The position numbers and the translations under genes were made by a program. DNA of 46,006 nt from Richelia sp. SL_2_1 (GTDB lineage Bacteria; Cyanobacteriota; Cyanobacteriia; Cyanobacteriales; Nostocaceae): assembly GCA_012033205.1 (NCBI GenBank), contig JAAUSO010000039.1, positions 1-46,006 on the forward strand. The letters run 5' to 3'. Shown piece after piece: positions 1-46,006 of the stretch. The notes beneath the pieces are model-generated. The model was given only the letters and a program-made list of their open reading frames with translations. It was not told the DNA's origin and ran no database searches. How positions within the stretch are numbered: the first letter of the stretch is position 1; every line of letters starts with the position of its first letter.

Positions 1-4
1 AGTT

Positions 5-110
5 ATGAGGTTGGGATTGGGAGTTAGGAGTTAGGAGTTGGGAGTTAGGAGTTGGGGAGTTAGGAGTTAGGAGTTTAGGAGTTAGGAGTTGGGAGTTTGG
101 AGTTTGGAGT
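5..110. repeat. Degenerate heptamer tandem repeat (GTTAGGA/GTTGGGA)
   Basis: More than a dozen tandem copies of a seven-base unit, GTTAGGA or GTTGGGA, with occasional six- and eight-base slips. Short tandem heptamers of this kind are typical of spacers in heterocystous cyanobacteria. The array lies downstream of cpcE, where cpcF would be expected next on the minus strand. No reading frame crosses it. Confidence 0.85.
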
Positions 111-116
111 TAATTA

Positions 117-157
117 ACTGTCAACTGTCAACTGTCAACTGTCAACTGTCAACTGTC
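117..157. repeat. Heptamer tandem repeat (ACTGTCA, about six copies)
   Basis: About six nearly perfect copies of ACTGTCA end only a few bases from the cpcE stop codon. The unit differs from the adjacent GTTAGGA array, so two independent heptamer expansions abut here. Confidence 0.9.
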
Positions 158-159
158 CA

Positions 160-987
160 CTATAAAAGCGAATCCATTAATTGCATTAACTTGATGGCGT
201 TATCGTTGAGGGTAAGTGTTTCTTCGCCTTTGAGTTGATGCTCTAATAAACCCTTGAGAGCTATAAGTTTAAAGCTGTTTTCAACGGCGGCGATCGCAAT
301 TGTGTCTGCTGCTTTCATATACCCGATGGCACCCAAGTCACTTAATGCCATGCGACGCAATTTTAAATCGCTGTTTTGCAATACTTGTACCAAACGCTCT
401 CCATATTCTGGTTCACTTGTTAATTGATACATTGCTCTAGCTGCGGCGCACTGCACTCGGATTACCGGATGTTCGAGAAATGGCTGAATCATATCTATGG
501 CAACAGTAGCACCAATTGCTCCTAAAGCCTCTAATACTGCTTCGTAAGGCTGGATTAAGTGAGGTCTTCCGGGTATTTGTATCGCAGCTGCCACACCTCC
601 ATCTAATAGCTTTAATAATGCAGGAATAGCTCTTGGATCACCCAACATTTCTAAAGATTGGGCTGCGGCTTCCCTTACGTAAAAGTCAGAGCATTCTAGG
701 CATTTAATTAAACCCGGCACGGCTCGGTTATCACTTAATTTACCCAATGCTCTTGCAGCATTACGTCGTAATGGATAGCCACCTAACTCTGTTCTATCGG
801 CTTCATCATCTAAAGCTGCAATTAAGGTATCAACGACTTCCGGATTATTGACACGAAACTTACCCAGCCACCAAGCAGCATAATAGCGGAGACTTAAATC
901 TGAAGATTGTAAATTGACAATCGCTTGTTGTGGGGTTAACGGTGGTGCGTTATCTGTTGAATATTCTTCCGCACTCGGTTCAATCAT
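160..987 (-). CDS. cpcE: Phycocyanobilin lyase alpha-subunit CpcE
   Basis: A 275-residue HEAT-like repeat protein of the CpcE/PecE lyase family. CpcE normally works as a heterodimer with CpcF and attaches phycocyanobilin to Cys84 of the phycocyanin alpha subunit. The family-typical block LRYYAAWWLGKFRV lies near residue 33, followed by GGYPLRRNAARALGKL and several helical repeats ending with VQCAAARAMYQLTSEPEYG. The N-terminal 20 residues are acidic and low-complexity. It lies 19 bases downstream of cpcD as the last gene of the cpc operon in the window; cpcF is probably just off the left edge, beyond the heptamer arrays. It clearly resembles PecE, but its position after cpcD fixes the identity. 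Confidence 0.95.
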   Translation of the reverse strand: MIEPSAEEYSTDNAPPLTPQQAIVNLQSSDLSLRYYAAWWLGKFRVNNPEVVDTLIAALDDEADRTELGGYPLRRNAARALGKLSDNRAVPGLIKCLECSDFYVREAAAQSLEMLGDPRAIPALLKLLDGGVAAAIQIPGRPHLIQPYEAVLEALGAIGATVAIDMIQPFLEHPVIRVQCAAARAMYQLTSEPEYGERLVQVLQNSDLKLRRMALSDLGAIGYMKAADTIAIAAVENSFKLIALKGLLEHQLKGEETLTLNDNAIKLMQLMDSLL

Positions 988-1006
988 CCATCACCCTCAA
1001 TACTAT

Positions 1007-1300
1007 TTATTTACTCTGCGATTTAGATTTTTTCGGTTCGGATTCGCTATCAGGTTTGAGCGCAGATTCAGCAGTAACTTGCTCAATATTGATAATCTTA
1101 CCGCCCATGCGCGTTACTCGCTGCATTTCTTCGTTCATTCTATTGTACGGTACCGTCATAAATACGCTACCGCTACGACGAATTTGATAATTATTTTTAT
1201 CTGTTTGTTCGTTCTGGCGCAAACCTACAACTTCATAACGAAACATCCGGCTACTAGCGCTAGAAATTCCATTTGTACCAACTGTTGTTTGTCCGTACAT
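1007..1300 (-). CDS. cpcD: Phycocyanin rod-capping linker CpcD
   Basis: A 97-residue small linker. The CpcD fold spans roughly residues 17-75: SSRMFRYEVVGLRQ, then the basic YQIRRSGSVFMTVPY and a closing GGKIINIEQV. CpcD caps the core-distal end of phycobilisome rods and limits their length. The usual CpcD is about 80 residues; this one adds a charged, Ser/Lys-rich tail of about 20 residues. The same domain recurs at the C termini of CpcC and PecC in this window. A strong GGAGG ribosome site precedes the ATG. Confidence 0.95.
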   Translation of the reverse strand: MYGQTTVGTNGISSASSRMFRYEVVGLRQNEQTDKNNYQIRRSGSVFMTVPYNRMNEEMQRVTRMGGKIINIEQVTAESALKPDSESEPKKSKSQSK

Positions 1301-1377
1301 TAAATTATCCCTCCTTGATGATTTTGGATTTTAGATTTTGGATTGAGAGAATGGGAATGAGGAGTTACGAGTTGTAG

Positions 1378-1398
1378 AGACGTAGCACTGCTACGTCT
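1378..1398. repeat. Small palindromic dispersed repeat between cpcC and cpcD
   Basis: AGACGTAGC and GCTACGTCT form a nine-base perfect stem with a three-base loop. It belongs to the same GTAGAGACG-type family as the copies at 13526-13550 and 13631-13656. In the cpc transcript it would fold between the cpcC and cpcD coding regions. It looks like a dispersed repeat rather than a terminator, because no T run follows. Confidence 0.7.
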
Positions 1399-1460
1399 AC
1401 AGGAGTTAGGATCACCGGAGTTATTTCCCCCCCCCATCCCCTTGTCTCCCCCGAACCCCC

Positions 1461-2321
1461 TTAAGCTTGGGTGATGCTGACGATTTTTCCACCTTTACGG
1501 AGAATTTCTTGCATCTTATTTGATAAACGTTCGTAAGGTACGACAATTGCGTAGCTGCTGCGTCTTACTTTGGGATACCCTGGAGAAAGCTGACCCGTTA
1601 CTTCGATGCGATAGGATCGGTCTCCTACTCCAACTGCGTTTCCTACATTTTTTCTCGGAGATACATCGTTACTTGCACGGTAACTCCAGTTACTATTACT
1701 ACCTGATGGTCCAACAATTGAAGATGCACTGTTGGTTCCTAATTCCCTGGCTAAACGAGACTTGTTTCCTTCTACCTGAGCGCGATCGCTATTGGCATAA
1801 CCCCGATATAAGCGGAACATCCGATTAAATCCTACGGTTTTTTGCCCCGATTGAGTCGCAAATCCCCGATAATAAGGTACTATGTTATCACCAAAATTTT
1901 CGGTATACTCCATTGAATCAATGTAGGAATCTATCTCAACGTCGTACCCTTGGTTATGATACAAATCGTTGTGGTAGCTAACTTCCGACTCATCGTAAGG
2001 AGCGCGACCTAATAAATGCTTGTAATTTAGTTCGATAAATCTAGTTTGGAAATTGTTGTAGAAAAACTTGTTCTTATACAATTCCGATTTTGCAACTGCA
2101 CGCACAAACTCGCGCACGCTCATGTTACCGTCACGCAAAAGTGACTCTGCACTTATGAGTCTTTCCGCAGCCATTAAATAATCATTACCTAAAAGCTGTT
2201 TGTACGTAGCACGAATTACGCTTTCTATATCTTCCTTGGTGGCGTTGAGGCGTAATTCCACTCGCGGTGACTCATCAAAGGCTTCTGTTCCCAATCTGGA
2301 TGCTGCTGATGTAATCGCCAT
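1461..2321 (-). CDS. cpcC: Phycocyanin-associated rod linker CpcC
   Basis: A 286-residue rod linker. The N-terminal phycobilisome linker domain (about residues 18-150) carries the family blocks [47 protein letters not shown] and VPYYRGF. A Ser/Asn-rich spacer follows, then a C-terminal CpcD-like domain (about 232-285) ending [10 protein letters not shown]. CpcC sits inside phycocyanin hexamers and joins successive discs in the rod. It is separated from cpcA by a 9-bp stem likely to reduce read-through, which fits the lower demand for linker than for biliprotein. It is paralogous to PecC at 5697-6533. Confidence 0.96.
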
Positions 2322-2398
2322 TGCTATTATCCCCTTTTATTTTCACACAAATGGTGAACCGATTTTTGATATTTTTTTATCTATCTTTTAAAAACAAT

Positions 2399-2462
2399 GC
2401 CCGGAGACCGATACAACCGCTAGGTGATAAACCCCATCCAGCACTTGCATCCCTCTCCGGGC
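2399..2462 (-). terminator. cpcA-cpcC intergenic stem (attenuator/partial terminator)
   Basis: GCCCGGAGA at 2399-2407 pairs perfectly with TCTCCGGGC at 2454-2462, closing a 46-base loop just after the cpcA stop. On the transcribed strand the stem is followed by ATTGTTTTT. Abundant cpcBA mRNAs ending after cpcA at such a structure are known in other cyanobacteria. The partial-termination role here is inferred from position and pairing. Confidence 0.6.
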
Positions 2463-2474
2463 TGACCGCAATAT

Positions 2475-2963
2475 TTAGCTTAAGGCGTTGATTGCGTAAT
2501 CCATGTAAGTGTTAGCTTCGTTAGCAGCTTGACCGCTTAAACCGTGATTGCCTTTGATGTACTTCAAAGCTTCTATATACCAGCTAGGAGACAAGTCAAA
2601 AGAACGGTTGATTTCATCCAAACCTGCAATTAAGTACTCGTCCATAGGACCTGTACCACCAGCTACCAAACAGTAAGTTACCATGCGTAGGTAGTGACCA
2701 ACATCACGAGCGCACTTGGACTTACCGCGAGAATCAGCAGCAAACTGAGGTCCTTGCATTTGAGTGGTGTAAGGAAACTTCTGATAAACAGCTTGAGCAG
2801 CACCATCAATCAATTGCTGAGCTTTGTTGGTCAAAGCACGAGCAGCTTCCATGCTAGCAGCAGCGCGATCAAAGCGACCGTTAACAGCCTGCAATTCGGT
2901 GTTGCTTAAGAAACGACCTTGGGTATCGGCAGATGCAATTGCTTCGGTAATTGGTGTCTTCAT
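2475..2963 (-). CDS. cpcA: C-phycocyanin alpha subunit CpcA
   Basis: A 162-residue biliprotein of exactly the usual length. The phycocyanobilin attachment cysteine is Cys84 in [13 protein letters not shown]; conserved blocks include [14 protein letters not shown] (about 60-73), [14 protein letters not shown] (about 102) and [18 protein letters not shown]. It pairs with CpcB to form (alpha-beta) trimers and hexamers of the phycobilisome rod, absorbing red-orange light. An AGGAG ribosome site sits close to the ATG. It is the second gene of the cpc operon, about 100 bases after cpcB, and is followed by the stem at 2399-2462. Position 98 is Cys but 99 is Leu, unlike PecA, which has Cys at both. 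Confidence 0.98.
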
Positions 2964-3064
2964 GTCTTACAATCTCCTTTTATATCTTGTTCTTTTTTTT
3001 TGCCTGGATACCGATTTCGATTTCCGGCTCCGGGTTTCTGTATTTTTGCTCTTACAGTCTTTGA

Positions 3065-3583
3065 CTACGCAACCGCAGCAGCAGCACGGTCAAAGTAACC
3101 ACCCAATTCAGACATTAACTGGCTGCAATCACCCTTGGTGATTCCATTGGGATCGTTAGCCATTTTGATCGCAGTATCTTTCATTTTTTGAACACCAACT
3201 GCTACGGAAGAACCGGGTGTACCCAAAGCTTGGTAAGTTTCGCGCAAACCATTCAAGCAACGGTCATCTAGTACGCTCGCGTCACCTGCGATCATGGAAT
3301 AAGTTACATAACGCAAGATGATTTCCATGTCGCGTAAGCAAGCAGCCATACGACGGTTGGTATAAGCGTTTCCACCAGGAGCAATTAACTGGGGCTGTTC
3401 TTCAAATAATGCACGAGCCGCATCGGTAACGATTTGAGAAGCATTGCTGGTAATGCGATTAACAGTATCTAGGCGTTTGTTGCCTTCTTTCACCATGTTG
3501 CTCAGAGCATCTAATTGCTCGTTGCTCAAGAATTCACCTCTGGAGTCGGCTTGAGAAACTACCTTTGCGAATGCATCTAACAT
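3065..3583 (-). CDS. cpcB: C-phycocyanin beta subunit CpcB
   Basis: A 172-residue biliprotein carrying both expected chromophore cysteines: Cys82 ([18 protein letters not shown]) and Cys153 ([19 protein letters not shown]). Asn72 in GGNAYTNRR is the site that the methyltransferase CpcM normally methylates. It assembles with CpcA into rod discs. AGGAG precedes the ATG at good spacing. It starts the cpc transcription unit: the 616 bases upstream hold no convincing gene, and a terminator-like element sits next to the pecF stop. It is closely similar to PecB at 7387-7905, differing mostly in the first 80 residues. Confidence 0.98.
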
Positions 3584-4131
3584 CGACTTTTTCTCCTGAT
3601 TGCTTAGTTTTTATGTATGCCTTGATTAAAAATGGCAGTGTTTTATCAATGGATGGGATATAACAGATGTTGTTTTAACTGCCTTTTTGTTTTTCTCAAT
3701 TTCTTTCTTCGACAATACCGAATTAGAAATATGAGAATCTTGGCTTATTTTATGAGAAATCGACAACCTTGACAAACTGATTGTCTCTTTTAAGTTTTGC
3801 CTGTTATTTAACCCCTCCAAATTATGTTTATACACTGCTATCAGAACATAATTTATTACAAAATGTTAATAAATACGATACTGCAATAAGAAAAACCTCA
3901 AATCCTTCACATATAAGAACTTTGCCTGAAAACACTGGCTTTTTATTGTTACAAAAGTTTGTATATTTACTTAAAATTGCTCATCTATTTATTTATCAAG
4001 TTTTATTAACTATCCCAAAACCCTATGTATCGCAAGTAATTGAGTACTATGATACAATTGGGTTCAGCGATGCCCTACTTAATAGTTGTTAACAAAAACA
4101 AATATTAACTAAATGTAAAGATTTGAAAATT
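3584..4131 (-). promoter_or_regulatory. cpcB upstream region (promoter and leader, not resolved)
   Basis: AT-rich non-coding DNA between pecF and cpcB. Its length and its place in front of a very highly expressed gene suggest a promoter with a long untranslated leader, as known for other cpcB genes. An AGGAG ribosome site lies just before the cpcB ATG. I could not pick a -10/-35 pair with confidence. Small open frames here are AT-rich and show no protein-like composition. Confidence 0.4.
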
Positions 4132-4170
4132 ATTTGGCGATCGCCAAATCAAAAAAAGCTGAAAAAGCTT
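4132..4170 (-). terminator. Probable terminator after pecF, including a HIP1 palindrome
   Basis: Two hairpins lie 30-68 bases past the pecF stop. AAGCT/AGCTT (4156-4160 and 4166-4170) is followed on the minus strand by seven T. Next comes a perfect 18-base palindrome at 4132-4149, ATTTGGCGATCGCCAAAT, centred on a HIP1 octamer and followed by AATTTTC. Together they would separate pec from cpc transcription. The first stem is short. Confidence 0.45.
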
Positions 4171-4199
4171 GTAAATGAAGGCGTAGAGTAAAAAAGTTA

Positions 4200-4757
4200 T
4201 CAGCGAACGTTTCCATGAGCAAAGAGAGCAGGGGTGTTTAAGGCTGCTGAAATTCGGGATTGTACAACTTTGTCATCTTCTTGCTTTAATGCTTGCTGTA
4301 AAGCGATATTGGCAGAAGGTGTGGCAATTTCTTGTAAAGAAACCGCAGCAGCATAACGTAAACCCCAGTCTTGGGGATTAAGTAGCGCCCAAATCAGCTT
4401 TTGTGAAGCGTGGTGGATAATTTGCGGATTACTTGAAGTGCTGCCGATACGTCCAAGTCCCCTTGCTGCGATGCGACGAACGTTTCCTTGGCAATGATTG
4501 GCAACCTCTGTACCTACAACTTCAGTTAATAAATCAAGAGCTTCTGGGTTTCCAATAAGAGCCAATGCCTGAATAATATAAGCCTGTATGCTTTGGTCGG
4601 TAGAATCATCAAAAGCATCAATTAATGGTTGTACTGTTTTGGGTGCCGATTCAACTAACGCTGTAACAGCAGCAGCACTAACATGAGGATTGTGATGTTT
4701 TAAAGATTCGAGAAAAGCATTAATTTCCGAAATATCTGGAAAATCTGATACGTTCAT
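4200..4757 (-). CDS. pecF: Phycoerythrocyanin lyase-isomerase subunit PecF
   Basis: A 185-residue HEAT-repeat protein of the CpcF/PecF family. With PecE it attaches phycocyanobilin to Cys84 of PecA and isomerises it to phycoviolobilin. The diagnostic motif NHCQGN, linked to the isomerase function in this family, is present at residues 87-92 with the His-Cys pair at 88-89. This separates it from CpcF, a plain lyase subunit. Helical repeats follow (RRIAARGLGRIG, WGLRYAAAVSLQEIA). It is the last pec gene, about 80 bases after pecE across a heptamer array, with a probable terminator behind it. Confidence 0.95.
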   Translation of the reverse strand: MNVSDFPDISEINAFLESLKHHNPHVSAAAVTALVESAPKTVQPLIDAFDDSTDQSIQAYIIQALALIGNPEALDLLTEVVGTEVANHCQGNVRRIAARGLGRIGSTSSNPQIIHHASQKLIWALLNPQDWGLRYAAAVSLQEIATPSANIALQQALKQEDDKVVQSRISAALNTPALFAHGNVR

Positions 4758-4800
4758 GGAATAGTTAAATTAGGAGTTAGGAATTAGGAGTTATAAATTT

Positions 4801-4835
4801 TGACCTTTGACCTTTAACCTTTAACCTTTGACCTT
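4801..4835. repeat. Heptamer tandem repeat (TGACCTT/TAACCTT)
   Basis: Five contiguous heptamers abut the pecE stop codon. Part of the array superficially resembles Pho-box half-sites (TTAACC), but the seven-base period and its place between two co-transcribed genes argue for a tandem repeat. A short GTTAGGA-type stretch lies next to it at 4771-4790. Confidence 0.8.
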
Positions 4836-5590
4836 CAAAGCTGAATTAACAAATCATCAATTGCTTGAAAAATTAATTGGGATGTCTGTTGTTGAGGAGT
4901 ATCGCTATCTAATACAGTTTCTAAAATTCGCTTCAAATTTAACAATTTCAAACTCGACGGAACTCTAGCTGTAAGAATAGCTTCTACTGCTTGATGATGT
5001 GCAACCGCACCTAAATCAAAAACCGCTGCCCAACGCACGTACATATTTTCATGATTGAGGTATTTAAAAATGCATTCAAGGTATTGTGATTCTTGAGTCA
5101 AAAAATAAAAATATCGAGCTGCGGCACATTGTATTCTTTCGGAAGCATGATTTAAATAAGGTTCAATTAAACAACGGGCTGAATCAACTTTGAAAGTTGC
5201 TAGAGCTTCAATCAAAGCTTCGTATGGTTCAATTCGATCCGATTGCATCATTTCCAACAAAGCATTTACAGCTTTGCGATCGCCAATAGCAGCTAAAGCT
5301 TGAATTGCTGCTTCTCGCAACCGAAAATCGTTACATTCGCAAGCTTTAATTAAAGCTTCTACAGCTGATCGATTCTTTAACTGTCCCAATGCGCGTGCAG
5401 CTTGACGACGTAAAGGATATCCACCCGACGGGATGCGATAGCGTTGATCAAATAAAGCTTCACACAAAGCCGCACAACTTTCTTGTACTTGATGCTTTCC
5501 CAACCACCAGGCAGCATAGTAGCGAATTTGATTATCTTCACTTTGCAAAGCTGCTTCCGCAGTTTCCGCAGAAAATATTGGTTCGTTCAT
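4835..5590 (-). CDS. pecE: Phycoerythrocyanin lyase-isomerase subunit PecE
   Basis: A 251-residue HEAT-repeat protein homologous to CpcE. The shared block IRYYAAWWLGKHQVQ lies near residue 22, then GGYPLRRQAARALGQL, a repeat beginning FRLREAAIQALAAIG, and ERIQCAAARYFYFLTQESQY. PecE is the partner of PecF; together they form the lyase-isomerase that builds the phycoviolobilin chromophore of PecA. It sits between pecC and pecF and is bracketed by two heptamer-repeat spacers. It lacks the N-terminal acidic extension of the cpcE product here. Confidence 0.95.
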   Translation of the reverse strand: MNEPIFSAETAEAALQSEDNQIRYYAAWWLGKHQVQESCAALCEALFDQRYRIPSGGYPLRRQAARALGQLKNRSAVEALIKACECNDFRLREAAIQALAAIGDRKAVNALLEMMQSDRIEPYEALIEALATFKVDSARCLIEPYLNHASERIQCAAARYFYFLTQESQYLECIFKYLNHENMYVRWAAVFDLGAVAHHQAVEAILTARVPSSLKLLNLKRILETVLDSDTPQQQTSQLIFQAIDDLLIQL

Positions 5591-5600
5591 AAAAATTGAG

Positions 5601-5692
5601 AATTGGGAATTGGGAATTGGGAATTGGGAATTGGGAACAAAGTAAAATTCTCAACCAATGCTCCATTACCCATTACCCATTACCCATTACCC
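5601..5692. repeat. Two heptamer arrays in the pecE-pecC gap
   Basis: About five copies of GGGAATT occupy 5601-5638. After some 25 unrelated bases, about four copies of CCCATTA occupy 5663-5692 and end a few bases before the pecC stop. The two units are different sequences, so they are separate expansions rather than one array copied. Confidence 0.85.
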
Positions 5693-5696
5693 TTTT

Positions 5697-6533
5697 CTAA
5701 GCTGGAGTAATTTTAGTTATCTTACCGCCGCGTTTGTGAATTTCTTGGTATGTGTCTGAGAGACGGCTATAAGGTACAGTATAAACTTGTTTACTACGAC
5801 GCACGGATACTTTGCTGTTAAGTCTACCTGCGATGGCTTCAATGACAAACATTCGATTGTCTCCCCGTGGTGCGGAACTAATCAATGTTGGTGCTGTTGA
5901 TGTAAAGCTTGATGCAGGGGAGGTTGGCGGTATAATCATGTTTGCTTGGTTTCGGGAAATTTGTCCGCGCAAGCGTGAATTTTTACCACCATATTGGGCG
6001 TTATCGCTGTTACCGAAGCCTCTATGTAATGCAAATATCCGGTTATACCCTACAGTTTTCATGCCGGGAATTGAGCTAAATCCACGGTAATAGGGAACGG
6101 TATAACTTCCGAAGGCGGTTTCGTATTCGGAACTATAGAGGTAGGATTCAATTTCTGCATCGTAACCCTTTGCGGCGTACAAGTCTGTATGATAAGCAAT
6201 TTCTGATTGCTCGTAGGGCGCACGTCCTAGTAAATGTTTGTAGTTTAATTCAATAAACCGTACTTGGGAATTACTTTGAAAGAAGCATTCTTTGTAAAAT
6301 TCCGATTTTGCTAAGGTTTCAATAAACTGCCGTACATCAATTTTACCGTTGCGTAATAAAGACTCGGCGCTAGTAAATTTTTCGTTAGTATATATTCCTT
6401 GACGACCGAAAATGTGGGTGTAAGCTGCTCTAAACACCATCTGTAAATCATCTTCGTTCCAATTTTGACGCAGTTCTACTTTATTCCCAACTACGTCTTT
6501 AATTGCTAATCTTTCCGCGACTGAACTAGTCAT
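5697..6533 (-). CDS. pecC: Phycoerythrocyanin-associated rod linker PecC
   Basis: A 278-residue rod linker with the same two-domain plan as CpcC. The N-terminal linker domain (about residues 15-145) carries the blocks [36 protein letters not shown] and VPYYRGF. A Ser/Thr/Pro-rich spacer (about 195-220) leads to a C-terminal CpcD-like domain from about 225 to the end ([10 protein letters not shown]). It organises phycoerythrocyanin hexamers at the outer end of the rod. Its position downstream of pecBA, not its sequence alone, decides PecC over CpcC. An imperfect hairpin separates it from pecA. Confidence 0.95.
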
Positions 6534-6640
6534 ATTTACAATTGTTCCTTTGATTACAGGCTTTTTAATTCAACAAATCGGGTTTAATTACCAAATGTCA
6601 AAATACTCAAAATACATTGATTCTCACAACTTATGCAAAT

Positions 6641-6703
6641 AAACCTGGAATATCGGGGGTAATCAAGCCATATTCGCTTTTTCACTCTCGATATTCCTGG
6701 TTT
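6641..6703 (-). terminator. pecA-pecC intergenic hairpin (attenuator-like)
   Basis: A 15-base arm at 6641-6655 pairs with 6689-6703 with a single central mismatch, around a 33-base loop. It occupies the same place after pecA as the 2399-2462 stem does after cpcA. No strong T run follows on the minus strand, so partial termination or 3'-end protection of the pecBA mRNA is more likely than full termination. Confidence 0.5.
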
Positions 6704-6748
6704 TTAACGCTTCACGAGCAAACTTTGAGGATAAATAAACAGGCTATC

Positions 6749-7237
6749 TTAACTCAATGCATTGATTGCATAATTAAGATAAATGTTGGCTTCACCGGCT
6801 ACGTCTCCATTTAAACCATGATTATCGCGGACAAATTCTAGAGCAGCTACATACCAGCTAGGAGATAAACCAAGAGCGGCGTTTAATTCGCTTAATCCAG
6901 CAACAACATATTCATCCAAAGGACCAGTACCGCCAACTACACAACAGTAGCTAATAGTACGTAAGTAGTGGTCAATATCACGCACGCACTTGTTTTTACC
7001 TTCGTTGGTAGATGCGTATTGTGGTCCCTGCATTTGCGTTGTGTAGGGAAATTTTTGATATACATGATTTGCTGCTGCTTCTGCCCATTTTTGACCATTT
7101 TGAGAAAACGCTTTGGCTGCTTCTAAACCTGCTTTAGCGCGGTTAAACCGACCGAAAACAGCTTGCATTTCGGTGTTACTTAAGTAAGAACCGCGAACGT
7201 CTGCGGTTGATATTGCTTCAGTCAAAGGTGTTTTCAT
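6749..7237 (-). CDS. pecA: Phycoerythrocyanin alpha subunit PecA
   Basis: A 162-residue biliprotein, 1:1 in length with CpcA. Cys84 ([13 protein letters not shown]) is the phycoviolobilin site. The adjacent pair Cys98-Cys99 (ISYCCVVGG) is present; these cysteines are linked to the thiol-dependent reversible photochemistry of the alpha phycoerythrocyanin chromophore. The presence of pecE and pecF in the same operon supports a phycoviolobilin chromophore. It binds PecB in the distal, green-yellow absorbing part of the rod. Confidence 0.97.
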
Positions 7238-7386
7238 AATTCTCGATATTCCTTTATTTGGGTACAGTTGGTTAAATCAAATCCTGGGTGCGTTCTTGCT
7301 TACAGATTATGATCATTTGCATTTACAAATGACAAAAAATTACCGAAAAACTACTCTGACAAAAAGTATGATTCAGAGAAAGTCGA

Positions 7387-7905
7387 TTAAACTACAGCGG
7401 AAGCAGCACGGTCGAAATAGCTTCCTAGTTCCGACATTAATTGGCTGCAATCACCTTTGGTAATTTTGTTGGAATCGTTAGCTATTCCGATAGCAGCATC
7501 TTTCATTTTTTGAATTCCGGAAGCTACAGCATCACCAGGAGTACCTAAAGCTTGATAGGTTTCTCTTAAACCGTTTAAGCAACGGTCATCCATTGCGCTT
7601 GTATCTCCTGAAAGCATGGAATAGGTAACATATCGCAAAATAAATCCCATGTCGCGAATGCAAGCGGCTTGATTACGATTGTGGAAACAAGCACCACCAG
7701 CATTAAAGACTTGCGGACGTTCTGCAACTAAAGCACGGTAAGCATTTGCCACAATCGAAGAAGAGTTGCTGCTGAGTCTATTAACTACATCTAAGCGCTT
7801 ATTACTATCAGCAACCATTGCTGATAATGCATTGATTTCGTTTTCACCGAGGTAAGCACCTTTTTTATCAGCTTGTTCAACAACTTTAGAAAAAGCATCA
7901 AGCAT
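7387..7905 (-). CDS. pecB: Phycoerythrocyanin beta subunit PecB
   Basis: A 172-residue biliprotein with chromophore cysteines Cys82 ([18 protein letters not shown]) and Cys153 ([19 protein letters not shown]), plus Cys73 and Cys109. The C-terminal half is almost identical to CpcB; the N-terminal 80 residues differ. Residue 72, the methylated Asn of CpcB, is Ala here (GGACFH). It is the first gene of the pec operon; AGGAG lies a suitable distance before the ATG, and a long AT-rich leader lies upstream. Confidence 0.97.
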
Positions 7906-8586
7906 TTTATTCTTATCTCCTGATTTTCTTTACTTTAAATTGGTTTAAAGCTGTTCAATCTTGCACCATAAATTAAACCAATCTATGGCAATTTTTGCAG
8001 ATTTTACTATTAAGCAATTGCGTTGCTTTCCGCAAATAAATAGTCTAAAAAGGCTTGATTTTTTTGCTTGATTTGTAATTGCTTTAAAACCTTGTCTGTA
8101 TTGTATATATCAGTTGAACTTTTTTTATATTAAGTTTATTAACAAAAATCATCCCTTTGTCTAATTGACTCAAATTCTTTAACTGTAAACCTTACAAGCA
8201 TATATTTCAAAAATTAGCTTAACATTTAGATACTTTTCTTTATTCAAAGTTATAAATTAATTATCTGTATTTATATTTAGATATAAATAATACTAAAATA
8301 ATTATTTTTGCGTAATTATCTCATTAAAACCCGGATAAATAAAGATATTTTGCTGAAAAGCAAGTATCAAAAGTAACTTATATCTGGAGATAGTTAATCA
8401 AAACAAATGGTTAACGTTTGATTATACAAATATTCCGTGAGAATCTTGCTATCACCGGAATTATTGCTTGAGTTTTCAGTCAATATAGTGTTTCAATATT
8501 AATTTATTTATGTAAAGATGAATTTCCAAATTTATAAATAGGATTGGTATTTTCTATTTGAAGTAGGATAAATTGCAGAAACTCGC
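7906..8586 (-). promoter_or_regulatory. pecB upstream region, no gene seen
   Basis: Very AT-rich DNA between the 3' end of the pseudouridine synthase gene and pecB, both on the minus strand. It must contain the pec promoter and leader, since pecB starts the operon and has an AGGAG site. I could not assign promoter boxes, and found no Pho box, tRNA or plausible coding frame. Confidence 0.35.
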
Positions 8587-9516
8587 TTAACGTCGTCGTA
8601 AAACTTGTAATAAAGTTAAAAATACTTGAGGAAGAGGTGCAATAACTTCAACTAAATTGTTAGAAATAGGATGTTGTAACTGAAGTTTCCAAGCGTGTAA
8701 AGCTTGTCCGGGTAAGTTCACTCCTACCGAACGACCGGAACTATAAACGGAATCTCCGACAATAGGATGACCGATTTGAGCGCTATGGACGCGAATTTGA
8801 TGGGTACGTCCAGTTTCTAACTGAAAATGCATTAATGTATAGTTTCCCAGACGTTCTTTGATTTGCCAATGGGTAATAGCTTCTCGTCCACCTTTTTCTA
8901 CGGGGACAACTGCCATTTTTTTGCGTTCTTTGGGATGACGACCTATGGGTAAATTAATGGTACCCGATTCTTGTTTGGTAACACCATAGACTACACCAAG
9001 ATATTCTCGTCGTGCAGTTTTGGCTTTAAGCTGGGCTTGTAAATTGTGATGTGCAACTTCAGTTTTGGCGATCGCGATCGCGCCTGTGGTATCTTTATCA
9101 AGTCTGTGGACAATTCCGGGACGTTGAACACCGCCAATTCCTGGTAAATTGGGACAATGGGCTAAAAGTGCATTCACTAAAGTTCCATCGGGATGACCTG
9201 GTGCGGGATGAACTACTAAACCTGCTGGTTTATTTAAAATTAATATGTGATCGTCTTCGTAGAGAATATCTAAAGGTATATTTTGCGAACGCAATTCTAA
9301 AGGTTCGGGTTGGGGTATCGTTAAAATAATCAAATCCCCTGCTTTTATTGCCATTTTTTTCGAGTGACACACTTCACCATTCAGTTCAACGTTACCTTGT
9401 TCGATTAACTGCTGAATTCGCGAGCGCGATAAATCGGTTTTCTTTTGAGAAAGATAACTATCTAAACGGGAAGCGTTTTGCTCTACTCTTAAACATATTG
9501 ATTGATTTGATATCAT
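8587..9516 (-). CDS. RluA/RluD-family 23S rRNA pseudouridine synthase
   Basis: A 309-residue protein from the ATG at 9516. An upstream TTG at 9552 would add 12 residues, but the family usually starts here. The N-terminal S4 RNA-binding domain (about 16-75) contains SRSRIQQLIEQGNVELNG. The catalytic domain follows, with HRLDKDTTG at 137-145; Asp140 is the catalytic aspartate. GRTHQIRVH, also family-typical, lies near residue 235. The family isomerises specific uridines in large-subunit rRNA. The exact target positions (RluD-like or another) cannot be set from sequence alone. It stands apart from the pec operon, with a 681-base gap. Confidence 0.92.
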   Translation of the reverse strand: MISNQSICLRVEQNASRLDSYLSQKKTDLSRSRIQQLIEQGNVELNGEVCHSKKMAIKAGDLIILTIPQPEPLELRSQNIPLDILYEDDHILILNKPAGLVVHPAPGHPDGTLVNALLAHCPNLPGIGGVQRPGIVHRLDKDTTGAIAIAKTEVAHHNLQAQLKAKTARREYLGVVYGVTKQESGTINLPIGRHPKERKKMAVVPVEKGGREAITHWQIKERLGNYTLMHFQLETGRTHQIRVHSAQIGHPIVGDSVYSSGRSVGVNLPGQALHAWKLQLQHPISNNLVEVIAPLPQVFLTLLQVLRRR

Positions 9517-10105
9517 TTGTGCAACTTCTCGAAATTGCTTCTTTCGGTACAAAAGGTAATTGACAGGTCGTTTTTAAGTGTCTAGTTAAACTCAATACAA
9601 TAATCTATCATTATATTTTATTTATCGCTAACAGATGATTAGTTTTTAGCAAAGATGGTTTATCGAAGGCAATATTTTTACAACGAGATTTACAGTGTTT
9701 TGACTCAACTACTTAAGTTTAAAAAAGCATATAAGTATTAAATATCACGACATTTCGTTTAAATAAGTTGTTGAATTCCCATGATTTAATTGTTTTTACC
9801 AAATAGCATGGAAGTATATGTAATATTTAGAACTTTACTGATAGGATAAAAAACTAATAAGGTGTTATAACTACATTGCTTGATTATTTTAAAATAATTT
9901 TGCAATGTTGAAATTTACCTAAATGATTCGGATCAAAGTTCCTTATTTTTGTTCTAGTATTTAAATGTGTGACGTTATAAGGAAGGCTTAACGGAATGTT
10001 AATAACTATCTAAAGAGTAAAATTGACTATTTATTAGACATTTTTGGCTTTTCTTTATTTAGTGAAAGCATTTTGAGTAGTAAATTGAAACCGAATTAAT
10101 TAGAT
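9517..10105. other. Gene-free AT-rich intergenic region
   Basis: A divergent spacer between the minus-strand pseudouridine synthase and the plus-strand receiver-domain gene. It should contain both promoters. No coding frame, inverted repeat or recognised operator stood out. Confidence 0.5.
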
Positions 10106-10882
10106 ATGCAAAATAATCAATTTTCTTTAAAAAAATATTTGTCGTTAGATTTAGAAAAAGCGGAAGATTATCAAAATCCAGAAGTAGACTTATTTGATAA
10201 TTTGAAAGATAACGATGATGCTTTTAGTGAAAATTATACAGAACTCAGCGGTCAAACTCAAGATTTAGATAATTCAAGTTTAAACGCATCTCAACCTGAT
10301 GTTAATCAAAATAATGACGAGGTACATGATAACAAAAATAGCTTTCTAAATACAAGGATTAATCAGGCTGATGATGCGATTAAAGAGGATTATTCAACCG
10401 TAGAAGAAAATGAAATCCACTATCTTAATTTCATTAGAAAATCTCAAATAGCAGTTTATCAACAAAATGCTTTAAAAAATTATCGTTATAGCGATTATCA
10501 GCAAGAAGAGAATCTCAAGACTTATACCGTTGTTTGTATTGATGATAGTAGAGCCGTAGTCAACGCTATCAAAATGTATCTAGATGATAAAATATTTTCT
10601 GTAATTGGCATCAATGATCCACTAAAAGCCCTAATGCAAATTGTCCGCTTAAAGCCGGATATAATTTTATTAGATATTAGTATGCCGACATTAGATGGAT
10701 ATGAATTGTGTTCTCTATTAAGGAAACATTCTTCCTTGAAAGAAACGCCGGTAATTATGGTGACAGGAAGAAAAGGAATCATCAATAGAGTTAAAGCCAA
10801 AATGGTAAAAGCATCGGATTATTTAACAAAACCCTTTCAGAAAAAAGATTTGCTCAAAGTAATCTTTAAATATATTGTTTGA
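10106..10882 (+). CDS. Receiver-domain protein with long disordered N terminus
   Basis: A 258-residue protein. Residues 1-100 are acidic and Asn/Asp/Glu-rich, probably disordered. The C-terminal CheY-like receiver domain (about 139-258) has the full phosphorylation set: Asp146-Asp147 (VCIDDSRA), phospho-acceptor Asp190 (LLDISMPTLDGYE), Thr220 (MVTGR) and Lys242 (YLTKPF). There is no output domain, so it would act through protein partners. The receiver-at-C-terminus plan resembles the PatA/PilG-type regulators of cyanobacteria, but the N-terminal PATAN domain was not recognised. No kinase gene is adjacent. Confidence 0.85.
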   Translation: MQNNQFSLKKYLSLDLEKAEDYQNPEVDLFDNLKDNDDAFSENYTELSGQTQDLDNSSLNASQPDVNQNNDEVHDNKNSFLNTRINQADDAIKEDYSTVEENEIHYLNFIRKSQIAVYQQNALKNYRYSDYQQEENLKTYTVVCIDDSRAVVNAIKMYLDDKIFSVIGINDPLKALMQIVRLKPDIILLDISMPTLDGYELCSLLRKHSSLKETPVIMVTGRKGIINRVKAKMVKASDYLTKPFQKKDLLKVIFKYIV

Positions 10883-10979
10883 TAATTATCTTAAAAATTA
10901 AACCTGTACTTGCTATGTCAAATTCAACTTTTATCAAAAGGAATATAGTGGTTTTCACTTGGGTGGAATACAAATATTA

Positions 10980-11036
10980 CCTCACCCCGCTCTCTTAACC
11001 CCTCTCCTAATATACGGAGAGGGGATGGGGGTGAGG
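10980..11036. repeat. Nested inverted repeat (dispersed palindromic element)
   Basis: The outer arms CCTCACCCC (10980-10988) and GGGGTGAGG (11028-11036) enclose inner arms CCCCTCTCC (10999-11007) and GGAGAGGGG (11016-11024), all perfect. This GC-rich cruciform in an AT-rich spacer is typical of a dispersed cyanobacterial repeat. It could also terminate transcription of the receiver gene, though no T run follows. Confidence 0.75.
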
Positions 11037-11162
11037 TTGTATTGGACTCAACCGAAATTTGCTATAGTGGGAAAATAAAAAAACAGTAGATTTACGGAAG
11101 TGCAGTGAAGGGATTGTTAAGTGTATAACAGTACTGAACTGATGATATGATCAAACAGCTTT

Positions 11163-11807
11163 ATGAAAAGCATTTATTTAAACTTGTCCGTAAAAGCTTC
11201 AGCTACAGCGATTAGTTACAGATTTGTATCTACCATTTCTCTAACATTGCTGTGCTTCTCCTCATCCTTACTCGTTATTAACACAGCTTCAGCACAGACA
11301 CCGGATAATACTAACCTAGAACAAACAGCAGTTATAAGCATCAACTATGCAGTATCTACCTTAATGGAGGTATTGCGAAGTGAAAATGTAGAAGCCAGAA
11401 TCAATGCTGCTCGTGCATTAGGTGGAATGGGTACTCAAGCTAAAATAGCTGAAGCAGCTTTAACAGTAGCATTGTACGACAAAGAAGCGCGAGTGCGTTA
11501 TAGTGCTGCAAGCGCGATCGCAAATTTGGGTGGAGATACTAAAAATGCTTTTCCTGTGTTAGTCAAAGCTTTAGAAGATGAATCGAAATGGATTCGTCAC
11601 GATGCTGCCTATGCTTTGAGTAATATTGCATTGAATTTCCAAGGGAAAGTTCGTGATTTATCGGCAGAAGAATTAAATCAAGCAGTGACTGATTTTGAAA
11701 ACAGCTTAAAAGTAATGGAAGATTCCCAATTAGAGATTCCCCCACAAGCGATTAAATCTATTAATGATTCTGTGGATACTTTGAAGAGAGAAAAACAGCG
11801 ACAGTAA
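11163..11807 (+). CDS. Secreted HEAT-repeat protein
   Basis: A 214-residue protein. Residues about 22-44 form a hydrophobic signal segment ending with an AXA-type site (NTASAQTPD), so it is probably exported to the periplasm. Three HEAT/PBS-lyase-like repeats follow: ARINAARALGGMG, ARVRYSAASAIANLG and IRHDAAYALSNIA. The C-terminal 50 residues are predicted helical and charged. The repeats resemble those of the CpcE/PecE proteins, but the export signal makes a bilin lyase role unlikely. It probably serves as a protein-binding scaffold; the function is unknown. Confidence 0.8.
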   Translation: MKSIYLNLSVKASATAISYRFVSTISLTLLCFSSSLLVINTASAQTPDNTNLEQTAVISINYAVSTLMEVLRSENVEARINAARALGGMGTQAKIAEAALTVALYDKEARVRYSAASAIANLGGDTKNAFPVLVKALEDESKWIRHDAAYALSNIALNFQGKVRDLSAEELNQAVTDFENSLKVMEDSQLEIPPQAIKSINDSVDTLKREKQRQ

Positions 11808-12211
11808 TTTAATCATAAGCTGTTGTGCATTTAAATCATATAAGCTAAATTATTCTAATTCTTGTGGAGCGGGCAGGGATGCCCTTTATATATAATTTAG
11901 CTGCTTTTTAGCTCAGAAGTCGGCTTTATTTGAAAAATCCGACTTCTATGACTTTAGTCATAAATTTGAAATATTCAATATCAGATTTCTACCACAAAGA
12001 TTTTTTTTGTCTAGAATGTTAATTAAGTGGGTCAAAGTTGTTAAAAAAAATCTCCAATCCGATATCTTGCAATAATTACCACAAAAAACAGCTTTCATAC
12101 TTCAATTTATTTCCTTAGCGAGAAAATTAGCTCTCGCAGAAAATGCAAGATATTAACAAAATATTTCCAACATTCCAACATTCCCACAAGTTATCAACAG
12201 AAGGTGTAGAA
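11808..12211. other. Intergenic region with a short hairpin
   Basis: No gene seen. AGAAGTCGG (11915-11923) and CCGACTTCT (11939-11947) form a perfect nine-base stem with a 15-base loop. The arms are the core of the same dispersed repeat found in two larger copies at 16645-16782. It may terminate the HEAT-protein transcript. Confidence 0.6.
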
Positions 12212-12616
12212 ATGAATAGAACATTAAATAGAACATTCAAAAGTGTATTCTTACCCAGCTTATTAGCTACAGGTATATTCGGTGCTACTTTCGTACCAGC
12301 AAAACCTGCTGCTGCTGATGATAAATTACTCGAAGACGTAGGAATTGGTGCTGCTGCTGGTGCGATTACCGGAATTATTACCAACAACGATTCCATATTC
12401 ACCAACGCTGCTAATGGTGCTGCTGCTGGTGCTGCCGTGAATGCTGCAAATAGCGGTAGAAGAAACAAAAGAGATCGTAACCTTGTTCAAGATGTCGGAG
12501 TTGGTGCCGCCGGTGGTACCGTAGCAGGAGAAATTACCAACCGTAAAAGCACCTTGAGTAATACAATTAACGGTGCTGCTGCGGGTGCTGCTATCAATAT
12601 TTTGCGTAACAAGTAA
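12212..12616 (+). CDS. Exported glycine-zipper protein with tandem repeat
   Basis: A 134-residue protein from ATG 12212. A frame-compatible upstream ATG at 12143 adds 23 residues lacking signal character, so the internal start is preferred. Residues 1-35 form a signal peptide ending AKPAAAD. The mature part is a tandem duplication of a unit of about 45 residues, each with a Gly/Ala zipper: VGIGAAAGAITG then NGAAAGAAVN, and VGVGAAGGTVAG then NGAAAGAAIN. A basic linker, RRNKRDR, separates them. Glycine-zipper segments pack in membranes and occur in outer-membrane and lipoprotein-like proteins. The specific function is unknown. Confidence 0.75.
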   Translation: MNRTLNRTFKSVFLPSLLATGIFGATFVPAKPAAADDKLLEDVGIGAAAGAITGIITNNDSIFTNAANGAAAGAAVNAANSGRRNKRDRNLVQDVGVGAAGGTVAGEITNRKSTLSNTINGAAAGAAINILRNK

Positions 12617-12727
12617 GGAATTAGTAATGGGTAATTAGTAATTAAATCCCTAAAATCCGTGGAATCCGTGTAATCCATTTCAATCCGTGTTCAGTAATTG
12701 TTAGCTTTAAATTCAGCTTATTTTTTC

Positions 12728-12746
12728 ATCAACCTATCCTTAACCT
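12728..12746 (+). promoter_or_regulatory. Weak Pho-box-like sequence upstream of the ExbB-like gene
   Basis: ATCAACCT-ATC-CTTAACCT: the second octamer matches the cyanobacterial Pho-box unit (YTTAAYYW) exactly and the first matches six of eight. Spacing is the expected three bases, about 75 bases before the ExbB-like start. It is clearly weaker than the boxes at 20894 and 37488. Confidence 0.25.
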
Positions 12747-12821
12747 AACAGAACATCTAATTCAGGTATTCTACTTAATACGGCAAATCATTTGTTACAT
12801 TAAGCGCTTACCTGAGTAGAA

Positions 12822-13475
12822 ATGACCAGATTATTTGACACTTTCTTCGCAGGGGGCTTCATGATGTTTCCCCTGCTAATTCTATCGGTTATTACTTTAG
12901 CCTATGCGATGCAGCGCGGTTGGTTTTGGTTGAGGTTGGTGATTGAGGAAAGACAGGTAGTCCAGGATGTGCTAAGGGTAGCACAATACGATTTGAGCAA
13001 AGCAGAAAAAATCGCAAGGGGTAATAAAGATTTAGCAATTGCACGTTTTCTTTCTGCACCGCTAAAACTGAATAATCCAACTCAGGAAAGCTTTCATTTA
13101 GCAGTAAAAGCAGCGGCGGATCAAGAATTAGTTGATATCGGCGGAAGTGACAAACTGTTAGAGAGCATAATTATTATTGCACCTTTATTGGGCATTTTGG
13201 GTACTGCTGGTAGTTTAATTACCACTTTCATGACTTTTAGAAATGGTGGTGCAGAAGGGAGCAATAGTAGTGCTGTTGCAGATTCGATTTTGCAAGCATT
13301 GATTAGTAGTGCAGCAGGCATTGGGGTAGCTATTCTAGCATTTGCTTTTTTTCAGCTTTTTGTAATATTGCGTGTGCGTCGTGTGAATTATTTTTCTACG
13401 CTGGGTAATCGATTAGAGTTGATTTATTTACATTTTTGGGATCAGCCAGTTGAAGATGCCAAAATCAGCGAATAA
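12822..13475 (+). CDS. exbB: ExbB/TolQ/MotA-family proton channel subunit
   Basis: A 217-residue inner-membrane protein. Membrane segments are near residues 10-35, 115-137 and 155-185. The family core is visible: SIIIIAPLLGILGTAGSLITTF, then the Ser/Ala-rich ISSAAGIGVAILAFAFF. ExbB with ExbD converts the proton gradient into force for TonB-dependent outer-membrane import. No ExbD-like gene follows, but a TonB-like anchored protein lies convergent at 13688-15037. The exact subfamily cannot be settled here. Confidence 0.85.
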   Translation: MTRLFDTFFAGGFMMFPLLILSVITLAYAMQRGWFWLRLVIEERQVVQDVLRVAQYDLSKAEKIARGNKDLAIARFLSAPLKLNNPTQESFHLAVKAAADQELVDIGGSDKLLESIIIIAPLLGILGTAGSLITTFMTFRNGGAEGSNSSAVADSILQALISSAAGIGVAILAFAFFQLFVILRVRRVNYFSTLGNRLELIYLHFWDQPVEDAKISE

Positions 13476-13525
13476 ATAGTCTATCTACGCTACCGAAATA
13501 TTTAATTTATAACCTATTAAAATGT

Positions 13526-13656
13526 AGAGACGTTGCACTGCAACGTCTCTTTACATAAGATATTATGTCGAATTAATATTCTATATTGCTGATTTGAAGT
13601 ATAAAACCAATTGGATAACCAAAACGTTTATAGAGACGCAAAGATTCGCGTCTCTA
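13526..13656. repeat. Two GTAGAGACG-type palindromic repeats
   Basis: AGAGACGTTGCA (13526-13537) and TGCAACGTCTCT (13539-13550) form a 12-base perfect palindrome with a one-base centre. TAGAGACGC (13631-13639) and GCGTCTCTA (13648-13656) form a second, shorter one. Both lie between convergent genes, so they may also act as bidirectional terminators. A third relative is at 1378-1398. Confidence 0.8.
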
Positions 13657-13687
13657 CATTCTTATTACCTATAAAATCAATTACAGA

Positions 13688-15037
13688 TTAAGCAGGAGTA
13701 TTTTTCAACAAAAGAACAATTGCTCCTTTACCTTCTTTTGTAGGTACAAAAGAAATATACTTGATAAACTCACCTTTCTTAACTTCATAGACAAGCTCAG
13801 AGGCTTCATCCTTTTTGATTTGAGATACTTCAAAACCTTCCGATTCTAGGTTACTTTTGATAACTAGAGCTAATTCTTCAGGAGTATTTTTTACATCTTT
13901 ACCCAAGACTTTTTCTACTTCGGGAGTGACTGCAAAATCCTTTTCTTCTGTCCAACCAAATTGAGTGTAAAGGTTGCTGAATGTTACATCAAATGCTTGT
14001 TGCTCAATCTGAGAATTTTCTTGCAGATTTTGATTGCTTAATCTGTAACAATCAACTCTCTCTGAAGACAAAAGAATCATTGTACCCGGCTCTTTAGTTG
14101 CAAAAAGTTGCAAAAATTGAGTTAGATTTTCTTTGGAAACTTGATAAACTTTTGTATCAGGTTCGTCAGTGAGTTTTTCTACTTGGAAATCTGTAGCTGC
14201 TAATCTGTTCTCAAAATAAGCTGCAACTGCATCTAACGAATCAGATGTAAGTCGAGTACGTCTATCTAATCTTGCGTTTTGTACTCCGCAAAAAATAGGT
14301 CTAAGGTTGCTGTAATTGGGGAAGTCAGCAAATGGATTTACAGCACGTTCTGTTGTTGTGTTGTTTGGTTCAGAAGATGTTTCTTCTGGTTGTGATTCAG
14401 TTGTTGAATCGGTAGATTCTGATTGTGCTATTTGTTCTGGTTCAGATGCTGTATTTGTAGATTCTGATTGTGTTGTTTCTTCTGTTTCGGATACTGTATT
14501 TGTAGATTCTGCTACTGATTCAATAATTGGTTCGGATGCTGGTTCGTCAACTGGTTGAGAAGGTTTAAAAGCAATCTGTGGTTCTGAATTAGGTTCACTT
14601 AAGGATACATCATCACTTGTGGTTGGAAATTCTGGGGACGAGGAAATATCATCTCCACCAGATGAAAAATTAGAAGTAGGTGTTTCATCCAAAGCACCCG
14701 AATCAGTATTAGTTAAATCAGGAGTTGTATTGTCTTCATTGGTTGCATTTTCCAAATCACTTAGTAGGGGTGGTTCTCCGGGTACTTTTACCACGTCTCC
14801 TTGCTTTAAGGAGCCTGTCGTTCCTTGTTGGATGAGAGAACTATCTTGATTAAGTAAGCTTTCATCGGTTCCTGCTTCTGATACATTTGTAGTGTCTTTT
14901 GTATCCACATTGGTCGAATTGGAGGATATTGGTGCTACAAGTAGTAAACCGTGTAAAGTTGCTGAAGCTAGCAACATTTGTGGAGAAACTTGTCGCAACG
15001 GAACGAACAAACTATTTAGGAGAAATGACTTAATCAT
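13688..15037 (-). CDS. TonB-like anchored protein with a duplicated C-terminal domain
   Basis: A 449-residue protein. The N terminus has one hydrophobic segment (about 20-37, MLLASATLHGLLLVAP) after a short basic region, as in TonB-type anchors. Residues about 40-245 are low-complexity, rich in Ser, Thr, Glu, Asn and Pro, and probably span the periplasm. The C terminus holds two related units of about 60 residues. Both pair a helix (AVAAYFENRLAATDFQVEKL; LALVIKSNLESEGFEVSQI) with strands of the pattern VYQVSKENLTQFLQ or VYEVKKGEFIKYIS, then an ending like GTMILLSS or GAIVLLL. It is convergent with the ExbB-like gene. I suggest a TonB-like role, but no canonical TonB C-terminal motif was seen. 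Confidence 0.65.
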   Translation of the reverse strand: MIKSFLLNSLFVPLRQVSPQMLLASATLHGLLLVAPISSNSTNVDTKDTTNVSEAGTDESLLNQDSSLIQQGTTGSLKQGDVVKVPGEPPLLSDLENATNEDNTTPDLTNTDSGALDETPTSNFSSGGDDISSSPEFPTTSDDVSLSEPNSEPQIAFKPSQPVDEPASEPIIESVAESTNTVSETEETTQSESTNTASEPEQIAQSESTDSTTESQPEETSSEPNNTTTERAVNPFADFPNYSNLRPIFCGVQNARLDRRTRLTSDSLDAVAAYFENRLAATDFQVEKLTDEPDTKVYQVSKENLTQFLQLFATKEPGTMILLSSERVDCYRLSNQNLQENSQIEQQAFDVTFSNLYTQFGWTEEKDFAVTPEVEKVLGKDVKNTPEELALVIKSNLESEGFEVSQIKKDEASELVYEVKKGEFIKYISFVPTKEGKGAIVLLLKNTPA

Positions 15038-15846
15038 GTATTTGGCTCTGGAAATCTGGATTGCACAAACCTAAGAAAAACTCAAGAAAAGATAGATGCA
15101 TGGAGCGAAACCAGATAATTATTGTGAGTAAGTATAAAGTATGAATTACTAACTTCAAAATCTCATACTTTAGACTAGTTTTACCCAATTTTACATAATC
15201 CCGTATATCAATATTAGCATTTTTTTGGAAGCTATATATTATCTTTTTTTTCTGATTAAATTAGTTTGATTGTAAATACTTAAATGATATTTATCGCGGA
15301 AAAAATCATGTTTTGTACTAAGTATAATTCATGGATAATTTAATTTTATAAATCTTATTTATTCTATGTAATAATTTTTAACTTAGAAATCTTATAAGTC
15401 AGATTTCTCAAACAAACTCGACTTCCCTTCTCGTGAATGAGGTATATTTTTTGATGTCGCTTCCGATTAATTTGATATAGCGAGGATTTATGTCATTGCC
15501 ACTTAATAAATCAATTCCAAAGTCTTGATTTTTCATGCCGATTACCTAAGTCCTATTTAATTTTGTAGGTTATTACTCTAGCAATTAATCTCAGGGCTGT
15601 GGTATTAGTTCATTTACTGAATAGAAGCAAAAAGTAGGTAATTATACAAAATTTGATGTTAATGCTTGAAATGGGAGTAGTCGAATTTTTTTTTGTAGAG
15701 TTGAGAGAAATGAGTGGGATGAAACATTGATTGTTAAATATCTTTTCTGATCTAATTACTACCAGAAAAAGAAAGTGAGACTCGTATTTTTTTCAGGTTT
15801 GTTCGGTTGCAGTTTATTTGTTTGTATTTACAAAGTTTGTTTCTTC
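15038..15846. other. Long gene-free intergenic region
   Basis: A divergent, strongly AT-rich spacer. An in-frame GTG at 15775 could lengthen the downstream ABC protein by 24 hydrophobic residues, but these match nothing in PstB, so the region is treated as non-coding. No Pho box with two intact units was found. Confidence 0.5.
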
Positions 15847-16632
15847 ATGAGTAAGTTAATTCCAGCCATTACCGTCAAAAATCTTGCTTTGTACTACGGT
15901 AGTTTTAAAGCACTTCAAGGAGTGTCCTTAAATATTTACCAGCAGCAAGTAACAGCGCTTATTGGTTCTTCCGGTTGTGGTAAATCGGCTTTGATTAAAT
16001 CTCTGAATCGCATCGGTGAATTAGAGGCTAATATCAAAGTTGATGGAAAGGTTGAATTTTTCGGTCAAGATATCTACTCTTCTCGTGTCAATCTTAATCG
16101 ATTACGCCGTCAAATCGGTATGGTTTTCCCAAAGCCGAATTTATTTCCCATGAGCATTTATGATAATGTAGCTTATGGAATCCGCGTCGCTAGACATTGC
16201 CCCAAATCTGAATTAGATGGTATCGTCGAGTCTGCAATCAAAGATGCAGTATTGTGGGATGAAGTCAAGAACAACCTGAATAAATCTGCATTAAGTTTAT
16301 CTAGTGGTCAACAACAGCGTTTGTGTATTGCACGTACTTTAGCTGTGAAACCAAGAGTATTGCTAATGGATGAACCTTGTTCAGTATTAGAACCTGTTGC
16401 AACGATGAAGATTGAAGAATTAATTGAGAGTTTGCGCGGTAAATTAACAATTGTCATTGTCAGTGATAATATGCAACAAGCGCAACGTATCGCCGACTTT
16501 ATCGCATTCTTCAGTACTGATGAAAACCGTGTAGGACAAATGCTTGAATTTGGTACCACAGAACAAATATTCAAGAATCCTCTCAATCAACGTACCCGTG
16601 ATTACGTTTCCGGACATTTGAGTTTAAGATAA
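15847..16632 (+). CDS. Divergent PstB-like ABC ATPase, copy 1
   Basis: A 261-residue PstB paralogue from ATG 15847. Walker A is kept (GSSGCGKS, 40-47), as is the core of Walker B (VLLMDEP, 171-177). Other catalytic elements are altered: the Q-loop Gln is Pro95 (GMVFPKPN), the signature is LSSGQQQR at 151-158 rather than LSGGQQQR, and the H-loop His is Asp207 (IVSDNMQQ). The C terminus ends normally (DYVSGHLSLR). It lies on the strand opposite to pst and converges on pstB. Loss of both Q-loop and H-loop residues suggests weak or no ATP hydrolysis; a regulatory or asymmetric subunit role is possible. Confidence 0.85.
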   Translation: MSKLIPAITVKNLALYYGSFKALQGVSLNIYQQQVTALIGSSGCGKSALIKSLNRIGELEANIKVDGKVEFFGQDIYSSRVNLNRLRRQIGMVFPKPNLFPMSIYDNVAYGIRVARHCPKSELDGIVESAIKDAVLWDEVKNNLNKSALSLSSGQQQRLCIARTLAVKPRVLLMDEPCSVLEPVATMKIEELIESLRGKLTIVIVSDNMQQAQRIADFIAFFSTDENRVGQMLEFGTTEQIFKNPLNQRTRDYVSGHLSLR

Positions 16633-16644
16633 ACTCTGGGTGCA

Positions 16645-16782
16645 AGAAGTCGGGTTTTTAGAATTAGTATCAGTAGTACAGTTACAACTTTTTTAAAAAC
16701 CCGACTTCTAGTTCGATTAAGAAGTCGGGTTTTTAAAATCACTATGGGTAGAACATTTATATCTGATAAAAACCCGACTTCT
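16645..16782. repeat. Two 15-base perfect inverted repeats (AAGTCGGG family)
   Basis: AGAAGTCGGGTTTTT at 16645-16659 pairs perfectly with 16695-16709. A second identical arm at 16720-16734 pairs with 16768-16782. Two back-to-back copies sit between convergent genes, the PstB-like gene and pstB. The T-rich arm ends would serve as terminators for both strands. The hairpin at 11915-11947 is a shorter relative. Confidence 0.85.
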
Positions 16783-16801
16783 GAGCATTGCCGTTTAATA
16801 A

Positions 16802-17595
16802 TTAACCAAAACGACCGTTAATGTAATCGGATGTTTGTTTCTCTCTGGGATGATTGAAAATAGTATATGTGTCGTTAAACTCAATCAAGTTACCCACATA
16901 CATGAAAGCCGTAAAGTCAGATATACGTTGCGCTTGTTGCATATTGTGAGTCACAATCAAACAGTCACTTGGTTTTTAATTTGAGAAATTAACTGTTCGA
17001 TGCTATCTGTAGACATTGGGTCAAGAGCAGATGTGGGTTCGTCGAATAGGATAATTTCTGGGTCAGCAGCTAAAGCACGTGCAATACACAAACGTTGCTG
17101 TTGTCCACCGGAAAGAGCAGTACCAGGTTGTAGCAAACGGTCTTTGACTTCATTCCACAACGCTGCACCATGCAATGCTTTTTCTACTTTCTCGTCAATA
17201 ACTCTTTTTTTGGTTTCTCCTCGTACCCGCAACCCATAAGCAACATTTTCATAAATTGATTTGGGGAAAGGATTAGGTCTTTGGAAGACCATACTAATCC
17301 GCATCCGTACTTCAATTGGGTCTACTTTGGGGCTAAGAAGATTTACACCATCCGGTTGTAGAGCAATTTCACCTCGGTATTTGTTACCAGGGTACAAATC
17401 ATGCATCCGGTTGAAGCAACGCAGCAAGGTTGTTTTACCACAACCAGAAGGACCAATCAATGCCGTCACTTTTTTGTCGTAGACAGGCATCATAATATCT
17501 TTGAGAGCGTGTACCTTACCACCGTAGTAGAAATTGAGGTAATTAACTTCAGCTTTCAAGGGTAATTGGTTGGATGTATTTGTTAGTTCTACCAT
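16802..17595 (-). CDS. pstB: Phosphate ABC transporter ATPase PstB, frameshifted
   Basis: PstB drives phosphate import through PstC-PstA. Residues 1-212 are canonical: Walker A GPSGCGKT (48-55), Q-loop Gln105 (MVFQRPNPF), signature LSGGQQQR (161-168) and DEPTSALD (185-192). The frame then hits a stop at 16957. One base inserted in the A run at 16959-16961 (T on the coding strand) restores [16 protein letters not shown], with the H-loop His at 217, and a normal end DYINGRFG at 16802, giving 264 residues. The break falls immediately before the H-loop. It overlaps pstA by 47 bases and has its own AAGGA site. The missing base is most likely a sequencing error. Confidence 0.9.
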
Positions 17596-18478
17596 TGATG
17601 TTCTTCCTTAAACGATAGCGAATGTAAATTGCAACACCGTTCATAGCCAAGGTCATAAACACAAGCACGAAACCAGCAGCAGCAGCAGCAACCTGAAATG
17701 CTTCTTGAGGACGATCAGTCCAGTTGAACATTTGAATTGGTAAAACCGTGTAAGGGTCAAATAACCCTGTTGGCAAGAAGGCGATAAAAGCAACCGCACC
17801 AACTACAAGCAAGGGAGCAGTTTCACCAAATGCTCTAGCTAGGGCGATGATAATCCCGGTGAGGATTGTGCTAAATGAGTAAGGTAGAACGTGATCCCAA
17901 ACGGTCTGCCATTTAGAAGCTCCACAAGCATAAGCTGCTTCGCGGATGCTACCAGGAATAGCTCGAATTGCCTCGCGGGTTGCCACAATAATTATTGGTA
18001 GCACCAAAAGAGCCAGAGTTAATCCAGCAGATAGCACACTACGGTCTAACTGTAAACCATAAACAAACAAACCCAGACCTAAAAGACCGTAAATAATCGA
18101 GGGAACCCCAGCCAAATTAGCAACGTTAATTTCGATTACATCGGTAAACCAGTTTTTTGCAGCGTACTCTTCTAGATAAATACCTGCGGCAATCCCCAGA
18201 GGAATTGCCGCCAAAGCCGTGACTAAAATTACAATTATGCTTCCCACCCAAGCGGCTAAAATACCTGCTTCTAAGGGGTCACTACTGGGATAGGAAGTCA
18301 AAAACTGGAACAAATTTAGCAGACGGGGTAAACCATCAAAAAACAAGTCAACAAGCAGTACTAGCAAAGTGCCGATACCAATCAGCATGGATGCCAAGCC
18401 GACGTAGCTAAAAACTTGGTCTGATAGCTTGTTGCGAGCGATGGTTTTGCGGATTTGTTGAATGTTTACACTTGTCAT
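17549..18478 (-). CDS. pstA: Phosphate ABC transporter permease PstA
   Basis: A 309-residue inner-membrane permease from ATG 18478; upstream starts would run into pstC. About six membrane segments are visible. The cytoplasmic EAA loop that contacts PstB is [20 protein letters not shown]. PstA and PstC form the phosphate channel. The ATG lies one base after the pstC stop, so the two are translationally coupled. The end overlaps pstB by 47 bases, longer than usual; the last 15 or so residues are not typical of the family. Confidence 0.95.
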
Positions 18479-18479
18479 A

Positions 18480-19421
18480 TCAATAAACTTCCCGATAGCG
18501 CTTAATGAGGATATGACCAATAATATTGAAACTTAATGTCATTAAGAATAGGGTCAGACCAACTGCGAAAATTGTTTGATATTCCAAACTACCGTAGGGA
18601 ATATCACCTTTACTTACAGAAACAATATAAGCAGTCATGGTTTGGGCTGGTTCCATCGGGTTAAAAGTGAAATTGGGTTGTCCACCAGCTGCGATCGCAA
18701 CTACCATTGTCTCCCCAATCGCTCTGGAAATTCCCAAAATATAAGCCGCAGATATCCCGGAAATCGCCGATGGTAGAATTACCTTGATTGCAGTTTGGAA
18801 ACGAGTCGCACCTGTAGCGTAAGAACCTTCCCGCAAATAATCGGGAACTGAGCGCATCGCATCTTCACTCAAAGAACTAATATAGGGAATAATCATAATC
18901 CCCATCACCATCCCCGCACTCAACATATTTGAGTAGGGTAATTCAGTTAAAAAAGTCTGCAAGAATGGTGTAACAAATAGTAGAGCAAAATAACCGTAAA
19001 CAACAGTGGGAACACCAGCTAACAATTCCAAAGCCGGTTTAACTGTTTCCCTTACTCTTACCGGAGCAAATTCACTCAGATAAATCGCGGCAATGGTTCC
19101 CAAAGGTATGGCAACACACAAAGCCACAAAAGTAGTCACCAAAGTCCCAGACACCAGGGTCATAATCCCGAAGTGCTTGTCGTCAAACAAAGGTGTCCAC
19201 TGGGTATCTGTCAAAAATTGCCAAACAGATACTTCTTCAGAATATTGGTAAAAAAATTGGAAAGACTCATACAGCAAGATAGAGACAATCCCTACCGTAA
19301 TTGCTACAGACGAAAAAGCTGCGAGAAACAAGATAATCTCAATTACTTTTTCCCGCACGTCCCGCAATACCTTTGGAGATAGTGCGGTTTTAGTCGGTTG
19401 TTTTGCAGATGTTTTAGTCAC
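18480..19421 (-). CDS. pstC: Phosphate ABC transporter permease PstC
   Basis: A 313-residue permease starting at a GTG with GGAG just upstream. Membrane segments begin with IILFLAAFSSVAITVGIVSI. The EAA loop reads LREGSYATGATRFQTAIKV, followed by ILPSAISGISAAYILGISRAIGE. It pairs with PstA to form the membrane channel. It lies 348 bases downstream of pstS; that gap contains a GC-rich hairpin that may tune expression of the permeases relative to the abundant binding protein. Confidence 0.95.
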   Translation of the reverse strand: MTKTSAKQPTKTALSPKVLRDVREKVIEIILFLAAFSSVAITVGIVSILLYESFQFFYQYSEEVSVWQFLTDTQWTPLFDDKHFGIMTLVSGTLVTTFVALCVAIPLGTIAAIYLSEFAPVRVRETVKPALELLAGVPTVVYGYFALLFVTPFLQTFLTELPYSNMLSAGMVMGIMIIPYISSLSEDAMRSVPDYLREGSYATGATRFQTAIKVILPSAISGISAAYILGISRAIGETMVVAIAAGGQPNFTFNPMEPAQTMTAYIVSVSKGDIPYGSLEYQTIFAVGLTLFLMTLSFNIIGHILIKRYREVY

Positions 19422-19637
19422 TATTCTCCGTTATGATGTGAATAGTCAATATTTGATTTTGATGGTACAGTAAATCGGAATTATCCGTGGGGTCAATTTA
19501 ATACAAGACTTAAGAGATTCTTACAAACCCTACATTTTTTTAGCAGATGCTTATTGCTTCCATTCTATTACCAATGGAAAATCCAAAATTCTTGACTCTA
19601 AAATTTTTCCGCTTAGAGTTATTCTCTCCCTCAACGG

Positions 19638-19676
19638 AACCCCCCTCTTTCCCAATTCGAGGATAAAAGGGGGGTT
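19638..19676. repeat. GC-rich hairpin in the pstS-pstC gap
   Basis: AACCCCCCT (19638-19646) pairs perfectly with AGGGGGGTT (19668-19676). The rest of the 348-base gap holds no gene. It could be a dispersed repeat that also acts as a processing or attenuation site between pstS and pstC. Confidence 0.65.
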
Positions 19677-19769
19677 GTGATGTCTAATTGGCTGATGCTC
19701 AAGGTAAAATGCACCCATTATATTCAGTCTATTTAGTCAATAGTTGGTGTAGGAAACTATTAAGATAAA

Positions 19770-20761
19770 TTAGTCTCTAGGTGTAGCCAAAAGTTCGCTA
19801 ATTTTTACACCAATTTTCTCTTTACCACCGAATACAGAACCAGTTTGTTTGCGATTAAAGCGGTTCAAAATAGCGGTATAAGCAGTGTTAGGTAGAGCTA
19901 CATAAGCAACTTTTTGTTGATAGCAGGAGCATTTTTGATGTAATACTCAACAAATTGCTTAACTTGGGGTTTGTTAGCAGATTTAGCGCTGACGTAGATA
20001 AAGATAGGACGAGACAGAGGAGTGTATTTACCGCTTCTAATATTAGCTTCGGTAGGAGGTACACCGTTGATTGTTGCAGCTTGCAGCTTGCTCTTGTTTT
20101 CTTCGTAATAAGCATAACCGAAGTAGGAGAGAGCGCCCTTGTCACGGATAACACCGTTTACTAATACGTTGTCATCTTCAGAGGATGTGACATCTCCACG
20201 GCTAGAACCAGACTTACCGTTAATTGCTTCGGTGAAGTAGTCAAAAGTTCCAGAAGCAGTTCCAGGAGCAAACAATCTTAAAGGAACATTGGGGAAACCA
20301 GCACGAACTTGGTTCCAGTTTTTGATTTTACCTTGTGCTGCTGGTTCCCAAATTTTCTTCAGTTCAGCAGGGGTAAGATTTTTAGCCCAAGTATTTTGTT
20401 TGTTGATAACAACTGTTAAACCATCGTAAGCAACGGGGATTTCGATGAATTTAATTCCGGCTTTTTTACATGCGGCGATTTCTGATGACTTAATTGGACG
20501 AGAAGCGTTGGAAATATCGGTTTCTCCACGGCAGAATTTTTTGAAACCACCACCAGTACCAGATACACCAACGGTTACACGGGTTTTACCACCTGTAGCT
20601 TTGGTAAATCCTTCTGCTGCTGCTTCTGTTAAAGGGAAAACGGTGCTGGAACCGTCAATCCGAATAGCTGCACTTTGAGACATAGCAGCAGGAACTGCAA
20701 CTGAAATACTTGCTGCAACTGCGGCAACAACACCCAATACTCTTACTTTTAAACTGTTCAC
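19770..20761 (-). CDS. pstS: Periplasmic phosphate-binding protein PstS, frameshifted
   Basis: The high-affinity phosphate receptor. The likely start is GTG 20761 with an AGGAG site; an upstream GTG at 20803 lacks one. The signal peptide is about residues 1-29 ([22 protein letters not shown]). Binding-site motifs include [32 protein letters not shown] and [12 protein letters not shown]. The frame stops early at 19898 after INKKLLM. One base added in the T run at 19911-19915 restores [15 protein letters not shown] and continues to TAA at 19770, giving 330 residues. A two-unit Pho box lies upstream at 20894-20912. Confidence 0.92.
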
Positions 20762-20893
20762 AAAGAAACTCCTAATTGAGATTTTTCGCTTGCGCGCAAT
20801 CACACAACTAACAGAATCTCCGTATTAGGTTAAAAATAAGTTATTGTTTTTACACTATTACGTAAAGCTTTTCCTAAAATATGCTTGTAATTA

Positions 20894-20912
20894 TGGTTAA
20901 GTTTAGGTTAAA
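20894..20912 (-). promoter_or_regulatory. Pho box upstream of pstS
   Basis: On the minus strand the site reads TTTAACCT-AAA-CTTAACCA: two units matching the cyanobacterial Pho-box consensus YTTAAYYW with the canonical three-base spacing, about 130 bases before the GTG start. A further single unit, TTTAACCT, is at 20827-20834. SphR/PhoB-type regulators bind such repeats under phosphate limitation. The arrangement matches the site at 37488-37506. Confidence 0.8.
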
Positions 20913-21190
20913 TGCTTTATAGATAATGGTTTGAGGATTTTTTTAAAATTGCAATAAAAGCTAGTTGTTTTAACTTCATATATTTCATATATTGGTTAAC
21001 TTGTTACTGCATGACACAAATTTAAATATGGGTAATTGTAGCTTTACTTACGCATTTTTTCATCTTCTCTAAGAGGTATTTTTGCGGTATTAGTGATAAT
21101 CAAATCAAATGTTGTCTGGGCTACGATACTGATGTGGCTGTATTTAAGGAAACAATTTTCGTTGAAATAGAAAGATTATTTACAGTCAAG

Positions 21191-21991
21191 ATGAACAATT
21201 TGAAAGTAGCTTTAAAAGTTGCAAATTTAAATGTATTCTATGGAGAAAACCCGATTATTAGAAATATTTATATTGACTGTTATGAAAATAAAATAACTGC
21301 TATTTTGGGGTGCGTAAATTCCGGAAAATCAACTTTATTGAAAACCTTCAATCGGTTAATTGAATCAGAAATTAGTAGCGTTAGATATGAAGGTCAAATA
21401 GAATTTTTTGGTCAGAATATTTTTAATCATCGTACTAATTTAAATCGTTTACGTCGGCAAATTGGTATGATTTATCCGACTCCAAATACTTTTTCTATGA
21501 GCATTTATGAGAATATCGCCTCTCAAGTCAAGTTAACTGGTTATTATTCCAAAAATGAACTAAATACAATTGTAGAAATTGCCCTGCATCGTGTGGGTTT
21601 ATGGAATGAAGTCAAATACAAATTGCATCAACCAGCGATTGATTTATCTTTGGTACAACAACAGTTACTTTGTATTGCTAGGGCTTTAGCTCTACAACCT
21701 AAAATTTTAATTATGGATGAACCTTGTATGGAGTTGGGTATAGTTAGAGGCATGAGAATTGAAGAAGTTATTCAATCATTACGCCAAAGTTTGACTATTA
21801 TTATTGCAACTAAAAATCCTCAATTTGCATTACGCATATCTGATTATATCGGTTTGATGAGCGTGAATAATCATGTTGGGGAATTAGTTGATTTTTATCA
21901 GACTTCTCAATTTGTACAAAATTGTTTAACTCCATGCCCTCAGACGGTAATCCTGGGGAACCAACAAGCAAAGCCCACCTCCGTGGGCTAA
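21191..21991 (+). CDS. Strongly degenerate PstB-like ABC protein, copy 2
   Basis: A 266-residue PstB relative from ATG 21191; an upstream GTG at 21134 is less likely. Walker A survives as GCVNSGKS (40-47) and Walker B as ILIMDEP (172-178). The signature is destroyed (LSLVQQQL, 152-159). The Q-loop Gln is Pro96 (MIYPTPN), the D-loop is lost (MELG), and the H-loop His is Lys208 (IIATKNPQ). It shares NLNRLRRQIGM and the Q-to-P change with copy 1, so the two are sisters. The last residues (NQQAKPTSVG) come from a dispersed repeat that replaced the normal DYVxG ending. It is divergent from pstS. It may be a pseudo-ATPase or a decaying gene. Confidence 0.75.
   Translation: MNNLKVALKVANLNVFYGENPIIRNIYIDCYENKITAILGCVNSGKSTLLKTFNRLIESEISSVRYEGQIEFFGQNIFNHRTNLNRLRRQIGMIYPTPNTFSMSIYENIASQVKLTGYYSKNELNTIVEIALHRVGLWNEVKYKLHQPAIDLSLVQQQLLCIARALALQPKILIMDEPCMELGIVRGMRIEEVIQSLRQSLTIIIATKNPQFALRISDYIGLMSVNNHVGELVDFYQTSQFVQNCLTPCPQTVILGNQQAKPTSVG
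21972..21989. repeat. Short hairpin from a dispersed repeat at the 3' end of copy 2
   Basis: AGCCCAC and GTGGGCT pair perfectly with loop CTCC. The flanks, CAAAGCCCACCT and GGGCTAATTAA, match the longer element at 36730-36813. The stop codon of the PstB-like gene lies inside the repeat. Confidence 0.7.
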
Positions 21992-22026
21992 TTAAATAGA
22001 TATTCAGACAGAAATATAGAGTAACC

Positions 22027-23454
22027 TTAATAAGCGCCAGTTTTGTACAATAACACTTTAAAAGTGCGGAGAAAAATGTTCAAGTCAAGTGATATTGACC
22101 AATTCTCAATGTAGCTCATATCTAATTTAATTACATCATCAAAATTATCGATTTCAGAACGTCCAGAAACTTGCCATAATCCAGTAATACCGGGGAGAAC
22201 TTCTTGACGAATAAAATGCTTGGGTTGGAATTTTTCTACGTCACGGATTGGTAAAGGTCGAGGACCAATTAAACTCATTTCACCGACTAATACATTAAAG
22301 AATTGCGGTAATTCATCCAAGCTATAACGACGTAAAAACTGACCGACTCTAGTTACTCTAGGGTCATTTTTCATTTTGAAAAACACACCATCTTTCATTT
22401 CGTTTTTAGCTTCTAAAGAAACTTGAATTTTTTCTGCATCGGTAATCATTGTCCGAAATTTCCAAATTAGAAACTCTCTATTATGTAAACCAATACGTTT
22501 TTGACGGAAAAATATTGGTCCGGGAGAATCCAGTTTAATCAGTACAGCTATAGATAAATAAACAGGTGCGAGTAGAACTATTAAAAATAGCGCAAAATAA
22601 AAGTCAAACAACCGTTTGAACCAAAAATCAACCCCAGCAAAAATTGGTGCTGTAATGGTGGGGAAAGGTAATTCTCCAATCAAACTAAACTGAGATTTGG
22701 AGAAAGGAAGTTTATTTTCTGTTGGTAGAATGTGCAAAGTAATTCCTGCATTATAAAAATGCCAGCAAAGAAATGAGCGGTTTTTGATTGCATCCCAGGA
22801 AATAAATATTTCTTCTACATTTTGGCTGCTTAAAAATGCAAAAGTCTTTTCTCTATTAGCCCAATCAAGACAGCTAGATTCTGCAAAACCTTGTACTGTA
22901 TAACAATTATCTTTTTCGACAATGTTGATTAATTGCTCTTTTTCTTCAGCGTCGGCGATGATAAAAATTGCATGACGAATGATACCTTTTTGACGCAGAA
23001 AATTAGTTGATAAATCAAATATTTTTCTGAAAGTACAGATAAAAGCGATAGATACAAGCCAATACAATAAATAATTAGAACGCTGAATGTAAGTACTTGG
23101 GTCGTAGATATAAGCGATGAATAATAGCAGTATAGATGATAAGGAAATTGCTTTTATAATGCTTACATAATCGCGACGGTACATACCTGCTCGGTAAACA
23201 CCACTGTTAACAAGAATAGCAATTTGAACTCCTAAACTGAGTAATAGAAATGGGAGGTTTTTTGTCCATTCAGATTGTAAGGGAGAACTGTAAGTAATAA
23301 CTAAATTCCAAGCGATACTCAAGGATGAAATATCGAGCAGTATTAATAGAATTACGCGCAGCAATCGGATAAATAATCCTCGCTGTATAGTTGTACTTTT
23401 CGCGGAGCGTAAGTCCGGTTTGAAGCTATTTATGGCTACATTCACGTAAGACAC
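22027..23454 (-). CDS. Initiating sugar-phosphate transferase (WbaP/exopolysaccharide type)
   Basis: A polyprenyl-phosphate sugar-1-phosphate transferase of about 475 residues. The start is probably GTG 23454, because the TTG at 23463 sits too close to its AGGAG site. The N-terminal half has several membrane segments and a CoA-binding-like domain. The C-terminal bacterial sugar transferase domain carries KRLFDFYFAL, GPIFFRQKRIGL, FLIWKFRTM, LRRYSLDELPQFFNVL, MSLIGPRPLP and PGITGLWQVSGRS. It loads the first sugar onto the lipid carrier to start each repeat unit. It is the last gene of the cluster as transcribed. Confidence 0.93.
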   Translation of the reverse strand: MSYVNVAINSFKPDLRSAKSTTIQRGLFIRLLRVILLILLDISSLSIAWNLVITYSSPLQSEWTKNLPFLLLSLGVQIAILVNSGVYRAGMYRRDYVSIIKAISLSSILLLFIAYIYDPSTYIQRSNYLLYWLVSIAFICTFRKIFDLSTNFLRQKGIIRHAIFIIADAEEKEQLINIVEKDNCYTVQGFAESSCLDWANREKTFAFLSSQNVEEIFISWDAIKNRSFLCWHFYNAGITLHILPTENKLPFSKSQFSLIGELPFPTITAPIFAGVDFWFKRLFDFYFALFLIVLLAPVYLSIAVLIKLDSPGPIFFRQKRIGLHNREFLIWKFRTMITDAEKIQVSLEAKNEMKDGVFFKMKNDPRVTRVGQFLRRYSLDELPQFFNVLVGEMSLIGPRPLPIRDVEKFQPKHFIRQEVLPGITGLWQVSGRSEIDNFDDVIKLDMSYIENWSISLDLNIFLRTFKVLLYKTGAY

Positions 23455-23654
23455 GATAATCAAGTCTCCTGTTGATGAATTAGAAATGGATTTGTATGAA
23501 ATAAAGTTGGTTTACTCCCGAACCGGCAGAAGATTACCGATTAAAAAAAACCGCAGAGACGCTCTTAGCGCAGAGGAAAGAGGTTTCATAGAAATAGGTA
23601 ATTTTCCAGCGGAATAGGAGTAGTTAGATTATCAGAATTAATCTAATAGAGTAT

Positions 23655-24430
23655 CTAGTAAGATTTTGCTCGATCAGAAAAACCAAGAATTTCCTGAATC
23701 AATAATTTACCGACAAACCAGGGTTGAACTAAATAGCGCTTCCATAGTCTTTGAGGTTCGCTAAACAGACGATAAGACCATTCCAAACCCATTTTTCCCA
23801 TCCACCGTGGGGGAGTTGGAACGACACCTGCAACATAGTCCATACAAGCACCACTGGGTAGAATCGTATTAGTCTGAAGCTGGTCGAGATTATCGAGAAT
23901 CCAACGTTCTTGACGAGGCATACTCATTCCTACCATTAAAATGTGAGGCTGGAAAGCGTTGATTGCAGCGATGATAGTTTGATTCTCTGGACTATGTTTA
24001 GTCACATCGATATAACCATGAGCGCAAGCAATCTCTAAACCAGGGTATTTTTGACGTAAAATATCTGCTCCTTGTTGAGCAACTCCCGGTTTGGAACCTA
24101 AATAAAATATGCGCCAATTTTTGTTAGCAGCTTCTTCCATTAAAGACCATACCCAGTCAGCATAGGTAACTCGATGTTCTCGCTCGATGGAATATCCGCG
24201 TAGTTTACCAATGAATACTAATGGCATACCATCAACATGGATATAGTCAGCCTTGTTATAGAATTTACGCATCAGAGCGTCATGATGATAAATATACAGA
24301 CTATGCAAATTGTGATTGGCAATAATCCATTTTTTTGCTGTTGAATAGAGTCTGCAACTAAAGCATTCAACTGGGAAATATTCAGTGCATCAACTTCAAT
24401 GCCGAGAAATTTTAATGGGGAACGATTCAT
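23655..24430 (-). CDS. WecG/TagA/CpsF-family glycosyltransferase, frameshifted
   Basis: Reconstructed length 258 residues, normal for the family. The ATG at 24430 gives MNRSPLKFLGIEVDALNIS and runs to a break in the A run at 24330-24336. One extra A restores QQQKKWIIANHNLHSLYIYH in the frame of the remaining 217 residues. Family blocks are DGMPLVFIGKLRG, IFYLGSKPGVAQQGA, CAHGY, VGMSMPRQERWI and PSGACMDYVAG. Members add the second sugar, often N-acetylmannosamine, to the lipid-linked primer. Its place next to the initiating transferase fits. As written, only the part from 24308 is open. Confidence 0.88.
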
Positions 24431-24451
24431 AGGTTTAAGAGGTTTTAAAAG

Positions 24452-25603
24452 TTAAGAATTACTTGTGGATAACAGAACATTTGCAATAGATTGCGCTCTA
24501 GCATTCCAGGAATATTTCTCTTTAATTAAGTTGTATGCAGCCTGAGCAAGGGGTTGATATTTTGCTTGATTTAAAGCAACATCTAAGATTTTTTGAGCAA
24601 TATCTTCGGTAGAGTAATCTGTTACTAAGAGATGTTGAAGATGGCAAAATTCTTCTAAACCACGCAATCCTTCAGGTGTGGAAATCACTAGTTTTTGAGT
24701 TGCGAAATAATCAAGGGCTTTATTGCGCGCTCCTCCTGCTACTGCTTGTTTAGAAAATGGTAATAGAGTAATATCTGCATATTTAATGTGAGTTATAAAA
24801 TCATTTCTACTGGGCAAAAATCCTGTGAATGAAATATTAGATGGTAATGTTTCTTGAATATCATCTCGATTTCGACCTATGACAATAAAATGGATTTTTT
24901 CTGGCTGATTTTCTAGTTTTTTAGCAATATCTATTGTCATAGATACTGACATATCATTAGTTGGAAAACCATAGGTTTTTGGTGCGACAACTACTACAAT
25001 TTTAGCCGGTCGTAATTGTTGATAAGGGTCGGTATCATTTAAAGAATGACTATTTAATAAATCTTCTGTAACTCCATTTCCTATACAGGATATTTGTTTG
25101 GGAGTTCTTCCATACCACTGAGAAATTAATCTTGGGGTAGATTCCCCAGCAGCAATAATAGGATGACCAGAAAAGATGAGTATTCCTTGAGCAAAATAGG
25201 TTTTAATGCATTGTTTTAATTCTTGAAACCAATTATTAACTGAAGATAAACGTGTCCAATATTCATAAGCAGAAAAAGTATGAAAATCCAAGACAAGAGA
25301 GCAATTTTGATTTTTTTTGAATTTAAGAGCAATGATTGCAGCTATACTTGGAAGTGTTTCTTGAGCATATATAATATCTGGACGAAACTCATCAATAGAT
25401 TTTTGTACTGCTTTAATATATGATTTAATATTTCTAGAACCGACAGAAATTGATTGAGTGTAATCAACAGATGAACAATCTAATCCTAGTTGACAAACAT
25501 CAAAATATTTAACTAGATATTGTCCAAGATAAAAAGGTCTGGTAAAAGCGCCAAAAGGCTCGCTAGAATCAAGATTAGAAACAATTAATAAACGTTTGCC
25601 CAT
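24452..25603 (-). CDS. Glycosyltransferase family 1/4-like protein
   Basis: A 383-residue GT-B type protein. The N-terminal half begins with a Rossmann strand, RLLIVSNLDSSEPFGAF. The C-terminal half carries an IHFIVIGRNRDDI strand and the nucleotide-sugar region DITLLPFSKQAVAGGARNK. Then come ALDYFATQKLVIST and TPEGLRGLEEF. It probably adds one sugar in polysaccharide assembly; the substrate cannot be read from sequence. It lies 21 bases upstream of the WecG-family gene. Confidence 0.82.
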   Translation of the reverse strand: MGKRLLIVSNLDSSEPFGAFTRPFYLGQYLVKYFDVCQLGLDCSSVDYTQSISVGSRNIKSYIKAVQKSIDEFRPDIIYAQETLPSIAAIIALKFKKNQNCSLVLDFHTFSAYEYWTRLSSVNNWFQELKQCIKTYFAQGILIFSGHPIIAAGESTPRLISQWYGRTPKQISCIGNGVTEDLLNSHSLNDTDPYQQLRPAKIVVVVAPKTYGFPTNDMSVSMTIDIAKKLENQPEKIHFIVIGRNRDDIQETLPSNISFTGFLPSRNDFITHIKYADITLLPFSKQAVAGGARNKALDYFATQKLVISTPEGLRGLEEFCHLQHLLVTDYSTEDIAQKILDVALNQAKYQPLAQAAYNLIKEKYSWNARAQSIANVLLSTSNS

Positions 25604-25877
25604 AATAGAATTGGTAATTGGTAATTGGTAATTGGTGATTGAGAATAATATTAATGAGTTCTGGTTATTTTTTAATTAGTCCCCCGAACCGCTTTAAGAT
25701 TACCTTTCACACATAGGGTACGGTTCATCTCTTTTTACCTCTTTTCTCTGCGTACTCTGCGCGGCAGTTGCTACAACGGAGGGAGCCTCCGCAACGCACT
25801 GCCTTGTCTCTGCGGTTTTTAAAATCAGTAATCATAAGAGCAGGAAGGGAGTAGTATTATGCAATTTACTGTAGTAT
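25604..25877. repeat. Intergenic repeats: AATTGGT heptamers and a CGCAGAG-type palindrome
   Basis: About four copies of AATTGGT occupy 25609-25640. Further on, 25740-25820 contains the arms of a common cyanobacterial repeat (TCTCTGCG ... CGCAGTT, CTCCGTTG-type), also seen at 23548-23580, 27887-27915 and 32997-33030. No gene seen. Confidence 0.6.
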
Positions 25878-26756
25878 TTATTCTGTAAATGTTGGAGATG
25901 CAGCGATATTTTTATAACCAATAACGGCGCGAATATAAGGTAATAACCAGTAAATTAACCAAAATGGTCCGGAATGACGGGAACAAAATATAGTCCAAGG
26001 TTTGAGAGGAAATCCTTTAACGTGTAATATTTTTCGCAAGCGTTGTTGCAGTGGTAAATTAGTGTCAGCCCAACTATTACGAATAGAATTTTTACTACAA
26101 GTACCAACATATCCAGGTGCAATCCAAATAGAACAGCCTAATTTACGCGCTCTGAGACTATAATCTAAGTCTCCCAAACTATGAATAAATGCTGCGTCAA
26201 TATTGCCAACTTTTGCAACAACACTATGAGGAATTAACACGCAATTACCAAACATCGCATCACATTGCTGTATAACTTGAGTTGGTTCTAAAAATTCAAA
26301 TTTATTGGAATACCATTTTTTAGATTTAACTGCTCCTCCATATGTAGGTTTTTTAGTAATTGCATCTTGAGTAGTACCTACGATAATCGAATTTTCACAA
26401 CGTTGTTCGCTTAAACAAGTTTGAATATTCAACAATTTATCTAAGGTATCGGTTTCTAAAAACGTGTCGTCATTCAACCAAAGGTAATAATTGTAAGAAT
26501 TTTTAATTGCTTCTCCGAATGCTAAACGCATTCCTCCCACCCAAAATAAATTACCGTTTCCTTGGAGAATGTTTACTTGTGGAAATTCTGCTTTGATTGC
26601 TTCTGCTGTACCATCAGAACTACCATCATCAGTTAGAAAAACATCAAATGTATTTGTTTGTTGATGCAATGCACGTAGACAAGCAAGGGTTGTTTCGCGT
26701 CGGTTAAAACAGGTCATGATGACCGCTATTTTTGCTTTATTTATTGTAGTTTTCAT
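25878..26756 (-). CDS. GT2 family glycosyltransferase
   Basis: A 292-residue GT-A fold enzyme. The N terminus has VIMTCFNRRETTLACLRAL, then the nucleotide-binding LTDDGSSDGT (about 40-49). The metal-binding segment is YLWLNDDTFLE (about 90). GNGNLFWVGGMRLAF resembles the rhamnosyltransferase-like branch. The C-terminal third includes HSLGDLDYSLRARKLG. It probably transfers a sugar to the growing repeat unit. It is well separated from both neighbours, so it may have its own expression signals. Confidence 0.85.
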   Translation of the reverse strand: MKTTINKAKIAVIMTCFNRRETTLACLRALHQQTNTFDVFLTDDGSSDGTAEAIKAEFPQVNILQGNGNLFWVGGMRLAFGEAIKNSYNYYLWLNDDTFLETDTLDKLLNIQTCLSEQRCENSIIVGTTQDAITKKPTYGGAVKSKKWYSNKFEFLEPTQVIQQCDAMFGNCVLIPHSVVAKVGNIDAAFIHSLGDLDYSLRARKLGCSIWIAPGYVGTCSKNSIRNSWADTNLPLQQRLRKILHVKGFPLKPWTIFCSRHSGPFWLIYWLLPYIRAVIGYKNIAASPTFTE

Positions 26757-26822
26757 TTATTGAAAATAATAAGTTTTACTGTGAAGTAATCGTGAAATAT
26801 TTCTGGATTTTGTTGGTTAAGT

Positions 26823-27839
26823 TTAAAGATTTGCTACCCGTTCTATCCAACCACTCAAGTTAATATTCAAATTAAAGTTATTCAACTTCTTCTCAAATTT
26901 TCTCACCGTCAACATATGTCTATGTAATACAGAAGTTCGGGGCATTTGATGAGCAATTACTCGTTCACATAGCCATTTATATTTATCAGAATCAAGATTA
27001 AAGTTTTTCAGTTTTTTGATTTGTTGATTCCAGTCATGGTAGTAGAACAAATTAAAATAGTGCATCGAAATTAAATCATCCCATTTTTTTAAGCGCCATT
27101 GTTTTGATAATCGATTGTGTAAAGGTAATGGATAACTATAATTATCGGAAAAATGCGAAACATTTTCTGATAAAGCGCATAAAGTTACGGATAAAACGGA
27201 TTGTTCGACAAAATAAATACCCTGGGGAGGAGCAATATCTAAACGCATGACTTTTTCAAAATTTTCTTTCCAGGATGTAAATATACCTGCATTTCTTCTC
27301 ACAGCAACTAAACCGGAATTCCAATAAGCTCGAATTTTTTTGTTCCCAATTGGAGCATTGACAAATATTTCGTTGTTGACTCCTAGCACTTCGTAAAGTT
27401 TTTGCCAGTACCATTCATGAGGGTCGTTTTTACCTGTAGAACCGATACCTTGACCATATTCAGGACGCATCCGCACGTTACAATCTGCTGGTAATAAAAA
27501 TTCGGTTGGTTCTGCAAAAAAGCATTTATCACTATCAAGAAAAACTAGAATTTCTGCATCTATATTTTGTTCTGCGTATGCACAAGTTAGGGGTTTATTT
27601 GCTAAATAGTATTCATGAAATTCTTGGTTTATTGGTAGTTGTTGATGAATCACTCCTAATTGTTGAAATGCTTTTTGGGTTTCTATGGCAATTGGTGTAC
27701 CTGTTCGAGGATGAAAACTATATATTGGTGTATCTTTTAAGTTGCCGCAGAATTTACGAATACTTTCTGCGAGCATCAATGATTGAGGTTCTAAACGACC
27801 TGGTTCTGTACAAATTATGAAGGCTAATGGTGTTGTCAT
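26823..27839 (-). CDS. Putative GT-A-type glycosyltransferase
   Basis: A 338-residue protein. A DxD-like motif sits in EILVFLDSDKCFFAEP (about residues 94-109), preceded by FIICTEPGRLEPQSLMLAESI and followed by IRAYWNSGLVAVRR. These suit a GT-A fold acting on a nucleotide sugar, but I cannot name the family. The C-terminal 60 residues are basic and helical. Context within the cluster supports a role in polysaccharide assembly or modification. Confidence 0.65.
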   Translation of the reverse strand: MTTPLAFIICTEPGRLEPQSLMLAESIRKFCGNLKDTPIYSFHPRTGTPIAIETQKAFQQLGVIHQQLPINQEFHEYYLANKPLTCAYAEQNIDAEILVFLDSDKCFFAEPTEFLLPADCNVRMRPEYGQGIGSTGKNDPHEWYWQKLYEVLGVNNEIFVNAPIGNKKIRAYWNSGLVAVRRNAGIFTSWKENFEKVMRLDIAPPQGIYFVEQSVLSVTLCALSENVSHFSDNYSYPLPLHNRLSKQWRLKKWDDLISMHYFNLFYYHDWNQQIKKLKNFNLDSDKYKWLCERVIAHQMPRTSVLHRHMLTVRKFEKKLNNFNLNINLSGWIERVANL

Positions 27840-27872
27840 TTGGTGTTAATCCTTGATGGTTTTTTTAAGTGG

Positions 27873-29225
27873 TTAAAGATTATTAATAAACCGCAGAGAC
27901 GCTGAGAGCGCTGAGGAAAGAAGTAAGGAGGTAAAAGCAGTTTGAATCAGGGGATTATTTGATGATTTAGATTGCTTTTTTTCCGAGATAATTTGTGTAA
28001 ATAGTTGAGAATAACGTTTTGCTTGTAGTTCGAGAGTGAATTCTCGTTGTGCTTTTTCTCGTGCGTAGAAAGATAGTTTTTCGTGTCTTTGAGTGTTTTC
28101 TAAAACCCAAATAATTCCTTGAGCAAAATCATCGACATCGTAAGGTTTGGCTAAATAACCACATTGTTGATGGTCGATTATATCTTTTAAACCAGTTGCG
28201 TTAAATGCTACTACCGGAGTTCCACAAGCGAGGGATTCGGAGGCAGTTTGTCCGAAGGATTCTTGTAGAGATGGAACTAGCATTACATCGGCAGCGGAAT
28301 AAACAGCAGCTAAAGATGTATCATCATATAAATGTCCTAAGTAATAAGTTTTGAATCCTAATTCTGGTGGATTTTCTGGTTGAGCAGCACCAAAAATTAC
28401 TACTTCAGTGTTATCTTTCAAAGCAGATTGACTGAGTTTTTGTAAGGCTGGTTGTAATAAATGAAATCCTTTATTTTTATCGCTGGTTGCTTCTAATGCT
28501 CCGAATAAAATTAGTTTTTTATCTTGAGGTAAATTGAGAATTTCGCGAGCTATATTTTGGGGAATGGGTCGATATTTTTGAGTGTTCAATCCATGAGGAA
28601 TTACTTCTATTCGTGAGTTTTTAAATAAGGAGCTAGATTTAGCACATTCACCTATCCAATTACTAGGAGCAATTAAGGTTAGGTTTAGGTTGCTTAAGGC
28701 TTTAACTTTACGATTGTGTACCCAACGAGATAAATCGCGTTCGCGATTGCTACTGAGTTGCGGGCAAGCACCACAAGATTGGGTATAGCGTTGACAATCT
28801 CTAGCAACGTGACAACCTCCAGTAAATACCCACATATCATGAAGTGTCCATACTAAAGGCTGTTTGAGTTTTGCAATGGATTCTATTTGCATAAAAGCTC
28901 CACTAATCCAATGCAAATTAATAATATCTGGGTTAATTTTATTGACTTGGGGAACAACTCTATCTGGTAACCATTGACTAAAAAATGTACTTTTGGTTCT
29001 ATTTTTATAAAGCTTCAAAGGTAAAGTCTCAAATGTCAATTTGGTTTTAGCTATACCTTGAAATAATCGGATTTTTGGCGCAATTACTGTTTTATCACTA
29101 CTCGATTTTTCTTGCACTAACATTTGTGAATCTAGTCCAATATGTTGTAATCCTTTATGTAATCGATATGCAGCCCTAGCAGCACCACCGCTAATATCAT
29201 GAGTACTTAAATGTAAGATTTTCAT
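27873..29225 (-). CDS. GT4 family glycosyltransferase
   Basis: A 450-residue retaining GT-B enzyme. It starts KILHLSTHDISGGAARAAYR, a typical GT4 entry with the Gly-Gly-Ala acceptor loop. WTLHDMWVFTGGCHVARDC and the CGACP cluster follow. The C-terminal donor domain has VEVIPHGLNTQKYRPI-like sequence, then PSLQESFGQTASESLACGTPVVAF with the E-x7-E pair, and GYLAKPYDVDDF. The last 35 residues run into a CGCAGAGACGC-type repeat and look non-homologous, so the native end may be near KKQSK. Confidence 0.88.
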   Translation of the reverse strand: MKILHLSTHDISGGAARAAYRLHKGLQHIGLDSQMLVQEKSSSDKTVIAPKIRLFQGIAKTKLTFETLPLKLYKNRTKSTFFSQWLPDRVVPQVNKINPDIINLHWISGAFMQIESIAKLKQPLVWTLHDMWVFTGGCHVARDCQRYTQSCGACPQLSSNRERDLSRWVHNRKVKALSNLNLTLIAPSNWIGECAKSSSLFKNSRIEVIPHGLNTQKYRPIPQNIAREILNLPQDKKLILFGALEATSDKNKGFHLLQPALQKLSQSALKDNTEVVIFGAAQPENPPELGFKTYYLGHLYDDTSLAAVYSAADVMLVPSLQESFGQTASESLACGTPVVAFNATGLKDIIDHQQCGYLAKPYDVDDFAQGIIWVLENTQRHEKLSFYAREKAQREFTLELQAKRYSQLFTQIISEKKQSKSSNNPLIQTAFTSLLLSSALSASLRFINNL

Positions 29226-29271
29226 TGATGATTTATTTCTCTATTTTAATTCTCTAAATAATTAATTAGTA

Positions 29272-30513
29272 TTAAGCTTGCGCCAAATTGAGTAATCTTC
29301 TTCTAACTCTGTGATATTCCATCGTTAAAGTTAGAGAAGTTGTCAAATACATAAACCAATTCCAGCTAGGAGTTAATAATCTAGCTTCAGAAATATTCAC
29401 GATAATAATGATGACAAGCATTTGCATTGGTAAATAATCTTCAGGTTTTTTCGCAACTAATACAACTCGATAAAGTGCCATAGTAAAGAAGCGAATAAAA
29501 CCGATAATAAAAATTAAGAATCCACCAATTCCTACATCTAACATTATCTCCAAAAAGCCATTATGAGAATTACTTGCCCATTCGTAAGTTAATCTGGTAT
29601 TAGAAGCGAATGGACTAGTCCAAAATCCAGCGTATCCGTAGCCAAATAAAGGTCTTTTGAGAATTTGCTTTAATACAGGTTCCCATAAGTCTGTACGTCC
29701 ATTTAAAGTCAGGTCTTTACCTGATGTACCAACTATAGTTTCTGCGTTACCTGCAATTAATATTAAACCGCTAACTAATAATATTAAAACAAAACTAATG
29801 GCAATTATTTGTAATTTATAGTTATTGTTTGTACTAAGTTTATATAAAGGTAAAAGACATATCATTGTGATCACAATCATTAAAGAAGTTGTGGAACGAG
29901 AGAGAATAATTAAACAAATAGATAATGCAAATATTGTTAATCTCAGCCAGCGAAATCGAGATTCACTCAAAGCTAAATGTAAAAATATTCCTGCACTCCA
30001 AGCCATCATGTATCCCAATTCATTTTTATGACCAAAAATTCCAGCCCACATTCCAGGCAATTCTGGTGTTGTATGAATTCCTCCAAAACTTGGGATTAAG
30101 GGAAAAATTATTGATAAAATTGTTGTTGTTCCCAATGCAAAAGCGATGAATCTAATTTGTTCTTTGAAGCTATAGCGCATCGCTAAATAAATTGCCAGAA
30201 AATATATTCTAATTAAACCTCGGATGTATGTTAAACTCGAAGCCATATCTGCTGACCATAATACAGAAAATAGAATTAATATTAATAGTAATAATTGAAA
30301 TACACCTTTGCTACCAACATATATAAATCCTTTCCAATAGTTTGCAATTAAAACAGATAATATTAAATATGATATAGCATTTAATAATTTATCTATAATT
30401 GCACCACCTAAAGGATTTTCGGAAATTTCATGAACTGGTTTAATCGCTAAAGCACCTACAGTAATCAGTATTAGTAAAAGAGTGGCAAGTTTTTCAATCC
30501 GCTCAATTTTCAT
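29272..30513 (-). CDS. O-antigen ligase/polymerase (Wzy-like)
   Basis: A 413-residue membrane protein with about ten hydrophobic segments. The Wzy_C-type region holds GRTDLWEPVLKQILKRPLFG, then YGYAGFW and WASNSHNGFLEIMLDVGIGG, with the conserved His in the large periplasmic loop. It probably polymerises or transfers the lipid-linked repeat units made by the glycosyltransferases around it. Polymerase and ligase cannot be told apart from sequence; a Wzx-type flippase and a Wzc-like kinase in the same cluster favour polymerase. Confidence 0.85.
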   Translation of the reverse strand: MKIERIEKLATLLLILITVGALAIKPVHEISENPLGGAIIDKLLNAISYLILSVLIANYWKGFIYVGSKGVFQLLLLILILFSVLWSADMASSLTYIRGLIRIYFLAIYLAMRYSFKEQIRFIAFALGTTTILSIIFPLIPSFGGIHTTPELPGMWAGIFGHKNELGYMMAWSAGIFLHLALSESRFRWLRLTIFALSICLIILSRSTTSLMIVITMICLLPLYKLSTNNNYKLQIIAISFVLILLVSGLILIAGNAETIVGTSGKDLTLNGRTDLWEPVLKQILKRPLFGYGYAGFWTSPFASNTRLTYEWASNSHNGFLEIMLDVGIGGFLIFIIGFIRFFTMALYRVVLVAKKPEDYLPMQMLVIIIIVNISEARLLTPSWNWFMYLTTSLTLTMEYHRVRRRLLNLAQA

Positions 30514-30563
30514 TTTTTACCTCAATAAACTACTCTCTATTCCCTATTCCCTATTCCCTATAT

Positions 30564-31507
30564 TTACGAATGCATAATTAATTTTTTATCCTGAAGTATT
30601 TTCTTCAAATTTTGTTTAAAAATATCTATCCGACTTGCATGATATACAGTATATTGAATAAACTTGTCTGCTTGTAAGTTTTTTACTATATAAGGTGGAT
30701 GTATAATCGGAAATTTCATTTCTTCTGTAGGAAGATTGATAAATGAAAAGTTTTGAGAAGAATTAAAATTTGTTGAATCCTCACCAACACCAACATTACT
30801 AATTAAATTGACATTAGGAATAATATTTAATCCACCCTGCATCCAGCAAGCAAATGTCCATTGATAATCCCAAGTGATACCTGTAGGATTTTCATAAATA
30901 GAATCAAATATATTTTGCCAATAACTTACTGCTTTAGAATTGGGAAGAATGTTCTCTAAAATATTTGATTGTTTAATTTCTTGCCATAATTTAATATGTA
31001 AATCATAATGTTGCCAAGCACGTCTCCAACTTGCCCATCCCCAACAGTGACTGTAGGATGAAAAATAATAGCTATAATCGGTACGTTTTCTTCCTAATTG
31101 GGCATTTTGAGCAGCAATAGAAGTAATTCTACTATCGTATCGATATTTTTCTAGTAATTCTTCACAAAACCGGAAAATGTGATATTCGGGATACAATCAT
31201 CTTCTAAAATAATTGTTTCTTCTACATTATTAAATACCCAATCTAAACCACTAGAAACTCTTTTTGCACAGCCTAAATTCACTTCAGAGTAATTTTTAAT
31301 AACTTCACAATCCCAATCAACTTGTTCGATAATTGCCCGTGTTGCAGCGCATTTTTCCGCTTCACCTTCGCGGTCATGTCGAGGTCCATCGGCAATCACA
31401 AATAGCTTTTTAGGTTTAACTTGACGAATAAGTTCAAATACTTTAATGGTTGTATGTGGACGCTTGAAAATAATAAAAGTAATTGGTGTTTCTAGTTGTT
31501 TGCTCAT
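30564..31507 (-). CDS. GT2-like glycosyltransferase, frameshifted
   Basis: Reconstructed length 314 residues from ATG 31507, which has GGAG nine bases upstream (a TTG at 31522 is less likely). The first part has ITFIIFKRPHTTIKVFELI and ends IILEDDCIPNITF, where the frame breaks in the A run at 31174-31177. One extra base continues as FFRFCEELLEKYRYDSRI and joins the second part, with the characteristic SYSHCWGWASWRRAWQ. This matches the HlpA-like GT2 branch. As written, two overlapping open frames (31151-31522 and 30564-31196) encode the halves. Confidence 0.82.
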
Positions 31508-31628
31508 GATTATGTTCTCCAATTTATGATAGTTTTAATTTTATTTTGATATACGAGAATAATAAATACAAATAATATGTTGGAAAATGCAATTCAAAAT
31601 GAGTTTTTTTAAAAGATTTTTTTATTGA

Positions 31629-32954
31629 TTAATATTTATAAAAAGGCAAAAAAGACTGTATTTGAATGTGAAATAATTTGCGCGTTCTTTTATCTACAGC
31701 ATTACTCAAAAAAGCTGCTATAGCTTGAGATGAAATAGTTGCGATCGCGGCACCAAGTCCGGAATATTCAGGTATTAGTAAAAAGTTGAGAATGACATTA
31801 AGAATTGCTCCGAGTAAAGTTTTACCTAAAGAAACATGATTTAATCCTTCAGCGATAAACCAAGGTGATGTTGCTACACCCATAAACACAAATAAAGAAG
31901 CCCAAATATGCACTGCTAAAATTGCTCCAGCCTCTACATATCCACTACCAAATATCATCAAAACGATATCTTTGGAAAAGAATGTCATAGGAATAGAAAT
32001 TGCTAGGGAGATATACGTTAATAAGCGTAATAACTGTCCGATTCGTTTATAGTAATGATGCTCTGATTTCTCTTTAGCTGCATAAATTGCCGGAGCAACA
32101 GAAGAAACAATCGTAGTCGGAATAAAATACCATAATTCAGAAACACGTACAGCCGCAGAGTAAATACCAACTTCGTTATTACCCTTCATTTGACCTAACA
32201 TTATCTGGTCAATTTTCATAAAAATCAAAATAGCAAATCCCGAAAAAATTAACGGAAAACTTTCTTTAAGCAACTTTTTTGCAGTTGTAAAATTCCATTT
32301 CCAATTCCATAATTTAGAAAATCCTTTAAAGTGGTAAATACCAATTAAACCAATGGCACTCATGACAATTTCAGCTAATGTCACCCAAGCAAATGCTAAT
32401 AACGGTGCTTTAACTAAAATTAAACCCACTTTCAACAAAATACTTAATAAATAGGTGATATTTTTCGCAATCACGCTGTACTTTGATTGCACCTGCGACT
32501 GAAACCATAAATCAATAGTATCAGCAGAGCGAAAAATTCCGGTTATGGCTAATATTGTCACTAGCCATATTGTTAATGGTTTATTTCCTTCTAAGAATAA
32601 AATACTACCTACTACTAATAAAACCGAAACAATTCCACCTATTAACTTTAAAGCAAAAGTAGTTCCTAAAATTTCTGATTTATCTGATGATTCTCGTACT
32701 AAATGACGCACTACTACATCATCTAAACCCAAGGTAAAAACTGGTGTAAATAAACTGACAAAAGCCAACCCATAATTAAAAAGTCCATATTGCTGAGTCC
32801 CCAAATAACGCGCTACCCATACTCCCACAAACAAACCTCCACCCATCCGCAAAACGCGATCGCAAAATAACCATCCAGTATTACTAACAATTGCTCGTAG
32901 TTTTGAATCAGATTTAAAATATGATAGATTTTTAACTTTTAAGTTTCTCAGCAT
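31629..32954 (-). CDS. Polysaccharide flippase (Wzx/MATE-like)
   Basis: A 441-residue membrane protein with 12 or more hydrophobic segments. The N terminus, VSNTGWLFCDRVLRMGGGLFVGVWVARYLGT split over two helices, and the following QYGLFNYGLAFVSLF are typical of the polysaccharide transporter family. It would move lipid-linked repeat units across the plasma membrane. Its position between glycosyltransferases and downstream of the Wzc-like gene supports a Wzx/Wzy assembly route. Confidence 0.9.
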   Translation of the reverse strand: MLRNLKVKNLSYFKSDSKLRAIVSNTGWLFCDRVLRMGGGLFVGVWVARYLGTQQYGLFNYGLAFVSLFTPVFTLGLDDVVVRHLVRESSDKSEILGTTFALKLIGGIVSVLLVVGSILFLEGNKPLTIWLVTILAITGIFRSADTIDLWFQSQVQSKYSVIAKNITYLLSILLKVGLILVKAPLLAFAWVTLAEIVMSAIGLIGIYHFKGFSKLWNWKWNFTTAKKLLKESFPLIFSGFAILIFMKIDQIMLGQMKGNNEVGIYSAAVRVSELWYFIPTTIVSSVAPAIYAAKEKSEHHYYKRIGQLLRLLTYISLAISIPMTFFSKDIVLMIFGSGYVEAGAILAVHIWASLFVFMGVATSPWFIAEGLNHVSLGKTLLGAILNVILNFLLIPEYSGLGAAIATISSQAIAAFLSNAVDKRTRKLFHIQIQSFLPFYKY

Positions 32955-33068
32955 TAATAAATAAAACTCTTATTTACTCAACATTTATCTTTGTGTAACT
33001 CTGCGCTTTCCTCTGCGTGCCTTTGCGTTCAAAAATATTATTTATTACTTATTTATTTAACTTTCCAG

Positions 33069-33982
33069 TCAAAAAAAATTTAAATAATATCCAAACAACA
33101 ATAATACTCCTTTAATTTTCCAATAAAAATTTGGCTCTAATAAACAGATAATTTTCAGATATAATTGAAAATCTTTATTTGTAGGACAAGGAATAGTTTT
33201 TAACTCATTTAGTGATGTGTAAGCTAAAAATAAAGGTAAACTTAAACTATTTTTTGCATAATATAATTCATAATTGCCGAACGCTTTAACAATCTCTTAT
33301 ATTCAAAACTGATATTTATCTCTAAAGATTTATCATTGTGGTAATTATTATGTTTATGTATTCTATACATAACCAAACATTGAGACATATAAAACTTTTT
33401 CGCTCCCACTAAAGAAGCTCCCCATATTAAACAATCATCAGAACGAACCCTCCAATCATCCGTATATGGAATCGGCAAAATTTTATTTACGATTTCTCGA
33501 CGCATCGATAATGTAGAAGTAATAGAACCAATCCATTCTCCAAGACAATATGTTTTAATTACGGAATAACCCAAATCTAAATCATATGCATATTCTTGAA
33601 ATACCCCTTCTGCTACTCCAAATTTTTTATACCCACAAAACAGAAAATCGCATTCTTGATAGCGTCGATAAAAATTCAGCGCATTTTCTAAATATTCCGG
33701 TTCATACATATCATCCGCATCGAGAAAAAAGATAATATCTCCATTTGCAGCTAAAAACCCTTCATTAAATGAAGATAATTGTCCTTGATTTTTTTCCTTC
33801 AATATATATTTAATATTTGCTTCTCCATCAAACTTCTTAATTACTTCTGCTGAATTATCCGTAGATGCATCATCGACAATGATAATTTCATCAAACTTTA
33901 CGCTTTGTTTTAACACACTGTTAATAGCATCAGGTAGAAAAGTAGCGTAATTATAATTATTAATTAAACAAGTTGTTTTCAT
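33069..33982 (-). CDS. GT2 family glycosyltransferase, frameshifted near the C terminus
   Basis: CLINNYNYATFLPDAINSVL, then IIIVDDASTDNS and IFFLDADDMYEPEY are classical GT2 motifs with the DxD at about 90-92. The frame as written stops at 33242 after YIMQKIV. One extra base in the T run at 33250-33255 turns this into MQKNSLSLPLFLAYTSLNE and keeps the frame open to TGA at 33069, giving 304 residues. The ATG overlaps the upstream Wzc-like stop by four bases (ATGA), so they are translationally coupled. Confidence 0.85.
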
Positions 33983-36243
33983 GATTTTTCTCCTTGAGAC
34001 TCAGAAACTTCACTTTTTGGAATTTTCTTGAACATAGTTTGTTTAATTGGTGAAAACTCATTCGGACTTGTTACCGACTCTATCGCTTCCTTGGTGTAAT
34101 ACAAATAGCTATTCGGTTCATTTTTCACATTCAAACCATTAACAACTATCCCTAAAACTTTCTGATTTGACTGAGTTAAATATTCCTTCGCTGCATTTGC
34201 ACTGTCTAAATCGACAACACCAGGACGAACTACTAGTAAAATACCATCAGTCAAGTCACTTAATATTGCTGCATCCGCCGTTCCAACTACCGCTGGAGTA
34301 TCAAAAATGACAAAATCATATTTTTGCGTAAAATTATCCAATAATGTTGCCATTCGCTGAGAATCAAGCAGAGCAATGGGATTAGGAGGTACAACCCCAG
34401 AACAAAGTACATCTAAATTAGGTAATACCTCTTGTACAGCAGCATTAAGATTCAATCGATCAATAATTACATTACTTAAACCCACCGCATTAGTTAATCC
34501 CCAAGTATGATGCTGGATGGGGTGACGCATATCTGCATCCACTAGCAATACCCGTCTTCCCGTGCTAGCCATTGCTACAGCCAGATTTGCTGCAACTTCC
34601 GATTTTCCTTCTTTGCTAACAGAACTTGTGACAACTATACTTTTTAACTGAGTATCCGAGCAGAGGAATTTTAAATTAGCTTGTAATATTTGATAAGCAT
34701 TGCCTACGGGAAATTCCGGAATATCTCTACCGATAATTTGAGGAATAGGTCTGTTAACCCCAGCAACAGAAGAACTATGTTTGCTATGCTTACCCACTGC
34801 GGGAATCACTCCGAGCAATGTATATTTAAGAACTGCTCTGGCTTCTTTAACTGTCTTAACAGAGCGGTCTATTAAGTCTAAACCAAAGGCTGCCATCAGA
34901 CCTAATAAGACACCCGCAGCAGCTCCACCGACGATAAATAGCATCTTTCGCGGTCCCTGGGGTACATCAGGTACTAAAGCTGCGGAAATAATCCTGGCAT
35001 TGGGAATCTTTTGATTTTCTGCGACATTAATTTCTTGAATTTTCGTCAACAGTGTCTCATAAGTCGATTGTGCTGCTTTGAGTCTACGTTCTAATTCACG
35101 CTGGATTTGTTCTAATTGCGGTAGATAATCCGCTCGTTGTTTATACACAGAAAATTTGTTAGACAGCGAGATAATTTGTTGTTCCAAGCCAACACGCTCT
35201 GCTTCCACACGGGTAATCTCTGCAATCAAACCTTGTCTGAGTTCTCCTAATTGTAAATTTCCCTGTTGAACTTGCTGTTTATTCCCCGCAATTTCCGTTG
35301 TTCTTTGATTGAGTAGATTTCTTAAGGCTGCAACTTTTTCTTCCCAACTCACAACACTAGGGTGTCGCGATTGAAAACGAGTTTTCTCTAACGCTAATTG
35401 ACTTTCTGCTTCCTGTAACTGAGCAAGTACTTTTTGTACTCCTGGTGTTTGACTCAACTGTGCAGATATCACAGCTTGTTGTGGTTCCACCTGAGCTTCA
35501 GCCCGTAAAGTTGCTAAACGTGCAGTTATATTCGCTAATTGAGCTTGAGTTTGAGATATTTGTTCTTCTAACTTATTAATTGTTCCAACTGCTGCATTCG
35601 CTTCTTCATCTAAAGCAATGATTCGATGTTGTTCTTTAAATCGTCGCAGTTCTAATTCTGCTTTTTTCACCGATGATTCTGCTTTTGGTAATTGCTCTAA
35701 AAGAAACTTACGTGCAGTTTGTGCTTCTCCTTGATTGGCTAAAACATTTTGCTGAATATACTTATCGATAACTGTATTAACAATGTTAGCTGCTTTTTCA
35801 GGATTTGGATCGGTATAAGAAATCAATAAAACATCACTACCTTTAATTCCTTCAACATACAATTGCCCAGCTAAAGTAGAAACTGGCAACATTTCACCCT
35901 TTTCATCTCTAAGATTTAGTGCGGTAATTGTTTCTTGAAGTACAGGATTTGATGTAACAATACGTGTCTGAGTATCTAAAGGATTATTATTTTGAGTTAA
36001 TGCTTCCAAGCGTCCTAAATCTTCCGATACTCCCGTTAGAGAAGAAGTCCGATTACTCTTAATCATTACACTTCCTTCTGCTCTATAGGTAGGTTTGAGG
36101 GAAAGTGCATATAATGTTGCTCCCGTCACCGTTAGCGCACAAACCCCCAAAGCAGGCAACCACCGACGTTTGAGAACCTGGAAATATTTTTGAATATCTA
36201 TTTCTTCAATTTTTTCAATATTGTCTAAAGTTTCCATTGTCAT
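33979..36243 (-). CDS. Wzc-like polysaccharide co-polymerase and tyrosine autokinase
   Basis: About 754 residues from ATG 36243. The N-terminal Wzz domain begins IDIQKYFQVLKRRWLPALG and has a membrane segment near 27-45. A long coiled coil (about 190-400) follows, then a second membrane segment (MLFIVGGAAAGVLLGLMAAF). The cytoplasmic BY-kinase domain has a Walker A-like VTSSVSKEGKSEVAANLAVA. Walker A' is VLLVDADMRHP, and Walker B is VIFDTPAV. Walker A has GKSE instead of the usual GKST. Only a short tyrosine cluster, YLYY, lies near the C terminus. It controls chain length and export of the polymer. It is the first gene of the cluster. Confidence 0.92.
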   Translation of the reverse strand: MTMETLDNIEKIEEIDIQKYFQVLKRRWLPALGVCALTVTGATLYALSLKPTYRAEGSVMIKSNRTSSLTGVSEDLGRLEALTQNNNPLDTQTRIVTSNPVLQETITALNLRDEKGEMLPVSTLAGQLYVEGIKGSDVLLISYTDPNPEKAANIVNTVIDKYIQQNVLANQGEAQTARKFLLEQLPKAESSVKKAELELRRFKEQHRIIALDEEANAAVGTINKLEEQISQTQAQLANITARLATLRAEAQVEPQQAVISAQLSQTPGVQKVLAQLQEAESQLALEKTRFQSRHPSVVSWEEKVAALRNLLNQRTTEIAGNKQQVQQGNLQLGELRQGLIAEITRVEAERVGLEQQIISLSNKFSVYKQRADYLPQLEQIQRELERRLKAAQSTYETLLTKIQEINVAENQKIPNARIISAALVPDVPQGPRKMLFIVGGAAAGVLLGLMAAFGLDLIDRSVKTVKEARAVLKYTLLGVIPAVGKHSKHSSSVAGVNRPIPQIIGRDIPEFPVGNAYQILQANLKFLCSDTQLKSIVVTSSVSKEGKSEVAANLAVAMASTGRRVLLVDADMRHPIQHHTWGLTNAVGLSNVIIDRLNLNAAVQEVLPNLDVLCSGVVPPNPIALLDSQRMATLLDNFTQKYDFVIFDTPAVVGTADAAILSDLTDGILLVVRPGVVDLDSANAAKEYLTQSNQKVLGIVVNGLNVKNEPNSYLYYTKEAIESVTSPNEFSPIKQTMFKKIPKSEVSESQGEKS

Positions 36244-37487
36244 AGCTACAAACAATCTATAATAATCTTGAAAATTGATATAATTGACAGCGCAAAATCA
36301 GAGGTTTTAGATGTACATTGCAATCAATGCACGTCCATTTAAACCGACATTTATCATTAAAATACTGTAAATAAATCTACCTAAAGCAGACTCTATAAAG
36401 ACATGATATAAACTACCTCAATCCAACTATAAAATCATCAATTAAAGTCTTTTGCTACAGAACTTTTTTGATAGAATTGATTAACAACTGCTGGAAAATG
36501 CAAAGCCTAATGCTAATGGATAAAACTTAGATGCTGTTGCTAATTAATCTTTCACACTGTTAAAACTAACAGATTACTTGGCTAATTGACATTACCGAAA
36601 ACTGCAATAATAAAGTTCCACCCAGGTGGTAGAGTCGCTTTTCAAAAACCAAACTTACTCATTAATTTTCATAGCTTATTCACGAGCTTTTAGAGGATGT
36701 TTTGAAAGTCGAATTTAATACTTTACCTGGCGACTAGAAGTCGCGCTGCCTTGGCTACACAAACAAAGTCCACCTGCATGGACTAGTTAATTTAGAACCC
36801 GCGTAGGCGGGTTTTGTTTATGTAGTAGCGGTTTAAACGCCGGATACTTTTAAACATCCAATAGCAGCAATTCAACTTGAATTAAACTACTTTATCAAAA
36901 ATTTATACATATCTCTATATAACGCAGACTTATTTTTTGCAGACAAAATTTTGAAACCTTTGATAGCTCTTTGATGGAGAATTTTAGTTTATTTAATTTA
37001 TAGAAATAAAAATTTATAATGTAAGTTTCCTTACATTTAAATAAAAATAAATCTTCGATTAATGTATCGGGTTGTTTAACATGACTTTCTTCATATCTTG
37101 CACCATAGAAACCTATCGTTAAAATAACTACTAATTGTTTGACTTCGTTTTTACCCGCCTGAGACTGTAAGTCCCAGTCTGATAGCATAAGTCCATTTTA
37201 ATGAGGAACTAAAATATTACCGTTTTACATTAGTTGTATTTTTATTGATAGTATTACAAAAAAATGCCTTACTTAAAAATTTATTTTATAAATAATCTGA
37301 AATTTACTAACATGAAATATCAAAACATTCTGGTTTTTCTATGAATCATTCACAATGTTATTAACAGCATATTAAATGCTTGTTTTTCTTTCAATATCTA
37401 TCTAATTAATTTCTGAAATACAAAGTCAAAAAAAATTGGTATTATCTAAACTGTCAAGCGAAAAAATAACATTTGAACTATGCTTTG
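36244..37487. other. Long intergenic region between the EPS cluster and the nuclease locus
   Basis: Mostly AT-rich non-coding DNA. It should contain the promoter of the Wzc-like operon near 36244-36700, not resolved. It also holds the dispersed repeat at 36730-36813. An open frame at 36895-37188 (minus) is AT-rich, has no family resemblance and no evident ribosome site; I do not call it a gene. Confidence 0.5.
36730..36813. repeat. Triple-hairpin dispersed repeat
   Basis: Three hairpins in a row: GCGACT/AGTCGC (36730-36735 with 36739-36744), AGTCCA/TGGACT (36767-36772 with 36779-36784), and AACCCGC/GCGGGTT (36796-36802 with 36807-36813), the last followed by a T-rich stretch. The middle hairpin and its flanks match the 3' end of the PstB-like gene at 21972-21989, showing a multi-copy mobile repeat. 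Confidence 0.8.
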
Positions 37488-37506
37488 TTTAACCAAAACT
37501 TAACCT
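37488..37506 (+). promoter_or_regulatory. Pho box upstream of the nuclease/5'-nucleotidase gene
   Basis: TTTAACCA-AAA-CTTAACCT: two octamers fitting YTTAAYYW with a three-base spacer, built exactly like the pstS box (octamer-AAA-octamer). It lies about 550 bases before the large gene and about 150 bases before the small frame at 37659. This implies a long leader if it drives the large gene. Confidence 0.7.
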
Positions 37507-37658
37507 GAAATGGTTGATTTTTTAATGCACTTTTCTTAGCATTTGAAGTGTAAGTATTAACATTTACACGAGTCTATTGATTAACTCAGGAAAAACTCTG
37601 ACAAGAAATTCTGAACTAAAAATAAATGCTTCAACTAGTTAATTAGCAAACAAATTCT

Positions 37659-37805
37659 ATGGCTCAGACAACTGGAATCGTGCGTGCTGGACTTGTGATC
37701 AACAAGGTTTTGATTAACTCAAATAAATTAGCAACGGATGTAAACCAGGATACTGGTAATAATGCGGGTGATATGAAAAAATACTCGAGCAAAATAGATT
37801 TTTAA
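37659..37805 (+). CDS. Possible small protein, 48 residues
   Basis: An ATG-initiated frame beginning MAQTTGIVRAGLVINKVLIN and ending in charged residues (KKYSSKIDF). I do not recognise it. It lies between the Pho box and the large extracellular enzyme gene, on the same strand. The ribosome site is poor. It could be the remnant of a longer gene, a leader peptide or chance. Confidence 0.3.
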   Translation: MAQTTGIVRAGLVINKVLINSNKLATDVNQDTGNNAGDMKKYSSKIDF

Positions 37806-38055
37806 TTCAGAAAATACGGATACCAATTCTAGTTAATTCTGAGATGGTAGTAGCGAGAAAATCAGACATATATATTTGAGTAATTTTTCATAACGAGAGA
37901 GTTTTCTTAATTGAGCAAATTACTCTGCAACTAGTTTGATTTATATCTATTTGAATGAATCAATTTAGTTGGGTGATTTGGAAATTTTGGTTTGTAGAAA
38001 AATCAAATCATACTAACTTGAAAATTCTGTATTTTTGATTCATAGGAGCATTTGA

Positions 38056-39387
38056 GTGGCTGACATATTTATTTCTGAGTACATTGAAGGTAGTAGTAAT
38101 AATAAAGCGATAGAACTCTATAATCCAACAGATTCAGTAGTTGATTTAGCCGCTGATAATTACACCATTGAACTTTACAGCAACGGAGCTTCATCTCCAA
38201 GTCAAAGTTTATCTTTAACAGGTACCATTGCGAGTAAAGATGTTTTTGTAATTACTCGTTCTAATGCTGACGAAGCGATTAAAACAGTTGCTGATATCAC
38301 CAATGCTGATTCAGTAATCAATTTTAATGGTGACGATGCAATTGTAATTAAGAAAAATGGTGCCGTTATTGATGTAATTGGACAAGTTGGTTTCGATCCT
38401 GGTAGTGAGTGGGGTAGTGGGGATACTTCTACTGCAAACAACACTATTCGTAGAAAACTAACTATTACATCAGGTGATACTAATCCTGATGATGCTTTTG
38501 ATCCTTCAGTAGAATGGGATGGTTTTCCTCAGGACACATTTAATGGATTGGGTTCTGATAATTCTGATGATAACGACAACAATGGTGGTTCTAGTGTCAA
38601 AATCTATGACATCCAAGGTGCTGCTCACACTTCACCACTTGTAGGTCAATCTGTAACTACCACTGGTATTGTTACCGCAATAGATACTAACGGTTTTTAT
38701 CTCCAAGATGCTACAGGAGATGGAAATAATGCAACTTCCGACGCTATATTCGTATTTACTAGTTCTGCTCCTACCGTCACAGTTGGTGATGATGTAGAAG
38801 TTAGCGGTACAGTTAGCGAGTTTTTCCCTGGTGGTGCTAGCACTGGTAATCTTTCCACAACTCAAATTGGTGGAAGTCCTACTGTTAGTGTAAAATCTAG
38901 CGGAAATGCCCTTCCTACAGCAACAATTATCGGTGCAGGTGGGAGAATTCCTCCAACTGAAAATATTGATGATGATGCTTTCACAAGTTTCGATCCCGAT
39001 ACTGACGGAATTGATTTTTTCGAGTCGTTAGAAGCAATGCTGGTGACAGCTAAAGATGCTGTTGCTGTTTCTGGTACTAACGGTTTTAGGGAAATTTTCA
39101 CAGTTGTCGATGATGGTACGGGTGCTACAGGAATTAGCGATCGCGGTACACTCAATATCAGCCCCGATGATTTTAATCCCGAAAGAGTCCAAATTGATGA
39201 AGATACGGGGATTTTACCAGGTTTTACTCTTCCTCAAGTAAATGTGGGAGCAAGTTTAGGAGATGTTACGGGAGTTATTTCCTACGACTTCGGTAATTTT
39301 CAGATTCAACCGACACAAGCATTTACTGTTACTCCTGCAACTATCCAACCAAAAACCACAACTATCGAAGGTGCGCTCCGATTTTAG
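38056..39387 (+). CDS. N-terminal part of an ExeM/NucH-type extracellular nuclease
   Basis: 443 residues starting at a GTG with AGGAG seven bases before it. A lamin-tail domain covers about 1-150 (ADIFISEYIEGSSNNKAIELYN is its opening; FNGDDAIVIKKNGAVIDVIG is inside). An OB-fold-like domain (about 180-440) begins IYDIQGAAHTSPLVGQSV and ends GVISYDFGNFQIQPT. This is the usual architecture of ExeM/NucH nucleases before their endonuclease/exonuclease/phosphatase domain. The frame stops at a TAG just where that domain should start; the remainder continues in another frame in the next entry. There is no N-terminal signal peptide, as in other cyanobacterial exoproteins of this type. Confidence 0.85.
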   Translation: MADIFISEYIEGSSNNKAIELYNPTDSVVDLAADNYTIELYSNGASSPSQSLSLTGTIASKDVFVITRSNADEAIKTVADITNADSVINFNGDDAIVIKKNGAVIDVIGQVGFDPGSEWGSGDTSTANNTIRRKLTITSGDTNPDDAFDPSVEWDGFPQDTFNGLGSDNSDDNDNNGGSSVKIYDIQGAAHTSPLVGQSVTTTGIVTAIDTNGFYLQDATGDGNNATSDAIFVFTSSAPTVTVGDDVEVSGTVSEFFPGGASTGNLSTTQIGGSPTVSVKSSGNALPTATIIGAGGRIPPTENIDDDAFTSFDPDTDGIDFFESLEAMLVTAKDAVAVSGTNGFREIFTVVDDGTGATGISDRGTLNISPDDFNPERVQIDEDTGILPGFTLPQVNVGASLGDVTGVISYDFGNFQIQPTQAFTVTPATIQPKTTTIEGALRF

Positions 39388-42300
39388 GTGTAGAGCAACC
39401 TTTTGAAGCACGTCAAGAAGAAGTAGCAGTTAATGGTAGTCTTGATGAACGTCAAGCCCAAGCGCAAGCTGTTAAAGGTTATGTTGATGGAATTTTAGCA
39501 GCAGACGCAAACGCTAATATCGTTGTAGTCGGTGACTTGAACGAGTTTGAGTTTGTTTCTCCTGTAGAAACCTTGGCAGAGAGCTTGACAAACTTAACAG
39601 AAACTGTTCCAGAAAACGAACGTTACAGTTTTATCTTCCAAGGTAATTCCCAATCCTTAGATCATATTTTAGTTAGTAAAAATTTCGCTGGTAATGCGAA
39701 GTTTGATATCGTACACGTAAACTCTGAATTTGCGGAAACTACTCAAAGAGCTAGTGACCATGACCCATTAGTTGCAAGTTTAACAATTCCTAAAAACATG
39801 GACATCCCAAAAATTAATCTCAGTAAAATCAGTACTTTTACTGGCAATGGTGCAGAAATTGTTGCCCATGACCCTACAACCCAACGCTTGTTTGTAACTA
39901 CTGGGGATACTGTAGAAATTATTGATATTAGTAACCCAGCAAATCCTACAAAGTTTGGTGAAATTGATATCACATTGATTGGTGGTGGTGTTAATAGCGT
40001 TGCTGTTAAGAACGGTATCGTAGCTGTAGCAGTTGAAGCCAATACCCCGCAAGACCCTGGTTTAGTTGCGTTTTACAACACCGACGGTGTATTCCAACGT
40101 TCCGTTGTAGTTGGTGCGCTTCCGGATATGCTCACCTTTACTCCTGATGGTACCAAAATCTTGGTTGCTAACGAAGGTGAACCCAATGAAGATTATACTG
40201 TTGACCCAGAAGGTTCTATCAGTATCATTGATATCTCTGGTGGTGTTGCGGCTTTAGACCAAACCAAAGTTAAAACTGCGAATTTCAGAGCATTTAACAG
40301 CCAAAAGCAAGCGTTAATTGATAGTGGAGTCCGCATTTTTGGACCTGGTGCAACAGTTGCTCAAGATTTAGAACCAGAATATATTGCAGTATCTGCCGAT
40401 GGTAGCAAAGCATTTGTAACTTTGCAGGAAAATAACGCGATCGCTGTTTTTGATATCGCAACTGCAACGGTAACAGATGTTTTACCTTTAGGTTATAAAG
40501 ACCACAGCTTACCAGGAAATGGTCTAGATGCTAGCGATCGCGATGTTGATGGCAGCAGTGGTGGTGGTGGTAAAATTAACATCCAAAACTGGCCCATCTT
40601 CGGGATGTACCAACCAGATAGTATTGCTTCCTTTGAAGCTGATGGCAAAACTTACTACCTCACCGCGAATGAAGGGGATGCACGCATCCGTCCCGATGGA
40701 AATATTGAAGATGACCAAGGTAATGTAATTTTAAAAGATGGTTCGGTCTTCAACGAAGAAACACGAATCAACGACGTTGAACTTGACCCAACTGTTTTCC
40801 CCAACGCTGAAGAACTCCAGGAAAATGAAAATTTGGGTCGTTTAAACATCACCAACACCCTGGGAGATACAGATGGTGATGGCGACTACGATAAATTGTA
40901 TGCCTATGGCAGTCGTTCGTTTTCTATTTGGGATAGCAGCGGTAAGTTAGTTTTTGACAGTGGAGACCAACTAGAAACGATTACCGCAGAACAAACACCA
41001 ACACTGTTTAATGCTGATTTTGATGACGAAGTATTAGACGCAAATGGAAACTTAGACTTCAGCGATACAAGTCCAAGCTTTAAGAAAGACAATCGTTCCG
41101 ACAACAAAGGACCAGAACCCGAAGCTGCAACCGTTGGTGTAATTAACGGTAAAACCTACGGATTCATCGGTTTAGAACGTGCTGGTGGTGGTGTGATGGT
41201 TTACGACCTCAGCAACCCCACAGCACCGGAATTTGTCCAGTACATTCGTACCGAAGGTGATATTTCTCCTGAAGGATTTAAGTTTATCTCCGCTGCGGAA
41301 AGTCCTAATGGAAACCCCGTGTTAGCGGTTGCGAACGAAGTCAGTGGAACTACTACGCTTTATAATATTGACGTTCCACCAACAATTACTAATTACACCT
41401 TCAACAACCTACCTAAATTAGGTACAACCTCAACCAACCAAGATATTTTCTTGGGTGGTTTTTCCGGTTTATATTTCCAAGGGCTTGCTGAAAACGGTAA
41501 TCTGAAATTTGTCACCAATACTGACAGAGGACCAAATGGAGAAGCAACTGATAGTAAAAGACCATTCCTTTTACCTAGTTTCCAACCAGAGATAGTTAGT
41601 TTTGAGCTTGATCGTTCCACTGGAAACATTAGTATTACCAACAGAACTGGTTTATTCCGTGAGGATGGAACCACTCCTTTAACTGGTTTACCCAACTTAC
41701 AAACTGGAGTCCAAAATACAGCTTATACTGATGAAATTGGTGTTGATTTAGACGGTAATACTCTACCCAACGACACCTTGGGAGCAGATTTAGAAGGGAT
41801 TGTAGTTGCTCCAGATGGTAGTTATTGGATGGTTGATGAATACCGTCCAGCGATTTACCACTTTGACAATAATGGTAAATTAATTGACCGCTTTATTCCC
41901 GAAGGTAGTCCTACTGACTCCAGCCAAAATGGCGGAACTTCCTTTGGAACCCCAGTTTTACCCGCTGTTTATGCCCAAAGACGCGCCAATCGTGGTTTTG
42001 AAGCGGTGGCTTTGGAAGGAAATAAACTTTACGCATTTATCCAAAGTGCGATCGATAATCCAGATAACAGTGGTGATACAGCATCAAGAGGTTCTCGTAA
42101 CCTGAGAATCTTAGAATTTGATGTTACTAGCAAACAGGTGACTGGAGAGTATTTATATTTACTTGATGATATTACAGGTAGTGGAACCGCTAAAACAGAT
42201 AAAATCGGGGATGCGGTTTCCTTGGGTAATGGTAAATTTGCGGTTGTGGAGCGAGATGACTTGTCTACCACTGCTTCCAACAAGTTGATTTACCAAATTG

Positions 42301-45107
42301 ACTTAGCACGAGCAACCAATATTAATAACCCTGCTAACTTTACCCTACCAGCGGGTAAAACCATCGAACAATTAACTCCTGAAGAATTAACCACAGCAAA
42401 TATCAAGCCTGCTACTAAGAGCTTAATCGCTAATGCGGCGGAATTTGGTTATACCGGAGTGGAAAAACTAGAAGGTTTAGCTTTAGTTGCACCCAATACC
42501 CTCGCCTTAATCAACGATAATGACTTTAATGTTGCTGGAACTAACATCCCCGAACAACTGGGTATTTTAGAATTACCCAAAGCTTTAGAGTTACCAGTTA
42601 ACAATCAAAGATTCACCCTACAACTACTCCACGCCGCAGATCAAGAAGCCGGAGTTCCCGCACTCGATGATGCACCCCGTTTCAGTGCTGTATTGAATGC
42701 GTTGAAAAACCAAGATGCCGATAGCGATGGTAAGGTAGACTACGAAAATACGGTAATATTGTCCTCCGGTGACGCTTATATCCCCGGTTTATTCTTTGAT
42801 GCATCAAAAGACCCCTCACTTGCTCTTTTGTTAGGTAAAGAAGGTGCTGGACGAGCTGATATTGTTATTCAAAACGAACTTGGTTTCCAAGCGATCGCCT
42901 TTGGTAATCACGAGTTTGATTTCGGTACCGCTCAGATTAAATCGCTACTTGCTCCCGATGGTGCTTATCCCGGTGCAAAGTTCCCCTATTTAAGTTCCAA
43001 CCTCGACTTTACCAATAACGCGGACTTAAAAGATTTAGTTGCTGCTGATGGTCAAGAAGCCAGCAGCATCCCCGGTAAAATTGCCAAGAGTACCGTAGTT
43101 ACCGTCAATGGTGAGAAAATTGGTGTAGTTGGTGCGACTACTCCTACATTACCAAGAATTTCTTCTCCTGGAACCGTTGGTGTTCTGCCCGCAGACTCTA
43201 CCGACATCCCGGCTTTAGCTGCGGAAATTCAAAAGTCAGTAGATGCGCTCCTTGCAGCTAACCCCGATATCAATAAAGTTGTCTTGCTTGCTCATATGCA
43301 GCAGATTGCGATCGAGCAGGAATTGGCTGGTTTGCTCAAAAATGTAGATATCATCATGGCTGGTGGTTCCAACACTCGCTTGTTGGACGAAACCGACCGT
43401 TTACGTGCGGGTGATACCAAGCAAGGTGAATACCCAATTTTCAAAAAATCAGCCAGCGGTGAAGATGTAGCGATAATTAACACCGACGGTAACTATAAAT
43501 ATGTCGGTCGCTTGATAGTAGATTTTGATGCTCAAGGTAGAATAATTCCTGAGAGCATTAATCCTAATGTCAGCGGTGCTTATGCTACTGACGAGCAGGG
43601 TGTAAAGGATTTAAACGCTGAGAATTTGGTAGACCCAGAAATTAAAGCAATTACCGATGCTTTACAAGAAGTCATCAAGAAACAAGATGGTAACGTCTTG
43701 GGTATTACCGATGTCTTCCTCAACGGTACTCGCTCTGATGTCCGGACTCAAGAAACCAACTTGGGTAACTTAACTGCTGATGCAAACCTCAATTATGTTA
43801 AAGGTTTAGATTCCACTGTCGCTGTTTCGATTAAAAACGGTGGTGGTATCCGCAACAATATTGGACGCATCTTCACACCTCCTGGTGCTACTGAATCCCA
43901 AAAACTACCCCCCGAAGGAAACGATTTATCTGGTAAACCAGACGGTGGTATTTCTCAACCAGATGCTCAAAATGCGCTGTCATTTAACAACGCTTTGAGT
44001 CTTGTTACCTTAACAGCAACACAGTTAAAAGCAATCCTCGAACACGGTGTAGCAAAAGTAGCACCAGGTGCAACCCCCGGTCAATTCCCGCAAATTGGTG
44101 GTATTTCCTTTAGCTTTGACGCAACCCAACCCGCAGGAGAACGCATTCAAAGCGCTGCGATTCTCAACGATGATGGTAGTGTTAAAGAAGCTTTGGTGAG
44201 AAACGGTGAAGTAGTCGGAGATGCAAACCGGGGGATTCGGATTACCACTTTGAGTTTCTTAGCTAATGGTGGTGATGATTATCCGTTTCCAGATTTTGTG
44301 AAAGCAAATCCCACCTTTGCTAATCGAGTTGATTTACTTGGGGAAATAATTGAGGGAATTAGTGAAGACCGTAACCTCAATGGTAAAATCGATGGACCTG
44401 TTGACCCCACTTTATTCGATCCCGGTAAATCCAATTTTGCCAACTCCGGAAGCGAACAAGATGCATTTGCTGAGTATCTTCTAGCTAACTTTAATACTCC
44501 TGAAACAGCGTTTAAAGTTGCTGATGTTCCACCAGCGCAAGATACAAGAATTCAAAATCTAGCTTTCCGTGAGGATACGGTATTAGAAAGTTTCGTGGAG
44601 GTTATAGAAAATACTTCTGTTACAACTCTTGACGATGGAACTGAAGTTGAATTCATTGACTTAAGAACTTTAACTGGTCAAACAACAATAAACTTCACCA
44701 TTAGTAGAGAAGCTGACTTCAATAATGAAGTTTACTTCTACGCAGTTGATGATATTACTGGTACTGTTGGCGGCGTAAAAGTAGGTGATGCTGGTTATGT
44801 GACAGCGGCTTTAAACAACCGCGTTTCTCCTGTCTTTTCCACCAGCGATGACAATACAGAAACCGGAAGCGCTCAATTTACGGCAGGTTCCATAGTGGTT
44901 CCTATAATTATTGCTGACGGTACTTTAGCTGAAGCTATCAGCGGTGCGGCTGAAGTTTATTTCCCATACTTGGGTGCTAATACCGATAGCAAAACCTTCG
45001 ACCACATTCAGTTCGTTGGTGATAACACTTTCGGTTTTGAAGATTTACCTAACGGTGGTGATAGAGACTTCAACGATATCGTTATTAAGATTGAGAGTAT
45101 TGCTTAA
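39375..45107 (+). CDS. C-terminal part: nuclease remnant, phytase-like esterase and 5'-nucleotidase
   Basis: The open frame begins APILGVEQPFEARQEEVA, with no good start codon; the first usable one is TTG 39537 (numbering below from it). Domains: the C-terminal half of the EEP nuclease (VVVGDLNEFEF, SLDHILVS, ASDHDPLVASL); a choice-of-anchor I beta-propeller (about 85-610, with SPEGFKFISAAESPNG); a phytase-like esterase (about 615-1020, TDRGPNGE, LGADLEGIVVAPDGSYW); and a 5'-nucleotidase (about 1021-1600). The latter has the metallophosphatase motif AFGNHEFDFG and the C-terminal nucleotide domain ETNLGNLTADANL. The metal ligands are partly altered (HAADQE, GGSNTR). A DUF4114-like end reads PNGGDRDFNDIVIKI. 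It was presumably continuous with the 38056-39387 part. Confidence 0.85.
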   Translation, partial: APILGVEQPFEARQEEVAVNGSLDERQAQAQAVKGYVDGILAADANANIVVVGDLNEFEFVSPVETLAESLTNLTETVPENERYSFIFQGNSQSLDHILVSKNFAGNAKFDIVHVNSEFAETTQRASDHDPLVASLTIPKNMDIPKINLSKISTFTGNGAEIVAHDPTTQRLFVTTGDTVEIIDISNPANPTKFGEIDITLIGGGVNSVAVKNGIVAVAVEANTPQDPGLVAFYNTDGVFQRSVVVGALPDMLTFTPDGTKILVANEGEPNEDYTVDPEGSISIIDISGGVAALDQTKVKTANFRAFNSQKQALIDSGVRIFGPGATVAQDLEPEYIAVSADGSKAFVTLQENNAIAVFDIATATVTDVLPLGYKDHSLPGNGLDASDRDVDGSSGGGGKINIQNWPIFGMYQPDSIASFEADGKTYYLTANEGDARIRPDGNIEDDQGNVILKDGSVFNEETRINDVELDPTVFPNAEELQENENLGRLNITNTLGDTDGDGDYDKLYAYGSRSFSIWDSSGKLVFDSGDQLETITAEQTPTLFNADFDDEVLDANGNLDFSDTSPSFKKDNRSDNKGPEPEAATVGVINGKTYGFIGLERAGGGVMVYDLSNPTAPEFVQYIRTEGDISPEGFKFISAAESPNGNPVLAVANEVSGTTTLYNIDVPPTITNYTFNNLPKLGTTSTNQDIFLGGFSGLYFQGLAENGNLKFVTNTDRGPNGEATDSKRPFLLPSFQPEIVSFELDRSTGNISITNRTGLFREDGTTPLTGLPNLQTGVQNTAYTDEIGVDLDGNTLPNDTLGADLEGIVVAPDGSYWMVDEYRPAIYHFDNNGKLIDRFIPEGSPTDSSQNGGTSFGTPVLPAVYAQRRANRGFEAVALEGNKLYAFIQSAIDNPDNSGDTASRGSRNLRILEFDVTSKQVTGEYLYLLDDITGSGTAKTDKIGDAVSLGNGKFAVVERDDLSTTASNKLIYQIDLARATNINNPANFTLPAGKTIEQLTPEELTTANIKPATKSLIANAAEFGYTGVEKLEGLALVAPNTLALINDNDFNVAGTNIPEQLGILELPKALELPVNNQRFTLQLLHAADQEAGVPALDDAPRFSAVLNALKNQDADSDGKVDYENTVILSSGDAYIPGLFFDASKDPSLALLLGKEGAGRADIVIQNELGFQAIAFGNHEFDFGTAQIKSLLAPDGAYPGAKFPYLSSNLDFTNNADLKDLVAADGQEASSIPGKIAKSTVVTVNGEKIGVVGATTPTLPRISSPGTVGVLPADSTDIPALAAEIQKSVDALLAANPDINKVVLLAHMQQIAIEQELAGLLKNVDIIMAGGSNTRLLDETDRLRAGDTKQGEYPIFKKSASGEDVAIINTDGNYKYVGRLIVDFDAQGRIIPESINPNVSGAYATDEQGVKDLNAENLVDPEIKAITDALQEVIKKQDGNVLGITDVFLNGTRSDVRTQETNLGNLTADANLNYVKGLDSTVAVSIKNGGGIRNNIGRIFTPPGATESQKLPPEGNDLSGKPDGGISQPDAQNALSFNNALSLVTLTATQLKAILEHGVAKVAPGATPGQFPQIGGISFSFDATQPAGERIQSAAILNDDGSVKEALVRNGEVVGDANRGIRITTLSFLANGGDDYPFPDFVKANPTFANRVDLLGEIIEGISEDRNLNGKIDGPVDPTLFDPGKSNFANSGSEQDAFAEYLLANFNTPETAFKVADVPPAQDTRIQNLAFREDTVLESFVEVIENTSVTTLDDGTEVEFIDLRTLTGQTTINFTISREADFNNEVYFYAVDDITGTVGGVKVGDAGYVTAALNNRVSPVFSTSDDNTETGSAQFTAGSIVVPIIIADGTLAEAISGAAEVYFPYLGANTDSKTFDHIQFVGDNTFGFEDLPNGGDRDFNDIVIKIESIA

Positions 45108-45126
45108 TTGAAAGGAAAAAATATAG

Positions 45127-45169
45127 TTTATTCCTCACATAATTATTAAAAAATATATTGAGGAATAAA
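45127..45169 (+). terminator. Terminator-like hairpin after the large gene
   Basis: TTTATTCCTCA (45127-45137) and TGAGGAATAAA (45159-45169) form an 11-base perfect stem with a 21-base loop, beginning 19 bases after the stop codon. No T run follows, so it could also be an mRNA-stabilising 3' structure. Confidence 0.5.
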
Positions 45170-45371
45170 TTATCTCTCTAAACACAAGCTATCAAATATT
45201 TACACCTAGGAAACTTACGGTTGACTGGGTGTTTTTTAATTGTTCTTACAACATGATATAAATAAATTTACTATTAATAAATTTGAAAAAATTAATAATT
45301 TGCAACCCAATTATTGAAAATAATTAACTATTTTTATTAATCTATAAAATTTACAAAAATACATTTTTTAT

Positions 45372-45554
45372 GGGAGCATCCCAAATGTGTAAAAATACTA
45401 TTTGTCATTGCGAGTGGAACGACGCATATGTCCTATGGGACACGCTCCGCCTACGCAAGTCTTTGAGATTGCTTCACTTCGTATGTCCTATCGGACACGC
45501 TTCGCTAACGCAATGACAATCAAAATCTTAATTATGCAAAATTGGGATGCTCCC
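45372..45554. repeat. Nested inverted repeat, MITE-like insertion
   Basis: The outer arms GGGAGCATCCCAA (45372-45384) and TTGGGATGCTCCC (45542-45554) pair perfectly over 13 bases. Inside lies a 118-base element bounded by 11-base perfect terminal repeats TTGTCATTGCG (45402-45412) and CGCAATGACAA (45509-45519). The inner part contains two near-copies of TATGTCCTATNGGACACGCT. It looks like one dispersed repeat inserted inside a pre-existing palindrome. The whole 45170-45777 stretch is otherwise gene-free. Confidence 0.75.
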
Positions 45555-45777
45555 TTTTTTATCATTTTGAAATCACATCAAAATAAATTATTTCTTAACC
45601 TAAAAATTAAATAATTCTAAATAGTGATTCACTATATTTTAGTAATTTGATTATTGCTGATAAACTGCGATTGCAACTGCTCGATCATACTGGAAATTAC
45701 TCTTCAGTTTTTCTAAGGCTTTGAATACTGCCAGAGCAAAGGTTGATTTTATAAGAGAGGAGAATAGAACTAATTTC

Positions 45778-45888
45778 ATGGCTAATACTCCATTTGACAC
45801 GCAAGAACAGGCGCAGCTAAAGGGTATCAACGGATACAGCACTGACCCCATTGTTACCATCGGCGAAACTATTAATGATTACACGTAA
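45778..45888 (+). pseudogene. Fragment resembling the N terminus of a PhoX/DUF839 phosphatase
   Basis: An ATG with a GAGAGGAG site upstream encodes 36 residues. STDPIVTIGETINDYT resembles the conserved entry of cyanobacterial PhoX-like (DUF839) alkaline phosphatases, where a Pro-Pro-Gly-Ile-Leu-Asp-Gly segment usually follows. Here an in-frame TAA occurs at that point. The same frame is open again from 45889 to a TGA at 45994-45996, with no recognisable similarity. The window ends at 46006. It may be a decayed gene or a recombined 5' end. One Pho-box octamer, CTTAACCT, lies at 45594-45601. The family call is from memory and tentative. Confidence 0.35.
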
Positions 45889-46006
45889 AATATGTGGGAA
45901 GTTGGTAGCCCTGTCTTTTTAAAGCAGGGTGGAAAACTGACTCAAGCAGATTTATCTGCCTTTAAAATTAATGTCTTTCGTGGTGTGGGTCATTGATATA
46001 AGCCAT

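Follow-up and report, generated by a model that had tools for sequence, protein, structure and literature searches.

A Pho-box-preceded nucH-phoA fusion in Richelia sp. SL_2_1 with a deletion in its nuclease domain

Organisation of the locus

The window analysed here is a stretch of 46,006 nucleotides from Richelia sp. SL_2_1 (contig JAAUSO010000039.1). Downstream of a Pho-box pair, its forward strand carries two reading frames that share 91 bases (39297-39387). ORF A (38056..39387; 443 aa) comprises a lamin tail domain, an OB region and a linker towards the nuclease, while ORF B (39297..45107) is a stop-free frame (39297-45104). The GTG at 38056, with an AGGAG sequence 7 bp upstream, is likely the start of the gene, 549 bp past the Pho-box pair, and ORF A ends at a TAG codon that is met owing to a frame shift. 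The first in-frame start of ORF B is a TTG at 39537. A sequence-only reading had taken the locus for one megaprotein with a missing part; two frames were found instead, and the missing part corresponds to a 490-bp deletion at position 39373, relative to the two closest relatives (L008 and L010), and this deletion disrupts the reading frame as well.

The domains and their order were correctly named by that reading, as profile searches matched LTD, choice_anch_I, phytase-like, 5_nucleotid_C and DUF4114. In ORF A, the lamin tail domain (38059-38388; Pfam match at P0001 2-111, E 1.3e-14) is followed by the OB region (38599-38955), and a match to NF033680 extends over 2-258 (E 1.4e-46). The C-terminal remnant of an EEP nuclease (39374..39788) keeps the GDLNE and SDHDP motifs and scored 22.6 bits against Exo_endo_phos_3, under the 27-bit cut-off. 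Against the ExeM/NucH model NF033681, the OB and EEP regions align as two pieces, profile positions 1-226 of 546 in ORF A and 415-544 in ORF B. Then follow a contiguous choice-of-anchor I domain (39846..41369; P0002 154-661, E 5.9e-140), a phytase-like module (41378..42611, with PF13449 at 41451-42527; P0002 689-1047, E 9.9e-54), a 5'-nucleotidase-like (PhoA-type) phosphatase domain (42612..44306; 5_nucleotid_C at P0002 1441-1633, E 1.1e-20) and a C-terminal DUF4114 domain (44877..45095; Pfam match at P0002 1831-1903, E 6.9e-14).

Other phosphate genes are encoded in the window. A pst-type phosphate transport operon, with a binding protein, two permeases and an ATPase identified by Pfam, lies on the reverse strand (16957..20803) and is preceded by a Pho-box pair (20894-20912, reverse strand). 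Downstream of ORF B, the forward strand carries the first part of what is probably a PhoX-type phosphatase gene (45736..45885; ATG 45778), which meets a stop after 36 codons; the contig ends at 46006.

The Pho box and the leader region

The Pho box reported upstream was confirmed as a perfect pair of 8-bp repeats with a 3-bp linker, TTTAACCA-AAA-CTTAACCT (37488..37506, forward strand), resembling the pair ahead of the pst operon. This is the tandem arrangement of the SphR regulon. The Synechocystis study gives at least three tandem Pho boxes (PMC1906773), while the window has two boxes and a weaker in-phase repeat, TTTAATGC (37521-37528, forward strand), two steps beyond the pair. A strict pattern gave 14 matches in eight genomes against two for the reversed control (three against one in genome G000), but when one mismatch was allowed the G000 count was again close to the control (18 versus 15). 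A looser pattern matched twice in the window, compared with a mean of 0.09 in shuffled sequences; as genome-wide evidence it was rejected as unspecific, with 35 matches versus 29 for the reversed pattern. The box was present in the leader of seven of the eight genus genomes, a count obtained with a pattern loosened after viewing the alignment and thus not an independent test. Control of the locus by phosphate, as proposed earlier, is plausible from its sequence.

Between the Pho box and the gene lies a small ORF of 48 aa beginning MAQTTGIVRAGLVINKVL (37659..37805, forward strand). It is matched in seven of eight genus genomes, the window included, at lengths of 42-48 residues, and the copy in G001 is 81% identical. 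Its pN/pS was 0.55 in frame, lower than the 1.06 and 0.83 of the alternative frames (six sequences giving 15 pairs, the pattern used having missed G001), a modest signal that would be consistent with selection on this ORF.

The phosphatase and phytase-like modules

The phosphatase domain of the window contains all of the motifs D-x-Q, GD, GNHE, H-M-Q, GGSN and NGGGIR that are conserved in the subfamily. H, D, GD, GNH, HMQ and GGS were present in all 78 NT5 sequences, including that of the window, and the Q of D-x-Q in 67. A choice-of-anchor I domain together with a 5'-nucleotidase-like domain is a combination that we take to be the make-up of PhoA, on the basis of the PhoA-like protein of Synechocystis salina (L026) and the length of PhoA. 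In L026 the two domains stand in the same order as in the window; the S. salina genome yielded no NucH match. Compared with L008 and L010, the window has a phytase-like module between the two domains, with a net gain of 1,230 bp that keeps the frame; the six other fusions of the genus lack the module at this joint. The domain called a '5'-nucleotidase' in the earlier reading is similar to the phosphatase domain of PhoA-type proteins from cyanobacteria, and this similarity makes a broader phosphomonoesterase activity likelier than that of a strict nucleotidase.

Loss of the nuclease core

The lamin tail and OB domains precede the nuclease domain, as in ExeM/NucH nucleases such as ExeM of Shewanella oneidensis. 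Unlike these nucleases, the window sequence lacks the EEP core, continues into phosphatase domains and DUF4114, and has, by eye, no hydrophobic GlyGly-type C-terminus. An alignment of 23 EEP sequences placed 11 of the 17 near-invariant polar residues within the deleted stretch, and of the N, E, N-H and D-x-N residues of a complete EEP domain, the N, E and N-H residues are absent from the window. The two pieces scored 57.9 and 45.9 bits against the ExeM/NucH NCBIfam model, below its cut-off of 300 bits; this shortfall says little because intact relatives in three genomes also fall short, at 192-206 bits. The genome search gave no other ExeM/NucH match, and the idea that the strain encodes a further nuclease was accordingly rejected. 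According to the ExeM study, ExeM lacking the EEP or the YcgR-like domain is inactive (PMC6085458). With the EEP core lost, the frame broken and no other ExeM/NucH found in the genome, the mechanism suggested for this copy, in which a nuclease and a nucleotidase act in one molecule, cannot work as encoded. Judged from the sequence, only an artefactual deletion would leave room for nuclease activity in the window copy.

The fusion in related genomes and known systems

The nuclease and the phosphatase do exist joined in one open frame in relatives. Among the seven other genomes of the genus, the fusion is intact in five (G001, G002, G005, G006 and G007), open up to the contig end in G003, and was not found in one. 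A wider census covered 79 loci, top matches to P0002 taken from the best 80 of 281 matched stretches, with ORFs measured from stop to stop, so that its counts are biased towards relatives of P0002. Among these loci, NT5 and EEP share one frame in 13, at odds with the earlier view that their joining is unusual. Choice-of-anchor I is split by the phytase-like module in six, and all four modules (nuclease, propeller, phytase-like and PhoA-type) are in one frame in three, namely in proteins from Mastigocoleus (L019; 2543 aa), Oculatella (L030; 2312 aa) and Acaryochloris (L043; 2555 aa). Within the genus, G007 has a four-module ORF of 3,333 aa, likewise measured from stop to stop. Calothrix parasitica NIES-267 (L032) is another relative with an intact fusion. 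In all four of the four-module proteins the phytase-like module lies inside choice-of-anchor I (in L019 the nested module is at 8454-11216; in G007 it is nested in the second of two such domains), whereas in the window it follows that domain and the nuclease is broken.

The closest described arrangement is the phoA-nucH operon of Synechocystis PCC 6803, which is SphR-activated and has Pho boxes, in agreement with the earlier statement that nucH lies beside phoA in the Pho regulon; a role of NucH in the use of nucleic-acid phosphate was already proposed there (PMC1906773). The two activities and the Pho-box control would be shared with the fusion, but the genus has both in one reading frame, and the window has a broken nuclease and an added phytase-like module. 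For Nodularia spumigena CCY9414, a study of the phosphate-limitation stimulon lists genes for an atypical alkaline phosphatase (with an esterase-like activity of phytase family) and for DUF4114; these are separate genes, unlike in the window, and 'nuclease' and 'nucH' are absent from its main text (PMC9846622). No paper describing the fusion was found in searches of an open-access library, which is no proof of absence.

Origin and fate of the window copy

Very probably, the locus is a Pho-box-preceded nucH-phoA fusion in which a deletion took the EEP core and the frame, ORF B being more likely a young pseudogene. An ancestral fusion would have joined nucH (lamin tail, OB and EEP) to phoA (choice-of-anchor I and 5'-nucleotidase-like), with DUF4114 at the end. 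In the window lineage a phytase-like module separates the two phoA domains without disturbing the frame, and the loss of 490 bp has cost the gene most of its EEP catalytic core along with its single reading frame. In the intact relatives the protein, presumably secreted, would cut nucleic acids and strip phosphate from the products under phosphate starvation. In the window the only well-formed start belongs to ORF A, which would give a catalytically dead lamin tail and OB protein, and ORF B may be translated weakly from an internal start at best. The window copy is thus most likely a pseudogene or a phosphatase remnant, and the early stop in the neighbouring probable PhoX-type gene is in line with this. 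Of the earlier observation, then, the domains, their order and the Pho box stand and the single gene and protein do not; of its interpretation, Pho control remains plausible and the fusion is real in relatives, while a working nuclease does not hold for this copy and the joining is not rare.

It is possible, though rather doubtful, that the locus yields two products, the lamin tail and OB protein from ORF A and a working PhoA-phytase-like phosphatase from an internal start of ORF B. ORF B is long, without stops and keeps the phosphatase motifs that were checked; its first ATG (39798) lies just before the propeller, at the joint with EEP; and PhoA-type proteins often occur with no nuclease fused to them, EEP being present in only eight of the 32 loci that have NT5 and the propeller in one frame (again among the best 80 of 281 matches). 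The dN/dS of the ORF B domains tested, which did not include the phytase-like module, was 0.13-0.22 relative to L008 and L010 and, together with a frame free of stops over 1,906 codons, fits either a break that happened recently or an ORF B that is still in use. Against this reading, none of the eight in-frame starts up to about 40287 has a Shine-Dalgarno motif, and window-specific amino-acid changes in NT5 are in excess relative to L010 (51 to 17), though not to L008 (37 to 33).

An assembly or sequencing error in a strain that carries the intact fusion is improbable: the genome is a draft of 359 contigs, but the two flanks have a single base (39373) in common at the join (39372..39374), too short a repeat to lead an assembler astray; the 6-bp AAGGTG found on either side in the relatives does not form the join; and genome searches found no second copy from which a chimera could have formed. 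One working all-in-one secreted enzyme, perhaps made by frameshifting within the overlap of ORF A and ORF B, can be dismissed as highly improbable, since the switch of frame follows from the deletion, the relatives have a single frame, no good slippery heptamer was seen by eye in the overlap, and even a frameshift product would be without the nuclease.

Significance

Tentatively, the fusion of this genus may be one of several Pho-controlled tools for phosphate scavenging, built of nuclease, propeller, phytase-like and phosphatase modules that were rearranged from lineage to lineage and accompanied by a conserved leader ORF; the window strain, without DNA cutting, may keep the phosphatase and live on nucleotides set free by its neighbours. 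The turning of phoA beside nucH into one polypeptide suggests that nuclease and phosphatase share a substrate chain, and the shuffled versions in related genomes are natural constructs for testing the role of each module. The window copy is also a warning that domain order alone misleads on mechanism unless the reading frame is checked.

Disruption of the gene by a deletion in the nuclease domain

The region 37488-45107, which the sequence-only reading took for a single gene, contains two forward-strand ORFs in different frames: ORF A (38056-39387), with a GTG start and an AGGAG motif 7 bp upstream, and ORF B, stop-free from 39297 to 45104. Pfam and NCBIfam searches bore out the domain order proposed there, assigning a lamin tail domain to ORF A, and choice-of-anchor I (propeller), phytase-like, 5'-nucleotidase C-terminal and DUF4114 domains, in that order, to ORF B, while the NCBIfam ExeM/NucH model matches the window only as two separate pieces. 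In blastn comparisons with the two closest relatives, Rivularia sp. T60_A2020_040 (L008) and Plectonema cf. radiosum LEGE 06105 (L010), collinear matches end at 39373 and resume from 39373, while the corresponding match ends in both relatives are 7497 and 7987; thus, 490 bp are missing in the window. The junction is GAAGGTG/CGCTCC, with one base common to both sides. An alignment of 23 EEP nuclease domains revealed 17 polar residues conserved in at least 22 of them, 11 of which fall in the deleted stretch. Lost residues include N in SYNVLNL, E in GLQEV and NH in NNHF; D and N in GDFNE remain. E521, H642, N699, D822 and H823 are the predicted ligands of ExeM, whose constructs lacking the EEP domain were inactive (PMC6085458). 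Judging from the motifs, we read the lost E and H as counterparts of E521 and H642. With its frame broken and these residues deleted, the proposed single working enzyme is not encoded here, and no second ExeM/NucH match was found in this genome (98.3% complete).

ORF B runs for 1,906 codons without a stop and has a dN/dS of 0.13-0.22 over its domains other than the phytase-like one, so either the break happened recently or ORF B remains in use. No Shine-Dalgarno motif was present at the eight in-frame ORF B starts examined up to about 40287. The broken copy itself is of low interest.

Origin of the modules

The phosphatase domain (NT5) matches solved 5'-nucleotidases (2z1a, CD73) with E-values of about 1e-30 to 1e-34. 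However, at the positions of D-x-H and GHS in CD73 and UshA, this domain and its relatives carry D-x-Q, whose Q is conserved in 67 of 78 sequences, and GGS, found in all 78. Both the window and the PhoA-like protein of Synechocystis salina (L026) retain the D-x-Q and GGS pattern, from which we infer a PhoA-type phosphomonoesterase instead.

The nuclease-propeller-phosphatase fusion, broken in the window, is intact in five of the seven other genomes of the genus, with stop-to-stop ORF lengths of 2238 (G001), 2084 (G002), 2378 (G005), 2190 (G006) and 3333 aa (G007); in G003 the frame is open up to the contig end (1498 aa). A whole-genome search of G004 listed NT5-type and DUF4114-type matches, with no nuclease or propeller part among the matches listed. 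The S. salina protein consists of propeller and phosphatase without nuclease, and no NucH match was found in that genome. In Synechocystis PCC 6803, phoA and nucH form one SphR-activated operon (PMC1906773), in agreement with the earlier placing of nucH beside phoA in the Pho regulon, whereas in G001, G002 and G005-G007 the two are joined in one frame. On these grounds, with L026 and the literature standing in for PhoA and NucH of PCC 6803, we interpret the window gene as deriving from a fusion of nucH and phoA.

The phytase-like module (41378-42611) has no counterpart in L008 and L010, which have just 4 bases at the joint; the net effect is 1,230 bp gained in frame. In each of the other six fusions of the genus, NT5 begins no more than 10 residues after the propeller. 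The nearest modules (77-85% identity) are in L014, L012, L009, L011, L065, L013 and L015, while those nested within a propeller share 40-51%. Synonymous divergence from L008 is 0.013 for the lamin tail domain, 0.19 for the OB region and 0.83 for the phosphatase, and because of this inequality we infer a mosaic formed by recombination. The lamin tail domain (38056-38400; 115 codons, dN 0, dS 0.013) is near-identical to that of L008, the rest being far more diverged, and was probably exchanged recently.

Upstream region and neighbouring genes

The Pho box reported upstream was recovered: the pair at 37488-37506, TTTAACCAAAACTTAACCT, agrees with the SphR consensus CTTAACCT, 8-bp repeats separated by 3-bp linkers (PMC1906773). 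Strict pairs occur 14 times in the eight genomes, versus 2 for the reversed control; three are in the window's genome, two of them in the window, at 37488-37506 and ahead of the pst operon. The box occupies the aligned leader position in 7 of 8 genus genomes, with substitutions in four of these. In Nodularia spumigena, the listed members of the phosphate-limitation stimulon include a DUF4114 gene as well as an atypical phosphatase belonging to the phytase-like family (PMC9846622).

Between box and fusion gene lies a forward-strand ORF of 48 aa (37659-37805). Leader ORFs of 42-48 residues starting M-(A/T/S)-(Q/H)-x-TG-(I/F/L)-VR are present in 7 of 8 genus genomes; neither leader nor ORF was found in G004. 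Among the 41 genomes searched the ORF was clearly found in this genus only, the other 33 giving just two hits, both weak (E 0.02 and 0.08). Its pN/pS (first 30 codons, six sequences) is 0.55 in frame, whereas the other frames give 1.06 and 0.83, which modestly favours coding.

A large exopolysaccharide-type gene run (22027-36255, reverse strand) separates the pst operon from the fusion locus, with Pfam matches to glycosyltransferases and O-antigen ligase, flippase and Wzz/kinase types. The stretch 36694-36852 (about 159 bp) is unmatched in L008 and L010, which have 31-32 bp there; judged by eye, it may be a small mobile element or repeat. Downstream, a forward-strand gene (45736-46006) close to the contig end meets a stop after 36 codons. 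Since it has a 72% match to an ORF in L058 and a 28-residue match to an ORF with a PhoX hit on contig C275 of the same genome, it is probably PhoX-type. C275 (L116) opens with two overlapping PhoX-type ORFs, followed by the gene found after the fusion in L008, and is syntenic with that L008 region, so it is probably the next chromosome piece.

Module combinations in related loci

Among 79 loci fetched with the ORF B protein (P0002), top matches whose counts are hence biased, 76 contain NT5. A single frame joins NT5 with the propeller in 32, with EEP in 13, with both in 8 and all four modules in 3 (L019, L030, L043), scoring L054, L056 and L071, with OB present and EEP below threshold, as lacking EEP. 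In ten loci (L011-L015, L018, L046, L049, L070, L085) the fetched stretch contains an EEP ORF separate from the NT5 ORF. The window's order, with the phytase-like module after the propeller, recurs in two loci (L009, and L065 with 415 residues in between), while in five (L011-L015) the module comes directly after EEP. In six it is nested at about the same point of the choice-of-anchor I domain, near P0002 residue 375: L019 (8454-11216), L024 (596-3283), L030 (7986-10613), L043 (8007-10655), L046 (10767-13505) and L058 (13219-16317).

In Calothrix elsteri CCALA 953 (L014), a propeller-OB ORF (6217-9708) overlaps an EEP-phytase ORF (9671-13480) in a different frame, and the OB match stops at 80 of 119 positions. 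The corresponding parts make up one ORF of 2314 aa in L013 and L015, so the split would be either a sequencing error or one more broken copy.

Together with its shuffled relatives, the intact fusion is a modestly interesting variant of a kind already known.
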